Shown here: piece by piece, positions 1-64,000 of the stretch | How positions within the stretch are numbered: position 1 is the stretch's first letter | Layout: every line of letters begins with the position of its first letter | From: Bdellovibrionales bacterium | GTDB lineage: Bacteria > Bdellovibrionota > UBA1018 | Assembly: GCA_018266355.1 (NCBI GenBank) | Contig: JAFEAP010000002.1 | Coordinates: 81,814 to 145,813, forward strand | Direction: 5' to 3' | Length of the DNA: 64,000 bases | Notes under the pieces: generated by a model | The model's database searches: none | The model's input: the letters and a program-made list of their open reading frames with translations, nothing else | What the model was told of the DNA's origin: nothing | Position numbers and translations under genes: made by a program

Positions 1-1
1 A

Positions 2-427
2 GCGGCCCTGGAAAACCTCGCCCCCGAACTCGAGAATACCGCCGCCGCCCTCTCCCTCGCCGAGGAAGGACCGGTCGCCTGCGCGGGCGATCCCCATCGG
101 ATCGAGCAAGTCATCGCGAACCTCGTCGAAAACGCGCTGAAATACGGCAAGGGAAAACCGGTCGAGATTCGTGTTCATTCCGATCGTACTTCGGCGATCC
201 TCGAAGTGCGCGACCGCGGTCCCGGAATCGCGCCGGAAAACCAAAAGCGCATCTTCGGGCGCTTCGAACGCGCGGCGGACGGCACGGGAGTTTCCGGGCT
301 CGGACTCGGTCTCTTCATCGCGTCCGAAATCGTCGCCGCCCACCGAGGCGAGATCTCCCTCACAAGTCGCCCCGGAGAAGGCTCCGTCTTCACCGTGCGC
401 CTGCCGAAAATAGAACCCGAAGGATAA
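2..427 (+). CDS. Sensor histidine kinase, C-terminal ATPase part (5' truncated by window edge)
   Basis: This is the C-terminal 141 residues of a two-component sensor kinase; the sensor and phospho-acceptor regions lie before the window. The HATPase_c domain is complete in its key boxes. The N-box is RIEQVIANLVENALKYG, the G1 box DRGPGIAPE, the F-box IFGRFERA and the G2 box GLGLGLFIASEIV, and the chain ends at the usual beta strand (GSVFTVRLP). The reading frame is open from base 2. The intact ATP-binding boxes indicate a working kinase. No cognate regulator lies downstream; it may precede the window. The signal sensed cannot be told. I am confident in the family but not in the pathway. Confidence 0.9.
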   Translation, partial: AALENLAPELENTAAALSLAEEGPVACAGDPHRIEQVIANLVENALKYGKGKPVEIRVHSDRTSAILEVRDRGPGIAPENQKRIFGRFERAADGTGVSGLGLGLFIASEIVAAHRGEISLTSRPGEGSVFTVRLPKIEPEG

Positions 428-627
428 TTCTTCCCGCGCGATTGGCTTCGGGAGGCATCGCCGCGCCCACGGCCCGGGGTTAGTTTGCCCGCGGGGAAGC
501 GAAAGCGACCCCATTTGCGAGGAAGGCCCGGGCCCGGTGGTCGGGCACGGGCCGCTCGCGATTTCATTCGAGAATTCTTTTTCGGACCCCGCCTTGCGTC
601 ACGCCGATTCGGCGTCATCTTACGGGT

Positions 628-1326
628 GTGTTGAAACGCGTTTTTCGAGAGAACTGGCTCACGCGCGACCCCGCTCATCCGGGGCTCGCGACGACCGTCG
701 CGCTCGCACTCCTTCTCGCCGCCGGCCGGCTCGTCGAGTTTCCGGCGTCGGGCGAACTCGTGTTCGGGCGCGGCGAATATTGGCGCGCGTGGACGACTCT
801 TTTCGTGCACTCCGGTCCGGCCCACCTCCTCTCGAACCTCGTCCTCTTCATCCCCTTCGCTTTCGTCCTGACCGGGTACTACGGATGGTTTCTTTTCCCT
901 TTCCTCGGCTTTCTCGTCGGCGGACTCGTGAACCTCGCCGTGCTCCGGGAAATGCCGGCGGCGATTTCGCTCGTCGGCGCTTCGGGCGTCGTCTACTGGA
1001 TGGGCGCGGTGTGGATCACGCTCGCGATCCTCGTCGATCGGCGCGAACGGCTCGCGCGGCGAGTGTTGAAAGGATTCGGAGTCGCGATGCTCCTCTATTT
1101 GCCCGAGGGCTACCGGCCCGAAGTGAGTTACGTCACCCACCTCTACGGATTCCTCGCCGGGATCGCGTGCGCGGTCCTATACTATTACGCGAACCGCGCG
1201 ACGTTCCGCGCGGCCGAGCGCTACGAATACCGCTACGACTTCGACGCCCACTGGGATCCGCGGCTGAACGGATACGGGCCCGAGCTTCCGGAAGAGGCGC
1301 CTCTCGACGCCGAATCGTTTAAATAA
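628..1326 (+). CDS. Rhomboid family intramembrane serine protease
   Basis: A 232-residue polytopic membrane protein of the rhomboid family, which cleaves transmembrane substrates inside the bilayer. The catalytic serine sits in GASGVVYW, and the partner histidine in VTHLYGFLAG in the last membrane helix. The conserved HxxxN-type segment FVHSGPAHLLSNL is in the second helix. Five to six hydrophobic segments are visible, followed by a charged cytoplasmic tail of about 40 residues. The start is GTG at 628, and no good Shine-Dalgarno lies in front of it. It stands alone between the kinase fragment and a lipoprotein gene, so its substrate cannot be inferred. Family call is firm from the Ser/His pair. 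Confidence 0.88.
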   Translation: MLKRVFRENWLTRDPAHPGLATTVALALLLAAGRLVEFPASGELVFGRGEYWRAWTTLFVHSGPAHLLSNLVLFIPFAFVLTGYYGWFLFPFLGFLVGGLVNLAVLREMPAAISLVGASGVVYWMGAVWITLAILVDRRERLARRVLKGFGVAMLLYLPEGYRPEVSYVTHLYGFLAGIACAVLYYYANRATFRAAERYEYRYDFDAHWDPRLNGYGPELPEEAPLDAESFK

Positions 1327-1484
1327 AATTTCAGCGAATTTCGCTCGGGCTGCATAGGATCGCGCCCGCTAACCGTGTCCTTACTGACGCACTTTTCCGC
1401 CGATAAAAGGTTTCGTACACTTTTTTAAGAGAGTCCGTTCACCCACCTACCTCTGCAGTACGTATCCAGGACGAGGAAAAGGGC

Positions 1485-2702
1485 ATGATTAAAAAAGTCG
1501 CCGTCGTTATCAGTATCGCGCTTTCGGTCTTCGCGTCCGGATGCCTCCAATTAAGAATCGTCCAAGCGGTCGATCCGGAAGCGAGCCAAGTCGGTTCGGA
1601 CCCGTCGGTTTCCGATTACGCATTCTCGATTTCCCAAAACTTTCAGGGGGCCACCGGCTACACGCTTTCCGGATCGGGCGCGAGCGCCACGACTTTCGCC
1701 GTGACGAAAAAGCCGGCCAAGGGGAAAGTCGAATGCCGTGCGGGACTGAAGCGGTCGATCGCTTCGGTTTCCTGGAGCGACTGTTCGAGCGGAAAAGTCA
1801 TCAACGCGTCGGCGGCGGGATTCGCGGGCGCGAGCCAAAGCGGCACCTTCGTGGCCGAAGCGCGCGGAGTCGACTCGAAAGGAAACGTCGTCACCTCCAT
1901 TTCGAAAGATTACTATGTGCATCCTTCGCTGAACGGCGCCGTCGCCTGCAATCCGTCGATGACCGAAGACCAGATCTTCCAAGCCGCAGGGGCGCTCCTC
2001 GACCAATCCGACGTCTTCGGCTCCGGCTCGACCTTCCAGTCCCCGGCGTTCCATATCGAGTCTGCCGACGGACGCGCGGTCGACTTCCATTCGTTTCGCA
2101 AACGGATCGTCATGAACGGAGCGAAAACCCTCATCCTCGTGCGCCGGCGATACGCCTCGGCTAAGGGGGATTGTGATTTCAACGTCGGTAACGCGAGCTA
2201 CCGCTATAAAACGGTGACGGTCGCCCGCCCGAACGGCGACATGTTCTACGCGAACAGTCAGTTCACCTGGGATCACGGAGGCTTCTGGACCAATAGCGGA
2301 AACTACACCAGTACGAACACCAACATGGCCGCCAGCAACCCCACGGGATGGGCAGATTTCCAAACGCAGAGCCACTTCAGCGTCGACCATTGGTATCGGA
2401 AAAGGAACGCGTTATGGAATCAGGGCGAGCATTGCTCCGCGCTCGTCCTGAACGCCCGCGGGCGCGGCGTCTGCATCGAAGCGGGAACCGGGCAGGCCTT
2501 CAACCTCGCCCATATCGGAGTGATGGCGAACTTCCGCGACCGCGGTACCCGTATGTTCTCGCAAAAAGTCGAAGTCGCCTCGACGGCCGAAGCGACGAGC
2601 CTCGGTGCGGACGCTTCGCTTCGTAAACAAGTGATCGGGTGGGACCCCGGCATCGGCGCCTACGGTCCGGTCGAACTATACAAGATCTATTTCGAAGACT
2701 AA
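1485..2702 (+). CDS. Lipoprotein of unknown function
   Basis: A 405-residue predicted lipoprotein. The signal peptide ends in the lipobox FASGC, with the lipidated Cys at residue 20. An SD-like GAGGAAAAGGG precedes the ATG. The first ~140 residues look like a beta-rich, Ser/Gly-rich region. The C-terminal ~250 residues contain scattered cysteines (for example CNPS, GDCDF, EHCSAL, GVCIE) consistent with disulfides in an exported domain. I do not recognise the family. It lies 136 bp upstream of the reverse transcriptase, so I checked it as a possible DGR target. No copy of its 3' end is visible between the genes, so I do not call it one. Envelope location is inferred from the lipobox. Confidence 0.8.
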   Translation: MIKKVAVVISIALSVFASGCLQLRIVQAVDPEASQVGSDPSVSDYAFSISQNFQGATGYTLSGSGASATTFAVTKKPAKGKVECRAGLKRSIASVSWSDCSSGKVINASAAGFAGASQSGTFVAEARGVDSKGNVVTSISKDYYVHPSLNGAVACNPSMTEDQIFQAAGALLDQSDVFGSGSTFQSPAFHIESADGRAVDFHSFRKRIVMNGAKTLILVRRRYASAKGDCDFNVGNASYRYKTVTVARPNGDMFYANSQFTWDHGGFWTNSGNYTSTNTNMAASNPTGWADFQTQSHFSVDHWYRKRNALWNQGEHCSALVLNARGRGVCIEAGTGQAFNLAHIGVMANFRDRGTRMFSQKVEVASTAEATSLGADASLRKQVIGWDPGIGAYGPVELYKIYFED

Positions 2703-2838
2703 GATCGATCCAGGGAGTCCGCGCTAACGTCCACCCTGCGGGGAGGACGGGCGGCCTCGGTCGCACAAACCAAGAATCTACACCCGACGGGCTAGGTTCA
2801 ACTTCGCGCGGCTCCCGCTTTTTCTTGTCTGGAGCCTG

Positions 2839-4026
2839 ATGCAACCCTTCCCCCGATCGAGGGATTTCCTTCGCCAAATTGCGCATTCGGACTCGTCGCG
2901 AATCCTCGATTGGATCCGTACGCTTCCGTTCGCCTCCTGGACGAGCGAAATTTATCGCGCGACTCTCGATAAAGATCGCGACCTCGTGCGTTTGCCGGAC
3001 TCGATTTACTTAGCCGAAAAAGCCCTCGCGCTCGACCTCGAATCCCGAATTGAGCCGCGCCTTCCCGATGCGCTCTGCTCGTTCAGAAAGGGAAGGTCCG
3101 CCGAGGAAGTCATCCGCGATTTCGCGTCGCTCGGAGCGGCTCACGGTAAGGCTCCGCTCTTCGTCCTCCGTCGCGACGTCGAAAATTACACCGACTCGAT
3201 CCCGCTCGGGGATCACGCACCGCTTTGGCGGTTACTCGCCGATTTCGGAGTGCCCGAAAGGGACGTCGAGGCGATTCGGACTCTCCTTCGGGCGCCCGTC
3301 CGCGCGAGAGGCAGCGACCGGGAATTTTCCCGATCGGTCGGCATTTCGACCGGATCTTCCCTCACTCCTCCGATCGCCAATCTCTATTTAAACTCGCTCG
3401 ACCTCGCGGCCCTCGGCGTTCCGGGCGCTTTCTACCGCAGGTACGGAGACGATTTCGTGTTTGCCCATTCGGAGAAAGAAGTCGCCGCGAGTTTCGCCGC
3501 TAGGATTCCCGGGATTCTTAAACCCCTCGGCCTAAGGGAGAAGACGGAAAAATCAGCCGACCTCGCCTGGACGAGCCGCGGAGGACCCGCGTCGACCGCA
3601 CGATTCGAGGAGCGGCAGTACGTCGATCTCCTCGGCATACGGGTGCATCGGTCGCGAGGTCCTCGGCTCCCCCCGAAGAAAATGAAGGCGCTTCTCGAAC
3701 GGTTCCGCCTGAGGATGCGCATCGTTCGCGACGAAGTCCCGAACGAATCGTCCGACTCGCGCGCCTACCGCCTCTGCCGAGCGGCCGAGACGCAATTCGG
3801 TCCCGGTCAGTTCGGCCAAGACCCGTCTTTCCGCCGGATGCGGGCCCTTTGCACGGACCCGGGCGCCTGGCGGGAATTCGACCGCGAGGTCTGCGGGACG
3901 ATCGCGCTGCTCGCGGCCGATCGCCCATTGCCTTACGCCTTTCGCGACTACTCGCCTCGGGATTTGATCCGACGATTCGGGTTCCGTCCTCCGGGCCATC
4001 TTTGGGGCGCATATGGGTCGCGGTGA
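2839..4026 (+). CDS. Reverse transcriptase-domain protein of unassigned class
   Basis: A 395-residue RNA-directed DNA polymerase. In order it shows an RT1-2 region (LVRLPDSIYLAEKAL then SFRKGRSAEEVI, residues 50-92), motif A with Asp113 in LRRDVENYTDSI, motif B VGISTGSSLTPPIANLYL (167-184), and the catalytic YGDD at 202-205 (RRYGDDFVFAH). A YVDLLGIRVH strand follows at 261-270, then a helical C-terminal domain of ~120 residues that may be a thumb. All catalytic aspartates are present. It lacks the retron NAxxH and VTG signatures, the DGR-type SQ in motif B, and maturase or HNH endonuclease domains. GGAG precedes the ATG. The stop overlaps the next start by 14 bp, so the two genes are probably translated together. 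Likeliest a member of the unassigned or defence-type bacterial RTs; its function is unknown. Confidence 0.88.
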   Translation: MQPFPRSRDFLRQIAHSDSSRILDWIRTLPFASWTSEIYRATLDKDRDLVRLPDSIYLAEKALALDLESRIEPRLPDALCSFRKGRSAEEVIRDFASLGAAHGKAPLFVLRRDVENYTDSIPLGDHAPLWRLLADFGVPERDVEAIRTLLRAPVRARGSDREFSRSVGISTGSSLTPPIANLYLNSLDLAALGVPGAFYRRYGDDFVFAHSEKEVAASFAARIPGILKPLGLREKTEKSADLAWTSRGGPASTARFEERQYVDLLGIRVHRSRGPRLPPKKMKALLERFRLRMRIVRDEVPNESSDSRAYRLCRAAETQFGPGQFGQDPSFRRMRALCTDPGAWREFDREVCGTIALLAADRPLPYAFRDYSPRDLIRRFGFRPPGHLWGAYGSR

Positions 4027-5746
4027 GACGGTTCAATCGAAAATCGACTTCCTCATCGAGCGGCGGGAGAGCGCGATTCCGCCTTCCTATCTCGAAAGTC
4101 TCGCTTTCCCCGGACGCGCGTTCGCGCGAAGGAGCCTGCGCGCGTTCGCCCTGATCAGCATCCGCGGCGGAGTGCATTTCATTCGCTTTTGGATCGTCGC
4201 GAACGCGTTTCCCGGCCTTGAACTTTCCGATCTCGCGACTTGGCTGCTCGGACTCGGTCTGATCGAGGCCGCGGTCGCGGGAGCGCTCGAACCGCTTCGC
4301 GAGGCCATGCGAAATCACCGAGGATCGCCGGGAAGCGGAATACTGACCGAATCGCGACGGTGGAATCGGCGGATCGCGATCCTGAATTTCGTTCTCGGCG
4401 CTTACTGGTTTCATCGTCACGGGTGGGCCCTTCTCACGTCGGACCGGGTCTTCAGCATATTCGACGCCGTTCGCATCATTTCGCTCTTTCGTCTCGCCTG
4501 CGGCCTCGCTCTTCTTCCGGAAACCGCATTGGTGCAGGGAAGGACGCGTTCGCACGTCGGAGGAAAAACACTCTACGGCGTCGAGGCCCTTTCGATCGCC
4601 GGCTTGCCTCCCCTCATCCTCCTTTTCGGTCCCTGGGGCGTGGCCGCGCATTTTCTTTGGGAGGCGGCGGTCCGCGAGGGAGCGCGCGCCTGGATTCTCC
4701 TCCGAACCGAACGCGATCTCGGATGGCCCCATGCCTGGTTTCGCTGGCCGCGAAAAGGGCGTTCCGAACCGACCGCGCTTTCGTTCCCGCCGTGGCTCGG
4801 CGGTGCGATGCGGATCGCCTTTCGCGCCGAAGCGTGGCTGCTGCCGTTCCTGTGGAAACACGGCGACGCGCGAGTCCTGGTCTTTTTTCTTCCTTGGATC
4901 CGGGGGCTCACCGACCTCCCGAAGGTTTTCGAGTTCGATCTCCTTCGAAATCGATTTCGGATCGACTCGCGAGTCGCGGGGGAGACTCTCCGCCGGCTCT
5001 TTCCCGCGATGACCGCCGCGATCTGCCTGACGGTCGTTCTCCTCGAACTCGCGGCCCGTTTCATTCTAGGCGAGTCGCTCGGTCGGTCCGAGTGGATCGC
5101 GATCGCCGCTTGCGGCTCGATCGGAATCCTGAACGGCTACCTCGTCAGCCGAGTCTGGCGGCGAGTGCGAAGCCGCGCCGCGGCCGCCTCTTCCGCCGCG
5201 AGACGAGTCTACGAAATCCCTTTTCTCTCGGGGCCCGACGCGTCCGAAGGACGGAACGCCCTCGTCTCCCACCCGGAACGTTTTGGGGCCCGACGCTCCG
5301 TTCGATTCGGCCGCCGATCCGCGCTCGTCGAAATCGAAGGAGATCCGGAGGCCGGCCTTTCGCGCCTCCGGGGTCGCCTCCCGGGTCTTACGTTCGCCGC
5401 GATTCATCGCGATCCTCGCGCCTTGGACCGCGAATACGCCGAACTCGTCCGGGATTGGACGGGAGCTTGGTCCCGTCTGCGATCGGTCGCGACGGACTCC
5501 CGCGAAGCGGGCGCGGCGCTACTCGCCTGGCCGGGATTCGTCGCCGGACTCTATGAACGCGGCGAGAACGCGGAGCGCACGCCGGACCGCCGATTCCTCT
5601 TTTTCTGGAATCCCGCGAATCCGCATGCGTTCGAATTCCTGCTCGTTCCGCGCGAACGACTCCCCGATGCCGCCTACGTGAAGGCGTCCGCGCGGGCGAT
5701 TGCCCGAGCCGAGGCGGCGCTCAAGTTCAGCAACCCGGAATCGTGA
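4013..5746 (+). CDS. Polytopic membrane protein coupled to the reverse transcriptase
   Basis: A 577-residue protein I cannot assign to a family. Roughly residues 40-380 contain about eight hydrophobic segments, for example around 41-65, 73-95, 117-140, 187-218, 328-352 and 357-381. Arg-rich loops lie between them. The layout loosely recalls MOP-type flippases, but no family motif is recognisable. A soluble C-terminal part of about 180 residues follows (from RRVYEIPFLSG onward). The ATG lies inside the end of the RT gene in another frame and the genes overlap by 14 bp, which is strong evidence of co-expression. The 3' end overlaps the convergent vWA lipoprotein gene by 20 bp. An effector or membrane anchor for the RT is possible, but that is inference. 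Confidence 0.75.
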   Translation: MGRGETVQSKIDFLIERRESAIPPSYLESLAFPGRAFARRSLRAFALISIRGGVHFIRFWIVANAFPGLELSDLATWLLGLGLIEAAVAGALEPLREAMRNHRGSPGSGILTESRRWNRRIAILNFVLGAYWFHRHGWALLTSDRVFSIFDAVRIISLFRLACGLALLPETALVQGRTRSHVGGKTLYGVEALSIAGLPPLILLFGPWGVAAHFLWEAAVREGARAWILLRTERDLGWPHAWFRWPRKGRSEPTALSFPPWLGGAMRIAFRAEAWLLPFLWKHGDARVLVFFLPWIRGLTDLPKVFEFDLLRNRFRIDSRVAGETLRRLFPAMTAAICLTVVLLELAARFILGESLGRSEWIAIAACGSIGILNGYLVSRVWRRVRSRAAAASSAARRVYEIPFLSGPDASEGRNALVSHPERFGARRSVRFGRRSALVEIEGDPEAGLSRLRGRLPGLTFAAIHRDPRALDREYAELVRDWTGAWSRLRSVATDSREAGAALLAWPGFVAGLYERGENAERTPDRRFLFFWNPANPHAFEFLLVPRERLPDAAYVKASARAIARAEAALKFSNPES

Positions 5747-6518
5747 CGAGATCGTCGATCGCGAGCCCGCCCTGGTCGAGGTGATTCGTATCGACGAACT
5801 GACCCCCGCCCTGTTCGGCCATCGTGCGAAGATTCCGGATCGAAGTCGCGTCCGAACCCGATCCGAAATAGACGGTGCTCACCGTGAGGTGGCTCTTCCC
5901 GTTCGCGGCCGCCGTTTGGCGGAGGTTCGTCACGAGCGAGGCGAGGCGGTTCGTGACGTCGCTGTCGATATCGGTCGGCTGACCGTCGGACATGAAGACG
6001 ACGGCGTAGTCCTGCGCGCTGCCCCCGGCCTCGTCGCGAGTGACGGCCGCCGAGAGCGCCGAAAACGCTTCGCCGTAGGCCGTGTTCCCGCTCGGCGGGA
6101 TCGAGGCGTGGTAGGTGTCGAGCGCCGCGCCGATCTGGGTTGCCGAACCGAACGGCACGCTCGCGTCGTGCTCGCGGAAAGCGGTGCTGCCGACGTCGTA
6201 GAGGTAACCCGCGTCGTCGAAGTAGCCGAAACCGTAACTCAGGTTCGCGTGCGAACCGTACGCGGCGAGGAAGGTCCGAAGCGTCTGCACGCGGTAGGTC
6301 TGGCTCGGGTCGGTGCTATCGGTCGAACCGGAGTTATCGACCATGACGAGGATCCGAAGCGGCCGCGAAGTCGAACCCGCGGTGCATCCCGGGTCGATCT
6401 GACCGGACCTTCCGCTCACCTGGAATTCGGCGGGCGCCTTTCCGCAGCTGTGGGCCGCGAACGCGAAAAGCGCGATCGAAACGAAAGTACGGAAACCCCG
6501 AAGGGTAGCGGTGTTCAT
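5727..6518 (-). CDS. vWA-domain lipoprotein
   Basis: A 263-residue exported protein with a von Willebrand factor A fold. A hydrophobic signal segment ends in AAHSC, making Cys25 a plausible though non-ideal lipidation site. The MIDAS metal site is visible as DNSGST (Asp61, Ser63, Ser65) and FMSDGQPTD, with a threonine in SGNTAYGEAFSAL between them. vWA domains of this kind bind protein or glycan ligands through the metal. AGGAGG lies 6 nt before the ATG. The gene converges on and overlaps the RT-linked membrane protein gene by 20 bp. Whether that neighbourhood is functional is unknown. The domain call is secure; the ligand is not known. Confidence 0.85.
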   Translation of the reverse strand: MNTATLRGFRTFVSIALFAFAAHSCGKAPAEFQVSGRSGQIDPGCTAGSTSRPLRILVMVDNSGSTDSTDPSQTYRVQTLRTFLAAYGSHANLSYGFGYFDDAGYLYDVGSTAFREHDASVPFGSATQIGAALDTYHASIPPSGNTAYGEAFSALSAAVTRDEAGGSAQDYAVVFMSDGQPTDIDSDVTNRLASLVTNLRQTAAANGKSHLTVSTVYFGSGSDATSIRNLRTMAEQGGGQFVDTNHLDQGGLAIDDLVTIPGC

Positions 6519-6633
6519 CGAGAACCTCCTAAGCCGAGCAAGGAGACCCTGAAAGAGCGGTCTATACTCGACCTATCGGCCGATGGAGAATTGACCTGAC
6601 GAAATTACGCCCGACCGCGTCGGTCCGTCAAAA

Positions 6634-7476
6634 TCACGCCACGCGTGTGTAGCGTTTCACCGAGGTTCGGATCTCGTCCTCGGTCTTCACGTGCAAGTCG
6701 TGCACGAGGCCGAAGACTTCGAGGAACTTGATGAAATAGAACCCGAGGTCGATCTGGAGCGGACGAAGCCCGAGCTTCGCGTTCCGCGGCCACGCGTGGT
6801 GATTGTTGTGCCAGCCTTCACCGAACATCAGCGCCGCGAAGAAGCGATTGTTCCTCGAGTCGTCCTGCGTATCGAAGGGACGGTCGCCGTAAACGTGGCA
6901 GAGCGAGTTCACGAAGAACGTCAGGTGCCACGAGACGATCGTCGGCACGAAGAATCCCCAAGTCACTCCGCTCCATCCCGCCCACGCGTAAAGGAGCGCG
7001 CCCTGGGAGAGGAAAAGGATCGGAATCCACCGATCGAGCACGCGGAGTTCGCGCGGCCATTCGCCGCGCAGGGCATTCTCCCCGTCGCGCGATTCGGGCG
7101 TGGCGTCCTTGAAAAGCCACCCGAGGTGCGCGTGGTAAAAACCGTCGACCCTCGGCGAGTGCGGATCGCCTACCTTGTCGGTGTAACGGTGGTGCGTGCG
7201 GTGCCGATAAACCCACCAGCTCGCGGTCCCTTGGCCGGCGAGCCCGCCGAAGAGCGCGAGCAGGAACGCGACCGGGCGCGAGGTCTTGAACGACTCGTGC
7301 GTGAAGTACCGGTGATAACCGACGGTGATGCCGAATCCGCGGATCGTGTAGAGTGCGAGGCCGACGATCGCCGTGGGCCAGGTAAGCGGCGCGGTCACGA
7401 TCCCGTAGATCGCGACCACGTGGAAAACGGGGATGCCGATACGGTAGGTCCAGGGCGTGCGGTTCAGCGCGATCAT
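6634..7476 (-). CDS. Acyl-CoA/acyl-lipid desaturase (delta-9 type)
   Basis: A membrane di-iron fatty acid desaturase that introduces a cis double bond into an acyl chain, adjusting membrane fluidity. The three histidine boxes are intact: HRYFTH, HRTHHR and GWHNNHH. Four hydrophobic segments are arranged as in the SCD/DesC family, and the length (280 residues) is typical. I place the start at the ATG with GAGGG just upstream (7476). An in-frame ATG at 7494 would add six residues (MGESRA) but has no SD. It is a single gene, divergent from rlmG. A short CCGAC/GTCGG hairpin follows the stop on the minus strand. Confidence in the family is high; acyl-CoA versus phospholipid substrate cannot be decided. 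Confidence 0.92.
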   Translation of the reverse strand: MIALNRTPWTYRIGIPVFHVVAIYGIVTAPLTWPTAIVGLALYTIRGFGITVGYHRYFTHESFKTSRPVAFLLALFGGLAGQGTASWWVYRHRTHHRYTDKVGDPHSPRVDGFYHAHLGWLFKDATPESRDGENALRGEWPRELRVLDRWIPILFLSQGALLYAWAGWSGVTWGFFVPTIVSWHLTFFVNSLCHVYGDRPFDTQDDSRNNRFFAALMFGEGWHNNHHAWPRNAKLGLRPLQIDLGFYFIKFLEVFGLVHDLHVKTEDEIRTSVKRYTRVA

Positions 7477-7564
7477 CGCCCTCGATTCTCCCATTCGCCC
7501 GAAACGGCCGGTATCGGAAAGTTTTTGACGTCACGGCGGCCGGACTGCTACCCGTGGGACGGTC

Positions 7565-8695
7565 ATGACGCCCCTTTTCGAAACCGGCTTCGGCCACGCG
7601 CTGAAGCTCGCCCGCTATCCCGAACGGAAGCACGAAGAGCTCCAAGCCTTCGACGCCGCCGACTCGCTCCTGCTCGAAGAACTCGCCTCCGACCGACCGG
7701 CCCTCGCCGATAAACGGATCCTCGTCGTCGGCGACGCGTTCGGCGCCCTTTCGGTTCCGCTCGCGACCTACGGCGTGACGACCTACACGGACTCGTTCAG
7801 CTCCGCCCGCGCGATCGCGCGCAACGCCGACCGGAATCCGAGCGAGACGAAGTCCACCCCGCGGATCGTCCACCGCCTCGCCGACCTCGAGGGTCCCTAC
7901 GACCTCGTCCTCCTCCGTCCGCCGAAAAACCTCGCGTACCTCGAGGACCTCCTCGCGACGCTCTCGTCGAAACTCGCGCCGGGTGCGCGCCTCGTCGCGG
8001 GGGTGATGGTGAAACACCAATCCGACGGCGCGTTCGAACTCCTCGAGCGGCTCGTCGGGCCGACGCGGACGAGTCTCGCGAAAAAGAAAGCGCGGCTCAT
8101 CTTCGCCGATTTCGTTCGAGCGCCCTCCGTTTCCCCGTTCCCTCGGGACGTCCGGCTCGACGGATTCGACCGTCCTTTCCATCACCCCTCGAACCTCTTC
8201 AGCCGCGAGCGCCTCGATATCGGGACGCGATTCTTCCTCGAACACCTGCCCGCGGGCGACGCCCGCTCGATCCTCGACCTCGGTTGTGCGAACGGAATCG
8301 TCGGCATCGCGGCCGGGCGAATGCATCCCGCCGCGCGCGTGACCTATACGGACGACTCCTGGATGGCCGTCGAGAGCGCGAAGGAGAATCACGCGCGTTT
8401 CGGAGAAGGCCGCGAGGCCGACTTCGCGTGGACGAACGCGTACGAGGACGGCCCGGACGAGGCGCACGACCTCGTGCTCTGCAATCCGCCTTTCCATCAG
8501 GGCACGACGGTCGGCGACCAGATCGCGGGCGCGATGTTCCACCAAGCCCACCGCGTGCTCCGCCCGGGCGGGCGTCTGCGCGTGATCGGCAACGCCCACC
8601 TCGGCTATCCGGCGCGCCTCGCGCGGATCTTCGGCGGGATCGAGCCGGTCGCCCGGAACGCGAAGTTCACCGTCGTCGACGCGATCAAACGCTAG
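7565..8695 (+). CDS. rlmG: 23S rRNA (guanine-N2) methyltransferase RlmG-like
   Basis: A 376-residue SAM-dependent methyltransferase with the duplicated Rossmann architecture of the RlmG/RsmC group. The degenerate N-terminal domain contains DKRILVVGDAFGALSVPLA. The catalytic C-terminal domain has the SAM motif ILDLGCANGIVGIAA and the NPPFHQG active-site motif typical of guanine-N2 enzymes. The segment LDIGTRFFLEHLP before motif I and the ending NAKFTVVDAIKR match E. coli RlmG, which modifies G1835 of 23S rRNA. Start is ATG at 7565. A TTGACG (7525) lies upstream with a poor -10. It is divergent from the desaturase gene. RsmC is the alternative; length and end motifs favour RlmG. Confidence 0.85.
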   Translation: MTPLFETGFGHALKLARYPERKHEELQAFDAADSLLLEELASDRPALADKRILVVGDAFGALSVPLATYGVTTYTDSFSSARAIARNADRNPSETKSTPRIVHRLADLEGPYDLVLLRPPKNLAYLEDLLATLSSKLAPGARLVAGVMVKHQSDGAFELLERLVGPTRTSLAKKKARLIFADFVRAPSVSPFPRDVRLDGFDRPFHHPSNLFSRERLDIGTRFFLEHLPAGDARSILDLGCANGIVGIAAGRMHPAARVTYTDDSWMAVESAKENHARFGEGREADFAWTNAYEDGPDEAHDLVLCNPPFHQGTTVGDQIAGAMFHQAHRVLRPGGRLRVIGNAHLGYPARLARIFGGIEPVARNAKFTVVDAIKR

Positions 8696-8703
8696 AACGG
8701 CGC

Positions 8704-9894
8704 TTACTTGCTGGCGTCCGCCCGCGACGGGATATCTTCCATGAGCCGAATCGCTTCCTCGCCCCAGCGCCGCTCGAAAACCGCGCGCGAAGTCTCGAGA
8801 ATCGCGCGCGTCCCCGGCGCGGCCACCGCGTCCGCGTAGGCGGGCTTCGTCTCGGGGAGTTCCCGGAATTCCGGCCGACGCGCGAGCATCCCCGCTAGGC
8901 CGCGACCGTACGCGAACGTCCCCGGCTGCTTCGTCCACGCGTCGGCGAGCGCGACGAAGAGTTCCGGCGCGTCTTCCGCGCCGGCGATCGCCTCGCCCCA
9001 CGCGTCGAAGAACGGCGCGGTCGGAACGACGAACTCGGCGCGCGCGCGCAGCCCGCGCGGCTTCCGGAGCGCGAAATGACGGTGATTCTCGATCGCCATC
9101 GAACTCCCGTCGATCTTCGATTTATAGAGCTCGCCCGCGACCCAAAGCCGACCGAGATGACGGAGCTTCCCCTCCGTGTCGAAGGGCTTCGCGCCGAGCT
9201 TGTAGTACGCGAGCCGCAGCGGATCGCCCGGCCCGAGCTCCCACATGTCCATCACGCGGTCGAGGTCGCCGAAGTTGTGCGCGATCGAAGCGGAGGCTTT
9301 CAAGCAACCGACGCCGTCCTTCGCGCGCCAGAGCGATCCGAAGATCTCGGAGTGCCGATTCACCTCGTCCCCGATCGCGGCACGGAGTTCCTCGCGTTTC
9401 GCGACGGCGGCCGGGTCCGCATACCGGCCGAACGCCCCGTAGGCGCCGCACGCGACGGTGAACCATTCGCCGAGGTGTCCGCTGAGCGTTTCCCTTTCCC
9501 ACGGCGTCCCCTTCGCCCCGCGGACGAACCGGGTCGAGACGAGCGTGAAATCCCACTTCCGGGAGGCGAGGACGAAGTCGGCCATCGCGAGGGCGGTCTC
9601 AAGCGGAAGCCCCGCCGGCCAGAGCTTCTGGCGGATCTGGTTATCCACGTCGGTCGGCACGGGAGTGCCGCACGAGAGGTAGTGCGACGAAAGGCAGAGT
9701 GCGAAATAGTCGAAGTGATCCGCGACTTCGTCCGGGACCGAGCTCGCGGCGTAGGCGCGTAGCCGATCGGCGGGGGGAAAACCCGTGAACGCGTCCGGTC
9801 CGGCCGCGAACAGGTAGGGCATCGTGTTCCGGACCTGGGAAACGAGCAGGTCGGGAGCGATCCCGCGCGGAAATGGCGTCTTCCCTTTCGTCAT
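8704..9894 (-). CDS. Conserved-looking protein of unknown function
   Basis: A 396-residue, apparently cytoplasmic protein with no signal peptide or membrane segment. I do not recognise a family. It is rich in Trp, Tyr and aromatic clusters (HFDYFALCLSSHYLSCG, GLRARAEFVVPTAPFFDAWG), suggesting a compact globular, mostly helical fold. Two motifs catch the eye: SIAHNFGDLDRVMDMWELG and ENHRHFALRKPRG. A strong GGAGAGGG lies just before the ATG, which fixes the start. Its 3' end lies 8 bp from the convergent rlmG stop. It is divergent from the DUF4336-like gene, with a perfect CCCCGG/CCGGGG palindrome between them. Coding status is supported by the SD and frame length; function is not proposed. Confidence 0.75.
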   Translation of the reverse strand: MTKGKTPFPRGIAPDLLVSQVRNTMPYLFAAGPDAFTGFPPADRLRAYAASSVPDEVADHFDYFALCLSSHYLSCGTPVPTDVDNQIRQKLWPAGLPLETALAMADFVLASRKWDFTLVSTRFVRGAKGTPWERETLSGHLGEWFTVACGAYGAFGRYADPAAVAKREELRAAIGDEVNRHSEIFGSLWRAKDGVGCLKASASIAHNFGDLDRVMDMWELGPGDPLRLAYYKLGAKPFDTEGKLRHLGRLWVAGELYKSKIDGSSMAIENHRHFALRKPRGLRARAEFVVPTAPFFDAWGEAIAGAEDAPELFVALADAWTKQPGTFAYGRGLAGMLARRPEFRELPETKPAYADAVAAPGTRAILETSRAVFERRWGEEAIRLMEDIPSRADASK

Positions 9895-9909
9895 GGCCCT
9901 CTCCTATAA

Positions 9910-9925
9910 CCCCGGCCGACCGGGG
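9910..9925. promoter_or_regulatory. Inverted repeat in divergent promoter region
   Basis: CCCCGG-ccga-CCGGGG is a perfect 6-bp inverted repeat with a 4-nt centre. It lies in the 79-bp gap between two divergent genes, so it could be an operator shared by both. This is seen directly; the role is inference. Confidence 0.3.
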
Positions 9926-9973
9926 AGAGAACCCTTTATTGCAAGTTCCGAAAACCCGACGGATCATCGAGGT

Positions 9974-10651
9974 ATGGCGTCCCCCGACCATTTCGAACCG
10001 TACGATCGCCTCCGCGAGGTCGAACCCGATCTTTATTGCGTCGACGGGGATTGGCAAGGCACCCGCTTCCGTCGCCGGATGACGATCATGCGGACGCGAG
10101 CGAAGCAGCTCGTGATCCATAGCCCGATCCGACTCCACGAAGCCGACTACGCGAACATCGAGACGCTCGGCCTCGTCTCCCACATCGTGGCGCCGAATCG
10201 GTTTCACCAGAGCGACGCCGCCGAATGGCGCCGCCGGTTTCCGCTCGCGACTTTCCACCCGCCCGGAACCGCGGGGCACTGGCCGATGGGACTTCGCAAG
10301 GAAATCGACTGCCTCCCCTTCGACGGCACCCGGCTGCTGCAGGAATCCGTTTACTTTCACGTCGTGAGCCGCACGCTCGTCGTCACGGACCTCGTCTTCA
10401 ACCTGCAGATGGAAGTCGAGGGCTTCGAAAAGTTCCTCTTCAAGCTGAACGGCGTCTACAAACACTTCGGCCCGAGCCGCCTGCTCCGCTACGGATTCAT
10501 CAACGACGTCGACCAGGCGCGCCGCTCGCTCCGTCGGATCCTCGAGTGGGATTTCGAGCGCGTGATCATGAGCCACGGCACGATCCTCGAGCGCGAGGGC
10601 CGCGTGAAGCTCGCCTTCGCGTTCGCCGAACGCGGCATTATCGCTAATTGA
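9974..10651 (+). CDS. DUF4336-like protein (metallo-beta-lactamase-fold relative)
   Basis: A 225-residue soluble protein resembling DUF4336 proteins, a distant branch of the metallo-beta-lactamase fold. Features consistent with this are the opening VEPDLYCVDGDW, the ordered segments LVIHSPIRL, LGLVSHIVAPNRFHQ, TLVVTDLVFNLQ and the late MSHGTIL. The zinc-binding HxHxDH motif of true MBL enzymes is absent. The start is the ATG with GAGG 3-4 nt upstream at 9974; the frame remains open further 5' without a better start. The stop codon abuts the convergent aldolase stop, with no spacer. Function of the family is unknown. Confidence 0.72.
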   Translation: MASPDHFEPYDRLREVEPDLYCVDGDWQGTRFRRRMTIMRTRAKQLVIHSPIRLHEADYANIETLGLVSHIVAPNRFHQSDAAEWRRRFPLATFHPPGTAGHWPMGLRKEIDCLPFDGTRLLQESVYFHVVSRTLVVTDLVFNLQMEVEGFEKFLFKLNGVYKHFGPSRLLRYGFINDVDQARRSLRRILEWDFERVIMSHGTILEREGRVKLAFAFAERGIIAN

Positions 10652-11713
10652 TTAGGCGCGCCCGATACAATTCAAGTCTTCGAAAGCGCCCTTCAGCCGC
10701 TTCACGAAATTCTCTTCGCCCTTCCGCAGCCATACGCGCGGGTCGTAGTACTTCTTGTTCGGCGCGTCCGGACCTTCGGGATTCCCGAGCTGACCTTGGA
10801 GGTAGGCTTTCTTCTCTTCGTAGAAGTTCTTCACGCCTTCCCACATCGCCCACTGCATGTCGGTGTCGATGTTCATCTTGATCACGCCGTAAGAGATCGC
10901 CTCGCGGATCTCGGCTTGGGTCGAGCCCGAGCCGCCGTGGAAGACGAAGTTCACCGGCTTCGCACCGGTCTTGTGTTTGGCGACGATGTGGTCCTGGGAG
11001 TTCTTCAGGATCTTCGGCGTGAGCTTCACGTTGCCCGGCTTGTACACGCCGTGGACGTTTCCGAAGGAAGCGGCGACCGTGAATCCCGGGCCGACCGTCT
11101 TCAGGTGCTCGTACGCGAACGCGACGTCTTCCGGCTGGGTATAGAGGGAGGCGTTATCGACGTGGGAGTTGTCCACGCCGTCTTCTTCTCCGCCGGTGAC
11201 GCCGAGTTCGATCTCGATCGCGGTCTCGATCGCCTTCATGCGTTTGAAGTAGGTCGCGCAGGTTTCGATATTCTCCGCGAGCGGCTCTTCCGAAAGGTCG
11301 AGCATGTGCGAAGAGAAGAGCGGGCGCTTGTTCGTCCGGTAGTAGGCTTCGCCGGCGGTGAGCATGCCGTCGATCCACGGCAGGAGTTTCTTCGCCGCGT
11401 GGTCGGTGTGCACGACGACCGGTACGCCGTAATGTTCGGCCATCAGGTGGATGTGGGTCGCGCCCGAGATCGACCCCGCGACGGAGCCGCCTTCGTTCGG
11501 AAGCTTCAGCGACTTCCCGGCATAGAACTGGCCGCCGCCATTCGAGAACTGGATGATGACGGGCGAGTTCACGAGCTTCGCCGTCTCGAGGACCGCGTTG
11601 ATCGAGTTCGTGCCGGTGACGTTCACCGCCGGGAGCGCGAACTCGTTTTCCTTCGCGTACTGATAGAGATCCTGGAGAGCCGAACCGAAGACGATGCCGG
11701 GTTTGAGTTTCAT
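10652..11713 (-). CDS. fbaA: Class II fructose-bisphosphate aldolase
   Basis: Zinc-dependent aldolase of glycolysis/gluconeogenesis, interconverting fructose-1,6-bisphosphate with DHAP and glyceraldehyde-3-phosphate. The sequence follows E. coli FbaA almost collinearly. It has the Zn-binding VVHTDHAAKKLLPWIDG, the EIELGVTGGEEDGVD segment, SFGNVHGVYKPGNVKL and the phosphate-binding FVFHGGSGST and MNIDTD motifs, and it ends in the family tail DPRVWLRKGE. This is subclass IIA by the long form and the GEEDGV loop. I take the ATG at 11713 (MKLKPGIVFG); a TTG at 11731 would add six residues. In a cell with the glyoxylate shunt it would also serve gluconeogenesis. High confidence. Confidence 0.96.
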   Translation of the reverse strand: MKLKPGIVFGSALQDLYQYAKENEFALPAVNVTGTNSINAVLETAKLVNSPVIIQFSNGGGQFYAGKSLKLPNEGGSVAGSISGATHIHLMAEHYGVPVVVHTDHAAKKLLPWIDGMLTAGEAYYRTNKRPLFSSHMLDLSEEPLAENIETCATYFKRMKAIETAIEIELGVTGGEEDGVDNSHVDNASLYTQPEDVAFAYEHLKTVGPGFTVAASFGNVHGVYKPGNVKLTPKILKNSQDHIVAKHKTGAKPVNFVFHGGSGSTQAEIREAISYGVIKMNIDTDMQWAMWEGVKNFYEEKKAYLQGQLGNPEGPDAPNKKYYDPRVWLRKGEENFVKRLKGAFEDLNCIGRA

Positions 11714-11807
11714 ACGGGTGTCGTAACCCAATGACGCGCCGATCTGGAATCCGATTCAGATCAGGGACTTGGCCCGAATCGCCCGCGAAAATTCGGTTTG
11801 CCTATTC

Positions 11808-11822
11808 TAATGCACTGCGTTA
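11808..11822. promoter_or_regulatory. Candidate operator, TAATGCACTGCGTTA
   Basis: A 7-1-7 imperfect inverted repeat (one mismatch) 12 bp upstream of the transglutaminase-like start, within the divergent fbaA promoter region. It closely resembles the perfect palindrome at 31732-31746. A TTGCCT (-35-like) lies 17 bp before TACAAG (-10-like), which overlaps its right edge. A repressor site is plausible but unproven. Confidence 0.35.
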
Positions 11823-11833
11823 CAAGACCCCCT

Positions 11834-12493
11834 ATGAAAACCTCCCTTTTCATCCTTTTCGCCGTGTTTTCCGCCTCCACCGCGTTCGCCGATCCGGATC
11901 CTTCCACCCCCTTTCGTCCGCGTTTCGAGGCGATGCAGGAAGCCTGCCTGAAACGCGACTACGCGGCGGCAGGTCATACCGTCGAGAGCCCGAAGACGAA
12001 TGCGTGGAACTACGAAATGCGCGAAGACGAACGTTACGTCGGTCAGGTCGCCATGAAGATTCCCGAAGAATCGTCGCTCTGGGCGCGGGCCGCCGAAAGG
12101 AAACTCCGTAACCGGTCTTTCCAGGACGATCGCGACTACGCGGAACTCTTATCCACGCTCAAGGCGTTCGCCGCCCGGGAAAATTTGGATGCTTGGGGAC
12201 GCGCCTGCCTGGCGAAATGCGCGGCCGCGCACATGGTGACGTACGTCGACTCGAAAGAGGCCGGGTCGCTCTATCGATCCTCGGAGATCGTCGAGGCCGG
12301 GATCGGCGTTTGCCGTCAGTTCTCCTACGTCGGCGCGGACCTCGGGAATGCCCTCGGCGTTTCGACCGAACTGATGTCGGAAAATGATCCGGGCCACGAA
12401 ACCGGGCACGCATTCCTTCGGATCAACATCGACGGCGTCGGCTACTACTCCGAGCCGCAGCTCGATTCCTGCGTGTTCTACTCGCTCCACTGA
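11834..12493 (+). CDS. Secreted transglutaminase-like (papain-fold) protein
   Basis: A 219-residue exported protein with a signal peptide cleaved after STAFA. The middle resembles a transglutaminase-like cysteine protease core. GVCRQFSYVGADL supplies a candidate catalytic Cys160, GHAFLRI supplies His192, and an acidic residue in SEPQ (Glu207) stands where the family usually has Asp. The short spacing and the absence of an N-terminal domain suggest a minimal core. Likely substrates are proteins or peptidoglycan peptides in the periplasm or outside. It is followed 16 bp later by a lytic-transglycosylase-like gene, so the two may act together on cell wall. The start is ATG 11834, where the signal peptide begins; a longer frame upstream has no signal logic. 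Confidence 0.72.
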   Translation: MKTSLFILFAVFSASTAFADPDPSTPFRPRFEAMQEACLKRDYAAAGHTVESPKTNAWNYEMREDERYVGQVAMKIPEESSLWARAAERKLRNRSFQDDRDYAELLSTLKAFAARENLDAWGRACLAKCAAAHMVTYVDSKEAGSLYRSSEIVEAGIGVCRQFSYVGADLGNALGVSTELMSENDPGHETGHAFLRINIDGVGYYSEPQLDSCVFYSLH

Positions 12494-12508
12494 ACGCGGG
12501 AAATCGAA

Positions 12509-13693
12509 ATGCGCTACTTCGACCTGCGGCTTGGGATGACGATTGCGAGTCTCGCCCCGCTCTTGACTGCCGACGCGGCGCCGATCGACTGGGCCCAGCC
12601 CCCGGTCGGCTGCGTGGCCGATCTCGCGCCCGCCACCGCCGAGGATCGGACCGCGAAGGTCGAAGAGATCGAGGCGTCCGCCGCTCGCGTCGGCATGCCT
12701 CCGCAGCTCCTCTTCGGCGCGCTCATGCAGGAGGCCGGCTTCGCGAACCTCGGCATCAGCGCCGACGGCGGAAATTTTTCCTGCGGCATCGGCCAGATCA
12801 ACGTCCGCGAGTGGTGCAACTGGGCGAACGCCCTCTCCCCCGCCGAAAAACAAGCGATCGAATGGCCCGCGGCCGAGCAGGCGTGCGACGAAGCGACGCT
12901 GCCGACCGAGATCGTCCGCTCCTTTTACGACATCGCGAGAGCGCGCGCGCCGAAACTAAGCGGAGAAACGCGGGGCTCGCGGTATTACGGCGACATCGCC
13001 TTCGCGACCGTCGCGAAGAAGGTCGAGGCCGTCCTCGCTCCGATCGCCACCGGCGGCACGACTCCGATCACGCCGATCGAGATCACGCCGGCGGTCGTTC
13101 GCGCGCGCTACTCCGCGGCCTCCTCGTTCACGCGCTACTGCGGAGACGTTCGGAAAAACATCCAGGCGAAAGCGACCGCACTCCGCCGACTCTTCGACAC
13201 CGAGATCCCCGAACCCCTTCGCCGCCGTGATACCTATCCCGCCGGCCGGTCGTTCGCGCGGAAATGCGGAAAAGTCTCGCCCGCCGTTTACCCGCTCCAC
13301 ACCGGATGGCTCATGGCGATCGCGATGTACAACGCCGGGAAACATTTCCTCCCGCGCGTCGCTTCGTATTACTCGATCACGAAGGAAACGATCGGCACCG
13401 ACGCCGGTTGGGCCGATTTCACCCCCCTCCGATTGATCGAGGGCCTTTACGGCGGCGGCCGATTCAATCCGGAAACGAAGGAACTGAACTACTTCGACCT
13501 CGACGGAAGTCCCATCGAGGCGAGCTGGTGGAAAGCCTGCATCGTTCAGCAACACGTCGCTCGCGTGATCGGCTACGCGACCCTTCCGGGAAAATCCATA
13601 GCGCGTTCCCTCGAGCCCGCGGGTTGTAAAAAAATCCCTTCCGAGAAACGCCAGCTGAGTTCCGGATTCTTCGCGCCGACTGCATCGCGTTAG
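12509..13693 (+). CDS. Secreted lysozyme-like/lytic transglycosylase-fold protein
   Basis: A 394-residue exported protein with a signal peptide ending near ADAAP. Residues 65-105 match the SLT/lysozyme fold. LLFGALMQEAG carries the candidate catalytic Glu75, followed by SCGIGQIN and, after a long insertion, MAIAMYNAGK, the usual third element. It would cleave peptidoglycan glycan strands. Several cysteines (C35, C92, and others later) suggest periplasmic disulfides. The insertion of more than 200 residues between the QIN and AYNAG motifs is unusual for small SLT enzymes. It follows the transglutaminase-like gene by 16 bp, suggesting one transcript for wall remodelling. The family is moderately sure; the substrate is inferred. 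Confidence 0.72.
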   Translation: MRYFDLRLGMTIASLAPLLTADAAPIDWAQPPVGCVADLAPATAEDRTAKVEEIEASAARVGMPPQLLFGALMQEAGFANLGISADGGNFSCGIGQINVREWCNWANALSPAEKQAIEWPAAEQACDEATLPTEIVRSFYDIARARAPKLSGETRGSRYYGDIAFATVAKKVEAVLAPIATGGTTPITPIEITPAVVRARYSAASSFTRYCGDVRKNIQAKATALRRLFDTEIPEPLRRRDTYPAGRSFARKCGKVSPAVYPLHTGWLMAIAMYNAGKHFLPRVASYYSITKETIGTDAGWADFTPLRLIEGLYGGGRFNPETKELNYFDLDGSPIEASWWKACIVQQHVARVIGYATLPGKSIARSLEPAGCKKIPSEKRQLSSGFFAPTASR

Positions 13694-13730
13694 CCTGGAT
13701 TTCGCGCGGGGCGCGTGGGAAAGTCGGACC

Positions 13731-14291
13731 ATGCACCGACTCTTCCCGCTTCTCGCCGTCTCGGTCGCGCTTTCGGCGTTCTCCGCGCGCGCGGATTTTC
13801 CCGCGACGATCGCGGGAACCGACGTCGTCGGCGGAAAGCCGGCCTCGGTTTCGATTTCGTCCGCCCTGCGCGCGACCGTCGTCGCGTTCTTGTCCGCGGT
13901 TTGCCCTTGTTCGGGCTCGCACGAAGCCGAACTCGAATCTCTCCGCGCGAAGTACGAAGCCGAAGGATTCCGCTTCATCGGCGTACACGCGAACCAGGAC
14001 GAAGCCCCCGCTCCGACCGCCGCCCATTTTAAATCTTCGCCGATCCGATTTCCGATCGTCGAGGACGCGGGCGCGAAACTCGCCGACGCCGTCGGCGCGC
14101 TGAAGACCCCGCACGTCTACGTCGTGAAACCGGACGGCGAAATCCTCTACCAGGGCGGCGTCGACGACAGCCACCAGGCATCCGCCGCCCAGAAACACTT
14201 TCTCGCCGACGCGCTCGCAGCGATCGCGTCCGGCCGTCGTCCCGACGTCGCCCAGGCTCGCACCCTCGGCTGCGTCATCTCCAGGAGGTAG
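13731..14291 (+). CDS. Exported thioredoxin-fold protein with CPC motif
   Basis: A 186-residue protein with a signal peptide (cleavage after SARA) and a redoxin/TlpA-like fold: AFLSAVCPCSGSHE at the active-site position, FRFIGVHANQDE, TPHVYVVKPDGEILYQGGVDD, and the closing ARTLGCVISRR. The active site is C58-P-C60, not the normal CxxC. This resembles redoxins with a CPC motif that may bind metal or act with one extra cysteine, such as the one in LGC. It starts an operon with a FixH-like protein (2 bp gap) and a beta-barrel protein beginning with CC. A role in metal (copper) delivery or thiol chemistry in the periplasm is inference. Confidence 0.78.
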   Translation: MHRLFPLLAVSVALSAFSARADFPATIAGTDVVGGKPASVSISSALRATVVAFLSAVCPCSGSHEAELESLRAKYEAEGFRFIGVHANQDEAPAPTAAHFKSSPIRFPIVEDAGAKLADAVGALKTPHVYVVKPDGEILYQGGVDDSHQASAAQKHFLADALAAIASGRRPDVAQARTLGCVISRR

Positions 14292-14293
14292 TC

Positions 14294-14791
14294 GTGTCCC
14301 GCACCTTGTACGTTTCGCTCTCGATCCTCACCTTGCTCTTCAGCGGCGCGCTGCTCGCCTGCGATTCCCCGCTCCTCGATCACGTGAACGCGAATGACGT
14401 CGTCCGCGAACCGCTGCGCGAAGCCGGCGATTGCCCGATCGCGTTTCCCGTCCATAAACTCTGCGCGTCCTGGACCTGGGACCGGATGCCGACCGATTCC
14501 GATCTCGGCACCGCCCAGCTTCGCTTCTGGAAAGCGGACGTCGGCACCGTGAACGGGCCGTTCGTCGATCCGCACCACGAAGTCTTCGTGAAGCTCTGGA
14601 TGCCCGCGATGGGACACGGCTCCTCGCCGGTGACGACCGAAGCGAGAGTCGACGCCTCCGGCGCGAAGATCCCGGGCCTCTACGACGCCTCGAAGGTCTT
14701 CTTCGTCATGCCGGGAAAATGGGAAATCTGGGTCCAACTCAAGACCGCGGGCCAAGTCCACGAACAAGCGAAACTCGACGTCGAGATCTGA
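14294..14791 (+). CDS. FixH/YtkA-like exported protein
   Basis: A 165-residue protein with an N-terminal hydrophobic signal ending LLACDSP, where LLAC could also be a lipobox (Cys23). The C-terminal ~90 residues form a small beta-sandwich of the FixH/YtkA type: the core reads FVKLWMPAMGHGSSPV, with the Met-rich MPAMGHG characteristic of these domains, then KVFFVMPGKWEIWVQL. Such domains often accompany copper-handling proteins. The gene begins 2 bp after the thioredoxin-fold gene and is followed 10 bp later by the barrel gene. It is therefore central to this three-gene unit. Metal binding through Met/His is inference. Confidence 0.7.
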   Translation: MSRTLYVSLSILTLLFSGALLACDSPLLDHVNANDVVREPLREAGDCPIAFPVHKLCASWTWDRMPTDSDLGTAQLRFWKADVGTVNGPFVDPHHEVFVKLWMPAMGHGSSPVTTEARVDASGAKIPGLYDASKVFFVMPGKWEIWVQLKTAGQVHEQAKLDVEI

Positions 14792-14801
14792 GGCATCCGA
14801 T

Positions 14802-15752
14802 TTGGGCCCGCCCGCTCTTTTTCGCATCCTCGTCCCGAGTCTCGCCGTCGGCGCGCTTCTCGCCTTCGCCGGGAACGCGCGCGCGGCCGCGTGCTGCGGC
14901 GGAACATCGGCGACGCCTTCGCTGATCACAGGCGACGACGCCTACCAGTTCGGCCTCGCCGTCTCGCGCTCCGAAATCATCGGCGACGCGCCGACATCCG
15001 GGAAGCCCGTTTTCCGCGGCGACGGAACGGACGAAGTCACGACGACCTACCGGCTCGACGTCGCCGCGATCCTCTCCGATCGCACCCAAGCGAGCGTGAC
15101 GGTCCCCTTCGTCTCGAAGTCGGTCGCGGCCGGCGGGACCTCGAACGGCGCATCGGGAGTCGGCGACGCTTCGCTCGGATTCGCGTACGAGGCCTGGCCG
15201 GAGTGGACGTACTCGGAGTGGAAGCCGCACGGATTCCTCTTCACGCAGCTGAACCTCCCGTTCGCCCACTCGATCTACGACACCGAAGCGGCCGGCGCGA
15301 GCGACGCGTTCGGCACCGGGTTCTACCGCCTTTCCGCGGGTACGCTCCTGCGCAAAGCGTGGCGCGTCCTTGACGCCGCCGTCACGCCGGAAGTCCACTA
15401 CTCGCTCCCGCGCGCGTTCACCGACGCAGGCGGCTCGTCGCTCCGTGTTTCGCCCGGGTTCGGCGCGAGCGTAGAGGCGGGCGTCGGCTATAATTTCGTG
15501 CGCCTTCCGTTCCGAGTCGGTCTTAGGATCCAACCCGTGTGGAACGAGCCGCGGACGATCGACGCCGACGGCGCACGCACACGTTCCTCGGCGCAGTGGG
15601 TTTGGAACACGGGTCTCGACGTCGGCTACCTCGCGACGACGGAGTGGAGCCTGTCCGCGTCCTACACCGACCAAACGCTCCTCGGTCCCGCGGTGAACAC
15701 GACGCTCGGGCGCACGTTCGCGCTCAGCCTCCAGCGCCGCTGGCCTCGGTAG
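14802..15752 (+). CDS. Outer-membrane beta-barrel-like protein
   Basis: A 316-residue exported protein. After the signal peptide (ending ARAA) the mature protein opens with ACCGG, a Cys pair at the very N-terminus. It continues with many alternating strands ending in aromatic residues, such as TYRLDVAAIL, ASVTVPFVSK, GFLFTQLNLPF, WNTGLDVGYL, and finishes FALSLQRRW, a typical last barrel strand. The start is TTG at 14802; no ATG fits the signal. It sits last in the operon with the CPC redoxin and the FixH-like protein, so the paired Cys may interact with them. It probably forms a channel or sensor in the outer membrane. No specific transporter family is recognised. Confidence 0.65.
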   Translation: MGPPALFRILVPSLAVGALLAFAGNARAAACCGGTSATPSLITGDDAYQFGLAVSRSEIIGDAPTSGKPVFRGDGTDEVTTTYRLDVAAILSDRTQASVTVPFVSKSVAAGGTSNGASGVGDASLGFAYEAWPEWTYSEWKPHGFLFTQLNLPFAHSIYDTEAAGASDAFGTGFYRLSAGTLLRKAWRVLDAAVTPEVHYSLPRAFTDAGGSSLRVSPGFGASVEAGVGYNFVRLPFRVGLRIQPVWNEPRTIDADGARTRSSAQWVWNTGLDVGYLATTEWSLSASYTDQTLLGPAVNTTLGRTFALSLQRRWPR

Positions 15753-15755
15753 AAT

Positions 15756-17063
15756 TTATCGCTGGAAAATCAGCATCGACGGATTCGAGAACCGGCCGAC
15801 CGCGCGTTTCCCGGTCGAATCGAGCGGGATCACGCGAATCTGGTAGGTTCCCCACCCCGGCAACGCGCGCCCCGGGATGACGTAGAACCCGCTTCGCGGA
15901 CCGCGAAGCGCGGCGCCGATCGTCCGGTACGGGTCGGGCGTAATGCCGTTCGGTTCGACGAACGGGCGATTCGGTGCCGAGAACTCGAACCATACTCCGG
16001 CCGCGCCGGGGAATTCGGAGACGTCGTAGGCGAACTCGACGCGCGCGTTCGGATTCGTCACGACGACGGTCGACTGTCCCGCGGAGAGCGGAGGACGCGC
16101 GATGCCGCCGCCAGGATTCGGAGGCGTGGTCGGAGTCGGAGTCGGCGTCGGCGTCGGCAAGGGAGTCGGGGTCGGTTGGGGTCCCGGTCCGTTCGGCTTG
16201 TACCAGCAGAGCGGACGGTAGCCTCGAGTCGCGCCGGTTTCGGTCGCGCACACGCCGACGCGCGGATCGGCGTCGCTGAGCGGTTCCGAGGCGGCGACCT
16301 GGCAAATCGAGCCGTTGTAATAGGTATCGAGGCGGCACTGCGCGGCCGGATGCTCGTTATAGGTCCCCGGCACGACGTGAGGGTCCGGAGTCGAAAAGTC
16401 GATCGGCGGTTCGCCGCCGAGCTCGCGCATGAGCTTCGCCGAAGAGAGACCGGCCATCGCGCCCCGCTCGCAGATCGCGATCGCGTTCGCGTCGCCGAAA
16501 CTCATCTCGCAGTTCCGCTGTACGGCCGCCGGCACGCCGAGGGTCTTCGCGATCTCGACGTTGTTCTCGTTCGCCCACACGTTCCTCAGGCACTTCAGAT
16601 TCGCGAAATAGTCGGCTTCGCCTTCGTTCGACGCCCAGGTGCCGGGAATCTTCGGCGCTCCGCCGAGGTGGTGGCCCGTCTCGTGACACACGACGAGCGT
16701 GAAACCGTCGGGCGTGATCGTCGGGTGGCGCGCGAGCCCGCCGAACATCTTGATGATCCAGTTCTTCCCTTGGCGGTCGGCGTAGGCGTTCACGGTGCCG
16801 TCGTTCCAGCTGCGATCGATCACGAGGTTTCCGCCCGCCTGCGCGATGACCGGGCGGTAGACGCGGTCGACCTTGTCGATGATCTGGTTGAAGACGGCCT
16901 CGGTGATATTCGCGTCCCGCATCGCGTGGACGGAGAGGTTCAGCTTGTTCGGCGGGAAGAATCCGCTTTCCGTGCACGTTTCCGACGCCCCCGCGGAAGG
17001 CAGCAGGGCGACGAAAAGACCGGCGAGGACCCCGACGAACGCGATTGATTTAAATGGCTTCAT
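15756..17063 (-). CDS. Secreted zinc metalloprotease-like protein with Pro-Thr linker
   Basis: A 435-residue exported protein. A signal peptide (cleaved after AGASE) precedes an ~270-residue zincin-like domain with VVCHETGHHLGG (HExxH at 127-131) and, downstream, NEGEADYFA (147-153), whose acidic residue may be the third zinc ligand. Many cysteines are present. A linker of repeated PTPTP units at roughly residues 290-320 leads to a C-terminal beta-sandwich-like domain of about 110 residues. This layout is typical of secreted degradative enzymes with a binding module. No known peptidase family is certain. Its stop lies 3 bp beyond the convergent barrel gene. It is divergent from the phosphoribosyltransferase. 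Confidence 0.75.
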   Translation of the reverse strand: MKPFKSIAFVGVLAGLFVALLPSAGASETCTESGFFPPNKLNLSVHAMRDANITEAVFNQIIDKVDRVYRPVIAQAGGNLVIDRSWNDGTVNAYADRQGKNWIIKMFGGLARHPTITPDGFTLVVCHETGHHLGGAPKIPGTWASNEGEADYFANLKCLRNVWANENNVEIAKTLGVPAAVQRNCEMSFGDANAIAICERGAMAGLSSAKLMRELGGEPPIDFSTPDPHVVPGTYNEHPAAQCRLDTYYNGSICQVAASEPLSDADPRVGVCATETGATRGYRPLCWYKPNGPGPQPTPTPLPTPTPTPTPTTPPNPGGGIARPPLSAGQSTVVVTNPNARVEFAYDVSEFPGAAGVWFEFSAPNRPFVEPNGITPDPYRTIGAALRGPRSGFYVIPGRALPGWGTYQIRVIPLDSTGKRAVGRFSNPSMLIFQR

Positions 17064-17204
17064 ACCGTTCTCATCGGCGCGCTTCCGCGGGACTGAGTAG
17101 GTCGATTTTTCCGGCCCGAAATCCTAACCGTCGGCGAAATACCGCACCGAACCGCTTTTACCCGCCGTTTTCGCCCGGGTGCGTGGATTGCATCTATAAA
17201 AGAT

Positions 17205-17912
17205 GTGGAAACGCGCGAACCGTCTTGGACATCCGGCGATCGTTTCGCCGACCGATCCGAAGCCGGAGCGCTCCTCGGGGAGCGTCTCCGCCACCGCGCG
17301 TTCACCGATCCGATCGTTCTCGGTCTCGCCCGCGGCGGAGTCGTCGTCGGCTACGAGATCGCTCGCCGTCTAGGCGCGCCGATGGAAGTCCTCGTCGCGC
17401 GAAAAATCGGGGCCCCGGAGCATCCCGAATACGCGATCGGCGCGGTCGTCGAAAGCGGGCTCTACCACCTCGACACGCGCGCGATCGAATCCCTCCGCGT
17501 GCCCGAAGACCTCATCGACGCCGAACTCGAAGCCGCGAGGCGCGAGATCCGTCGGCGAGTCGCCGTTTACCGCCTCGACCTTCCGCTTCCGCGCGTGAAG
17601 GGACGGGACGTGCTCCTCGTCGACGACGGCATCGCGACCGGCGAGACCGCGCGAGTAGCTTGCCGAATGCTGCGCGACCGGGGGGCGCGGAAAATCGTCC
17701 TCGTCGCTCCGGTTTGTCCCGCGGGCATCACGCGCGCCGGGACTTTTCCCGAAGCGAGCGAGCTCGTCGTCCTTCGCCACGCCGAGAACTTCCGGGCGGT
17801 CGGCGATTTCTACGCCCGCTTTCCCGCGGTGAGCGACGAAGCGGTGCTGCTGCTCGCGAGCCGCGGCCGCGCGCCGAATCCCCCGCGCGCCGACTGGCAA
17901 ATCCAAGCCTAA
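17205..17912 (+). CDS. Phosphoribosyltransferase-fold protein
   Basis: A 235-residue protein of the type I PRTase fold. The PRPP-binding signature is GRDVLLVDDGIATGETA (residues 133-149). The hood and dimer region starts FADRSEAGALLGERL, and IVLGLARGGVVVG forms the first Rossmann strand and PPi loop. Proteins of this standalone type have often been annotated simply as phosphoribosyltransferase; the base substrate is unknown. The start is GTG at 17205, with no SD. TATAAA ends only 4 bp upstream, so the mRNA may be leaderless. The MFS gene follows after 21 bp. An alternative start is unlikely, since the conserved N-terminal helix begins near residue 13. Confidence 0.85.
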   Translation: METREPSWTSGDRFADRSEAGALLGERLRHRAFTDPIVLGLARGGVVVGYEIARRLGAPMEVLVARKIGAPEHPEYAIGAVVESGLYHLDTRAIESLRVPEDLIDAELEAARREIRRRVAVYRLDLPLPRVKGRDVLLVDDGIATGETARVACRMLRDRGARKIVLVAPVCPAGITRAGTFPEASELVVLRHAENFRAVGDFYARFPAVSDEAVLLLASRGRAPNPPRADWQIQA

Positions 17913-17933
17913 GCCGCTAGGCTCGGCTTACCC

Positions 17934-19142
17934 ATGAATCGCCGCGCCAGCATCGCCTTCGTCTTCGTCACCCTCGCCATCGACGCGATCGGCGTCGGCA
18001 TCATCATCCCGGTCCTGCCCGACGTCGTCCGGCGGTTCATCACCGATCCGGCGACGGTTTCGCGGACCTACGGGGCGTTCATCGCGATCTACGCGCTTCT
18101 TCAGTTCTTGAGCTCTCCGCTCCTAGGCCGCCTTTCCGATCGGTACGGGCGCCGCCCGGTTCTTCTCCTTTCCCTCGTCGGCGGCGCGATCGACTACGTC
18201 TTCATGGCCTTCGCCCCGACGCTGCCTCTCCTTTTCCTCGGGCGGGTCATTTCCGGGATCAGCGGCGCGAGCTTCACCGTCGCGGGCGCGTACATCGCCG
18301 ACATCAGCGACGACTCGAACCGTTCGAGGAACTTCGGCGTGATCGGCGCGGGGTTCGGGATCGGGTTCGTCGTCGGTCCCGCGGTGGGAGGACTACTCGC
18401 CTCGCGAGGTCTCGCCTACCCGTTCCTCGCCGCGGCGGCGTTCAATTGCCTGAACTTCCTCTTCGGTCTTTTCGTTCTTCCCGAGTCGCTTCCGCCCGAG
18501 AAACGCCGAGCGTTCGACCGGAGGGCCTTGAACCCGTTTCGCGCGCTCGCGACCCTCGTGCGGATGCCCGCGATCGCGACCCTCGTCGCCGTGTATGCCC
18601 TCATCAGCCTCGCTGGCCAGACCCATCCGTCGATCTGGACGCTCTACACCGAGTACCGTTACGCGTGGACGCCGTCCCAAGTCGGGCTCTCGCTCGCCGT
18701 CGTCGGCGTGCTGAGCGCGCTCTCCCAGGGGGCGTTGACCGGAATCGCGGTAAAACGCCTCGGCGAGAGGCGCGCGCTCCTCATCGGCGTCCTCGGCGAG
18801 GCGATCGGGTTCGCGTGTTTCGGACTCGTCGCCGAGGGTTGGATGATTTACGTCGTACTCGTCTTCTCGTCGCTGTTCTGGGCCGGCCATCCCGCGCTCC
18901 AGTCGCTCATCACCCGCGAAATCCCCCCCGAGTCCCAGGGCGAACTCCAGGGCGCACTGATGAGCATCGCCTCGCTCACGTCGGTCGCGAACCCGCTGAT
19001 TATGACCGCGCTCTTCGCGGCGACGACCCATCGCTCGGACGCGCTCGAGCTGCCGGGCTCACCGTACTTCCTGGCGAGCGCCTTCTTTTTCGCGGCGTGG
19101 GCGATGGTCCTTCGGTGGAGCGCCCGCCATCACCGCCCGTAG
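17934..19142 (+). CDS. MFS transporter, TetA-like (TCR) family
   Basis: A 402-residue, 12-helix major facilitator exporter. The family signature loop between helices 2 and 3 is GRLSDRYGRRPVLLLS, and helix 1 opens with IDAIGVGIIIPVLP, typical of TetA/BCR-type proton antiporters. A second loop GVIGAGFGIGFVVGPAVGG matches the antiporter motif C (helix 5), which supports export. It would export drugs or small metabolites from the cytoplasm. It lies 21 bp after the phosphoribosyltransferase; an AAGCCG/CGGCTT hairpin spans the gap. The last 84 bp overlap the convergent GIY-YIG gene. It need not confer tetracycline resistance; substrate is unknown. Confidence 0.9.
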   Translation: MNRRASIAFVFVTLAIDAIGVGIIIPVLPDVVRRFITDPATVSRTYGAFIAIYALLQFLSSPLLGRLSDRYGRRPVLLLSLVGGAIDYVFMAFAPTLPLLFLGRVISGISGASFTVAGAYIADISDDSNRSRNFGVIGAGFGIGFVVGPAVGGLLASRGLAYPFLAAAAFNCLNFLFGLFVLPESLPPEKRRAFDRRALNPFRALATLVRMPAIATLVAVYALISLAGQTHPSIWTLYTEYRYAWTPSQVGLSLAVVGVLSALSQGALTGIAVKRLGERRALLIGVLGEAIGFACFGLVAEGWMIYVVLVFSSLFWAGHPALQSLITREIPPESQGELQGALMSIASLTSVANPLIMTALFAATTHRSDALELPGSPYFLASAFFFAAWAMVLRWSARHHRP

Positions 19143-19958
19143 GGCGATGAAGAGCCGGTCGCGCTCGCGCTGGGGAACCGGATAGGCGCCGAACCCCGCG
19201 CGCTCGCGCGCGAGCCGGAGCGGTACCGCCTCGTGCCGCCAGAAAAGCCGGATCGTCCGGAGAAGGGTCTGCGTTTCCGCCCGCCGCGCGACCGCGGTCG
19301 GCCGATCGAGGAGCAGCACCGCGAGTTCCTCGATCGCCCCGAAATCTTCGCCGCGGAAAAACCCGTCGATGCGGGCCGACCATTCCGCGGGGATCTGGCG
19401 AAAGCCGTAGTCGTAGGTGCTCCCGCGCGGGGCGGGCGGCTGGGCGGTCGCGCGACCGCGTTTCCCCCTCGGCATCGGGTGCCCGATGAGCCGGAGGAGT
19501 TCGGCGAGCGCGAAAAAAGCGTCGCGGGTCCGCTCGCGCGAGCGGAACGCGCCGTGAAAGACGTGCTCGGGAAACCGCTCGGGAACCGTCGTGTAGCAAA
19601 GGCGAAGCACGCCATCGGCGTTCGCGACGCCGATCATCGGATAGAGAAAATAGAAGGCGCCGGCGACGTTCCACTTCGGGCGATGCGCTTGGATCCACTC
19701 GTTCTCGAGCTTGAGCGCGGCGAACTCGTCCGCACAAACCTCGAACTCGAGTCGCGTCGCCTCGGCGACGATCTTTCGCATCTTCGCGTGCTTTTTCCGG
19801 CGGCGCGCGTTCCGGTATTGCGAGACGCGGCGGCGAAGGTTCTTCGCTTTCCCGACGTAGATGAGGGCGCCGTCCTCGGCGTAGAATCGGTAAATACCGG
19901 GAGATTCGGGCAGGCTCGCCAACTTCGTTTTACCGAAACTCCGGTCGAAAGCGTTCAT
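19059..19958 (-). CDS. GIY-YIG endonuclease-domain protein (UvrC/Cho-like N-domain)
   Basis: A 299-residue protein. Residues 20-105 carry a UvrC-type GIY-YIG nuclease domain: GIYRFYAEDGALIYVGKAKN with the GIY and YVG tyrosines, the conserved arginine (NLRRRVSQY), and the Glu in LKLENEWIQ. The remaining ~190 residues have no UvrC helix-hairpin-helix or RNase H-like domain, so this is a standalone relative of Cho rather than UvrC. Such enzymes nick DNA on one side of a lesion. The C-terminal region, very Arg-rich at its end, is unassigned. It overlaps the MFS gene end by 84 bp in convergent orientation. GGGGGAA lies just before the ATG. Confidence 0.85.
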   Translation of the reverse strand: MNAFDRSFGKTKLASLPESPGIYRFYAEDGALIYVGKAKNLRRRVSQYRNARRRKKHAKMRKIVAEATRLEFEVCADEFAALKLENEWIQAHRPKWNVAGAFYFLYPMIGVANADGVLRLCYTTVPERFPEHVFHGAFRSRERTRDAFFALAELLRLIGHPMPRGKRGRATAQPPAPRGSTYDYGFRQIPAEWSARIDGFFRGEDFGAIEELAVLLLDRPTAVARRAETQTLLRTIRLFWRHEAVPLRLARERAGFGAYPVPQRERDRLFIALRAVMAGAPPKDHRPRREKEGARQEVR

Positions 19959-20332
19959 CGGTTCCCCCTCAGTTTGCGGAAACCGGCCGGGAGAGCGCCA
20001 CGAAAATCCGGCCAGGCTCGATTTTAGGGGGGAATGAAAAAAAATTTTAGCGGGCGAAATGCCCGATTCCTTAGTTGTTCCGTGATTTCTATTTGTTCAC
20101 GAATTCTTTATTAAACAACCTGCGCCATTTAGGCTTATTATTTCCTAGCCCTACATCATCGCGGCGAGTTGAATTTCTAAACTTTTATGGTTTAAGTCGC
20201 CCCATTGACTTAATGCGTGAATATGTTAAATTGATCTTAACACTTTAAGCCCCACTCAGTAGAACGTTGGCTCGGGTCGATAAGTTCCATACGCGGCAGG
20301 ACGAAGAAGTCCGGCTACGGGAAAGGGAATGC
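19959..20332. other. AT-rich divergent intergenic region, no gene seen
   Basis: About 370 bp between the GIY-YIG gene (minus) and the Ser/Thr kinase (plus). From about 20030 to 20260 it is visibly AT-rich, in sharp contrast to the surrounding DNA. It holds an A8 run at 20037-20044 and a CGGGC-gaaat-GCCCG hairpin at 20051-20065. Read on the minus strand, the hairpin precedes a T-rich tract, as in a weak intrinsic terminator. TTGACT is at 20205. I see no ORF, tRNA or repeat. It may be a complex promoter, curved DNA, or encode a small leftward RNA. Confidence 0.6.
20205..20232 (+). promoter_or_regulatory. Candidate sigma70-type promoter for the Ser/Thr kinase
   Basis: TTGACT at 20205-20210 and TAAATT at 20227-20232, spacing 16 bp, within the AT-rich region. 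The -35 is good and the -10 fair. Transcription would begin about 90 bp before the chosen start codon. Confidence 0.35.
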
Positions 20333-22138
20333 GTGTCGTCGCCAACGAACCGAAGATTCGAAGTTTTCGGTGATTACGTTCTGCTGAAGGCTCTCGCCTC
20401 CGGCGGCATGGCGGAAGTGTTTCTCGCGCGTCCGGCGAAACCGGGCGGCAACGGCCGCATCCTCGTGATCAAACGGATCCTGCGCGAAATCGCGAACGAT
20501 CCCGTTTTCATCAAGATGTTCCGCTCCGAGATCCACACGACGCTCGGATTCAACCACCCGCACACGATCCAGCTTCACGACTTCGGCGAGATCGAAGGCC
20601 AACCCTACATCGCGATGGAATTCGTCGAGGGCAAGAGCCTCCGCGAAGTCACCGCGAAGTTCGGCGAAAAGGGCGAACCGATCCCGGTCCCGACCGTGCT
20701 CGGCCTGATGGCCCAAGCCGCGGCCGGTCTCGCGTACGCGCACGCCTTCGAAAACGTCGCGACCGGCGAGGCCGTGAAGGCCGTCCACCGCGACATCTCG
20801 CCGCATAACCTCATCGTGAGCTACAGCGGGAACCTGAAAGTCATCGACTTCGGCATCGCGAAGGCGAAGAACGGGATCGCGGAAAAAACGCGCGCCGGCC
20901 AAATCAAGGGCAAGTGCGGTTACCTCTCGCCCGAGCAGCTCGCCGAGGACGAACTCGACGGCCGCTCCGACATCTTCTCGCTCGGCATCGTGACGTGGGA
21001 ACTCCTCACCTCGCAGAAGCTTTTCCAGAAGCAAGGCGACACCGAACTCCAGATCATCAAGCGCATCGAGAAGTGCGAAGAGCACATCGTGCCGCCTTCG
21101 ACGCTGAATCCGGAAATCTCGCCCGAAGTCGACGAAGTCGTGTTGAAGGCGCTCCAGAAGAATCCGGACGACCGTTACCCGAGCGCGAGCGCGTATCAAG
21201 CGGCCCTTCGCGCGGTGATGCAGAAGAAATATCCGCACTACGCCTACGGCGACACCTCGCAGATCATGCACGCGCTCTTCGAGACGGACATGATGCTCGA
21301 GCGGATGGAACTTCGCGAGCTGAACGATACCGCCCAGCAGGTCCTTTCGGCCGAATGGGAAGCGAAGACCGCCATCGTCGAGAAGGAAAAGCCCCAAGGC
21401 CTCCTTTCTTCGCTCTTCCGCGGCTTCGGCCGAAATAAGAAGGAACTTCCGGACCTCGTCGAGCTCCGCGTCTCGAAACTCGAGACGATGCTCACCCAGA
21501 AGGCCGGGATGAAGCACATGGCGCTTTTCGCGTTCTACCTGATCTCGATCGTCGGGATCAAACTCGACGAGCGCTATAACCTCCTCGACCGCTTCTTCCT
21601 TCCGGCCCAGGCCGAGATGATCGCCGCGGCGGAAAACGTCCGCCCGGTCACGCACCACCGGACCGGCATCGATGCGATGGCTCGCCAAGCGGCCGCGGCT
21701 CACATCGCCGAACTGAACCCGTCGGCCGGGGATCCGGAAGACGCGCCGGAGGCTCCCGTCGCGAACCCGGCCGCTTACCACGAACCGGCCCCGACCTCCG
21801 TGCGCGAGACCGCTCCGGCGGCGATCGTGCGCCACGCGGCCCCGGCGCCCGCGCCGGTCGCCCGCCCGCGCGTCGTCGCCGCTCCGGCCGCGAAATCGGC
21901 GCCCTCGACCGTGCACCATGCGGCTCCGAAGGTCGCCGGGAAGGCCCTCGCCGCCCCGAAGCGCACGGCGGTGAAATCGACCGCGAAACCGGGAGCGCGG
22001 ACCGTGGCCAAATCGGTCGCGCCGGCCGCGAAACCGCGCATCACCTCGCACGCGAAGAAAACGCTGCCGAATCGTTCGCTCGCGACGAAATCGGGCGCCC
22101 CGAAAACGAAGAAGTCTGCCGATACCTCGCGCCAATAG
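20333..22138 (+). CDS. Serine/threonine protein kinase with Ala/Pro/Lys-rich tail
   Basis: A Hanks-type kinase of about 601 residues. All core elements are present: the Gly-rich loop LASGGMAEVF, the ATP-binding lysine in LVIKRI, the catalytic loop VHRDISPHNL, the metal-binding DFGIA, the activation-segment region GYLSPEQL, and DGRSDIFSLGIV. A region around EKEKPQGLLSSLFRGFGRNKK follows, then one hydrophobic stretch (MALFAFYLISIVGI). The tail of ~170 residues is rich in Ala, Pro and Lys and probably disordered. The HRDISP form of the catalytic loop is that seen in myxobacterial-type kinases. I chose GTG 20333, which has AAGGGAA upstream; the frame extends to a TTG at 20267 without an SD. Substrates are unknown. 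Confidence 0.9.
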   Translation: MSSPTNRRFEVFGDYVLLKALASGGMAEVFLARPAKPGGNGRILVIKRILREIANDPVFIKMFRSEIHTTLGFNHPHTIQLHDFGEIEGQPYIAMEFVEGKSLREVTAKFGEKGEPIPVPTVLGLMAQAAAGLAYAHAFENVATGEAVKAVHRDISPHNLIVSYSGNLKVIDFGIAKAKNGIAEKTRAGQIKGKCGYLSPEQLAEDELDGRSDIFSLGIVTWELLTSQKLFQKQGDTELQIIKRIEKCEEHIVPPSTLNPEISPEVDEVVLKALQKNPDDRYPSASAYQAALRAVMQKKYPHYAYGDTSQIMHALFETDMMLERMELRELNDTAQQVLSAEWEAKTAIVEKEKPQGLLSSLFRGFGRNKKELPDLVELRVSKLETMLTQKAGMKHMALFAFYLISIVGIKLDERYNLLDRFFLPAQAEMIAAAENVRPVTHHRTGIDAMARQAAAAHIAELNPSAGDPEDAPEAPVANPAAYHEPAPTSVRETAPAAIVRHAAPAPAPVARPRVVAAPAAKSAPSTVHHAAPKVAGKALAAPKRTAVKSTAKPGARTVAKSVAPAAKPRITSHAKKTLPNRSLATKSGAPKTKKSADTSRQ

Positions 22139-22217
22139 GCCTTTCGCGCATTTCGCTTTTGACTTGCGAACCGTTCTCCATTTCACTCATGGGTAGAAAC
22201 GGGATCGGAGGCCACGG

Positions 22218-23846
22218 ATGCGCCCTGCAGACCAGAATCAGACGCCGACCGGCGCAGACGCGAAAACCGCGTCGGCACCCATTACGATTCGCGCCGCGTC
22301 GTCACCCCTCCTCACCCCCGAACTCCTTCAATTTCTGGGCGAACTCGAAACCCGATTCGGTCCGACGCGCGAGCGACTCCTAAAGGCTCGCCGGGACCGC
22401 CAGGCCGCGATCGACAAGAACCCCCTCGCCGCCTTTCAGTCCGGCCGGGTGGACGTACCCGAAGCGCGGACCGGCGATTGGAGAGTCGCTCCTTGCCCGA
22501 AGGACCTCGAGAACCGCACGGTCGAGATCACCGGGCCCGCCGAACCGAAGATGATCATCAACGCGCTCAATTCCGGCGCGAACGTTTTCATGGCCGATTT
22601 CGAGGATTCCCTCTCGCCGACGTGGAAGAACATCCTCGACGGCCAGGCCGCGCTCCACGGCGCCGTCCGCGGCGAACTCTCCTTCAAGAGCCCCGAAGGA
22701 AAGGAGTACAAACTCGGCGCGAAGCGCGCGACGCTGAAAGTCCGTCCGCGCGGGTGGCACCTCACCGAAAAAAACGCGCTCCTCGACGGCCGGCCGATGT
22801 CCGCGTCGCTCTTCGACTTCGGTTTCTTCTTCTTCCATAACGCCGCCGAAGCGCTGAAGCGCGGCAGCGGGCCGTATTTTTACCTTCCGAAGATGGAGAG
22901 CCACTTCGAAGCGCGGCTCTGGAACGACGTTTTCACCTACGCGCAGAAGCGCCTCGGGATTCCGCACGGATCGGTCCGCGCGACGATGCTGATCGAGACG
23001 CTGCCGGCGGCGTTCGAGATGGAGGAGTTCCTCTACGAGCTCCGCGACCACGCGTCCGGCCTGAACGCCGGCCGGTGGGACTATATCTTCAGCCTCATCA
23101 AGAAGCTCCGGAACCGCCCGGAGGCGAACCTTCCCGACCGATCCCAAGTCACGATGACGGTCCCCTTCATGGCCGCCTACGCGAAGCTTCTCGTCGCCGC
23201 TTGCCACAAGCGCGGAGCGCACGCGATGGGCGGGATGTCGGCGTTCATCCCCTCGCGGAAGGACGAAGCCGTGAACAAGAAGGCGTTCGAGCAGGTGAAA
23301 GCCGACAAGAAACGCGAGGCGAGCCTCGGTTTCGACGGAACGTGGGTCGCGCACCCCGACCTGATCGAGATCGCGCGCGAGGAATTCGTCGTCGTCCTCG
23401 GCCCGAAGCCGAACCAAAAATCGAAACCGATCGAAACGACGCTCCCGCGGGAGACCGAGCTCGTCGCGACCGATCTGCCGGGCACCGCCGTGACCGAAAC
23501 CGGCGCACGGAATAACATCAACGTCGCGCTCCAATACCTTCGCTCGTGGCTCGCCGGAGTCGGAGCGGCGGCGATCCATAACCTCATGGAAGACGCGGCG
23601 ACCGCCGAGATCTCGCGCGCGCAGCTCTGGGCGTGGTTGAAAGTCGGCCGGAAGCTCGCCGACGGCCGCACGTTCACCGTCGAACTCTACGAGACATGGA
23701 AGAAAGAAGAGCTCGCGAAGCTCGCCGCGGACGTTCCCGCCGCGAGCGTGCTGCTCACGAAGGCCGAGGTCCTGCTCGACCGCCTCGTGCTGAACGTCGA
23801 CTTCGAAGATTTCCTGACCCTACCCGCTTACGAACAGATCACCTAA
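22218..23846 (+). CDS. aceB: Malate synthase A
   Basis: Condenses glyoxylate with acetyl-CoA to malate, the second step of the glyoxylate shunt. At 542 residues it has the length of the A form. Recognisable segments are NVFMADFEDSLSPTW, TLKVRPRGWHL, the FYLPKMESHFEARLW strand, the TMLIETLPAAFEM segment with its metal-ligand glutamate, GRWDYIFS, and TVPFMAAYAKLLVAACHKRG with AMGGMSAFIP. The late NLMEDAATAEISRAQLW carries the catalytic aspartate. It is followed 16 bp later by isocitrate lyase, so aceBA is one operon. A TTGACT lies at 22159 with no convincing -10. Upstream is the kinase gene, 79 bp away. High confidence. Confidence 0.96.
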   Translation: MRPADQNQTPTGADAKTASAPITIRAASSPLLTPELLQFLGELETRFGPTRERLLKARRDRQAAIDKNPLAAFQSGRVDVPEARTGDWRVAPCPKDLENRTVEITGPAEPKMIINALNSGANVFMADFEDSLSPTWKNILDGQAALHGAVRGELSFKSPEGKEYKLGAKRATLKVRPRGWHLTEKNALLDGRPMSASLFDFGFFFFHNAAEALKRGSGPYFYLPKMESHFEARLWNDVFTYAQKRLGIPHGSVRATMLIETLPAAFEMEEFLYELRDHASGLNAGRWDYIFSLIKKLRNRPEANLPDRSQVTMTVPFMAAYAKLLVAACHKRGAHAMGGMSAFIPSRKDEAVNKKAFEQVKADKKREASLGFDGTWVAHPDLIEIAREEFVVVLGPKPNQKSKPIETTLPRETELVATDLPGTAVTETGARNNINVALQYLRSWLAGVGAAAIHNLMEDAATAEISRAQLWAWLKVGRKLADGRTFTVELYETWKKEELAKLAADVPAASVLLTKAEVLLDRLVLNVDFEDFLTLPAYEQIT

Positions 23847-23862
23847 CCCGAGGTAAAAATCG

Positions 23863-25203
23863 ATGACCGCCCAAGCCCGTCCGGACATGCCGACCGCCCC
23901 GACCGCCACCGAACTGAAACGCGAGTGGGAAACGAACCCGCGCTGGAGAGGAATCACGCGTCCCTACTCCGCCGAAGACGTCGTGAAGCTCCGCGCTTCG
24001 CTCCCGGTCGAATACACCGTCGCCAAGCACGGCGCGACGAAACTCTGGGAAATGATGGGCAAGAAGGACGGCACGGTCACCGCGCTGGGATGCTTGACCG
24101 GAGCCCAGGCCGTGAACATGGTCCGCGCCGGTATGAAGGCGATCTACCTCTCGGGCTGGCAAGTCGCCGCAGACGCGAACAATTCCGCGAACACCTACCC
24201 CGACCAGAGCCTCTATCCGTCGAACTCGGTGCCGACCCTCGTGAAGCGGTTGAATAACGCCCTCACACGCGCGGACCAGATCGCGAAGACGACGAAGAAC
24301 GCGAAGGGCGTCGAAGGGGGGAGTCGGTCCCCTTCGGGAACCGATTGGTACGTGCCGATCGTCGCCGACGCCGAAGCCGGCTTCGGCGGTCCGCTCCACG
24401 CCTTCGAACTCATGAAGCTCATGATCGAAGCGGGCGCCTCCGGCGTTCACTACGAAGACCAGCTCGCTTCCGAGAAGAAGTGCGGCCACCTCGGCGGGAA
24501 AGTCCTCGTCCCGACCTCGCAGTTCATCAAGACGCTCGTCGCGGCTCGGATGGCGGCCGACGTCCTGAACGTCCCGACCTGCATCATCGCCCGCACCGAC
24601 GCCCTCGGTGCGACGCTCATGACGTCCGACATCGACTCCCGCGACCGCGCGTACTGCACGGGCGAACGGACGACGGAAGGCTTTTACCGGATCAAGAACG
24701 GGATGCCGATCACGATCGCCCGCGGCCTCGCGTACGCGCCGTACGCCGACCTCATCTGGTTCGAGACCTCGAAGCCGGACCTGAAGGAAGCGAAGGAATT
24801 CGCCGAAGCGATCCACGCGAAGTTCCCCGGTAAGCTCCTCGCCTATAACTGCTCGCCTTCCTTCAACTGGAAGAAGAACCTCGACGACGCCACGATCGCG
24901 AAGTTCAATAAAGAGCTCGGCGCGATGGGGTACAAGTTCCAGTTCATCACCCTCGCGGGATGGCACTCGATCAACTACCATTCCTTCGACCTCGCGAACG
25001 GATTCTCGGCGGAAGGCATGCCGGCTTACGTCCGCCTCCAGGAAGCGGAGTTCGCGAAGGAAAAGGCCGGCTACACGGCGACCCGGCACCAACAGGAAGT
25101 CGGCACCGGTTACTTCGACGACGTGCTGATGGCGATCACCGGCGGCGATACGTCGACCGCGGCGCTCTCGGGCTCGACCGAAGCCGAACAGTTCCACCTC
25201 TGA
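23863..25203 (+). CDS. aceA: Isocitrate lyase
   Basis: Cleaves isocitrate to glyoxylate and succinate, bypassing the CO2-releasing TCA steps to allow growth on C2 units. At 446 residues it has the length of the bacterial enzyme. The catalytic signature KKCGHLGGK has Cys207. Other family blocks are [58 protein letters not shown] and [15 protein letters not shown]. The end (EQFHL) is complete. It is the second gene of aceBA, followed by a strong hairpin at 25223-25264. Acetyl-CoA from the pyrimidine pathway and fatty acids could feed it. High confidence. Confidence 0.97.
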
Positions 25204-25222
25204 ACCGAAGACATCGATCGAA

Positions 25223-25267
25223 GGCGGCGCGGTCATTTCCTCGAGGGGATCTGACCGCGCCGCCGTT
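25223..25267 (+). terminator. Hairpin after aceA
   Basis: A perfect 13-bp stem, GGCGGCGCGGTCA (25223-25235) with TGACCGCGCCGCC (25252-25264) and a 16-nt loop, starting 20 bp after the aceA stop and followed by GTTT. The T-tract is short, so it may be a terminator or an RNA-stabilising 3' end. Confidence 0.65.
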
Positions 25268-25282
25268 TCCGGACCTTAAAAT

Positions 25283-26482
25283 ATGAAGCGTGCCCTCGTC
25301 CTTCCCATCCTCGCCTGCGCGTTCGTCTCGGCCGAAGTCCGTGCGAACGACTCCGTCGCCTCCACTCCCGGCGCCGAACTCGTCCTCGAGAAAACCGACT
25401 CGATCGCGATGCGTTCCGAAGTCCTCAAGATCAGTCCGAAACGGATTCTCGTCGACTACGAGTTCTTCAACGACTCGCCGAAAGACGTCGAAACCACGGT
25501 GGCTTTCCCCTTCGCCGGTCTCCAGGGCTTCTACGAAGGGGAGCTCTCGCAGGAGAACCAATTCGACGATTTCCTTGTCGAAACCGAGGGAAAGAAAATC
25601 GCCACGAAACTGAGGTACCGGGCGCTCCAAGACGGGAAAGACGTCACTTCCGAACTCGTGAAGCTCGGGATCGCCCCGGAGAATCACGCCCTGGCAGGGG
25701 TGCCCGCGGACAAGCTCAAGATCCTCGGCGAAAAGGGGCTGACCCAACCCGCTCCCGAAGGCGGCGGCGTTTGGCCGAACTTCGAAGTCCAAGCGAGCCG
25801 TTACTGGACCCAAACTTTTCCGAGCCGCCGGAGTTTGAAGAGTCGGCACGAATACACGCCGTCGCTGGGCGGTAACTCGATCGGACACTTGAACCTCGCC
25901 ACGAAGAACATTCCCCATCCCTATCCGAGTCCCGGAAAAGAGCCCCCTTCGGGATGGGCGCCATGGATCGAGGCCCCGGGATGGTCGGTTTTCTACGAGA
26001 AGGGGTTCGAACCCTTCGGCGAAAAGTGTTGGATCGGCTCGTGCGGAAAATACTCGGCGTCCTACGTGAGCTACATTCTCTCGACCGGTAGCAACTGGAA
26101 GAACGGGATCGAGGATTTCACGCTGAAAGTCGACGGCGCGGCCCTGATTCTCGTCGACATCGACGGGCGGATGGATTTCGACCTCGGCTCCTATTCCTTC
26201 CACAAGAGAGCTTTCAAACCGAAGCAGGAGCTGAACATCGAATTCGTCGGAAGCGGAATGAAGCCCTCCGTCCCGGCGGATTTCCCGTTCGAGAAAGAGA
26301 TCGACGGTCCGGCGAACTGCCGCGCGACCCGAAACGGGAAGACCCTCGCCTCGCTCGCCGACCGCGAAAAAGTGAAACTGCTCGAACGCGACGGTCTTTG
26401 GTACCGAGTTGCCGCGAAGGCCCGGACCTGTTGGACTCACAGGAAAAACCTGCGCTTTCTTCCCGAAGCCGCCACGCGCTGA
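25283..26482 (+). CDS. Exported DUF4424-like protein with C-terminal SH3-like domain
   Basis: A 399-residue exported protein; signal peptide ends near AEVRAN. Residues ~20-330 look like the DUF4424 family: they open with NDSVASTPGAELVLEKTDSIAM, then ISPKRILVDYEFFNDSPKDVETTVAFPF, and continue as a beta-rich domain. The last ~70 residues (CRATRNGKTLASLADREKV, then DGLWYRV and CWTHRKNL) resemble a bacterial SH3 (SH3b) domain. DUF4424 function is unknown; SH3b domains often bind peptidoglycan peptides, so envelope localisation is likely. It lies after the aceBA hairpin and has its own terminator at 26523, so it appears to be a single gene. Confidence 0.7.
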   Translation: MKRALVLPILACAFVSAEVRANDSVASTPGAELVLEKTDSIAMRSEVLKISPKRILVDYEFFNDSPKDVETTVAFPFAGLQGFYEGELSQENQFDDFLVETEGKKIATKLRYRALQDGKDVTSELVKLGIAPENHALAGVPADKLKILGEKGLTQPAPEGGGVWPNFEVQASRYWTQTFPSRRSLKSRHEYTPSLGGNSIGHLNLATKNIPHPYPSPGKEPPSGWAPWIEAPGWSVFYEKGFEPFGEKCWIGSCGKYSASYVSYILSTGSNWKNGIEDFTLKVDGAALILVDIDGRMDFDLGSYSFHKRAFKPKQELNIEFVGSGMKPSVPADFPFEKEIDGPANCRATRNGKTLASLADREKVKLLERDGLWYRVAAKARTCWTHRKNLRFLPEAATR

Positions 26483-26522
26483 TCGCGGTGCGTCAGGACC
26501 TTGAGAAATCCCTCTTCTTTTC

Positions 26523-26553
26523 GACGCTTCGCGTGGTGACGCCGCGTCTTTTT
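26523..26553 (+). terminator. Intrinsic terminator after DUF4424-like gene
   Basis: GACGC (26523-26527) pairs with GCGTC (26544-26548), with a GCGT-ggtg-ACGC hairpin inside, followed at once by TTTTT (26549-26553). It lies about 40 bp after the stop at 26482. Confidence 0.6.
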
Positions 26554-26614
26554 CCCCGTACGGTGAGCCCGATTTCAAACACGGAAGTCTCGTCTCTTAT
26601 TTGGGGGTAAATCC

Positions 26615-27739
26615 ATGTCCGCACGTTCCCTGCTTACGATGGTTCTGGCTCTCGCGCCGGCCTCGCTCCTCGCGAGCGAAGCTCCGCGCCTGATCGAAAC
26701 GAAACCCGGCGTCCGTTACTGGTCGACCGCCGCTCAGCGCGCGGTGCTGAGCCGAAGAGCGCACCAAGCCGGCCGCTGCGGCGGCTTCCGCGACCTCACG
26801 AACGTGAAGATCTCGCCTCACGCCCTCGCGCCGACGCGCCTCGACCTCTACGGTCGCGAGCCGAAGGAACAATCCCGCGTGAATCCGATCATCGCCCGTG
26901 CGGACGAGGGCGCACTACTCGCCCTCGTGACGAAACTCTCCTCGTTCCACGACCGGAACTACCAAACGGACCTCGGCGTCCAAGCGGCGAGCTTCATCAA
27001 GGACCGCTACGTCGCGATCGCGAAGGGCCGTTCGGACATCAAGGTCGACTTTTTCGCCCACACCGACTTCAAGCAACCGTCGGTCATCGCCGAGATCACC
27101 GGCTCCGGTCCCCAGAAGAACGAGATCGTCGTCATCGGCGGTCACCTCGATTCGATCAACCAGTGGCAGGGCCGCGGCGGCGTCGCGCCGGGCGCGGACG
27201 ACAACGCCTCGGGTACCGCGACGGTGCTCGAAACGTTCCGCCTGCTCGTCGAGTCCGGCTATCACCCGAACCGCACGATCCTCTTCATGGGCTATGCCGG
27301 TGAAGAAGAAGGACTGCTCGGCTCCGGCGAGATCGCCGCTTGGTTCCGGAACAAGAACCGCGGCGTCGTCGGCGCGCTCCAGTTCGACATGACGATGTAT
27401 CCGGGCTCTTCGCCGCGGATCACGTTCATCACGGACTACACCGACCGCGACCTCACGAAGTTCAACGAACGCCTCGTCGACGAATACGTGAAGGTGAAAT
27501 GGATCGAGGACAAGTGCGGTTACGCCTGCTCCGACCACGCGAGCTGGACGGCCTCGGGCTACGCCTCGGCGTTCCCGTTCGAAACCGCCTTCGACGAATA
27601 CAACCCGAACATCCACACGCCGAAGGACACCACGAACATCCTTCGCCCCGGTCACGGCGTGAGCTACGTGAAGCTCGCGGTCGCCTACGCGATCGAGCTC
27701 GCCGAAGCCCAAGGCACGGCCTGGCGCGTGCGCCGCTGA
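26615..27739 (+). CDS. Secreted M28 family leucyl aminopeptidase
   Basis: A 374-residue exported di-zinc aminopeptidase of the Aeromonas/Vibrio leucyl aminopeptidase type (M28E). A signal peptide ends near LLASEAP. Metal ligands and catalytic residues are visible in order: His and Asp in IGGHLDSI, the bridging Asp in PGADDNASG, the catalytic Glu pair in GYAGEEEGLLGS, Asp in ALQFDMTMYPG, and the last His in NIHTPKDT. A cysteine pair (DKCGYACSDH) matches the disulfide near the active site of this group. GGGGGTAA precedes the ATG. A strong terminator follows the stop, so it is monocistronic. It would trim peptides outside the cell or in the periplasm. Confidence 0.93.
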   Translation: MSARSLLTMVLALAPASLLASEAPRLIETKPGVRYWSTAAQRAVLSRRAHQAGRCGGFRDLTNVKISPHALAPTRLDLYGREPKEQSRVNPIIARADEGALLALVTKLSSFHDRNYQTDLGVQAASFIKDRYVAIAKGRSDIKVDFFAHTDFKQPSVIAEITGSGPQKNEIVVIGGHLDSINQWQGRGGVAPGADDNASGTATVLETFRLLVESGYHPNRTILFMGYAGEEEGLLGSGEIAAWFRNKNRGVVGALQFDMTMYPGSSPRITFITDYTDRDLTKFNERLVDEYVKVKWIEDKCGYACSDHASWTASGYASAFPFETAFDEYNPNIHTPKDTTNILRPGHGVSYVKLAVAYAIELAEAQGTAWRVRR

Positions 27740-27772
27740 TCGCGGACGACGACGGATCCCGAAATATGAAAA

Positions 27773-27804
27773 GGCCGGCGGAGATTTTCTCCGTCGGCCT
27801 TTTT
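27773..27804 (+). terminator. Strong intrinsic terminator after M28 peptidase
   Basis: GGCCGGCGGAGA (27773-27784) pairs with TCTCCGTCGGCC (27788-27799), with one G-T pair, loop TTT, followed by TTTTT. AAAA precedes the stem, so it can act in both directions. Confidence 0.92.
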
Positions 27805-27886
27805 CACTGATCCGGAAGGGTCGAACCGATTCGGCGGCGGCGACCGGGCGGGCCCTATCCTCGCGCGCTACCGAACCGACGTACGG

Positions 27887-28420
27887 CTACCACATCCCGG
27901 TCAGGTGGGACGCATCGTTCGATTCGGCGGCTTTCTTCACCGCGAGTTCCGTCTCGACTTCGCGCCGGAGCGACGTCGGGATCACGGTCCCCGCGACCGA
28001 GGTGGTCGTTCCGATCGGCGTCCGCTCGTCGACCGTCACGCGCGAGTCGACGCTATAGGGACCGGACCCGAAGTACGCAAAAGCGAAGGCGCCTCCGAGC
28101 ATCGCGATGTTCTTCAGGAACATCGCTTGCTGGAGCTGCGCGGCCGCCGGGTCGGTGACCATCCAGAACGCGTGCATCTTCAGCGTCACCGGCACGAGGA
28201 AAGCGACGAGCGCCCACGCGCCGATCTTCGCCCGGTAACCGAAGGCGATGCTGAGCCCGCCGAAGATCGCGAGCAGGCCCGAGAGCGGAACGAGGAGCGC
28301 CGCGTACGGCACGCCTTGGGAAGCGGCATAACTGATCGTCGCGTCGGCGAAGTGGCCGAACCCGGCGATCACGAAGATCAGGGAAAAACAGATTCTTCCG
28401 AACAAGAGAGCTTCACGCAT
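27887..28420 (-). CDS. DoxX family membrane protein
   Basis: A 177-residue protein with four hydrophobic segments and the DoxX layout: FGRICFSLIFVIAGFGHFAD in helix 1, a loop, then PLSGLLAIFGGLSIAFGYRAKIGAWAL, and AMFLKNIAMLGGAFAFAYFGSGPYSVD in the last helix. The family includes subunits of quinol oxidases and thiosulfate:quinone oxidoreductase, but most members have no assigned role. The ~50-residue tail after the last helix is hydrophilic. GGAAGGAGT precedes the ATG. It is a single gene, divergent from a small secreted protein. Confidence in the family is good; no function is proposed. Confidence 0.85.
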   Translation of the reverse strand: MREALLFGRICFSLIFVIAGFGHFADATISYAASQGVPYAALLVPLSGLLAIFGGLSIAFGYRAKIGAWALVAFLVPVTLKMHAFWMVTDPAAAQLQQAMFLKNIAMLGGAFAFAYFGSGPYSVDSRVTVDERTPIGTTTSVAGTVIPTSLRREVETELAVKKAAESNDASHLTGMW

Positions 28421-28571
28421 AAAGACTCCTTCCTCTTCCGAAAATGCATAGGGGGTGCCATCCCGGAACGCCCCACCGACGAATGGATCCGTACCCTGTT
28501 GACCTTACTGACTTTTTCGCCGTTCAACCGGACAACCGAAGAGATTTTGACGCGTTAAGTCATTCTATGAT

Positions 28572-28601
28572 ATCTCCGCCGTTACCTACGACGGAGATTT
28601 T
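28572..28601 (+). promoter_or_regulatory. Hairpin that sequesters the ribosome-binding site
   Basis: ATCTCCG (28572-28578) pairs with CGGAGAT (28592-28598). Inside, CGT (28580-28582) pairs with ACG (28588-28590) around loop TACCT, leaving one C/A mismatch. The SD GGAG (28593-28596) of the gene starting at 28605 is in the 3' arm. TTT follows the stem, so it could act as a translational switch or attenuator. Confidence 0.55.
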
Positions 28602-28604
28602 CCC

Positions 28605-29102
28605 ATGACGAAGACCCTGCTTGCCCTCGCGATTTCCACCCTCACCGCGACTTCCGCCTTCGCCGGCGTCGAGATCGAATCCCTCAAGATCGTTCGCAGC
28701 GGCGGCGGCCAGATGGAAATCTTCCTCTCGGGGAGCGGGAACGTGATCAACGCCCCGATGGCGATGATCGCCTCGTGCGGCTTCAAGGACCTCACCCCCG
28801 AGCAGCAGATCGCTTCCGCCGTGATCCTCAAGGGCACGGACGCGGACGACATCACCGCGATCCTCGCGAACCAGGCGCGCATCGGCACCGACGTGAGCCC
28901 GCGCGAGCCGGACCTCGAATCGGGGACTTGGCTCTCGATCGAAATCGGCTTCGCTTACCGCGATTTCTCCGACAAGGTCATCCACTCGACCCAGAAAATC
29001 GCCGACCCGATCGTCGCGATCGGAGGTCGCGCGTCGAGTGTGATCGCGAACGTCGAAAAGCTCGCTCGCGCGAACGCCGCGGCGAAAGGCCTCTGCAAGT
29101 AA
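28605..29102 (+). CDS. Small secreted protein of unknown function
   Basis: A 165-residue exported protein with a clear signal peptide (MTKTLLALAISTL, cleavage after SAFA). The mature part begins GVEIESLKIVRSGGGQMEIF and looks like a short beta-rich domain followed by helices; two cysteines (IASCGF, GLCK) could form a disulfide. I do not recognise the family. Its SD is inside a hairpin (28572-28598), suggesting controlled translation. The next gene, another small secreted protein, starts 25 bp later with its own SD, so they are probably co-transcribed. Expression control looks more interesting than the fold. Confidence 0.72.
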   Translation: MTKTLLALAISTLTATSAFAGVEIESLKIVRSGGGQMEIFLSGSGNVINAPMAMIASCGFKDLTPEQQIASAVILKGTDADDITAILANQARIGTDVSPREPDLESGTWLSIEIGFAYRDFSDKVIHSTQKIADPIVAIGGRASSVIANVEKLARANAAAKGLCK

Positions 29103-29127
29103 GTCCGTTCACCCAAAGGATCCTCCG

Positions 29128-29562
29128 ATGAAATTCCGCACGCTCATCCTCGCCGCCTCGTCCCTCGCCTCCGCCGGCGCGTTCGCCATGCCCTGCGATA
29201 CCGGTTATACCTGCACTTCGGCTTCGAATCGCTACTCGATCGAGATCGGGACCTGCCGCTACGAAAACTCGGTGCGCCTCCTGACGACGAAGATCGCCGG
29301 CAAGGAAGTCGCCGGGGCGAAACTCGGAATGGCGTACGACGGCACGATCGACGGCGGAGTCCTCGCCTTCGACGTCTCGATCCCGGTGACGAAAGTCCAG
29401 GACGAGAACGGCGACGCCCGCGTGCTCAGCATCGAAATTCCGGCCGGATCGAAAACCGGCACGATCAAATCGAAATACCGGGAAAGCAATCCCGCGCCGT
29501 ACAAACTCGTCCGCGAGGAAGCCATCACCTGCGTATCGTCGGACGACGAAGGCCAGGAGTAA
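29128..29562 (+). CDS. Small secreted protein of unknown function
   Basis: A 144-residue exported protein; the signal peptide ends AGAFA and the mature chain starts MPCDTGYTC. Four cysteines in the mature part (CDTGYTC, GTCRYE, ITCVSS) suggest two disulfides. The remainder is beta-rich (SIEIGTCRYENSVRLL, VLAFDVSIPVTKVQ). No family is recognised. AAAGGA lies about 11 nt upstream of the ATG. It follows the previous secreted gene by 25 bp and converges on the PEBP gene with a 5-bp gap. Confidence 0.7.
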   Translation: MKFRTLILAASSLASAGAFAMPCDTGYTCTSASNRYSIEIGTCRYENSVRLLTTKIAGKEVAGAKLGMAYDGTIDGGVLAFDVSIPVTKVQDENGDARVLSIEIPAGSKTGTIKSKYRESNPAPYKLVREEAITCVSSDDEGQE

Positions 29563-29567
29563 TCCGG

Positions 29568-30119
29568 TCAGCGCCCGAACTTCGCTTCGAGCGTCGCTTC
29601 GCCGAGCTTGAGCTGGTTCAGGTAGAAGCCCACCATCGCCCCCGGCGCCTTCGCGTCGAGCGGGAGCTTATCCTTCAGGGCGAAGACCTTGAAGATGTAG
29701 CGGTGCGGTTTATCGCCGGCCGGCGGGCACGGTCCGCCGTAGCCGGATTTTCCGAAATCGGTCATGCCTTGGACGGCGCCTTTCGGGAGACCGCCTTTCG
29801 CGTGGCTCGCGCCGGCTTTGAGTTCCTTCGTTCCGGCGGGGAGGTTGAACACCGTCCAGTGCCACCATCCGCTGCCGGTCGGGGCGTCGGGGTCGTACAT
29901 CGTGACGGCGAACGTTTTCGCGTCGGCCGGCGCGCCTTCCCACTTCAGGTCGGGCGAGACGTTTTTCCCGGTGCAGCCGAAGCCGTTGAAGACCTGGTCG
30001 TTCGTCATCGTTTCGCCGGCCTTTACGACCGAGCTCGTGACGGTGAAACCTTCGGCATGCGCGAAGGACGTAAGCGTGAAAGCGAGGATCAGGGCGAAAA
30101 GCGAGTTCGATTTGGACAT
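29568..30119 (-). CDS. Exported PEBP (YbhB/YbcL, Raf kinase inhibitor-like) protein
   Basis: A 183-residue protein with a signal peptide (ends SFAHA) and the phosphatidylethanolamine-binding protein fold. Family blocks are in order: GKNVSPDLKWEGAP, FAVTMYDPDAPTGSGWWHW (the DPDAP anion pocket), TVFNLPAGTKEL, GYGGPCPPAGDKPHRYIFKV (the GxxPP and HRY motif), and the last helix region with LKLGEATLEAKFGR. Bacterial YbhB-type proteins have no settled function. The signal peptide places it in the periplasm. GGAGAATGG overlaps the start region. It is monocistronic, followed on its 3' side by the convergent secreted pair. Confidence 0.9.
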   Translation of the reverse strand: MSKSNSLFALILAFTLTSFAHAEGFTVTSSVVKAGETMTNDQVFNGFGCTGKNVSPDLKWEGAPADAKTFAVTMYDPDAPTGSGWWHWTVFNLPAGTKELKAGASHAKGGLPKGAVQGMTDFGKSGYGGPCPPAGDKPHRYIFKVFALKDKLPLDAKAPGAMVGFYLNQLKLGEATLEAKFGR

Positions 30120-30165
30120 TCCATTCTCCTAGGTTGAATCGATTCGAGGATAGCGACGAAAGGGG

Positions 30166-31626
30166 TCAGCCGGCAAGCCCGCGCGCCGGCGCGGTGGCCG
30201 GGGCGGCGAGTTTCGTCATTCCGACGTACACGGCCCCGGAAACGAAGAAGCCGATGAACCAAGCGTAATGGTAGAGCCCGATCAGACTCGAAAACGCGCC
30301 TTCCTTGTCGATCAGGTCGATCTCGGCGAGGAAACCCGGCAGGTTCGGCAGGATGCCGAGCACGAGCGCGACCATCGCGTTCATATTCCATCCCGATCGG
30401 TACCAGTACTCGCTGCCCGGGCGGTAGAGCGCGTCGACGTCGAGCTTCTGCTTCCGGACGAAATAGTAGTCGGCGATCAGGATCCCGCCGACCGGTCCGA
30501 GCAGGCTCGAATACGCGATCAGCCACTTGAAGATGTAGCCTTGGGGATCGGCGATGAGTTTCCACGGGAAAATCAGCACGCCGATGATCCCGGTGATGTA
30601 ACCGCCTTTCTTGAAGTCGATCTTCGCCGGAGCGAGGTGGGCGAAATCGTTCGCCGGACTGACGATGTTCGCAGCGATGTTCGTCGCAAGGGTCGAAATC
30701 GCGATCGCGAGCATCGCGAACGTGACGAGGAGTTTCGATTCGAACCGTCCGGCGAGCACCACCGGATCCCAGATCGTCTCACCGAAGACGAGCGTGGTCG
30801 CGCTCGTGACGACGACGCCGACGAACGCGAAGAGCGTCATCGACGGCGGAAGACCGATCGCCTGGCCGACGATTTGGGCGCGGCTCGACTTCGCATAGCG
30901 CGTGAAATCCGGGATGTTCAGGGAAAGCGTCGCCCAGAAACCGACCATACCGGTGAGCGCCGGGAAGAAATACGCGAAGAACTCCGATGAGGTCGCGAAC
31001 TTCGAGGGTTGGGCCAGGATCGGACCGAGACCGTGCGAGGCGGAGATCGCCCAGAGCAAAAGCAGAAGCGCCGCGACCGGGAGGAAGATCGCCTTGAAGA
31101 CGAGGAGTTTCCGGATGCTTTCGACGCCCTTGTAGACGACGAACATGTTCACGGCCCAGAACGCGAGGAACGTGATCGCCGGGACGGTGTCGAGGCCCCA
31201 GGACGCGGGTAAGATCGAGCCGACTTCGCCGAGCGAAGGCATCCAGACTTTCAGGCATTGGTAGATCGCGAACCCGCCGATCCAGGTTTGGATCCCGAAC
31301 CATCCGCACGCGACGATCGCCCGCAGGAGCGCCGGGACGTTCGCGCCTCTCATGCCGAAGCTCGACCGAGCGAAGACCGGGAACGGAATGCCGTAACGGG
31401 CGCCCGCCTGGCCGTTCAAGATGATCGGGATGAGAACGATCGTATTCCCGAGGCCGATCGTGAGGATGGCCTGCCACCAATTCATCCCGCCGCCGATGAG
31501 CGAACTCGCCAGCATGTAGGTCGGGATGCACAGACTCATCGAGATCCAGAGGGCGGCGTAGTTCCATGTCCCCCACGTGCGATCGAACGGCTTCGTCGCG
31601 GCCAGGTCTTCGTTCGTATAGCTCAT
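30166..31626 (-). CDS. NCS1 family nucleobase/hydantoin:cation symporter
   Basis: A 486-residue, 12-helix permease of the nucleobase:cation symporter-1 family (Mhp1, PucI, CodB relatives). Signature regions are WNYAALWISMSLCIPTYMLA (helix 1, with the substrate-facing Trp), GIPFPVFARSSFGMRG (helix 3), GWFGIQTWIGG (helix 3-4 region), and SLNIPDFTRYAKS (helix 6). It probably imports uracil, thymine, hydantoin or allantoin. Given the complete pyrimidine-degradation operon 2.3 kb away, uracil/thymine is the best guess. It is the only membrane transporter of this kind here. The start is ATG with no obvious SD. Across the divergent gap is a palindrome (31732-31746). Family is certain; substrate is inferred. 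Confidence 0.9.
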   Translation of the reverse strand: MSYTNEDLAATKPFDRTWGTWNYAALWISMSLCIPTYMLASSLIGGGMNWWQAILTIGLGNTIVLIPIILNGQAGARYGIPFPVFARSSFGMRGANVPALLRAIVACGWFGIQTWIGGFAIYQCLKVWMPSLGEVGSILPASWGLDTVPAITFLAFWAVNMFVVYKGVESIRKLLVFKAIFLPVAALLLLLWAISASHGLGPILAQPSKFATSSEFFAYFFPALTGMVGFWATLSLNIPDFTRYAKSSRAQIVGQAIGLPPSMTLFAFVGVVVTSATTLVFGETIWDPVVLAGRFESKLLVTFAMLAIAISTLATNIAANIVSPANDFAHLAPAKIDFKKGGYITGIIGVLIFPWKLIADPQGYIFKWLIAYSSLLGPVGGILIADYYFVRKQKLDVDALYRPGSEYWYRSGWNMNAMVALVLGILPNLPGFLAEIDLIDKEGAFSSLIGLYHYAWFIGFFVSGAVYVGMTKLAAPATAPARGLAG

Positions 31627-31731
31627 CCGAAATCGATAACACCGGGACCGGCTTCCCCCAAGGTTTTTTCGCTCTTAACCTTTCGATTTTACTAACTTTT
31701 ATCGAGTCTACTTTTTCTCCGTACGACATGT

Positions 31732-31746
31732 TAACGCATTGCGTTA
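31732..31746. promoter_or_regulatory. Candidate operator, TAACGCATTGCGTTA
   Basis: A perfect 7-1-7 palindrome, 105 bp upstream of the NCS1 start and 36 bp upstream of the secreted-protein start. TATAAA (31745-31750), a -10-like box for the rightward gene, overlaps its right edge. A repressor bound here would block that promoter. Confidence 0.45.
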
Positions 31747-31781
31747 TAAACCTCTTCGAAATGATTCGAAACGGAGCCTTT

Positions 31782-32312
31782 ATGCTGAACCCCGCTCGCC
31801 TATCCCTGTTTTTCGTCCTCACGGCCGCGCTGTCCTCGGCCTTTGCCGAGACCCCCCTCGAAACCGTGAACGCCATCATCGAGCGCCTCCACCCGAAGGG
31901 CGTCACCGGCCTCTTCAAGAACGGCTATGAAGGCGAAGACGAGCTCGGCACGATCTGCAAGCTGAACATCGACCGCAAGTACAAGAGCCCCGACGGCCAA
32001 TCCGGCAAGATCATCACCGCGATCGATTCCGGACCGGAAGGGAAAGTGATCGAAGTCGAAGTCGTCGGAAACACGAAAGTCGTTTCCGCGCTGAACCAAG
32101 ACGACTACGCCACCTTCTACGTGATGAATCCCGTGAGCGGCGGCCAGTACTGGAACTACACCGTCGAAATCCAATTCAAGGACGGCGCTCCGACCTCCTA
32201 CAGCATCACCGAAGACGCTCCGGGTAGCTTCCGCCTCCACCGCGAGTGCACGAACCTCCATCCGAACCACGAGAAGAACAACAACCGCCCGAAAGACGGA
32301 GTCTGGGGTTAA
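31782..32312 (+). CDS. Small secreted protein of unknown function
   Basis: A 176-residue exported protein with a signal peptide cleaved after SSAFA. The mature part starts ETPLETVNAIIERLHPKGVTG and is mainly beta-rich thereafter (GKVIEVEVVGNTKVVSAL). Two cysteines (TICKLN, RECTNL) could form a disulfide. I recognise no family. I chose ATG 31782 because ACGGAG lies 6-8 nt upstream; an in-frame ATG at 31761 would add seven residues before the signal. The next gene starts 4 bp after its stop, so they form an operon. The promoter region carries the palindrome at 31732. Confidence 0.72.
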   Translation: MLNPARLSLFFVLTAALSSAFAETPLETVNAIIERLHPKGVTGLFKNGYEGEDELGTICKLNIDRKYKSPDGQSGKIITAIDSGPEGKVIEVEVVGNTKVVSALNQDDYATFYVMNPVSGGQYWNYTVEIQFKDGAPTSYSITEDAPGSFRLHRECTNLHPNHEKNNNRPKDGVWG

Positions 32313-32315
32313 TTT

Positions 32316-33332
32316 ATGACGAACGCGAAAACCGCCTCCCTCGGCCTGGCCCTCGCCCTCTCGCTTTCCTCCGCCTTCGCGAGCGAGAAGCCGATCTACA
32401 ACTCCGGTAAGGACGTGAAGGTCACGCTCGTCGGCGAAGACGCGAAAAACCTGAAAGCGCTTCTCGACGGCGTTTCGCCGCGCGGACAGAGCGGTGACGA
32501 CCTTTACTATTTCTATACGAACCCGCTCCCGGTTTCGGCCGAAGCGAAATGGTCGCTAAGCTGCTCGATGAAGGCAGGAGTCGACGAGTGCCAAGCCGCC
32601 TTCGCGAAGGACCTCGTCGAGGATTCCGCCGGTCAGTCCTTCCTGATGAACGCGAAGGGCGGACTCGGATCATCCTACGGATATTCCGATACGCTCGCGA
32701 AACTCCAATCGAACGCGGCCGTGAATCCGCAGGCCACGGTCTCCGGCGAGTCCGTGACGTTCACCAGCAAGGACGGCCAATTCGCCTTCGTCTGCACGAC
32801 GAAAGACTGCGGTTTCGGCGTCCTCAAGGCGAAAGGCGCCCCGGGCCGCTACGGCGACCTCGCGATCCACACCTGGGGCCACAAGGCCCTCACCGGCGTC
32901 GTCCCCCAGGACCGCCGCATGGTGACCGACCTCACGAACGACGCCGACGTCGCGGCCCTCCTGCTCCAGCTGAAGACGAAATACGCGATCGAACCCGTGG
33001 TCGAGGAATCCGGCTCGCGCACGACGAGCTCGTACGTGCTCGAACTCACCCCGGAGATGAACCACACGAACGTCCTCGCCTGCTCGGAAACGACCGAGAA
33101 CGGCCGGATGGTCGAACGGCGCTGCCGGATCCGCGTGGTCTCCTACTTCGTTTCGAACCTCGACGGATGGGATCCGACGAAGAACGCCATCGTCGCGAAC
33201 CCGTTCCTCTTCAGCATGAGCGCGACCGGCGCGAAATACGCCTTCAAATCGAAGGATGGCCAGTTCGACATCGACTGCTTCCCGAAGAAGTTCGGGTACT
33301 GCCGGTTCAGCTTCGTGAAGGCGGCCCGGTAA
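32316..33332 (+). CDS. Secreted protein with two tandem related domains
   Basis: A 338-residue exported protein (signal ends SSAFA). The mature chain appears internally duplicated. A block with SKDGQFAFVC (residues 151-160) recurs as SKDGQFDIDC at 312-321, about 161 residues later. Each is preceded by a beta-rich stretch with a cysteine (WSLSCSM and VLACSE) and followed by a second cysteine (DCGFGV, GYCRFSF). Thus two disulfide-bonded repeats of ~150 residues are likely. No known family is recognised. It lies 4 bp after the preceding secreted-protein gene. Function unknown; secretion is certain from the signal. Confidence 0.72.
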   Translation: MTNAKTASLGLALALSLSSAFASEKPIYNSGKDVKVTLVGEDAKNLKALLDGVSPRGQSGDDLYYFYTNPLPVSAEAKWSLSCSMKAGVDECQAAFAKDLVEDSAGQSFLMNAKGGLGSSYGYSDTLAKLQSNAAVNPQATVSGESVTFTSKDGQFAFVCTTKDCGFGVLKAKGAPGRYGDLAIHTWGHKALTGVVPQDRRMVTDLTNDADVAALLLQLKTKYAIEPVVEESGSRTTSSYVLELTPEMNHTNVLACSETTENGRMVERRCRIRVVSYFVSNLDGWDPTKNAIVANPFLFSMSATGAKYAFKSKDGQFDIDCFPKKFGYCRFSFVKAAR

Positions 33333-33434
33333 CGAAAACCCCCTTCCGCGTCACCGCGGTGGGCTGACTCTCGATTTCACGCGTGGTACTCCGCGGCCAG
33401 CTCGAATACGGCTGACGCCGGAGAATCGCATCGC

Positions 33435-33857
33435 ATGAAAACTTTGCTGTCCGCCTCGCTCCTCATCGCCATGGTCTCGTCCCTCGCCGACGCCGCGACT
33501 CCGATCGCGAAGTGCGTCTCGGATGATTCGGCCGTCCTCCTCACCGTCTCGAAACGCGCTTCCGGCGACTGGCGCTCGGTCGACGTCACCTGGGAAAGAG
33601 CCGGGGTGACTTACACGCGTGAATTCATCAACGGCGAGATCAAGCAGAACGACGCCGACCGCATCCGTGCCCGCCAGAACCACGGCTTCCTCGGCCTCTT
33701 CGGCGACAAGACCCGTTTCGAACTCGATAAGAGCGCCCGCACCGCCGTTCTCTCGGGGGTGAATCGATCCCCGATCCGCGTCGGCGACGGACCTCACGCC
33801 CCGGCCGAGCCGAAGGGCAAATACGAGATCAAACTCACCTGCGAAATCGCGCACTAA
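33435..33857 (+). CDS. Small secreted protein of unknown function
   Basis: A 140-residue exported protein with signal peptide MKTLLSASLLIAMVSSLADA. The mature part, ATPIAKCVSDDSAVLLTVSK, is beta-rich and ends in YEIKLTCEIAH, so the first and last cysteines may pair. A central segment (FGDKTRFELDKSARTAVL) looks like strand-turn-strand. No family recognised. It lies 102 bp after the tandem-domain gene, and a long hairpin follows it at 33883. It may be its own transcript or the end of the 31782-33332 unit. Confidence 0.7.
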   Translation: MKTLLSASLLIAMVSSLADAATPIAKCVSDDSAVLLTVSKRASGDWRSVDVTWERAGVTYTREFINGEIKQNDADRIRARQNHGFLGLFGDKTRFELDKSARTAVLSGVNRSPIRVGDGPHAPAEPKGKYEIKLTCEIAH

Positions 33858-33882
33858 CGACCGTTAGGGCGCCTTGAAGTCA

Positions 33883-33929
33883 CGCGCCGGACGAGACTCT
33901 ACCCCCTAGAGCCCGACTCGTCCGGCGCG
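33883..33929. terminator. Bidirectional hairpin terminator between convergent genes
   Basis: A perfect 13-bp outer stem (CGCGCCGGACGAG at 33883-33895 with CTCGTCCGGCGCG at 33917-33929) encloses CTCTA-ccccc-TAGAG. It lies between the secreted-protein gene and preA. No T-run follows on either side, so it may act as a stem-loop end or rho-associated terminator. Confidence 0.6.
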
Positions 33930-33970
33930 GGCTATTTCTCAGCTTCCCTTTCTCGACCGTCAGGTCCGCC

Positions 33971-35245
33971 TTAACGGGCGGCCATCGGATTGTTCGGGTG
34001 CTTCGTCCACGGCAGGTACGGGAGGTCCCGCTTCTGGTCGACCATGGTGATGCAATTCACCGGGCAGACGAGCGCGCAGAGGTTACACCCGACGCATTCT
34101 TCTTCGATGACCTCGTACCGGATCGGGTCGCGGCGGGTAAGCCCCGCGATCTTCTTGATCGACTGGTGGGACGTGTCTTCGCATGCGACGTAACAAAGAC
34201 CGCAGTTCACGCATTGGTCCTGGTTGATGTTCGCGATCGTCTTGAAGTTCAAGTCGAGCTCGTTCCAGTTCTTCACGTTCGGGATCGCCCGGCCCATGAA
34301 ATCGGAAAGCTTCTTATAGCCCTTCTCGTCCATCCAGTTCGAGAGACCGTCGTTCAGGTCTTGGACGATCTTGAAACCGTAGTGCATGGCTGCGGTACAG
34401 ACCTGCACGGAGCCGGAACCGAGGGAGATGAATTCCGCGGCGTCCCGCCAGGTCGAAATCCCGCCGATGCCGGAGATCGGAAGTCCGTGAGTCTCCGGAT
34501 CGCGCGCGATCTCGGCGACCATGTTCAGCGCGATCGGTTTCACGGCCGGTCCGCAATAGCCGCCGTGCGTTCCCTTTCCGCCGACCGTCGGCGTCGGCGC
34601 CATCTGGTCGAGGTCGATCGTGACGATCGAGTTGATCGTGTTGATGAGCGAGACGGCGTCGGCGCCGCCGCGCTTCGCCGCGCGCGCGGGCATGCGCACG
34701 TCGGAAATGTTCGGCGTGAGTTTTACGAAAACCGGCATGCGGGTGTTCGCCTTGCACCAGCGGGTGACCATCTCGACGTATTCCGGGACTTGACCGACGG
34801 CAGAACCCATTCCGCGTTCGCTCATCCCGTGCGGGCAACCGAAGTTCAGCTCGATCCCGTCGGCGCCCGTCGGCTCGACTTTCTTCAGGATCTTTTTCCA
34901 CGACTCCTCTTCGCACGGAACCATGAGCGAAACGATGACGGCGCGATCCGGCCACGCCTTCTTCACTTCCGCGATCTCGCGGAGGTTCACCTCGAGCGGT
35001 CGATCGGTGATGAGCTCGACGTTGTTCAGGCCCGCGATCTTGAAGCCGTTCACCTCGATCGCGCCGTAGCGCGAGGAGACGTTCACGACCGGCGGATCTT
35101 CACCGAGGGTCTTCCACACCACGCCGCCCCACCCGGCCTTGAAAGCGCGTTCGACGTTGTACTTCTTATCCGTCGGCGGCGCGGAGGCGAGCCAGAACGG
35201 ATTCGGGGATTTCACTCCGGCGATAGTGCAGCTTAAGTCGGCCAT
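33971..35245 (-). CDS. preA: NAD-dependent dihydropyrimidine dehydrogenase, PreA subunit
   Basis: The FMN/iron-sulfur subunit that reduces uracil or thymine to the dihydropyrimidine, first step of the reductive degradation pathway. A dihydroorotate-dehydrogenase-like TIM barrel occupies residues 1-310, with FKAGWGGVVWKTLG, ADGIELNFGCPHGMSERGMG (the NFGCPHG catalytic region), PVFVKLTPN, GGADAVSLINT and ISGIGGISTWRDAAEF. Two 4Fe-4S clusters follow: CVNCGLCYVACED and CVGCNLCALVCPV. The ATG overlaps the preT stop by one base (TGATG), so the two subunits are translated together. It is the last gene of the operon. High confidence by partner gene and motifs. Confidence 0.95.
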   Translation of the reverse strand: MADLSCTIAGVKSPNPFWLASAPPTDKKYNVERAFKAGWGGVVWKTLGEDPPVVNVSSRYGAIEVNGFKIAGLNNVELITDRPLEVNLREIAEVKKAWPDRAVIVSLMVPCEEESWKKILKKVEPTGADGIELNFGCPHGMSERGMGSAVGQVPEYVEMVTRWCKANTRMPVFVKLTPNISDVRMPARAAKRGGADAVSLINTINSIVTIDLDQMAPTPTVGGKGTHGGYCGPAVKPIALNMVAEIARDPETHGLPISGIGGISTWRDAAEFISLGSGSVQVCTAAMHYGFKIVQDLNDGLSNWMDEKGYKKLSDFMGRAIPNVKNWNELDLNFKTIANINQDQCVNCGLCYVACEDTSHQSIKKIAGLTRRDPIRYEVIEEECVGCNLCALVCPVNCITMVDQKRDLPYLPWTKHPNNPMAAR

Positions 35246-36696
35246 CAGATTTTACCTCCCGGAGCCGGAACGGCCAGCGAGCGGCCGTCGTCCTGCGGAT
35301 TCGGCGAAGGCACGAAATACGGGAGCGCCTTCCCCGGAAAGAGTTTCGCGAAGATCGCGCGCGCGGCGAGCTTCCCGTGCTGGGCGGAGGTCACCGTGAG
35401 GTCCTCGCCTTCCTTTACGCAGTCGCCGCCGGCGTAGACGCCCGGGAGCGAAGTCGCGAAGTTCGCGTCGACCTTGATCTTAGAACCGTCGAGCTCGAGT
35501 CCGGTCGGGGCGACCAGCTTTTGGCCGATCGCCTTGAAGACCTGGTCCGCTTTCAGGGTAAACGTCTTGCCGGTGCCGACGAGTTTCGAGCCGGAAAGTT
35601 CCGTGTACTCGAACTCCATCTCGCGGACGGCCTTTTCGCCTCGGATTTCCTTCGGCATCGCCCAAGTCTTGAGCAGCACGCCGTTATTCGCGGCGATCTC
35701 GCGCTCGTGCCAGGTCGCGCCCATCTGCTCTTCGCCGCGGCGGTAGACGAGGGTCACGAATTCGGCGCCGAGGCGTTTCATCTGGACGGCGATATCGACC
35801 GCGGTATTTCCGCCGCCGACGACGAGGACGTCCCGGCCGACGGCGACCTTCGAAAGGTCCTTCGTTTGCCGGATCTCTTCGATTTTCTTCGTCGCGTCCT
35901 GGACGCCGTCGAGCGTCTCGCCCGGAACGCCGAGCGCGTTATTCGCGCCGAGGCCCACCCCGAGGAAAACGGCGTCGAAGTCCTTGCGGAGGCCGTCGAG
36001 CGAGAGGTCCTTCCCGAGCGCCTTCCCGTACTCGATCTTGATCCCGCCGATCGAAAGGATGAAGGCGACTTCACGGGCCGCGAAATTATCGGCCACCTTA
36101 TAGGGCGCGATTCCGTATTCGTTCAAACCGCCGGCTTTCGCCTTCGCTTCGAAGATCGTGACGTCGAATCCCATCCGAGCGAGGTTATGGGCGGCGGAGA
36201 GACCCGCCGGACCGGCGCCGATGACGGCGACTTTTTTCCCGTTCGATTTTTCGCGCGTGAAGTGCTGCTCCTTCGTCTTCTCGAACGTTTCGAGGTACGC
36301 GTCGGTCGCGTAGCGCTGGAGCTTCGCGATCTCGACCGGCTTTCCGTCGGCTTTATCGCGGACGCAGGCTTCCTGGCAGAGCGTCTCGACCGGACAGACC
36401 CGGGCGCACGATCCGCCGAGGATATTCGCGTCGAGGATGTCGACCGCGGCGCCCTTTACGTTTCCGCTGCCGATCTTACGGATAAAGCTCGGGATGTCGA
36501 TCTCCGAGGGGCAGGACCGGATGCACGGAGCATCGTAGCAGTAATAGCAACGGGACGCCTCGACCTCGGCTTCCTTCTGATCGAGAGGCGCCGTGAGATC
36601 GCAAAACACTTTTCCGTAAAGCGTCGGCCCGAGGCGCCCGCCCTTTACTCCCGGCGAGGCATCGCGCGGGGTCAGTCCTAAATTCGCGTGGGACAT
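35245..36696 (-). CDS. preT: NAD-dependent dihydropyrimidine dehydrogenase, PreT subunit
   Basis: The FAD/NAD(H) subunit that feeds electrons to PreA. It has an N-terminal Cys-rich ferredoxin-like region for iron-sulfur clusters (CYYCYDAPCIRSCP, then GGSCARVCPVETLCQEACV), an FAD-binding Rossmann motif (KVAVIGAGPAGLSAAHNLA) and an NAD(P)-binding motif (DVLVVGGGNTAVDIAV). The C-terminal GVYAGGDCVKEGEDLTVTSA is the FAD-binding closing motif. The overall layout matches the glutamate-synthase small-subunit-like family, of which PreT is a member. Adjacency to PreA, with TGATG overlap, settles the assignment. Preceded by the aminotransferase gene 71 bp upstream, with a hairpin in the gap. Confidence 0.93.
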   Translation of the reverse strand: MSHANLGLTPRDASPGVKGGRLGPTLYGKVFCDLTAPLDQKEAEVEASRCYYCYDAPCIRSCPSEIDIPSFIRKIGSGNVKGAAVDILDANILGGSCARVCPVETLCQEACVRDKADGKPVEIAKLQRYATDAYLETFEKTKEQHFTREKSNGKKVAVIGAGPAGLSAAHNLARMGFDVTIFEAKAKAGGLNEYGIAPYKVADNFAAREVAFILSIGGIKIEYGKALGKDLSLDGLRKDFDAVFLGVGLGANNALGVPGETLDGVQDATKKIEEIRQTKDLSKVAVGRDVLVVGGGNTAVDIAVQMKRLGAEFVTLVYRRGEEQMGATWHEREIAANNGVLLKTWAMPKEIRGEKAVREMEFEYTELSGSKLVGTGKTFTLKADQVFKAIGQKLVAPTGLELDGSKIKVDANFATSLPGVYAGGDCVKEGEDLTVTSAQHGKLAARAIFAKLFPGKALPYFVPSPNPQDDGRSLAVPAPGGKI

Positions 36697-36733
36697 CCTT
36701 CACTCCTTCGGCGCGCGCGAGCGCACCGGTTGA

Positions 36734-36752
36734 CCGCCCGTTCTCCGGGCGG
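36734..36752. other. Intercistronic hairpin (transaminase-preT)
   Basis: CCGCCCG-ttctc-CGGGCGG, a perfect 7-bp stem in the 71-bp gap. On the coding (minus) strand it lies just after the transaminase stop and before the preT SD; it could set relative expression or protect the mRNA end. Confidence 0.4.
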
Positions 36753-36767
36753 AAAATTGGTCGCCGC

Positions 36768-38102
36768 TTACAGCGCGACTTTACCGAACGCCTTCTCGAT
36801 CGCCGTGAACGCATCGGCCATCGTTTCGAGCATGAATTTCACGTCGTCTCGGGTGATGTTCATCGGCGGAGCGATCCGCACGACGTTACCCATGAGTCCG
36901 CCCTTACCGAGCAGGAGTCCGCGGTCCTTGCACTCGTCCATGAACCGCACGGCTTCGTCGGTCGCGTAGGCCTTCGTCGCGCGATCCTTCACGAGTTCCA
37001 TCCCGAGCAGCAATCCGCGGCCGCGGACGTCGCCGATCACGCCGAAACGTTTCTGGAGTTCGAGCATCCCGTCGACGAGAAGCTTCCCCATCTCGCGCGA
37101 GTTCGCGACGAGCTTCTCGTCCTTGATGATCGCCATCGTCTCCTTCGCCTGGATCATCTGGTGCGGGTCCGCGCCGAAAGTATTGAAGTAGAGACGGCCG
37201 GTCATCTTCTCGGCGGTATCCGACTTCATCAGCACGCCGCCGACGGCCGCGCCGTTGCCGAAGCCCTTCGCCATCGTCACCATGTCGGCGTCGATTTTAA
37301 GCTCTTTCGTGAGGAGGAAATTCCCGCCGCAGCGACCCGCGCCGGTTTGGACCTCGTCGGAGATGTATTTCCCGCCGTAGTTATGGACCGTCTTCGTCAC
37401 GACCGGGAAGTACTCTTCCGGCGGCGTGATGAATCCGCCGACGCCCATCACGGGCTCGACGATCATCGCGGCGATCTTTCCGTTCGTCGCGGTTTGGATC
37501 GCGCGTTCGACGTCCTTCGCGCATTCGAGCGCGCAGGATTCCTTCGTCTTCTGGTACGGGCAACGGTAGCAGTTCGGTTCCTGGACGGAGACCGTGTTCA
37601 TCACCGGCTGGGACTTGAAGCGCCAGGTGTGGTGACCGCAGTTCGCGAGCGTTCCCGACGTTCCGCCGTGGTACGAGTGACGCAGGTTCAGCACCGCCGT
37701 CTCGCCGGTGGCGTGACGGGCAGCCATGATCGCGAGTTCGTTCGCTTCCGAACCGGAGTTCGTGAAGGCGACGCGGTCGAGACCGGCCGGCGCTTCTTCG
37801 AGAAGCGCTTCGGCGGCGTCGATCGCCGGGTCGGAGAGATAGAGCGTGGACGTGTGCTGGATCTGGTCGCGTTCGAGCGCGGCCGCAAGCGCCTTCTTGA
37901 TCCGCGGGTGGTTATGACCGGCGGAGATGCAGACGATCCCGCCGATACCGTCGAGGTACTTCTTCCCTTGGGCGTCCCACACGTACTGGCCCTGGGCCTT
38001 CGTCAGATGGAGCGGCTCCTTATGGTAGAGGCTCGCCGTCGGCAGGAAGTGGTTCTTCCGGAACGCGATCATTTCTTCGTTCGAACGGGTCTTGGTGGTC
38101 AT
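36768..38102 (-). CDS. Class III aminotransferase (AGXT2/beta-alanine-type)
   Basis: A 444-residue PLP-dependent transaminase. Family features are the SGSEANELAIMAAR region, LRHSYHGGTSG (PLP-stacking aromatic), EPVMGVGGF, ISDEVQTGAGRCG (PLP-binding Asp) and the PLP lysine in MAKGFGNGAAVGG. The closest type is the AGXT2 group, including beta-alanine and 3-aminoisobutyrate transaminases. In this operon it would convert beta-alanine (from uracil) to malonate semialdehyde and 3-aminoisobutyrate (from thymine) to methylmalonate semialdehyde. It sits between beta-ureidopropionase and preT. Ornithine-type and other class III substrates are alternatives, but context favours the beta-amino acid. Confidence 0.85.
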   Translation of the reverse strand: MTTKTRSNEEMIAFRKNHFLPTASLYHKEPLHLTKAQGQYVWDAQGKKYLDGIGGIVCISAGHNHPRIKKALAAALERDQIQHTSTLYLSDPAIDAAEALLEEAPAGLDRVAFTNSGSEANELAIMAARHATGETAVLNLRHSYHGGTSGTLANCGHHTWRFKSQPVMNTVSVQEPNCYRCPYQKTKESCALECAKDVERAIQTATNGKIAAMIVEPVMGVGGFITPPEEYFPVVTKTVHNYGGKYISDEVQTGAGRCGGNFLLTKELKIDADMVTMAKGFGNGAAVGGVLMKSDTAEKMTGRLYFNTFGADPHQMIQAKETMAIIKDEKLVANSREMGKLLVDGMLELQKRFGVIGDVRGRGLLLGMELVKDRATKAYATDEAVRFMDECKDRGLLLGKGGLMGNVVRIAPPMNITRDDVKFMLETMADAFTAIEKAFGKVAL

Positions 38103-38117
38103 CTCTCTTATTCCTTC

Positions 38118-38139
38118 GCCGGGGATTTATTTCCCCGGC
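38118..38139. other. Intercistronic hairpin upstream of transaminase start
   Basis: GCCGGGGA-tttatt-TCCCCGGC, an 8-bp stem, about 15 nt before the transaminase start codon on the minus strand and just before its GGAATAAGAGAG SD region. It could be a processing site or translational control element. Confidence 0.4.
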
Positions 38140-38162
38140 CGGGCAGTGGATATGCGAAATTA

Positions 38163-38222
38163 ACAGCAAACCGAAAACAAAACAGATTCAGATTCAGCTT
38201 CCGCTCCTGAAAACCGAATCCC
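38163..38222 (-). repeat. Intercistronic element, copy B (related to 40553-40612)
   Basis: A purine-rich 60-bp stretch just after the beta-ureidopropionase stop. It shares ACCGAAAAC, two TCAG units, a CCGC-CTC stretch and a final AACCGAA with the region after the mmsA-like stop, in the same order and the same position relative to the stop codon. Alignment by eye shows roughly 70% identity with small gaps. Function unknown. Confidence 0.4.
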
Positions 38223-38227
38223 CCACT

Positions 38228-39115
38228 TCACATCGTTTCGATGTTCGAAAGCGGCTCGTACGTCTCCGGACGGCGATCGCGGTAGAACTGCCAAAGATCG
38301 CGTACTTCGCGGATTTCGTCGAAGTTCAGGTCGGCGATGAGGAGCTCGTCCTTATCCTTCGACGCCTGCGCGACGATCTTCCCTTTCGGGGAGACGAAGT
38401 ACGAAGAGCCGTAGAATTCACCGATGTTCCACGGCGCTTCGGTGCCGACGCGGTTGATCGCGGCGACGAAGTAGCCGTTCGCGACGGCGTGGGCCGGTTG
38501 CTCGATCTCCCAGAGGTACTGCGAGAGACCGGCGACGGTGGCCGAGGGGTTGAAGACGATGTCCGCGCCGGCGAGACCGAGCGCGCGCGCTCCTTCAGGG
38601 AAGTGTCGGTCGTAGCAGATATAGACGCCGACGTTGCCGTACTTCGTCTTGAAGACCGGGTAACCGGTGTTGCCCGGTTTGAAGAAGAACTTTTCCCAGA
38701 AGCCCGCGACCTGCGGGATATGGTTTTTCCGGTACTTGCCCAGGTACGTCCCGTCCGCGTCGATGACGGCGGCGGTATTATAATAGACGCCCTTCATCGC
38801 TTCTTCGTAGATCGGCACGACGATGACCATGTTGTACTTCTTCGCGTACTCTTGCATGAGCTTCGTCGTCGGTCCGTTCGGAATTTCTTCGGCGAGACCG
38901 TACCACTTCTTGTCCTGGGACGGGCAGAAGTACGGGCCGGTGAAGATCTCCTGGAAGCAGAGCATTTGGACGCCCGCCTTGCCGGCTTTTTCGATGTACG
39001 GGATGTGGGCTTCGATCATCCCTTTTCGGTGCTCTTCGCAGGGCTTCGAGGTGTCGACCTTATTGCCGAGCTGGATGATGCCGCACTTCACGATCGTGTT
39101 CGTATTCGAGACCAT
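38228..39115 (-). CDS. Beta-ureidopropionase (N-carbamoyl-beta-alanine amidohydrolase)
   Basis: A nitrilase-superfamily amidase of 295 residues. The Glu-Lys-Cys triad is intact: FQEIF (Glu), GKYRKNHIPQ (Lys) and YICYDRHFPEG (Cys, with the CYDRHFPE motif seen in the ureidopropionase branch). It hydrolyses N-carbamoyl-beta-alanine to beta-alanine, CO2 and ammonia, step three of pyrimidine degradation. The start is ATG 39115 with AAAGGAG upstream; the frame extends to 39259 without a start signal. It follows the dihydropyrimidinase gene with a 29-bp gap. High confidence from motif plus operon position. Confidence 0.92.
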   Translation of the reverse strand: MVSNTNTIVKCGIIQLGNKVDTSKPCEEHRKGMIEAHIPYIEKAGKAGVQMLCFQEIFTGPYFCPSQDKKWYGLAEEIPNGPTTKLMQEYAKKYNMVIVVPIYEEAMKGVYYNTAAVIDADGTYLGKYRKNHIPQVAGFWEKFFFKPGNTGYPVFKTKYGNVGVYICYDRHFPEGARALGLAGADIVFNPSATVAGLSQYLWEIEQPAHAVANGYFVAAINRVGTEAPWNIGEFYGSSYFVSPKGKIVAQASKDKDELLIADLNFDEIREVRDLWQFYRDRRPETYEPLSNIETM

Positions 39116-39144
39116 GTCCCATTCTCCTTTGGATGCTTTCCAGA

Positions 39145-40533
39145 TTAGTTGAGGGGTTGGGCGTACTTCGCCCGCGAGATGTATTTTCCGAAGCCTTTGC
39201 CGACGAGCGCCTTCCCGTCGTCGATCGCGAGCGTCCCGCGCAGGATCGTCTGGCGGCACTTCCCGGTCACTTCCCAGCCTTCGAACATGTTGTAGTCGAC
39301 GCGCATGTGGCGGGTCTTGTGCGAGATCTTATGCTTTTTCGTCGGATCGAAGATCACGATATCGGCGTCGCTGCCGACGGCGATCGTTCCCTTTTTCGGC
39401 GCCATGCCGAAGATCCGAGCCGGAGCCGTCGACGTGACGTCGACGAACTTCTGGAGGCTCATGCCCCGTTTTACGACGCCTTCCGAGAAGAGAAGTTCCA
39501 TCCGGTCTTCGATCACCGGGCCGCCGTTCGGGATCTTCGAGAAATCCTTCTCGCCGGCACGCTTCTGATCCATGCAGAACGGACAGTGGTCGGTCGCGAC
39601 GACTTCAACGAGCCCCTGGTCGATCCCGGCCCAAAGCACTTCTTGGTCCTTCTTCTTACGGATCGGCGGCGACATCACGTACTTCGCCCCCCCGAAATCC
39701 GGCTCTTCGTAAACCGTGTCGTCGAGGAGCAGGTACTGGATGCAGGTCTCGACGTGAATCTTCTGGTTCCGGAGCATCGCCTGGCGGACGCGGTTCACGG
39801 CGTCTTCGCAGGTCATGTGCACGATGTAGAGCGGGTGCTTTCCTTCGAATGCGAGGTCGGCGATCCGACCGGTCGCCTCGCTCTCGGCGATCGGCGGGCG
39901 CGTGATCGCGTGGAACTTCGGAGTGAGGTTCCCCTTCGCGATGTGCTCGGCCTTCAGCGTGTCGATGAGGTCGCCGTTCTCGGCGTGGGTCGTGACGATT
40001 CCGCCGTACTTCTCGACTTCGTGGAAAAGACCGACGAGACTCTTGTCGTCGACCATGAGTGCGCCTTTATACGCCATGAAGGTCTTGAAAGACGAGATCC
40101 CGTGGCGCGCGACCATCGGTCCGATCTCGGCGCGGGATTTTTCGTTGAAGTCGGTCACGACCATGTGGAACGCGTAGTCCCCCACGGCTTTTCCGTCGGC
40201 CTTCTCGTGCCAGACGTTCAGCGCGTTCTGGAGCGTGTCGCCTTGCTTCTGGAAAGCGAAGTCGATGATCGTCGTCGTTCCGCCGTGGAGGCCGGCGAGC
40301 GTGCCGGTCTCGAAGTCGTCGCTCGAGGACGTGCCCATGAACGGGAGGTCCATGTGCGTGTGCGCGTCGATCCCGCCCGGGAAAAGGTAGCACCCGGAAG
40401 CGTCGATCGTTTTATCGGCCTTCATCGAGAGGTTCGTCCCGATCGTGTGGACCTTCTCGCCTTCGATGTAGACGTCCGCCTTCGTCGTCGCCGCCGAAGT
40501 CACGACCGTCCCATTTTTAATCAGAATCGACAT
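39145..40533 (-). CDS. Dihydropyrimidinase (D-hydantoinase)
   Basis: A cyclic amidohydrolase of about 462 residues that opens dihydrouracil to N-carbamoyl-beta-alanine. The metal-dependent hydrolase motifs are in order: DAHTHMDLPF (two Zn His and Asp), the carbamylated lysine in FKTFMAYKG, THAENGDLI (His), IVHMTC (His), and the late ATDHCPF (catalytic Asp). It has the length and the ARIFGMAPKKGTIAVGSDAD C-terminal region typical of the hydantoinase group. ATG 40533 has GAGGTG just upstream; a GTG 9 bp earlier is less likely. Second gene of the pyrimidine operon. High confidence. Confidence 0.94.
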   Translation of the reverse strand: MSILIKNGTVVTSAATTKADVYIEGEKVHTIGTNLSMKADKTIDASGCYLFPGGIDAHTHMDLPFMGTSSSDDFETGTLAGLHGGTTTIIDFAFQKQGDTLQNALNVWHEKADGKAVGDYAFHMVVTDFNEKSRAEIGPMVARHGISSFKTFMAYKGALMVDDKSLVGLFHEVEKYGGIVTTHAENGDLIDTLKAEHIAKGNLTPKFHAITRPPIAESEATGRIADLAFEGKHPLYIVHMTCEDAVNRVRQAMLRNQKIHVETCIQYLLLDDTVYEEPDFGGAKYVMSPPIRKKKDQEVLWAGIDQGLVEVVATDHCPFCMDQKRAGEKDFSKIPNGGPVIEDRMELLFSEGVVKRGMSLQKFVDVTSTAPARIFGMAPKKGTIAVGSDADIVIFDPTKKHKISHKTRHMRVDYNMFEGWEVTGKCRQTILRGTLAIDDGKALVGKGFGKYISRAKYAQPLN

Positions 40534-40552
40534 ATCAAGCACCTCACGAAAA

Positions 40553-40612
40553 ACCGGAACCGAAAACCAGAACGACTCAGCCTCAGCCGACCGCGCTCAG
40601 AAACCGAAAGCC
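40553..40612 (-). repeat. Intercistronic element, copy A (related to 38163-38222)
   Basis: The gap between the mmsA-like stop and the dihydropyrimidinase start is filled by this purine-rich sequence: ACCGAAAAC, then TCAG-CC-TCAGC, then CCGCGCTCAG, then AAACCGAA. These blocks match copy B downstream of the ureidopropionase gene. Seen directly; its role is unknown. Confidence 0.4.
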
Positions 40613-40617
40613 TACCT

Positions 40618-42075
40618 TCACCAGACGGTCGAATCGCTCATCCACCGCGAAGTGATCGTCTTCTTGTCGGTGAAGAAATCGACCGCGCCCGGGCCGTGGG
40701 CCTTGATGTCGCCGTAGAACGAATCCTTCGAACCGCCGAACGAGAAGAACGACATCGGAGCCGGAACGCCGATGTTGATTCCGGCCATCGCGGGCTCCAT
40801 CTCGTTCATGAACTTCCGCGCGGCCGCGCCGGAAGACGTGAAGAGCGTGGCGGTGTTGCCGAATTCGTTCCGGTTGATCCACGCGATCGCTTCGTCGAAG
40901 GACTTCGCCTGGGCGAGGATAACGACCGGCCCGAACGTCTCTTCCTTCGAGATGCGCATCTTCTCGGTCGCGCCGGCGATGACCGTCGGCTTCAGGAAGA
41001 AGCCCGGCATATGATCGACGTCCTTCCGTCCGTCGAGGAGGATTTTACAACCGTCCTTCTCGGCGGAAGCGATGAGGTCCTTGATGCGGTCCTTCGCCTG
41101 TTGCGAAATCACCGGCCCCATCGTCACGTTCGGATCCATTCCGTCGCCGATCGAGATGTCGGACGCGGCCTTCACCATGCGTTCTTGGACCGTTTTATAG
41201 GTTTCGTCGCCGACGCAGATGATGACCGAACCGGCCATGCAGCGCTCGCCCGCGCAGCCGATGATCGATTCGAGCGCGGTCGAAACCGACTTGTCCATCA
41301 CGGCGTCCGGCAGGACGACCATGAAGTTCTTCGCGCCGCCGAGGGCTTGGACGCGTTTCTTATGCGTGTTTCCCGTGTCGTAGACGTACTTCGCGACCGG
41401 AGTCGAGCCGACGAAGGAGATCCCCTTCACGTCGGGATGGGTGCAAAGCGCGGTCACGACTTCTTTTCCGCCGTGGACGAGGTTCATCACGCCCTTCGGG
41501 AGACCGGTCTTTTCGATGAGGTCGAAGATGATCTGCTGGGTGAGCGGCACGCGCTCGGACGGTTTCAGGATGAAGGTATTGCCGGACGCGATCGCGAACG
41601 GCCAGAACCAGAACGGGACCATCGCCGGGAAGTTGAACGGTGCGATGCCGGCGAAAACGCCGAGCGGTTTTTTCAGGGTCGTGCAGTCCACGCCGCGCGC
41701 GATGTCTTCGAGGTGCTCGCCCTGCTGGAACGTCGTCATGCCGGTCGCCGTCTCGACCATTTGGATGCCGCGACGGACGGAGGCGCGCGCCTCGGCGAAG
41801 GTCTTGCCGTGCTCCTGGACCACGCACTTCGCCATCTCGTCGACCTTCGCGTCCATCAGGGTCTTCAGCTTGAACAAGTACTGCACGCGGTCGATGACCG
41901 GGACCTGGCGCCAGTCGTAAAAGGCTTTTTGGGCCGCCGCCACGGCACGGGCGACGTCTTCCGAAGTCCCCATCGGGCACTGGTTGATCTCTTTCCCGGT
42001 GGCCGGATTCACGATCGAGAACGAAGTCTTACCGTACGAAGAAACCCACTGCCCGTCGACGTAGTCGCGAATCAT
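40618..42075 (-). CDS. mmsA: CoA-acylating (methyl)malonate-semialdehyde dehydrogenase
   Basis: A 485-residue aldehyde dehydrogenase of the MmsA group, which converts malonate semialdehyde and methylmalonate semialdehyde to acetyl-CoA or propionyl-CoA with CO2 release. Features are the substrate-binding APFNFPAMVPFWFWPFAIA (the FPFNFPAMVPLW motif that marks MmsA), the NAD region GISFVGSTPVAKY, the LGGAKNFMVV motif, and the catalytic Cys in SIIGCAGERCMA, which is the MmsA-type AGERC context. It is first in the operon and its promoter region faces the P-loop kinase gene. Operon context makes the semialdehyde specificity very likely. Confidence 0.95.
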   Translation of the reverse strand: MIRDYVDGQWVSSYGKTSFSIVNPATGKEINQCPMGTSEDVARAVAAAQKAFYDWRQVPVIDRVQYLFKLKTLMDAKVDEMAKCVVQEHGKTFAEARASVRRGIQMVETATGMTTFQQGEHLEDIARGVDCTTLKKPLGVFAGIAPFNFPAMVPFWFWPFAIASGNTFILKPSERVPLTQQIIFDLIEKTGLPKGVMNLVHGGKEVVTALCTHPDVKGISFVGSTPVAKYVYDTGNTHKKRVQALGGAKNFMVVLPDAVMDKSVSTALESIIGCAGERCMAGSVIICVGDETYKTVQERMVKAASDISIGDGMDPNVTMGPVISQQAKDRIKDLIASAEKDGCKILLDGRKDVDHMPGFFLKPTVIAGATEKMRISKEETFGPVVILAQAKSFDEAIAWINRNEFGNTATLFTSSGAAARKFMNEMEPAMAGINIGVPAPMSFFSFGGSKDSFYGDIKAHGPGAVDFFTDKKTITSRWMSDSTVW

Positions 42076-42193
42076 CGTTTCACTCCCCTGAGCAAAGTAC
42101 TCGGAATTTTTTTGGAAGAGCTAGGCTAGCCGATCCGCGGCAAGAGACCAAATTGAAAATGGATAGCTAAAGCAAGCCCGTTTCCGCAAAATC

Positions 42194-42204
42194 ACGCAAT
42201 GCGT
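42194..42204. promoter_or_regulatory. Candidate operator, ACGCAATGCGT
   Basis: A perfect 5-1-5 palindrome in the divergent region between the pyrimidine operon and the P-loop kinase gene. It shares the ACGCA-N-TGCGT core with 31732-31746 near the NCS1 permease gene. Confidence 0.35.
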
Positions 42205-42249
42205 CGATTGGGCCTGTTTTTTCCATACACTTGATTTAAAGTGCGCCCG

Positions 42250-42891
42250 ATGGGGAATGAAAAGCGACTCGTCGCGATCACGGGGATGGACGGTTCGGGC
42301 AAGTCGACGCTCGTGGGGCGACTCGCCTCCGACCTCGCCGGCCTCCCGGGCGGTTTGCGCGTCGTCGGGATTTGGGACCTCGTCAAAGAACCCGATCCCT
42401 CCGAACCGATCGAAATCCCCTTCCGGGACTGGGCCGGAGCCGACCGTTTCCTCCGCTCGCTCGCCCCGCCCGACCGCGCGAAATTCATCTTCGGATGCCT
42501 CGGGCTCGCCCTCGAACGCGGGTTGCGGTCCCCGGAACGGACGCTGCTCCTCGACGCTTACTGGTACAAGTACTTCGCCTCCGAACTCGTCATGCAGGGC
42601 GAGGCGGCCCGACCGGCACTCGAAGCCCTCGTCCGCGACCTACCCACCCCGCACTTCCTCTTCTTCCTCGCGATCGAACCGGAGGGCACCGTCGTCCGGA
42701 AAACCTCCTTTTCCGGCTATGAATCGGGGTACGATCCGCGGGGGGACGCGGCGGGATTTCTTGCGTTTCAACGCCGGTCCTATGCATGCTTAAGGGACCT
42801 GATGAAAACGCGATCCGCGCTTGAACTCGACGGACGAGCCCCGACCGAAACGAACCGCGCGCGCGTCCGGGAGAGCCTGGAACGCGCATGA
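42250..42891 (+). CDS. P-loop kinase, thymidylate-kinase-like
   Basis: A 213-residue protein with a Walker A of the dTMP-kinase type (VAITGMDGSGKSTLVG) and the DAYWYKY stretch resembling the kinase DRYxxS motif. It lacks a convincing LID arginine cluster of true Tmk and is linked to a nucleotidyltransferase, so it may act on a different phosphoacceptor. Start ATG 42250 is in MGNEKRLVAITG; a GTG at 42241 would add three residues. Its stop overlaps the next start by 4 bp (ATGA), so the pair is translationally coupled. Promoter region is shared with the divergent pyrimidine operon. Confidence 0.75.
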   Translation: MGNEKRLVAITGMDGSGKSTLVGRLASDLAGLPGGLRVVGIWDLVKEPDPSEPIEIPFRDWAGADRFLRSLAPPDRAKFIFGCLGLALERGLRSPERTLLLDAYWYKYFASELVMQGEAARPALEALVRDLPTPHFLFFLAIEPEGTVVRKTSFSGYESGYDPRGDAAGFLAFQRRSYACLRDLMKTRSALELDGRAPTETNRARVRESLERA

Positions 42892-44276
42892 ACGTCCGGC
42901 GCCCCCTTTCCGACGAAGGCCGGCTCGTCGTTCTCCTCACGCTGCTCGATCCGCGTCCGAACGAACGCGCCGAGATCGCACGCCTCTTCACCGCGCCGAT
43001 CGACTACGCCCGCTTCGACCGCCTCGCGCGCGCGAACGTCCATCGTCCCTGGATCCTCACCCAGATGGAATCCCTCGGTCACGCGGATCGCCTGCCCGAA
43101 CCCTACGCCGCCGAATGGCGGGCCGAACGCGAGAAAGTCCGCGCGAAACTCGAACGCCGTTTCGAGGTCGCCGAGCCCCTCTTCGAGCGCTTCGACCGCG
43201 AGGGCATCCCGGTCGCGCTCCTGAAGGGAACCGCGCTTTCCCACCGGATTTACGGGAATCCGTATTACAAGAAATCGAACGACATCGATATCCTCGTCCG
43301 TCCCGAAGACCTCCCGCGCGTCTACGCCGTCTACGCGGACCTCGGATTCCTCCCTTTCGGCGAACGCGTCGACAAGGACCGCGCTTCCCAGGAAAAATAC
43401 GCCTGGCACGCGGCCCCTTACGTGAGCCGCGATCTCTCCCTCGTGATGGGCACGCAGTGGGGCATCAAGACGCTCCTCGGTCCTTACCGCGTCGACTATC
43501 CGAAGATCTGGTCCCGCATGGACGAAATCGCCTTCCGGAAAATTCCGGTGAAGATGCTCGCCCCGGAGGACTGCCTCCTCCATCTCTGCCTCCACCTCGG
43601 CTATTTCAAGACCCAGCTCAAGGACCTCGTCGACGTGACGAACCTCCTTCGCTATTTCCGCGACCGATTCGATTATGACGGCTTCGTCGCGGATGCGATC
43701 GGCGCGCGGGCGGCGAGCCACGCCTATCACGCGCTCGCGCTCTCCCAGCGCCTCGATCCCTCGGACGCGGTCGAACGCATGCTCGTCAAACTCCGCCCGC
43801 ACGCGAAAGCGCACTATGTTACGGCCGTCGCGAAGAAGACCGAATCGATGGACGACTTCCTCGAGATGTCGGTGGATTGGATCCAGGAAATCGAGATCGA
43901 CATGACCCTCTTCATGGGCGCGCGCGGACTCTCGAAGAAGTGGTGGGCCGCCCTTCGCGTGTGGGGAACCCTCCTCATCCCGCCGCGACCCGCGATGCTG
44001 CGGATGAATTTCACGCTGCGCGCGGGAATCCTCGAGTCGCTTTACTACCGGGCGGTCACGCCGTTTCGGATCCTCCGCGCGCTCGCGGAGGAGATCGGCT
44101 GGAAGCTCGTCGGACTACTCGCCTTGAAGGTCGTCGTCGACCTCGCGCGGGAATTCCTCGCGCTTTTCCGCCCGCCCTCGGGACCGAAGGAGTCGCCCTC
44201 GCCTTACGCCGCCCTCGCCCGCGAGCTCGGGAAATCCGAGGACGAAATCGAGAGCTTCGTGCGCGAGTTCAACTGA
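42888..44276 (+). CDS. NTP_transf_5-type nucleotidyltransferase family protein
   Basis: A 462-residue protein. The N-terminal half carries the NTP_transf_5 signature LLKGTALSHRIYG followed by KSNDIDILVRPED, where the DxD aspartates would bind metal. Further family blocks are EDCLLHLCLHLGYFK and LKDLVDVTNLLRY. Family members are found beside glycan, peptide and cofactor gene clusters; their acceptor is usually unknown. The C-terminal ~150 residues contain two hydrophobic stretches (LIPPRPAMLRMNFTL region and KLVGLLALKVVVDLARE) that may attach it to the membrane. It is the second gene of a two-gene unit with the P-loop kinase. Confidence 0.78.
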   Translation: MNVRRPLSDEGRLVVLLTLLDPRPNERAEIARLFTAPIDYARFDRLARANVHRPWILTQMESLGHADRLPEPYAAEWRAEREKVRAKLERRFEVAEPLFERFDREGIPVALLKGTALSHRIYGNPYYKKSNDIDILVRPEDLPRVYAVYADLGFLPFGERVDKDRASQEKYAWHAAPYVSRDLSLVMGTQWGIKTLLGPYRVDYPKIWSRMDEIAFRKIPVKMLAPEDCLLHLCLHLGYFKTQLKDLVDVTNLLRYFRDRFDYDGFVADAIGARAASHAYHALALSQRLDPSDAVERMLVKLRPHAKAHYVTAVAKKTESMDDFLEMSVDWIQEIEIDMTLFMGARGLSKKWWAALRVWGTLLIPPRPAMLRMNFTLRAGILESLYYRAVTPFRILRALAEEIGWKLVGLLALKVVVDLAREFLALFRPPSGPKESPSPYAALARELGKSEDEIESFVREFN

Positions 44277-44481
44277 CCCTCGCGACCGACATAGGACCTC
44301 GGTTTCCCTGTGAAAAAACGATTTTTTCGGGAGTCGTTCACCCTACGCGCATATAGGCGCCCTACGCGGAAGCGTGTCATCGCGGACGCATTCTAAAGGG
44401 GCAAGATTTCGCCGACAATTCAAAGAGGGCCCTCCGTTTCTTAGGAGACGGCTTTCGATTTAAACAGAGGTACGTCGGTTG
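44277..44481. other. Intergenic leader of the giant lipoprotein gene
   Basis: A 205-bp gap with an A-T hairpin (GAAAAAA at 44312-44318 with TTTTTTC at 44322-44328), a 9-bp direct repeat CCCTACGCG (44341 and 44360), and a GAGGGCCCTC palindrome (44425-44434). The hairpin may end the preceding transcript. The direct repeats flank a TATAGG and could be activator sites. No ORF is supported. Confidence 0.45.
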
Positions 44482-47400
44482 ATGAATCGAATCCTTTCCC
44501 TCACCAGGGAATTTCGCGTGCGCGTTTTCCGGGCGACGAACGTCCTCGGAATGGTCGCGCTCGCCTCGACGGGATGCTCGACGAAGATCCAGCAACTCTC
44601 CGGATTCCGTTCCGCCGTCGGATTCTCCACGCTGACCCGCGACCTCCCGCTCGTCGATTTCGGGGACATCACGGTGCACGCCCACTCCGCCTCGCGGTCG
44701 GTGGTGTTCAGGAACGAGACGGTCGCGGGCCAGGGCTCGGGAGCCGTCACTTGCGGCAGCCCGACCCTCGAGGATCCTCTCGATTTCCAGATCGATTCGT
44801 CGGACTGCGGCGGTTCCCTCGCGGTGAATGGCACCTGCACGGTGACCGTCTCGGCCGCGCCCGGAACCCGGGGACTCCTCGAAGGTGATCTGCGCCTCGC
44901 CTGCTCGGACGCCCTCGGATCGACCCAAACGATCTCGAGTCGGCTCCGCGTGAACGGAGTCGAAATCGTACTCGCCGTGAACCCGGACCAATACGATTTC
45001 GGCGCGGTGAAGGTCGGAACGAACTCCGCGAACCAGAACTTCGTCTTCTCGAACTCCGGGAATCTCGCGGCGACCGGGTGCTCCGCGCCGGTCCTCAGCG
45101 ACAACACGAACTTCACCGTCGTTCCGGGCACATGCGGAACGAACGATCTCATCGCGGGCGGGAGCTGCACGGTCGCCGTCCACGCGAATCCGACGGTCAC
45201 CGGGGCCGCGTCCGCCACGCTTTCCCGGACTTGCACCGTCGGCGGCACGATCGCGACCCTCACGAACCAAGTCGTCGTCACGGGCGTGACTCCCGTGATG
45301 GCGTGGAACCCACTGACCTACGCGTTCGGGAACGTCCCGGTCGGGTCGAACTCCGCGACCCAGACGTTCACCCTCTCGAACACGGGCGGCGCCGCCGCGA
45401 CCGGATGCTCCGCCCCGACGATCAGCGACGCGACAAATTTCACCATCATGACCGACCTTTGCGGAACGAGCGACCTCGCCGCGCTCACGGGAAGCTGCAC
45501 GGTCACCGTGCAGGCGAACCCGACGACCGCCGGCGCGAAGAGCGCGACGCTGAGCCGGAGTTGCAGCTACGGCGGCTCCGTCTCGACGACCGCGAACCAG
45601 ATCACGGCCTTCGGCGCGACGGCCAGCCTCGCGTGGACCCCGCTCACGAAGGATTTCGGCGACGTGAACGTCGGCTCGAACTCCACGACCCAAACGTTCA
45701 CCCTCACGAATTCCGGCACCGCCGCAGCGACCGGGTGCTCCGCTCCGACGATCGGCGACGCGACGAACTTCTCGATCACCGCCGACACCTGCGCGACGAA
45801 CGACCTCGCCGCTTCGGGCGGAAGCTGTACGGTGACCGTGCGCGGAAATCCGGCGTCGGCGGGAGCGAAGGCGACGACGCTTTCCCGCGCTTGCGCCTTC
45901 GGCGGCACGGCGGCGACCACGTCGAACCAGATCGTCGTGAACGGCGTCGTCGCCCTACTCGCGTGGTCGCCTCTCACGAAGGATTTCGGAAACGTTTCGG
46001 TCGGCTCGAACTCCACGACCCAAACGTTCACCCTCACGAATTCGGGCGGTTCGACCGCCACCGGCTGCTCGGCCCCGACCTTGACCGACGCGACGAACTT
46101 CTCGATCGTAACGGATAACTGCGGCACGGCGAACCTCGCCGGATCGGGAGGGACCTGCACCGTCGACGTGCGCGCAAACCCGGGCTCGATGGGCGCGAAG
46201 TCGACGACGCTTTCCCGCGCTTGTACCTTCGGCGGCACGGCGACGACCACGCCGAACCAGATCGTCGCCCTCGGCACCCAAGTCGACCTCGCCTTCGACC
46301 AGCTCACCTACGACTTCGGGACGGTGAACGTCGGTGCGAACTCGGCGAACCACGTCTTCACCCTCCAGAATCTCGGAAATCAAGCGGCGACGGGATGCGC
46401 GGCGCCGGCGCTCTCGAACGCGACCGACTTCGAGATCGTTTCGGAGACCTGCGGCACCGCGGACGTCGCCGCCTCCGGCTCCTGCACGGTGACCGTTCGA
46501 GCGATTCCCCAATCCTCGGGCGCGAAGGCGACCACGCTTTCCCGGACCTGCGCCGTCGGCGGCACCCCCGCCACGACGACGAACGGCCTGACCACGAACG
46601 CCGTCCAACCCTCGCTCGCCTGGTCCCCGATGACGAAGGACTTCGGAAACGTGAACGTCGGCTCGAACTCCTCGACCCAGACGTTCACCCTCACGAATTC
46701 GGGCACGGCCACCGCAACCGGGTGTTCGGCGCCCACCCTCGCGGGCACGGATCCTTCCGAGTTCACGATCGTCACGGATAACTGCGGAACGGCGACCCTC
46801 GCTGGCTCGGGCGCGACGTGCACGGTCGATGTGCGTGCGAACCCGGGCTCGACCGGAACGAAGTCCGCGACGCTCTCTCGGACTTGCACGTTCGGCGGGA
46901 CGCCGACGACCACCCCGAACCAGATCGTCGTGACCGGGGTCGCGCCTTCGCTGGTTTGGAGCCCGCTCACGAAGGACTTCGGAAACGTGAACGTCGGCTC
47001 GAATTCCTCGACCCAGACGTTCACCCTCACGAACTCCGGCACGGCCACCGCGACCGGGTGCTCGGCGCCGACCCTCGGCGGCACGAACGCGGGCGAGTTC
47101 TCGATCGTCACGGATAACTGCGGAACGGCCAACCTCGCCGGCTCGAACGCGACCTGTACCGTCGACGTCCGCGGCCACCCGAGTTCGGCCGGTACGCTGA
47201 CCGCCACCCTTTCACGCACCTGCACCTTCGGCGGCACCGCCTCCACGACGACCGACCAGATCGTCGTGAACGGGATCGCGCCCTCCCTCGTTTGGAGCCC
47301 ACTCACGAAAGATTTCGGGAACGTGAACGTCGGCGGCTCCTCGGCCCTCGTCTTCACCCTCACGAACTCCGGCGCCGCGGCGGCGACCGGTTGCTCGGCA

Positions 47401-50400
47401 CCGACCCTCACGAATTCGACCGACTTCACGCTCGCGAACGACCTCTGCGGTACGGCGGATCTCGCCGGCTCGAACGCGACCTGCACGATCCAAGTGCGCG
47501 CGACCCCGGCCTCCGCGGGGATAAAGACGACCACCCTTTCGCGGACCTGCACTTTCGGCGGCGTCGCGGCCACGACGACCGATCAGATCGTCGTGAACGG
47601 TCAGTATCCGAGCCTCGCGTGGACTCCGACGACGTACGACTTCGGGAACGTCGACGTCGGCGCGAACTCCTCGACTCACACCTTCACTCTCACGAATGCC
47701 GGCAACGGGACCGCGACCGGATGCTCGGCTCCCGTCCTCGGCGGATCGAACGCCTCCGATTTCTCGATCGTGACGGATAACTGCGGAACGGCGAACCTCG
47801 CCGGTTCGAACACGACCTGCACCGTCGACGTACGGGCGAACCCGGGATCGATCGGTGCGAAAGGAGCGACGCTCTCGCGCACGTGCGGATTCGGCGGTAC
47901 GGCCTCGACGACGACCGACCAGATCGTCGCGACGGGCGTCTATCCGGCGCTCGCCTGGTCGCCGCTCACGAAGGACTTCGGAAACGCCTACGACGGCACG
48001 GACTCGGGAACCCAAACGTTCACCTTCACGAATTCCGGCACGGCGACCGCGACCGGGTGCTCGGCGCCTTCCCTCGCCGGGACGAATCCGGGAGAGTTCG
48101 TCATTTCGAGCGACGGCTGCGGTACGAACACCCTCGCCGGCTCCGGCGCGACCTGCACGGTCGTCGTGAAGGGCCACCCGAACTCGGACGGGGTGAAAAC
48201 GGCGACCCTCACTCGCTCCTGCACCTTCGGCGGATCCGCCTCCACGACCGCCGATCAACTCGTCGTGAACGGGATCTCGGCGGTCCTCGCTTGGACGCCG
48301 TTGACGAAGAGCTTCGGCGACGCCACCGTCGGCACCGATTCGGGAACGCAGACGTTCACCCTCACGAATTCCGGTACCGCCTCCGCGACCGGCTGTTCGG
48401 CCCCCGCGCTCGGCGGAGCGAGCCCGGGCGAATTCGCGATCACGACGGATAATTGCGGCGTGGCCGACCTCTCCGGCGGGGGCGCGACCTGCACCGTCGT
48501 CGTGAAAGGCCATCCGACCTCGACCGGGACCAAGACCGCCACGCTCTCCCGCACCTGCACGGTCGGCGGAGCCCCGGCGACGACGACGAACGGCATCTCG
48601 GTGAACGGCGTCTACCCCGCCCTCGCCTGGTCTCCGCTCACGAAGGCTTTCGGTTCGAACGCCTACGCGTACGGCCAAAGCGCGAGCGTGACTTTCACCT
48701 TCGCGAACACGGGCACCGGTCCCGCGACGGGATGCTCGGCTCCGACGCTGACTGGAACCGATCCCTCCCAGTTCGAGATTTCGATCGATAACTGCGGCAC
48801 GTCCGATCTGGCGGTCGGAGCGTCGTGCACGGTGAACGTGCGGACGAAGATTTCCTCGGCCGGCGCGAAGGCGGCGACCCTTTCCCGCACCTGCACAGTC
48901 GGCAACACCACGACGACTACGGCGAACCAGATCACCGCCACCGGCACGGCGAACGCACCGAACCTCGCGGTGACCGCGGCCTTCGACCAGGACTCGAACC
49001 GCCTGAAAATCGCACAGAACGGATTCGGAACCGCCGTCGAAGACGTCGTTTTCGGGAACTCCGGAACCGCGGACGCCACCGGCTGCGCGGCCCCGGTCTT
49101 GGGCGGCACGAACCCGAGCGAGTTCCTGATCGTCTCCCATACTTGCGGCTCGACCTTGGCAGCCGGCGATCACTGCACGGTGAGAGTCCGCGGGAAACCG
49201 ACGAGCACGGCGACCCGGAACGCCACGATTTCGATGGCCTGCTCCGTCGGCGGCACTCCGAGCCTCTCATTGAAGACGATCGGGAACGGCACGACCACGC
49301 CAAGCCAGATGAGCCTCGGCGGTTACGCCTCTCTCATCCGCATGTCGAACGGAAGCATCGTCCAGACCGGTGGAGTCTTTCCGAATAATTCCTCCGTGCT
49401 CGACTCGGGAACGACCGCGACCCAAGTCGCGACCGGCACCGACTTCGCCTGCGCCCTCCGCACAGGCGGCACCGTGAAATGCTGGGGCAGCAACACCTAC
49501 GGCCAACTCGGCGACGGAACGAACAATAGCGCTGCCTTCCCCGGCGTGACGGTCTCGGGATTGAGCGGGATTCTAGCCATCGGGACGGGTACGGGTTCCC
49601 AGCACGCCTGCGCGGTCCGCTCGGACAACACGGTCGTCTGCTGGGGACGCGGCGATTCCGGCCAGCTCGGGAACGGCGGGACCGCGAACAGCAACGTGCC
49701 CGTCGTCGCGACGGGAGTCACCCAAGCCACCCAGGTCACGGCGAACCCGAACGCGACCTGCGCGCGCACTTACAGCGGCAGCGGGATGGTTTACTGCTGG
49801 GGCCAGAACAATTACGGCCAACTCGGGAACGGAACGACGACCAACTCTTCCACTCCGGTCCAGGTCCTCGTGAGCGCGGGCACGAGCCTCCAGAACGCCG
49901 TGAACGTGAACATGGGTTTTACCGGGACGGCTTGCGTCGCGATGGCGGACGGGACCGCGAAGTGCTGGGGCGCGAACAGTTACGGTTTCCTGAGCGGCTC
50001 GAACAAGAAGTACGCGACGACCCTCCCGAGCATTGCGAACGTAACCACGGTACAAATCGGGTTCACGAACGTCTGCGCTCTAATCTCCGACGGGACGGTG
50101 AAGTGCTGGGGCGAAAGCGGCATGGGCGAAAACGGCGACGGCACCAATACGCCGCGCGCGTCGGCCTCGAACGCGGTCACGGTGACGGGTCTCGCCGGCG
50201 CGACGGCCCTCTACGGCGACGGCTGGCAGGGATACTGCGCGGTCCGCTCGGACAACTCGGTCATGTGCTGGGGACTACGAAACCGCTCGAAGGGTGACGG
50301 CGGCATCGCGAGCAGTAACGCGACCGCGACTCCCCTCCCATCCCTCTCGAATGTGACGCAGGTCACGGGCACCTCGAGCGGCAACTGCGCGCTGATCTCC

Positions 50401-52374
50401 GACGGGACGGTGAAGTGCTGGGGCAGCTGGGCGAGCTACGAGGAAGCCGGCCACGGCTTCACTTCGGACTATTACGTGAACGTCTCGACGCCGACCCAAG
50501 TCCCGGGCATCGCGAGCGCCGTCCAGATCGCGAGCGCGAGTTACACTTACTGCGCGCTGATCTCCGGCGGAACGGTGAAATGCTGGGGCCACGGAAACGT
50601 CGGCCAACGCGGCGACGGCACCTGGAACGATTACGACGGAACCGTCTATTCGACGCTCGGGATCTCCACGGCCACCCAGATCTCCGGCGGCAGCGACACC
50701 TTCTGCGCGCGCCTCTCCGACGGCACCGTCTCGTGCTGGGGTTCGGGCAATATGGGTCAAATGGGCGACGGCACCACGAACAACCAGGTGACTCCCCAAA
50801 CCGTCCCGGGCCTCACCGGCGTGACGTCGGTGGCGGTCGGCAAATACGGCACCGTCTGCGCGATCGTCACCGGCGGGGCGGTCAAATGCTGGGGCTATAA
50901 CGCCCACGGCGAACTCGGAAACGGTACCACGACGAGCTCCTATGTCCCGGTCGACGTGACCGGCCTCACGAACGCGACTTCCCTCGCGCTCGGGCAATTC
51001 CACTCCTGCGCGCTGATCTCCGACGGGACGATCCGCTGCTGGGGCGACAACGGATACGGCCAACTCGGCGACGGAACGTTTACCCAACGCACGACGCCAG
51101 TGAACGCGGCTTGGTTCTCGAACGCGACGGCCATCACCGCCGGCCTGAGCGATACCTGCGCGCTCCTCGCCGACGGCCGCGTGCGCTGCTGGGGCATCAA
51201 CTCTAATGGGCAAATCGGGGACGGAAACGCGGCCACGGTAACGAACCCATCGAACGCCGCGGTTTACTCCCTTAAAAACGTACTCCAACTAACGAGCGGA
51301 CAGAATCACCATTGCGCCCTCGTCACCGGCGGAGGCGTCAGCTGCTGGGGATCGAACGGATCCGGAATCGTCGACTTCCGCCTGCGTCCGATGTCGGGCT
51401 TCGACTCCGGCGCGGTTCCGAGCCTCGCCTGGAGCCCCGCGAGCACCGATTTCGGTCACGTCGCTTCGGGCAGCTCGTCCTCGTCCATCACCTTCACGCT
51501 CACGAATTCGGGCGGAGTTTCCGCGACGGGTTGTTCGGCGCCGACCCTCACGAATTCGACCGACTTCTCCCTCTCTGCGGACGGCTGCTCGACGGCGGAC
51601 CTCACCGCCGGCTCGACTTGCACCGTCGCGGTCACCGCGAATCCGGCTTCGGTCGGCGTGAAAACCACGACGCTCTCCCGCACTTGCGCGGTCGGGGGAA
51701 CCGCCTCTACCACCACCGACCAGATCGTCGTCACCGCGACGAACGTCGCCCAAATCTACAACAGCAATCTCGGCACTTCTCCGATCACCATGAGCGTGCT
51801 CTCCACCGGCGCGAACAACCTCCTCGTCGTCGGCGTAAGTTGGTGCTGCAACGCGAACGGCGCGACGGTCACCCCGCGCGTGACCGACAACATGGGCAAC
51901 ACTTACGTCCTCGCGGGCACGCCCGTCCAGGACGGCGGAAACGACTGGGTCGCGATCTTTTACTCCGCCGGATCGGCCGCGGGCGTGACCTCCGTCTCCA
52001 TCGCGAAGGACGTCGGGAACTCGATGTATTACCTCGCGGGGGTCTTCTCCGAGTACGCGGGCATCGTCGCGGCGAGCCCGCTCGACGGATACGTCACCGC
52101 CGCGCCAAACTCGACGGTCGGCGATTCGGGAGCGCTCACTCCGACCCAGGCGGGGGATCTCCTCGTCGTCGTCGCGGACAACGACTCCGTCGGTTCGACC
52201 GCCACCGCCGGAACGGGCTTCACGCTGACCACGCCGGGGATGTCCACGGTCGAGGGCCAGGGATGCTACATGGAGGACCGGTATTACCCCGGCGTCTCCT
52301 CCGTGCACGGCACCTTCAATTTCACCGCGAGCTACCCGATCCCGACCGCGATGGCGGCGTTCAAGCACCAGTGA
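44482..52374 (+). CDS. Giant repeat lipoprotein (Ig-like choice-of-anchor and RCC1-like repeats)
   Basis: About 2630 residues. The signal peptide ends in LASTGC (lipid Cys32), then come 14 Ig-like beta-sandwich repeats of ~110 residues, for example with KDFGNVNVGSNS, FTLTNSG, ATGCSAP, DNCGTA, CTVDVR, LSRTCTFGG. Each contains four cysteines, so two disulfides per unit. They resemble choice-of-anchor D/ASH-type domains. Next, 13 RCC1-type repeats (CALRTGGTVKCWGSNTYGQL pattern), then one more Ig-like repeat and a C-terminal beta domain of ~220 residues. The ATG at 44482 is preceded by AGAGG. It is likely a surface-displayed adhesin or fibre with a propeller head. Neighbouring copies are very similar at DNA level. 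Target is unknown. Confidence 0.85.
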   Translation: MNRILSLTREFRVRVFRATNVLGMVALASTGCSTKIQQLSGFRSAVGFSTLTRDLPLVDFGDITVHAHSASRSVVFRNETVAGQGSGAVTCGSPTLEDPLDFQIDSSDCGGSLAVNGTCTVTVSAAPGTRGLLEGDLRLACSDALGSTQTISSRLRVNGVEIVLAVNPDQYDFGAVKVGTNSANQNFVFSNSGNLAATGCSAPVLSDNTNFTVVPGTCGTNDLIAGGSCTVAVHANPTVTGAASATLSRTCTVGGTIATLTNQVVVTGVTPVMAWNPLTYAFGNVPVGSNSATQTFTLSNTGGAAATGCSAPTISDATNFTIMTDLCGTSDLAALTGSCTVTVQANPTTAGAKSATLSRSCSYGGSVSTTANQITAFGATASLAWTPLTKDFGDVNVGSNSTTQTFTLTNSGTAAATGCSAPTIGDATNFSITADTCATNDLAASGGSCTVTVRGNPASAGAKATTLSRACAFGGTAATTSNQIVVNGVVALLAWSPLTKDFGNVSVGSNSTTQTFTLTNSGGSTATGCSAPTLTDATNFSIVTDNCGTANLAGSGGTCTVDVRANPGSMGAKSTTLSRACTFGGTATTTPNQIVALGTQVDLAFDQLTYDFGTVNVGANSANHVFTLQNLGNQAATGCAAPALSNATDFEIVSETCGTADVAASGSCTVTVRAIPQSSGAKATTLSRTCAVGGTPATTTNGLTTNAVQPSLAWSPMTKDFGNVNVGSNSSTQTFTLTNSGTATATGCSAPTLAGTDPSEFTIVTDNCGTATLAGSGATCTVDVRANPGSTGTKSATLSRTCTFGGTPTTTPNQIVVTGVAPSLVWSPLTKDFGNVNVGSNSSTQTFTLTNSGTATATGCSAPTLGGTNAGEFSIVTDNCGTANLAGSNATCTVDVRGHPSSAGTLTATLSRTCTFGGTASTTTDQIVVNGIAPSLVWSPLTKDFGNVNVGGSSALVFTLTNSGAAAATGCSAPTLTNSTDFTLANDLCGTADLAGSNATCTIQVRATPASAGIKTTTLSRTCTFGGVAATTTDQIVVNGQYPSLAWTPTTYDFGNVDVGANSSTHTFTLTNAGNGTATGCSAPVLGGSNASDFSIVTDNCGTANLAGSNTTCTVDVRANPGSIGAKGATLSRTCGFGGTASTTTDQIVATGVYPALAWSPLTKDFGNAYDGTDSGTQTFTFTNSGTATATGCSAPSLAGTNPGEFVISSDGCGTNTLAGSGATCTVVVKGHPNSDGVKTATLTRSCTFGGSASTTADQLVVNGISAVLAWTPLTKSFGDATVGTDSGTQTFTLTNSGTASATGCSAPALGGASPGEFAITTDNCGVADLSGGGATCTVVVKGHPTSTGTKTATLSRTCTVGGAPATTTNGISVNGVYPALAWSPLTKAFGSNAYAYGQSASVTFTFANTGTGPATGCSAPTLTGTDPSQFEISIDNCGTSDLAVGASCTVNVRTKISSAGAKAATLSRTCTVGNTTTTTANQITATGTANAPNLAVTAAFDQDSNRLKIAQNGFGTAVEDVVFGNSGTADATGCAAPVLGGTNPSEFLIVSHTCGSTLAAGDHCTVRVRGKPTSTATRNATISMACSVGGTPSLSLKTIGNGTTTPSQMSLGGYASLIRMSNGSIVQTGGVFPNNSSVLDSGTTATQVATGTDFACALRTGGTVKCWGSNTYGQLGDGTNNSAAFPGVTVSGLSGILAIGTGTGSQHACAVRSDNTVVCWGRGDSGQLGNGGTANSNVPVVATGVTQATQVTANPNATCARTYSGSGMVYCWGQNNYGQLGNGTTTNSSTPVQVLVSAGTSLQNAVNVNMGFTGTACVAMADGTAKCWGANSYGFLSGSNKKYATTLPSIANVTTVQIGFTNVCALISDGTVKCWGESGMGENGDGTNTPRASASNAVTVTGLAGATALYGDGWQGYCAVRSDNSVMCWGLRNRSKGDGGIASSNATATPLPSLSNVTQVTGTSSGNCALISDGTVKCWGSWASYEEAGHGFTSDYYVNVSTPTQVPGIASAVQIASASYTYCALISGGTVKCWGHGNVGQRGDGTWNDYDGTVYSTLGISTATQISGGSDTFCARLSDGTVSCWGSGNMGQMGDGTTNNQVTPQTVPGLTGVTSVAVGKYGTVCAIVTGGAVKCWGYNAHGELGNGTTTSSYVPVDVTGLTNATSLALGQFHSCALISDGTIRCWGDNGYGQLGDGTFTQRTTPVNAAWFSNATAITAGLSDTCALLADGRVRCWGINSNGQIGDGNAATVTNPSNAAVYSLKNVLQLTSGQNHHCALVTGGGVSCWGSNGSGIVDFRLRPMSGFDSGAVPSLAWSPASTDFGHVASGSSSSSITFTLTNSGGVSATGCSAPTLTNSTDFSLSADGCSTADLTAGSTCTVAVTANPASVGVKTTTLSRTCAVGGTASTTTDQIVVTATNVAQIYNSNLGTSPITMSVLSTGANNLLVVGVSWCCNANGATVTPRVTDNMGNTYVLAGTPVQDGGNDWVAIFYSAGSAAGVTSVSIAKDVGNSMYYLAGVFSEYAGIVAASPLDGYVTAAPNSTVGDSGALTPTQAGDLLVVVADNDSVGSTATAGTGFTLTTPGMSTVEGQGCYMEDRYYPGVSSVHGTFNFTASYPIPTAMAAFKHQ
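44969..48960 (+). repeat. Tandem ~330-bp Ig-like repeat array
   Basis: Unit starts lie at about 44969, 45298, 45629, 45958, 46288, 46615, 46951, 47287, 47613, 47949, 48287 and 48622 (codons for LxWxPLTxDFG). Stretches of more than 60 bp are almost identical between units, for example near 46635 and 46968. This favours recombination between units. Confidence 0.85.
49429..51366 (+). repeat. RCC1-type repeat array (13 units)
   Basis: Thirteen units of ~150 bp encode a CALxxxGTVKCWGxNxxGQLGDG pattern, from FACALRTGG to VSCWGSNGSG. RCC1 units form beta-propellers; 13 units could build two six- or seven-bladed propellers. Confidence 0.85.
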
Positions 52375-53089
52375 TGGTTTCGGCCGGACGTTCGTCGAGT
52401 TCCGCGAATCCGTCTCCGGCCGCGTTCACGCGTAACCTTCTCGCCCGGTCCGCCCGCTTCGGGCTGCGCTCGATCCCGACCGCGCGCAACCCCGCCGCGT
52501 TCGCCGCCGCGAGGACCGACCCGTAGCCGCAAAACGGATTCACGATCGTCCGCGTGGGTGTCTCGCGGACGACGAGATCGACCGCGATCCGACAAGCCGC
52601 GAACCCCATCCCGCGAACCCACGCCTTGTCCCCGAGATCCGGAATCACGTCGGCGGTGCTCCGCTCGGCCGGCGGTCGAACGGTACGCGAAAACGCGAGC
52701 AGGTGCGAATAAGCGGGTTTTCCGAAGGTCGTCGCGCCGGGGGCCGCCCGACAGAGGACCTTATGGAAGAGGAGCGCATGACCGCTCGCTTCGGCCGCGC
52801 GCTGGACGAGGTAGGATTTATCGATCCACTCGCCTTCGTGTTTGATGTCGGACTGGAAGAAAATCGCGACCCCCTCGTCGGGGGTGGACGCGAGAACGAG
52901 GGAGGCCGCGTCGGTGAACCAGGATTTCCATTCGCCGAGTGAGAGTCCCGGGAATTCCGAGTAATCCGGAAGCGAAGCTACAAGAGAGGCCCCGGGAATC
53001 GGCGCGTGAGCGCGGAGCCACGCGAGCGCGTCTTCGGTATGGACGATGCGAGCTTCACTCGAAGGCCGATTGCTCGCTTCACTCGACAT
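52361..53089 (-). CDS. SAM-dependent methyltransferase with permuted N4/N6-type layout
   Basis: A 242-residue protein. The SAM motif I, NPFCGYGSVLAAA, lies near the C-terminus with GLRAVGIERSPKRA as the following acidic strand. The putative motif IV, SLPDYSEFPGL, lies near the N-terminus. This order recalls permuted DNA N4/N6 methyltransferases, but the DPPY box is replaced by LPDYS, so the target may not be DNA. A segment HEGEWIDKSYLVQ and the GKPAYSHLLAF region are unassigned. The 3' end overlaps the giant lipoprotein by 14 bp. It overlaps the 81-residue gene upstream by 11 bp. Substrate unknown. Confidence 0.75.
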   Translation of the reverse strand: MSSEASNRPSSEARIVHTEDALAWLRAHAPIPGASLVASLPDYSEFPGLSLGEWKSWFTDAASLVLASTPDEGVAIFFQSDIKHEGEWIDKSYLVQRAAEASGHALLFHKVLCRAAPGATTFGKPAYSHLLAFSRTVRPPAERSTADVIPDLGDKAWVRGMGFAACRIAVDLVVRETPTRTIVNPFCGYGSVLAAANAAGLRAVGIERSPKRADRARRLRVNAAGDGFAELDERPAETITGA

Positions 53090-53324
53090 GCAGTTTGTAT
53101 CCCTTCACGACCGTTCCGTTCGTGAGCGTGACGTAGAACTCGGAAATCACTCCGTCGCGGATCGCGTCGTCGACCTTCGCCTTGTCGAATCCGGCGTCGG
53201 CGAGGTCACGCAGGGTCGGAAGCACTCCCGAACCGGCACGAAATTCCGCGACGAACTTCTCGAGGCGCTTCCGCGTAAAAGGATCGAGGCGGAGACTCGC
53301 GGGCGGCCTGCGTCGCTCGGTCAT
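53079..53324 (-). CDS. Small basic protein of unknown function (81 aa)
   Basis: An 81-residue cytoplasmic protein with a basic N-terminal region (TERRRPPASLRLDPFTRKRLEKF) and a helix-turn-beta tail (DGVISEFYVTLTNGTVVKGYKLHVE). No family recognised. Its 3' end overlaps the methyltransferase start by 11 bp and its start lies 1 bp from the end of the 88-residue gene. The three are therefore one minus-strand operon. The middle (LPTLRDLADAGFDKAKVDDAIRDG) looks helical and may be a small nucleic-acid or partner-binding fold. Confidence 0.6.
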   Translation of the reverse strand: MTERRRPPASLRLDPFTRKRLEKFVAEFRAGSGVLPTLRDLADAGFDKAKVDDAIRDGVISEFYVTLTNGTVVKGYKLHVE

Positions 53325-53325
53325 C

Positions 53326-53592
53326 TCAGTGGATCGAGCCGCCGGGGACCGCGGCTCGCGCGAGCTCGAGCGCGCGCGGGACGTCGATGACCTCGGTCGA
53401 AGCGAAGTCGCCGGCTCCGGCGCCCCGGCGGGTCGTCGCTTGGCGAACGATCGCCATCACGTCGGCTACGCCGAGCTCGGGATTGATCGCGAGGATCTGG
53501 TTCACGACGGCTCCCACGGAAGGGGCCTTGTGGAGATTCGCCTCCAGGACCTTCTGGCGGAGCTCGGCTTCGGACAGGTCTTCGATTCCCAT
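53326..53592 (-). CDS. Small protein of unknown function (88 aa)
   Basis: An 88-residue cytoplasmic protein, first of the operon with the 81-residue gene and the methyltransferase. It is helical in character: EDLSEAELRQKVLEANLHKA, then VGAVVNQILAINPELGVADVMAIV. The loop with ATTRRGAGAGDF is flexible. No family recognised. Start ATG is adjacent to the dbpA upstream region (~100 bp). Its coding status rests on the tight operon packing. Confidence 0.58.
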   Translation of the reverse strand: MGIEDLSEAELRQKVLEANLHKAPSVGAVVNQILAINPELGVADVMAIVRQATTRRGAGAGDFASTEVIDVPRALELARAAVPGGSIH

Positions 53593-53692
53593 GGCCCCTA
53601 CATATAGAGGAGAAGGGACGACTTCAAGGAGAGTTTACGCGCCGCGCGGTTCTTCCTTGGTTCTGGCCGGAATCGTGGTAAACCCCTCCTTC

Positions 53693-55153
53693 ATGTCGCT
53701 CACGGAAGCCCCTGAAAATTCGAAAGAAACCGGATTCGAGGCCCTCGGCCTCTCCCCGGGCTCCCTCGCGGTCCTCCGCGAGATCGGCTTCACCCGGGCG
53801 ACCCCGATCCAAACCGAGTCGATCCCCGCCCTCCTCCAGGGCCGAGACTTGATCGGCCAATCGAAAACCGGCAGCGGCAAGACCGCCGCCTTCGCGCTCC
53901 CGATCCTCGAGCGCCTCGTCCAGCGCAACGAGGGACGCGTCCGTACGGTGCAGGCTCTCGTGCTTTGCCCGACCCGCGAACTCTGCACGCAGGTCGCCCG
54001 CGAGATCCGGCGACTCGGCCGGCGCATCCCGGGCCTCCAGGTCCTCGTCCTCTCCGGCGGCGTCCCGCTCTATCCGCAGCTGACCGCGCTCGAAAAGGGC
54101 GTACACGTGGTCGTCGGTACCCCGGGCCGCGTGCTCGACCACCTCACGCGCCGGAAGCTCGATCTTTCGAATTTGAAGACCTTCGTCCTCGACGAAGCGG
54201 ACCGCATGCTCGACATGGGTTTCGAGGCCGAGATGGAATCGATCCTGCGCGAACTCCCGCGCACGCGCCAAACCGTGCTCTTCTCCGCGACCTTCCCGCC
54301 GTCGATCGAGGCGATCTCGCGCCGGACCCAGCGCATGCCCGTGCGGGTGACGATCGAGGACGAGTCCGCGAAGCCGTCGATCCGCCAGACCTATTACGAA
54401 GTCGAAATGGCCGATAAACCGCGCGCGCTCCTCGCCTCGCTCGCGAAGCTGAATCCGGAATCGGCGATCGTGTTTTGTAACCTGAAGGCGACCGTCGCGG
54501 AAGTCGGCCGGGCCCTCCGCGCGAACGGCATCGACTCCGCCGCCCTCCACGGAGACCTCGAGCAGAGCGACCGCGACCGCGTGCTCGCGAAGTTCCGGAA
54601 CCGAAGCCTCCGCGTCCTCATCGCGACCGACGTCGCCGCGCGCGGAATCGACATCGCGGACCTCGACCTCGTCTACAACTACGATCTCCCGTCGACTCCC
54701 GAGGTCTACGTCCACCGGATCGGTCGCACGGGTCGCGCCGGAAAGACCGGCCTCGCGATCGCGTTCGTGACTTCGGCGCAGACGAACCGGCTCCGGAACA
54801 TCGAAGACCACACCGGCGTCTCCGTCGAACGCGAAACGATCCCGGCCGCTTCGGCTGCGGGCACCGGCTCGGCTCCGACGGCCTCCCGCTCGATCGCCCC
54901 GAACACGCTTTCCGCGAAAATGGAGACGCTTTACCTCTCCGCCGGCCGGAAAGACAAAATGCGTCCGGGCGATATCCTCGGCGCCCTTACCGGCGAAGCG
55001 GGCGGCCTGAACGCCTCCGACATCGGAAAAATCGAGATCCATGATCGCTTTTCGTACGTGGCGGTTTCCCGGACGATCGCGGCGAAAGCGATGCAAAGCC
55101 TGCTCGCGGGCCGGGTGAAGGGCCGCCGGGTTCGCGTCGAAATCGTGCGGTAG
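53693..55153 (+). CDS. dbpA: DEAD-box RNA helicase DbpA
   Basis: A 486-residue ATP-dependent RNA helicase acting on 23S rRNA during large-subunit assembly. All core motifs are visible: Q motif TPIQTESIPALLQGRDLIGQ, Walker A SKTGSGKT, Ia CPTRELC, Ib GTPGRVLDHL, DEAD in VLDEADRML, SAT in LFSATFP, IV FCNL, V ATDVAARGIDIADLD, VI HRIGRTGRAGKTG. The C-terminal ~75 residues (METLYLSAGRKDKMRPGD then RFSYVAV) match the DbpA RNA-binding domain that recognises hairpin 92. Start ATG 53693 has no strong SD; the frame upstream contains no better start. High confidence. Confidence 0.93.
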   Translation: MSLTEAPENSKETGFEALGLSPGSLAVLREIGFTRATPIQTESIPALLQGRDLIGQSKTGSGKTAAFALPILERLVQRNEGRVRTVQALVLCPTRELCTQVAREIRRLGRRIPGLQVLVLSGGVPLYPQLTALEKGVHVVVGTPGRVLDHLTRRKLDLSNLKTFVLDEADRMLDMGFEAEMESILRELPRTRQTVLFSATFPPSIEAISRRTQRMPVRVTIEDESAKPSIRQTYYEVEMADKPRALLASLAKLNPESAIVFCNLKATVAEVGRALRANGIDSAALHGDLEQSDRDRVLAKFRNRSLRVLIATDVAARGIDIADLDLVYNYDLPSTPEVYVHRIGRTGRAGKTGLAIAFVTSAQTNRLRNIEDHTGVSVERETIPAASAAGTGSAPTASRSIAPNTLSAKMETLYLSAGRKDKMRPGDILGALTGEAGGLNASDIGKIEIHDRFSYVAVSRTIAAKAMQSLLAGRVKGRRVRVEIVR

Positions 55154-55181
55154 ATCGGCTCGAGCCGCTCCTTTCGATTTG

Positions 55182-55190
55182 TGCTAGAAT
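55182..55190 (+). promoter_or_regulatory. Extended -10 promoter for adenine deaminase
   Basis: TGCTAGAAT is an extended -10 (TGnTAGAAT) ending 6 bp before the ATG at 55197. Transcription would start at or next to the start codon, giving a leaderless or near-leaderless mRNA. The -35 region is poor. Confidence 0.4.
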
Positions 55191-55196
55191 GGGAGC

Positions 55197-56900
55197 ATGA
55201 GCGCCTCCCGGACCACTCCCGATCGCCTCCGCCGCCGCATCGACGGCGCCCTCGGGAAAATCCCCTGCGACCTCGTGGTGAAGGACGTCACCACCCTCGA
55301 CGTGTTTTCCGGCACTTGGCGCGTGGGCGACGTCGCGGTGATCGACGGAGCGATCGTCGGCACCGACCCCGGTTACTCGGGGACGCGCGAGATCTCCGGG
55401 CGCGGGAAATTCCTCGTCCCCGGTTTCATCGACGCCCACGTCCACCTCGAGAGTTCGCTCATGATGCCGTCGGAATTCGAGCGCACGGTCCTCGCGCGCG
55501 GCACGACCGCCGCGATCTGCGACCCGCACGAGCTCGCGAACGTGATGGGCGTGCCCGGGATCGAAGCTTTCCTGCGCGCCGCCGAGCGGACGAAGCTCGA
55601 TCTCCGCGTGATGCTTTCCTCGTGCGTTCCGGCGACCCACCTCGAGACGAACGGGGGTGGAACCCTCGGCGTGAAGGACCTCGTCCCGCTCCGTGCTCAC
55701 CCGAAGGCGCTCGGCCTCGCCGAGATGATGAACTTCCCGGGCCTGCTCGCGGGTGATCCGGCGGTGCTCGAGAAAGTCGCCGCCTTCTCGGACGGCGTGA
55801 TGGACGGCCACGCGCCCCTCCTCCGCGGAAACGCGCTTTCCGCGTACGCGGCGTGCGGAATCTCGTCTTGTCACGAATCTTCCGAAGCCGAAGAAGCGGC
55901 CGAGAAACTCCGGAAAGGCGTCGCGGTCTGGATCCGCGAGGGTTCGGTGGCGAAGGATCTCGCCGCGCTCGCGCCGCTGCTGAACGTCGGGACCTCGACG
56001 ACGCTCGGGTTCTGCACCGACGACCGCAATCCCCTCGACATCCTCGAGGAAGGCCATCTCGACCACCTCGTCCGCGAAGCGATCCGCCACGGCGTCGCCC
56101 CCGAAGTCGCGTACCGCGCGGCCTCGTGGAGCGTCGCCCGTCATTACGGACTCGACCGGGGCTCCGACCGCACCGGCGCGATCGCCCCGGGCTACCGCGC
56201 GGACTTCGTCCTCCTCGACGACGCGAAGAGCGTCTCGATCGCGACCGCGTTCCGCGCCGGACGTCCGGCGGACGAGCTCGAATTCGACTCCGCCCGTTTC
56301 GGCGACGATCGAAACTCGATCCACTCGAAGGAAATCGCCGCGAGCGACCTCGCCTCGGACGAAGGAAACGTCCATGTGATCGAGGTCGAAGCCGGGAAAA
56401 TCCTGACCGGACGCTCGGTAAAGGACTCTCGCGCCCGCGGCGTCGCCCGCCTCGCCGTGAAGGAGCGCTACGGGAAAGACATCGGCCCCGCGACCGGTTA
56501 CGTCTCGGGTTTCGGCGAACATTTTTCCGGCGCGATCGCTTCGTCGGTCGGCCACGACAGCCATAACCTGATCGCCGTCGGTGCTAAGACCGCCGACATG
56601 GCGACCGCCATGAACGCGCTCCGGAAATCCGGCGGCGGTTTCTGCGTCGTGAAGGACGGAGCGGTGCTCGCCGAGCTCGCGCTCCCGATGGGCGGGCTCA
56701 TGACGAACGCGCCCGCGACCGAAATCCGCGATCGCCTCGCGAAGCTGAAGGCCGCGAGTCGATCGGTCGGCTGCGAGCTCCCCGAGCCCTTCCTTCAGCT
56801 CGCCTTCCTCAGCCTGCCCGTCATCCCGAGCCTAAAGCTTACCGACCGGGGGCTCGTCGACGTCGACGCCTTCCGCATCATCGGGGTCCGCGCGAGCTGA
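55197..56900 (+). CDS. ade: Adenine deaminase
   Basis: A 567-residue amidohydrolase-superfamily enzyme that converts adenine to hypoxanthine and ammonia. Family motifs are the metal site DAHVHLESSLMMP, ICDPHELANVMG, AEMMNFPGLL, DGHAPLL, SSCHESSE and FCTDDRNP. The C-terminal domain has the Ade-specific VGHDSHNL and LPMGGLMTN. Length fits the bacterial Ade family. The start ATG follows directly after an extended -10 (see 55182). It may feed purine salvage alongside pyrimidine catabolism. It follows dbpA by 43 bp and its 3' end overlaps the convergent AI-2E gene by 69 bp. High confidence. Confidence 0.95.
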   Translation: MSASRTTPDRLRRRIDGALGKIPCDLVVKDVTTLDVFSGTWRVGDVAVIDGAIVGTDPGYSGTREISGRGKFLVPGFIDAHVHLESSLMMPSEFERTVLARGTTAAICDPHELANVMGVPGIEAFLRAAERTKLDLRVMLSSCVPATHLETNGGGTLGVKDLVPLRAHPKALGLAEMMNFPGLLAGDPAVLEKVAAFSDGVMDGHAPLLRGNALSAYAACGISSCHESSEAEEAAEKLRKGVAVWIREGSVAKDLAALAPLLNVGTSTTLGFCTDDRNPLDILEEGHLDHLVREAIRHGVAPEVAYRAASWSVARHYGLDRGSDRTGAIAPGYRADFVLLDDAKSVSIATAFRAGRPADELEFDSARFGDDRNSIHSKEIAASDLASDEGNVHVIEVEAGKILTGRSVKDSRARGVARLAVKERYGKDIGPATGYVSGFGEHFSGAIASSVGHDSHNLIAVGAKTADMATAMNALRKSGGGFCVVKDGAVLAELALPMGGLMTNAPATEIRDRLAKLKAASRSVGCELPEPFLQLAFLSLPVIPSLKLTDRGLVDVDAFRIIGVRAS

Positions 56901-57977
56901 GCCGTCCGTCGATCGGAAACGATACACCCACGGGATCAGGTGCCGCGGTCGAGCCGCGAAGAGGTTCGAAAGCGCGAACGTCTCGGAATTGCTCTCGAGG
57001 AGCGTTTTCACGAGCGCCGTCATCGGGATCGCGAGCAGGAACCCGATCGGACCCCAAAGCCACCCCCAAAAGAGCAGCCCGAAGACGAGCGTGACGGAGT
57101 TCACGTTCACCCGCGAACTCATGAAGTACGGGAGCACGAGGTTGTTCGTCACCATATGGAGCGCGATGAGCGAGAGGCCGATCACGACGAAGGGCCCCGC
57201 CTCGTGGAACTGGATCACGCCTTGGGCGAACGGGAGCAGGAGCGAGAGCGGGGCGCCGATGAGCGGCAAGAGGTTCAAGCCCCCCGAAAGGATCGCGAGC
57301 GGCAGCCAGTTCTCGAGCCCGACGAGCCGGAAGAGGAGTCCGTGCATCGCGATCAAGAGAGCGCCGGTGAAGATGTTCCCCCGGACGAACGCGCGGATGA
57401 TCTTCGGCAATTCCGAATTCAACTTCGGGAGATAGCAGTGCCGGCCCATGATCGCGTTGAAGCTCTCGAGGAGATTATCGCGATCGAAGAGCAGGTAAAG
57501 AAGGAGGAGCGGCACGAAGATCGCGACCGTCGCGAGATCGTAGAGCGACCCCATCCATCCGAGCGCGTACCGGGCCCAAACGGGGACGTTCTCGACGACC
57601 TGGACCTGCTGGACGTCTTCGTCGTTCACGGGACCGGCGATGCCGAGGGTCCGCGTGGACTCCTCGATCTTTTCCGTCGTCGCGTGCATGCCCGAGAAAA
57701 GCTCCCGGATGCGCTCGGAGTAAACCGGCATCTCGTTCGCGATGCCGGAGACCGAACGATAGATCGCCCAGCCGCCGACGACGGCCAGGCAAAGGAAACC
57801 GACCGTCGCGAGGATGGCCGCCTCCGCTCGCCGCATGCGCATCCGCATGAGGCCGCGCACGACGGGTTCGAGGAGGATCGCGAGGAAGAGCGCGAGGAAC
57901 AGCGGCACGAACACCGTGCGCGCGAAGTAAAGAAGCGCGAGGGTCAGGAAGATCAAGACTCCGCGTTGGTTTTTCAT
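56832..57977 (-). CDS. AI-2E family transporter
   Basis: A 381-residue membrane protein of the AI-2E/PerM family, with 7-8 hydrophobic helices. Family blocks are FVPLFLALFLAILLEPVV, AIFVPLLLLYLLFDRDNLL, IRAFVRGNIFTGALLIAMHG, GGLNLLPLIGAPLSLLLPF and VNVNSVTLVFGLLFWGWLWGPIGFLLAIPMTALVK. Roles include export of small molecules or Na+/H+ exchange; family annotation alone does not fix it. The C-terminus (DPDDAEGVDVDEPPVGKL) is acidic and overlaps the adenine deaminase end by 69 bp. The start codon is followed upstream by the receiver gene end, 33 bp away, so both may be one minus-strand unit. Confidence 0.88.
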   Translation of the reverse strand: MKNQRGVLIFLTLALLYFARTVFVPLFLALFLAILLEPVVRGLMRMRMRRAEAAILATVGFLCLAVVGGWAIYRSVSGIANEMPVYSERIRELFSGMHATTEKIEESTRTLGIAGPVNDEDVQQVQVVENVPVWARYALGWMGSLYDLATVAIFVPLLLLYLLFDRDNLLESFNAIMGRHCYLPKLNSELPKIIRAFVRGNIFTGALLIAMHGLLFRLVGLENWLPLAILSGGLNLLPLIGAPLSLLLPFAQGVIQFHEAGPFVVIGLSLIALHMVTNNLVLPYFMSSRVNVNSVTLVFGLLFWGWLWGPIGFLLAIPMTALVKTLLESNSETFALSNLFAARPRHLIPWVYRFRSTDGSARADPDDAEGVDVDEPPVGKL

Positions 57978-58010
57978 TCGCCACTCCGTCCTTGGGTGCG
58001 ATCGGGCCGG

Positions 58011-58430
58011 TTAAGCCGTGAGGTCGGTCGACCCCGAGGGCGGCGGACCGCAGAATTCCGCGACCTTTTCCCAGAGCTTCCCGAGCGAGAACGGCTTTTG
58101 GATCGACCCGGCGGTTTCGAGCGGCGTCGGATCTTCCACGCTCTGATGCGGATTCACCGCCGAGATCGTGACCACCTGGTGCGCGGCGAAGCGCGCGTCG
58201 GCTTTCTGCGCGTCGAGGAACTCCCACCCGCTCATGACCGGCATCATCAAGTCGAGCAAGATGAGGGTCGGCACGGGAAGGCGCTTCAAGATCTCGAGCG
58301 CTTCCTTTCCATCGCGGGCCGAGGCTACGGTGTACCCCTCGCTCTCGAGCGCTTCCACGATCGCATCGCGGATATCGTCGTTATCGTCGGCTACCAAAAT
58401 GCTCTTACAGAGTTCTCGAGGACGCGTCAT
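58011..58430 (-). CDS. Single-domain response regulator (receiver only)
   Basis: A 139-residue receiver. The acidic pocket is ILVADDNDD, the phospho-acceptor Asp in LILLDLMMPVMSG, the Thr/Ser switch in TISAVN, and the conserved Lys in SIQKPF. There is no output domain, so it acts through protein contacts, as CheY or as a phosphate shuttle. Start ATG 58430 with AGGGG; the longer frame to 58538 is unsupported. It is divergent from the hybrid kinase operon and may be its partner or a stand-alone regulator. Family is certain. Confidence 0.9.
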   Translation of the reverse strand: MTRPRELCKSILVADDNDDIRDAIVEALESEGYTVASARDGKEALEILKRLPVPTLILLDLMMPVMSGWEFLDAQKADARFAAHQVVTISAVNPHQSVEDPTPLETAGSIQKPFSLGKLWEKVAEFCGPPPSGSTDLTA

Positions 58431-58479
58431 AAAGCCCCTATTCAATGCGTTTTTAAATCGCCGAATGTCCCAAAATTGG

Positions 58480-58495
58480 ACGCGGTAACCCGCGT
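58480..58495. promoter_or_regulatory. Inverted repeat between receiver and hybrid-kinase genes
   Basis: ACGCGG-taac-CCGCGT, a 6-bp inverted repeat in the 190-bp divergent gap, could be an operator for either side. Seen directly; role inferred. Confidence 0.25.
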
Positions 58496-58620
58496 TTCGG
58501 GAACTTTTCGTGCCTTGATCTGAGGAATTGCAACCCACGGACCACCCCAGAATCCCCTAATCCCGTCCGTGCATAGCGGCACCAAAACTGCTAGTTTCTT
58601 AGGGTCAACCCTCGATAAAG

Positions 58621-61600
58621 GTGAACGTTTTGCAGACTACGACGACCGATTCGCGCTCCTTTAAAAAAATCCTCGTTCGAAACGTCGCGCTTCCCTTGAT
58701 GCTGACGATCCTCCTCTGCGGCGTTTTCGTCGCGCTCCTGAACAACCTCCTCGGAGCGAATCGGGAACTCCTCGAATCAGCGAACTTGCAGGCCCTCGAA
58801 AATGCCACGCTCCGTTCGATCATCGATTCGGAGACGGGACTGCGCGGGTACTTGCTCACCGGAACGCCGGAATACCTCGAGCCCCGGATCCGCGCCGCCC
58901 GCGATTTGCCCGCGCGCTTCGAGGCTCTCGCCCAAGCCGAGTCCGCGAACCCCGCCCAAATCGGAAATATCGAGAAGCTGAAATCCCACTTCAAGGACTG
59001 GGATGCGGAAGCCCAGCGCGCCGTCGAAGCGCGACGAAGCGGGAAACTCGCACGCGTCTCGGACACCGAATTACGGAAAGACCTGATGGACCAGGTTCGC
59101 GCCGACCTCGACGCGATCCAGGCCATTTCGAGCCGGGCCCGCGATGACCGTGCGGAGCAAGTCGACCACACGACCCGTTTCGCGCTCGCGCTCACCGTCC
59201 TCCTCTCGCTCCTCTTCGGGGGCGGGCTCGCGATCTTCGGACGACGCCAACTCCTCGGGCTTTCCTCCGAATACGAAACGATCCTCGGGACCCAGGCCGC
59301 CCAGACCGCCGAGCTCGAACGCCAATCCTGGCTCCGGGGCGGCCTCATGCAGCTCGGAACCCGGCTCCGCGGGGACCTCTCCGCGGAAAAAGTCGCGCGC
59401 GAGACGCTCGACTTCGTCATCGAATACCTCGGCGCGACGCTCGGCGCGTTTTTCAGCGTCGGCGAGGACGGATTCCTCCAACGCCTGGCCGCGCACGCGC
59501 TCTCCGCCGGGGCGCCGACCGAGTTTCGCGCGGGCGAAGGGCTCATCGGCAAGGCGGTCGCCTCGTCGGAAGTCCTCTCGATCGACACGGTTCCCTCCGG
59601 CTATACGAAGATCGCCTCGGCGCTCGGCGAAAGCGATCCCCGCCACCTCGTTTTCGCGCCTTTGACCGCGGACGGCGAAGTCCAGTCGGTGATCGAACTC
59701 GGCTTCCTCGAGAAGCCCGACGCCGAAGTCCTCGAATTTCTCCGCCAATCCGCCGAACTCTGCGGCGTCGCTCTCCGCTCGGCGGTCTACCGGCAACGAT
59801 TGCAGGACCTCCTGAACGAGTCCCAGCAGCTCTCCGAAGAACTCCAGACCCAGCAGGAAGAACTCCGCGTGTCGAACGAAGAGCTCTCCGAGAGAAGCCA
59901 AGCCCTTCAGGAAAGCACCACTCGCCTCGAAGCCCAGCAAAGCGAGCTCCAGCAGACGAACGAACAACTCGAGGAACAAGCCCAACTCCTCGAGACCCAA
60001 CGCCGCGATATCGAGGAAAGAAACGCGGCCCTCGAACAAGCTCAGGGCGCGCTCGAAGACCGCGCGCGCCAGCTCGAGACGGCCAGCCGCTACAAATCCG
60101 AGTTCATGGCGAACATGTCCCACGAACTTCGCACGCCGCTGAACAGCTCTCTCATCCTCGCGAAACTCTTGCAGGACAACGCCTCCGGAAACCTCACCGA
60201 GGAACAAGTCCATTTCGCGAGTACGATCTACGACGCCGGAAACGATCTCCTTCGCCTGATCAACGACATCCTCGACCTTTCGAAAGTCGAGGCCGGGAAA
60301 CTCGATTTGAACCCGGAACGTGTCCCGGTAGCGAAGATCCTCCAAGGCATGGAGCGCCTTTTCCGCCCGACCGCCGAGGCCAAAGGACTCGCGCTCAAAC
60401 TCGAATCCGATCCGAACCTCGACTCGATCGTCACCGATCGTCAACGCCTCGACCAAATCCTCCGGAATCTCCTCGCGAACGCGATCAAATTCACCGCGAA
60501 AGGGTCCGTCACGCTCGAAGCGAAACCCGACGGCAAGAACCGGATCCGTTTCCGGGTCCGCGATACCGGGATCGGCATCGATCCCGCCCAACACGCGGCG
60601 ATCTTCGAGGCGTTCCACCAGGCCGACGGGACGATCAGCCGGAAATACGGCGGCACCGGCCTCGGTCTCTCGATCGCCCAGAGCCTCGCTCAACGACTCG
60701 GCGGCATGATCGAACTCGACAGCCGCCTCGGCGAAGGGGCGACGTTCACCTTCAGCCTCCCGATCGACGGCACGGCGTTGGCCGAAGACTCGCGCCCGAT
60801 CTCTCCCCCCATCGCCGACCGCGATCCCGATCTCGCACCCGCTCCCGTTCCCGCGCCGCTTCCGAAACGCCGGGCCGAGGATCGGCCCGCCCCGCTCACG
60901 GAAGTCCGGTCGGCGAAAGACGTATACGGCTTCGCGGACGACCGCGACGCGGTCACGGGTCCGGGACTTCGCACTTTGCTCGTCGTCGAGGACGAAGCGC
61001 CGTTCGCGAAAATCTTGCTCGATCTCGGGCGCGAACTCGATTTCAAGGTGCTCCTCGCCGGCACTTCCGGCGAGGGCTACGCGCTCGCGACGAAATACCT
61101 CCCGAGCGCCGTGGTGCTCGACATGAAACTGCCCGATTTCTCCGGGCTATCCCTCCTCGACCGGCTCAAGGAAAATCCGAAAACCCGGCACATTCCCGTC
61201 CACGGCATGTCCGTCGCCGACTATTCGCGGGAAGCGCTCCACCTCGGCGCCATCGGTTTCCTGATGAAACCGGCGGATCGCGAGGAACTGAAGGCCACCC
61301 TCCGACGGCTCGAAGAGAAGAACGCCCAGCGCTTGAAGCGGGTGCTCGTCGTCGAGGACGACGCGACCCAACGCGAAAGCATCGAGCGCCTGATCGCGGA
61401 TCCGGCGGTCGAAATCGTATCCGTCGGATCGGGCGAGGAAGGGCTCGCCGCCCTCGAGAAGTCGACCTTCGACTGCATGATCATGGACCTCCGCCTCCCG
61501 GACATGTCCGGGTTCCAACTGCTCGAAAAAATGGCCCAAGGCGACGACCGTGCTTTCCCTCCGGTCATCGTCTACACCGGTCACGACCTTTCGCGTCCGG

Positions 61601-62169
61601 AAGAGGAGCGCCTCCGCCGATATTCGAAGAGCATCATCATCAAGGGGGCGCGTTCGCCCGAACGCTTGCTCGACGAGGTCACGCTCTTCCTCCACCAGGT
61701 CGAGTCTCGCCTCTCCCCCGAACGCCAGCGCATCCTCCAGGCGTCGCGGAATCGGGAAAAGGCGTTCGAGGGCCGCTCGATCCTCGTCGTGGACGACGAC
61801 GTGCGGAACGTCTTCGCGCTCACGAGCGCGCTCGAGTCGAAAGGGGCGAAGGTCACGATCGCTCGGAACGGCCGAGAGGCCGTCGATTGTCTACGGAAAT
61901 CCCCGGAATCGGGCAGGCGCCCGATCGACCTCGTCCTCATGGACATCATGATGCCGGAAATGGACGGCTTCGAGGCGACCCGCGAGATCCGACGCGACTC
62001 CCGCTTCGCCGACTTGCCGATCATCGCCGTGACGGCGAAGGCGATGCGCGACGACTACGAGAGGTGCATCCAAGCCGGCGCGAACGATTACCTCCCGAAA
62101 CCCGTCGAGCTCGACCGGCTGATCTCGCTGATGCGCGTTTGGCTGCCGAAGCAAGTGGGCCGGGCGTAG
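58621..62169 (+). CDS. CHASE3-GAF hybrid sensor histidine kinase with three receivers
   Basis: A 1182-residue hybrid kinase. Order: helix 1 (~20-43), CHASE3 periplasmic domain with ATLRSIIDSETGLRGYLLTG (~45-180), helix 2 (~184-206), GAF domain (~225-380), a long coiled coil (~385-480), HisKA with MSHELRTPLNSS, HATPase with GIGIDPAQ and GTGLGLSIAQ, and three receivers: LLVVEDEAPF/VLDMKLPDFSG, VLVVEDDATQ/IMDLRLPDMSG and ILVVDDDVRNVF/LMDIMMPEMDG with the final YLPKPV. The annotated GTG may be less apt than a TTG at 58630, which has AAGGTG about 6 nt upstream. It leads an operon with CheR and CheB genes. Signal unknown. Confidence 0.92.
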   Translation: MNVLQTTTTDSRSFKKILVRNVALPLMLTILLCGVFVALLNNLLGANRELLESANLQALENATLRSIIDSETGLRGYLLTGTPEYLEPRIRAARDLPARFEALAQAESANPAQIGNIEKLKSHFKDWDAEAQRAVEARRSGKLARVSDTELRKDLMDQVRADLDAIQAISSRARDDRAEQVDHTTRFALALTVLLSLLFGGGLAIFGRRQLLGLSSEYETILGTQAAQTAELERQSWLRGGLMQLGTRLRGDLSAEKVARETLDFVIEYLGATLGAFFSVGEDGFLQRLAAHALSAGAPTEFRAGEGLIGKAVASSEVLSIDTVPSGYTKIASALGESDPRHLVFAPLTADGEVQSVIELGFLEKPDAEVLEFLRQSAELCGVALRSAVYRQRLQDLLNESQQLSEELQTQQEELRVSNEELSERSQALQESTTRLEAQQSELQQTNEQLEEQAQLLETQRRDIEERNAALEQAQGALEDRARQLETASRYKSEFMANMSHELRTPLNSSLILAKLLQDNASGNLTEEQVHFASTIYDAGNDLLRLINDILDLSKVEAGKLDLNPERVPVAKILQGMERLFRPTAEAKGLALKLESDPNLDSIVTDRQRLDQILRNLLANAIKFTAKGSVTLEAKPDGKNRIRFRVRDTGIGIDPAQHAAIFEAFHQADGTISRKYGGTGLGLSIAQSLAQRLGGMIELDSRLGEGATFTFSLPIDGTALAEDSRPISPPIADRDPDLAPAPVPAPLPKRRAEDRPAPLTEVRSAKDVYGFADDRDAVTGPGLRTLLVVEDEAPFAKILLDLGRELDFKVLLAGTSGEGYALATKYLPSAVVLDMKLPDFSGLSLLDRLKENPKTRHIPVHGMSVADYSREALHLGAIGFLMKPADREELKATLRRLEEKNAQRLKRVLVVEDDATQRESIERLIADPAVEIVSVGSGEEGLAALEKSTFDCMIMDLRLPDMSGFQLLEKMAQGDDRAFPPVIVYTGHDLSRPEEERLRRYSKSIIIKGARSPERLLDEVTLFLHQVESRLSPERQRILQASRNREKAFEGRSILVVDDDVRNVFALTSALESKGAKVTIARNGREAVDCLRKSPESGRRPIDLVLMDIMMPEMDGFEATREIRRDSRFADLPIIAVTAKAMRDDYERCIQAGANDYLPKPVELDRLISLMRVWLPKQVGRA

Positions 62170-62176
62170 GTCGCCG

Positions 62177-63007
62177 ATGGTCGAACTCGAGACGATCGAC
62201 ATCGAAATCCGCCTCCTACTCGAAGGGATCTTCATCCGGTACGGGGCGGATTTTCGCGACTATAGCCCCGCCTCCGTCCGTCGGCGCGTAGTCCTCGCCA
62301 TGGAGAAAGGCGGGATCCCGAGCGTGAGCCAGCTCCAAGAACGCGTCCTCGCCCGTCCGGAGGCGTTCGATTCGCTCTTGCAGTTCCTCCTCGTGCCCAC
62401 GAGCGAGATGTTCCGCGATCCCTCGTACTTTCGCACGATCCGCGAAACGGTGGTTCCGCTGCTGAAGACCTATCCCTCGCTGAAGATATGGGTCGCGGGC
62501 TGCTCGAACGGCGAGGAACTCTATTCGCTCGCGATCCTGCTCCGGGAAGAAGGTTTGCTCGAGAAAACCATCCTCTACGCGACCGACATCAACCCGAAAG
62601 CGCTCGAACGGGCGAAGAACGGAATCTACCCGATCGATCTCGCGCCGAAGTTCACCGACAACTACCAGAAAGCGGGCGGGCGCGCGGCGTTTTCGGACTA
62701 CTACCGCGCGGGCTACGGGTCGATCATCCTCGACGCGAGTCTCCGGACGAACGTCGTTTTCGCCGACCATAGCCTCGCCACCGACAACGTCTTCGCCGAG
62801 ATCCAATTCATCTCCTGCCGGAACGTCCTGATCTATTTCAACCGCAAGCTCCAGGATCGCTCGTTCCGCCTCTTCGCGGATTCCCTCGGATTCCGCGGTT
62901 TCCTCGGCATCGGTTCGAAGGAAACCCTCCGCTTCTCGAACGTCTATCCGGAATTCGAGGAGTTCGCCGCCGTCGAACGGATTTACCGGAAACGGAGGGC
63001 CGTATGA
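62177..63007 (+). CDS. cheR: CheR-type protein methyltransferase
   Basis: A 276-residue SAM-dependent glutamate methyltransferase. It has the CheR N-terminal helical domain (first ~70 residues) and the catalytic domain with the SAM motif WVAGCSNGEELYSLAILL, YATDINPKAL, ISCRNVLIYF and GFLGIGSKETL. It normally methylates chemoreceptors or related coiled-coil sensors. It starts 8 bp after the hybrid kinase and overlaps the CheB start by 4 bp, so it is part of the same operon. No MCP gene is in the window; the long coiled coil of the hybrid kinase is a candidate target by inference. Confidence 0.92.
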   Translation: MVELETIDIEIRLLLEGIFIRYGADFRDYSPASVRRRVVLAMEKGGIPSVSQLQERVLARPEAFDSLLQFLLVPTSEMFRDPSYFRTIRETVVPLLKTYPSLKIWVAGCSNGEELYSLAILLREEGLLEKTILYATDINPKALERAKNGIYPIDLAPKFTDNYQKAGGRAAFSDYYRAGYGSIILDASLRTNVVFADHSLATDNVFAEIQFISCRNVLIYFNRKLQDRSFRLFADSLGFRGFLGIGSKETLRFSNVYPEFEEFAAVERIYRKRRAV

Positions 63008-63591
63008 ACGCGAAATTCTTGGCCGCCCGCTTCGACCTGATCGCGATCGGCTGCTCGGCGGGCGGATTCGACCTCCTGAACGACTTGTTGCCGAGGCTCC
63101 CTGCCGATTTTCCGGCCGCGATCGCGGTCGTGATCCATATCGCTCCCGCTTCCCGGAACGGAATCGTGGAAGTGCTCGCTCCGAAATGTCGTCTGCCCCT
63201 GAAGGAGGCCGAGGATAAGGAACTCGTGCGTCCCGCCACGATCTACTTCGCGCCGCCGGGCTACCACCTCCTCGTCGAGCCCGATCGCCGGTTCACCCTC
63301 TCCGTCGACGAACCGGTGAATTATTCCCGCCCGTCGATCGACGTCCTTTTCGAATCCGCCGCGATCGCGTATCGCGAGCGCCTGCTCGGCATCCTTTTGA
63401 GCGGCGCGAATTCGGATGGCGCGGCGGGCCTCCAGTCCATACGAAATCTTAAGGGGAAAATCTTCGTCCAGGACCCGAAGGAAGCGACGCACCCGGAAAT
63501 GCCCCGCGCCGCGCTGGACCTCGGCCCGGCGGACGCGGTAGTCTCGCTGGAAGATCTCTATCGTTTCGTCGGAGGTTCCGCCCTTGGATAA
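63004..63591 (+). CDS. CheB-type methylesterase, catalytic domain only
   Basis: A 195-residue protein that is only the CheB methylesterase domain; the receiver domain of chemotaxis CheB is absent. The Ser-His-Asp triad is visible: Ser in GCSAGG, His in VVIHIAP, and Asp in GANSDGA. It would demethylate or deamidate the substrate of the CheR partner. Loss of the receiver removes the usual phosphorylation control; the neighbouring receivers may control it in trans. It overlaps CheR by 4 bp and the next gene by 8 bp. Confidence 0.9.
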   Translation: MNAKFLAARFDLIAIGCSAGGFDLLNDLLPRLPADFPAAIAVVIHIAPASRNGIVEVLAPKCRLPLKEAEDKELVRPATIYFAPPGYHLLVEPDRRFTLSVDEPVNYSRPSIDVLFESAAIAYRERLLGILLSGANSDGAAGLQSIRNLKGKIFVQDPKEATHPEMPRAALDLGPADAVVSLEDLYRFVGGSALG

Positions 63592-64000
63592 GATCAAGAT
63601 CCTGCTCGTCGACGACTTGCCGGAAAATCTGCTCGCCCTCGAATCGCTGCTGAAAAACCCGGCGGTCGAGTTCCTGCGCGCGAATTCCGGCGTCGACGCC
63701 CTCGAACTTCTCCTTCGCCACGAGTTCGCGCTCGCGATCATCGACGTCCAAATGCCCGAAATGGACGGTTTCGAACTCGCCGAACTCATGCGGGGCACCG
63801 ACCGCACACGCACCGTCCCGATCATTTTCGTCACCGCCGGGACTCGCGACCGGACGAACACCTTCCGGGGATACGACAAGGGTGCGGTCGACTTTCTCTA
63901 CAAACCCCTCGAAGCCCATATCGTGAAGAGCAAGGTTCAAGTCTTCATCGAACTCGCGCTTCAAAAGCAGCTTCTCCAAAACCGGCTCTCCGAAACGAAA
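63584..64000 (+). CDS. Receiver-domain protein, probably hybrid kinase (3' truncated)
   Basis: The first 139 residues of a protein starting with a TTG at 63584, with GGAGG 8 nt upstream. A full receiver domain is visible: ILLVDDLPENL, the phospho-Asp in AIIDVQMPEMDG, PIIFVTAG, and the Lys in LYKPLE. After it the chain begins VKSKVQVFIELALQKQLLQ, helical, as at the start of a linker to a HisKA domain. The gene continues past the window. It overlaps CheB by 8 bp, so it belongs to the hybrid kinase-CheR-CheB operon. Confidence 0.85.
   Translation, partial: MDKIKILLVDDLPENLLALESLLKNPAVEFLRANSGVDALELLLRHEFALAIIDVQMPEMDGFELAELMRGTDRTRTVPIIFVTAGTRDRTNTFRGYDKGAVDFLYKPLEAHIVKSKVQVFIELALQKQLLQNRLSETK

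Follow-up and report, generated by a model that had tools for sequence, protein, structure and literature searches.

In bacteria, reverse transcriptases (RTs) outside mobile introns act as defense, mutagenesis or repair machines, and are mostly known through their partner genes and RNAs. In DRT10, a noncoding RNA (ncRNA), a SLATT membrane protein and the RT are all required for defense, and the authors mention other DRTs with membrane proteins, as far as the available part of that report goes (PMC12632851). Retron RTs are recognized by NAxxH in region X and VTG in region Y, and the exact NAxxH was missing in 2 of 16 validated retrons, according to the accessible sections of PMC6868368. DGRs with lipoprotein targets are described from Legionella and Treponema in the accessible portion of PMC8867640, and UG4 RTs are stated to adjoin fimbrial genes (66%) in the available text of PMC8934634.

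The window, i.e., the whole stretch of 64,000 nucleotides that was analyzed, carries a four-part locus at 1485-5746. On the plus strand, a predicted lipoprotein gene (1485-2702) is followed by a structured RNA of about 104 nt (2713-2816), an RT gene of 395 aa (2839-4026) and a membrane-protein gene of 577 aa (4013-5746). The lipoprotein gene was recognized by the ORF list, a lipobox regex, homologs at the RT locus and a structure model, and the RNA by a covariance model, covariation and a fold z-score. The RT gene was assigned by the ORF list, Pfam and motifs, and the membrane-protein gene by the ORF list, a structure model, structure matches and loop charges. A sequence-only reading of this DNA had proposed a new system of the RT and the membrane protein. 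Both ORFs are real, and the 14-base overlap between them, which suggests translational coupling, was reproduced from the ORF list and the sequence. They are not chance ORFs, as they stand side by side again in the genomes G048, G052 and G030 at 33-46% identity. The pairing holds, but the proposed set was incomplete, because the predicted lipoprotein is part of it. The lipoprotein gene and the RNA were both absent from that reading.

The nearest described arrangement is DRT10, which consists of a UG17 RT, an ncRNA and a SLATT membrane protein. Both have a short structured RNA beside the operon, an intact RT, a fixed membrane-protein partner and three or more parts. However, the partner here has a predicted MOP-transporter-like fold, whereas that of DRT10 is SLATT, and the RNA here precedes the RT gene, whereas that of DRT10 precedes the membrane gene. 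The predicted lipoprotein is an extra part, and the window RT reached only 31.8 bits with the UG17 model of PADLOC. Like retrons, the locus has a long-closing-stem RNA directly upstream of the RT gene together with a partner gene; such a closing-stem ncRNA was found before the RT at four loci by covariance model. Unlike retrons, the family RTs showed NAxxH in 0/14 and VTG in 1/14 (P0003) by regex, and no retron or DRT model reached its NCBIfam cut-off with the window RT, e.g., Drt3a 33.8 bits against 200 and Drt2 23.5 against 390. Retron membership was rejected on these motifs and model scores. The order of lipoprotein gene, RNA and RT is like that of the lipoprotein-target DGRs in the accessible portion of PMC8867640, but no template/variable repeats and no SQ motif were found and the RTs stand apart in the tree. 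An RT beside envelope genes is also a feature of UG4 RTs, in the available text of PMC8934634, and 14/14 family RTs matched the UG4 model with E-values of at most 0.001. However, the window RT scored only 43.7 bits with it, and the partners here are not fimbrial. Many other UG models also matched all 14 family RTs. In the literature search, with subscription papers mostly outside it, neither an RT paired with a MOP or flippase-like protein nor a paper on the family lipoprotein was among the matches listed.

The RT-centered gene set recurs in bacteria related to Bdellovibrio. A single-RT search matched 10 of 58 relative genomes at E 1e-5, and a profile of 14 RT rows was applied at order level (55 genomes) and at class level (58 genomes). 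At E 1e-30 the profile found 11/58 genomes, in 13 places. Two of these are contig-end fragments (E 3.5e-48 and 1.2e-34), and the 11 remaining rows have E-values of 2.2e-123 or lower. The first RTs from outside the family appear at E 1.4e-29, and 17/55 genomes matched at 1e-20. The neighborhoods were examined at 11 of the 12 other places, and on the upstream side only at the twelfth (G051, L039). Wherever the contig continues (11/11 places, the window included), the RT gene is followed on its strand by the membrane-protein gene. One of these 11 genes is cut at the contig end, and at the other two places the RT itself runs off the contig. Starts are clear at eight places, and at seven of these the two genes share 4-14 bases, the exception being L022 with an 18-base gap; the starts are ambiguous in L024, L026 and L028, which stand outside this count.

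The three genes are linked in other genomes. The membrane-protein profile found 10/58 genomes, all of them RT genomes and all at the RT, and so the co-occurrence on which the sequence-only reading had staked its proposal was borne out. The lipoprotein profile found 8/13 RT places in 7/58 genomes and nowhere else. Naively, the odds for the 7 lipoprotein genomes to lie entirely within the set of 11 RT genomes are 1e-6, and for all 10 membrane-protein genomes 2e-10, which ignores kinship and the origin of the profiles from the same loci. G054 is cut off upstream of the RT. By pattern search of genome contigs, 6/42 stretches encoded relatives. Five of these are Bdellovibrionales MAG contigs, and the sixth encodes a different kind of protein with two RTs. 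G030 belongs to the same family as the window, and G048, G052 and G047 to the same order; three further proteins (P0002-P0004) came from metagenomes. In a database of 5.8 billion proteins, among about 8000 word-sharing candidates scored, the RT had five matches including itself and the membrane protein matched itself only. A protein search with the lipoprotein (about 8000 candidates scored) gave one match, on a 9171-base contig.

The RT matched Pfam RVT_1 at E 2.3e-11, no second domain was recognized in it, and one RVT_1 match at E 1e-5 was present in the whole genome of the window. The protein is intact, as had been read from the sequence, with motif A Asp113, motif B and YGDD at 202-205 all found. 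Motif B of the window is TGSSLTPPIANLYL (feature record GISTGSSLTPPIANLYL, within 2839-4026, plus strand), and the family form is GxPTGSxLTPxxANLYL-like, with [Y/F]GDD, in 14 RTs. Residues D113, G168, G172, S173, N181, Y199, R201, G203, D204 and D205 are invariant in the 14 family RTs, whereas the tyrosine of YGDD is replaced by F in 2/14. The SQ motif was found in 0/14 by a regex that was positive in 3/4 DGR references and missed BPP-1. Of the UG models of PADLOC, the best for the window RT was RT_UG26 at 47.7 bits, a model without curated cut-off. The RT tree was made from the 14 family RTs, four DGR and four group II RTs, AbiK, P0005 and two L054 halves, the last three being RT rows of another kind, and it held no retron or other UG/DRT rows. 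In 200/200 bootstrap trees the 14 family RTs lay on one side of a branch, with AbiK, which sits on a very long branch, left uncounted. The branch support was moderate (82/100). With this moderate support, the RT appears to belong to a clade of its own apart from DGR and group II RTs. The sequence-only reading, too, had seen no retron, DGR or group II features.

A covarying RNA had been suspected in the gap before the RT gene, and it was found there by covariance model and covariation. The gap, i.e., 2703-2838, folds as a closed multibranched RNA at 2713-2816. In the fold, the closing stem pairs GGGAG-(U bulge)-CCGCGC with GCGCGGCUCCC, and the plus-strand hairpins are H1 (2728-2749), H2 with a 4-nt loop (2751-2764) and a predicted H3 (2774-2799). 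A T-run, TTTTT, lies directly after the closing stem (2819-2823). The 3' half is A-richer and may be the candidate template. The core has an MFE of -50.3 and a z-score of -3.33 with 0/500 shuffles as low, its boundaries having been picked from the fold itself, and equally low values occur in 21/1072 stretches of the window with similar GC. For the 200 nt ahead of the RT gene, folding is not unusually strong in L024, L026, L027 and L028, nor clearly so in the window.

The closing stem keeps its form with other letters in the homologous gaps. It has 11 bp in L018 and L019, 9 in L021 and L024, 13 in L023 and 8 in L027. An equal perfect stem arose in 1 (L018), 1 (L019), 5 (L021), 6 (L024), 0 (L023) and 11 (L027) of 200 shuffles, the six loci standing in the order in which they were listed. 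It was unexceptional in the window (118/200), where the bulge breaks the stem, and in L020 (58/200), L022 (50/200), L026 (64/200) and L028 (156/200). Combined over all 11 loci by Fisher, the value was 5e-5. The covariance model R1, trained on L018 and L019 only, was searched against 221 kb from 12 sources. Four matches appeared at E up to 10, i.e., the two parents, the window (2714-2815, 30.3 bits, E 4.8e-4) and L027 (27.6 bits, E 0.0021), the last two just before the RT. A control model of the same alignment without structure found the parents only and missed the window. Among the four sequences, 11/19 pairs changed on both sides and 98.6% of cells pair, a result equaled in 0/500 shuffles, whereas slid versions pair 40-50%; because the alignment was fitted to the structure, the pairing figures lean upward. 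The model R2, run on 58 genomes under strict filtering that left 71 scored candidates in each, found four places only at E 0.01, all before a family RT, and these are its training set. The RNA model reaches 4/13 places; eight other loci, G030 among them, gave no match, and one of the eight, L025, has no upstream sequence for the search. The RNA is supported at four places and unproven for 9/13.

The structure model of the membrane protein has a mean pLDDT of 72 and about 10 long helices, where about eight had been counted from the sequence and where 12-14 is the typical criterion for MOP transporters. The structure matches were MATE/WzxE/MurJ-like proteins of the MOP superfamily, and the nearest in Foldseek was the lipid III flippase WzxE (E 1.2e-4). 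In these matches the TM-scores (query length, Foldseek) were 0.40 or less and the identity was 6-12% (VIA rows). No Pfam match was found at E 1, and no match in PADLOC, NCBIfam or PHROGs. The membrane domain (about residues 24-390) is predicted to have a MOP-superfamily fold, which the sequence-only reading had not given. Unlike WzxE, MATE and MurJ, the protein has no Pfam family, low identity and TM-scores to them, about 10 long helices, an extra C-terminal domain of about 180 residues and a linkage to RT. The C-terminal domain (about residues 395-577) is predicted by loop charges to lie on the cytoplasmic side, where it could meet the RT. MOP proteins are transporters and are not known to serve as RT effectors.

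The lipoprotein of the window has 405 aa, an ASGC lipobox-like site at residues 17-20, an Ig/Fn3-like domain at about 38-150 and then a Cys-containing C-terminal domain common to the family (model mean pLDDT 66). Lipobox-like sites were found by regex in 8/10 family proteins, the window included, and the upstream protein is predicted to be lipid-anchored. Of the exceptions, the second copy in L018 has SMAC, which the regex missed, and L022 has none. The lengths range from 364 to 1422 aa. The variable N-terminal parts, short to over 1000 residues, comprise Ser-Gly, coiled-coil, HYDIN/ASH Ig-like and PD40 repeats, and the middle region is poorly conserved. The C-terminal domain is kept, with C84, C155, C230, R205, R221 and others invariant in 10 rows. 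G048 carries two tandem copies at one RT place, and G030 has the gene on the opposite strand, just past the membrane-protein gene. In L022 (G043) a secreted coiled-coil protein aligns weakly to the lipoprotein, and the profile misses it. In G045 (L026), G051 (L039) and the second G052 place (L028), a divergent gene encodes a predicted membrane-anchored coiled-coil protein instead. The tandem copies in L018 are under purifying selection, with dN < dS in all five segments. A template/variable repeat scan covered window 1-9000 and L018-L021. No pair was found in the window part, L020 or L021, and the L018 and L019 matches lay within tandem lipoprotein copies and within a Ser-Gly repeat gene. The genome of the window had no second copy, the best of its short matches being 24 bp long (E 0.0045). 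Compared with the lipoprotein gene of its locus, an RNA region never exceeded the best of the RNA regions from 8 other loci, in 9/9 loci, with one tie. With regard to the Avd accessory gene of DGRs, the window ORF list holds only a 66-aa mechanical ORF on the same strand between the lipoprotein and RT genes.

A possible reading, which is tentatively preferred here, is that the locus functions in the manner of a retron or DRT, in which the RT copies the RNA and an RNA-DNA complex controls a membrane effector. The RT would bind the RNA at 2713-2816 and copy part of it into DNA, with the A-rich 3' half as template. The complex at the cytoplasmic domain of the membrane protein would hold the effector off or trigger it, and the trigger might be an envelope disturbance. 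On the outside, the lipoprotein would sense or relay the envelope event, and the outcome would be that a phage or another attacker is arrested or excluded. We infer phage defense as a conceivable function. The RNA was not matched at eight other loci, the closing stem by itself is unexceptional in the window, L020, L022, L026 and L028, no retron or DRT model reached its cut-off, effectors of RTs are not known among MOP proteins, and the RNA could be a cis-regulatory leader, all of which count against this mechanism; the ordinary neighbor Pfam families as listed and the lack of phage or plasmid carriage in the searches count against defense. The finding itself is a clade of RTs linked to two partners, a membrane protein of MOP-transporter-like type and a predicted lipoprotein; the covarying RNA is seen at four of the loci. 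RT immunity would gain a new effector class if cDNA does control a protein of transporter fold. The parts are small enough for direct testing in a laboratory host.

Envelope building is an unlikely explanation that keeps some weight. The RT and RNA would serve a surface structure, the MOP-fold protein would flip or export its product, a polymer or a lipid-linked compound, and the lipoprotein would be a surface stalk or adhesin. The two partner proteins are both predicted to belong to the envelope, the nearest structure match is a lipid III flippase, and the lipoprotein is stalk-like, with its variable part ahead of the kept C-terminal domain. The UG4 RTs beside fimbrial genes (66%, in the available text of PMC8934634) are a precedent. 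However, no glycosyltransferase or polymer gene is fixed beside the three genes among the matches listed, and the patchy presence (11/58) suits a core structure less well. No RT is known to act in export, which also counts against this explanation. Should the system indeed act in the envelope, this would give reverse transcription a new role.

It is rather improbable that the RNA acts in cis, as an attenuator- or riboswitch-like leader that regulates the RT-membrane operon, and that the RT has another template. The RNA stands directly before the RT start, T-runs follow the closing stem in L023 and L024 as in the window, and G030 keeps the genes though the model finds no RNA there. On the other hand, the terminator scan of the window did not flag the T-run, a multibranched RNA that is closed by a long stem and stands ahead of an RT resembles RT-bound RNAs, and the R2 matches, i.e., its training set in the 58 genomes, all stand before a family RT and nowhere else.

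Two further explanations have a slim chance each. In one, the RT would copy its RNA into cDNA at the inner membrane, the flippase-like partner would pass this cDNA, or a product that carries it, through the membrane, and the lipoprotein would display it outside; if true, such display or export of nucleic acid would be unlike any known bacterial use of reverse transcription. In the other, the RT would be a domesticated group II-like enzyme that takes part in DNA repair or RNA processing, and the envelope genes would stand beside it for regulation or by chance. The best NCBIfam model of the RT is group_II_RT_mat, and its PDB sequence matches include the GsI-IIC and group II intron-like 4 RTs. 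However, the score is 60.6 bits against a cut-off of 300, whereas the control L070 reaches 404 bits, and the membrane-protein gene after the RT at 11/11 testable places argues against chance neighborhood. No Rfam family reached its gathering score across the 64-kb window. Neither an intron nor a template/variable repeat was found near the RT, as first read, and group II membership was rejected on the low score and the missing Rfam intron. A DGR variant that diversifies the lipoprotein is very improbable: the target-RNA-RT order is like that of BPP-1, two DGRs reportedly target lipoproteins (PMC8867640, accessible portion) and the middle region is poorly conserved, but the missing template/variable pair in the scanned stretches, the missing SQ motif in the 14 RTs and the purifying selection on the tandem lipoproteins led to its rejection.

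The neighborhood of the locus was searched with 88 neighbor ORFs. Ordinary Pfam families, i.e., trypsin, cytochrome oxidase, thiolase and MurJ, were among the matches listed, and no integrase or transposase was among those listed (25 of 83 families). PADLOC matched 42 models on the same ORFs and 85 models on 41 window ORFs, with assignment at the model level and 25 models listed in both. Among the 25 listed of the 42, the best were mad3 (6.5e-55) and then PDC-M37B, PDC-S04, SoFic and DolB. A defense island at the locus is neither shown nor excluded by these matches. The RT family was not found in viral contigs (2 patterns, 21 stretches), nor was the lipoprotein in viral contigs (12 stretches) or plasmids, nor the membrane protein in phages or plasmids, at the sensitivity used. 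By tblastn, the RT gave two distant plasmid records, both annotated group II, and four distant phage records. Two of these four are from Vibrio phage VP58.5, which has an annotated DGR Avd gene, the phiARM81mr RT carries the SQ motif, and one other record is unannotated. Carriage of the family by phage, plasmid or virus was rejected at the sensitivity used, as only distant RTs were found. The GC3 values of the three genes are 0.74, 0.70 and 0.71, whereas GC3 is above 0.75 in 32/42 other window ORFs listed, mechanical ones included. As the three genes are below most window ORFs in this composition, there are hints that the locus was acquired later.

In a third subclade of the RT family, the position of the lipoprotein gene was occupied by a divergent gene, whose product was predicted as a membrane-anchored coiled-coil protein. 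This gene was found in three of the compared DNA stretches, i.e., L026 (1-650), L028 (7422-8243), and L039 (93-842). The lipoprotein gene itself was duplicated in tandem in genome G048 (L018:11350-13690), with 267 of 385 aligned residues identical between the copies, and dN was lower than dS in all five segments.

A VWA-like protein was indicated at window 5727-6518 by Pfam matches below the cut-off. Its paralogue was located in the same genome (G000:C13:39562-40221), and two relatives were found in genome G001.

Among the other window ORFs, one encodes 2631 aa (44479-52374). When the 41 ORFs of alignment A13 (window 1-64000) were searched with PADLOC, one ORF showed a strong match to PD-T4-6 models (E 2.9e-67); its product is presumably a Ser/Thr kinase.

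RTs of other kinds were also found. An 824-aa protein of Anaerolineales MAG contig JAUVHF010000076.1 (L054:3035-5509) carries a tandem pair of RT domains, and the single RT P0005 was placed near it in the tree. A DGR-type RT with the motif IGNLTSQ is encoded at L042:1444-2484 in G037, a genome of the same order.
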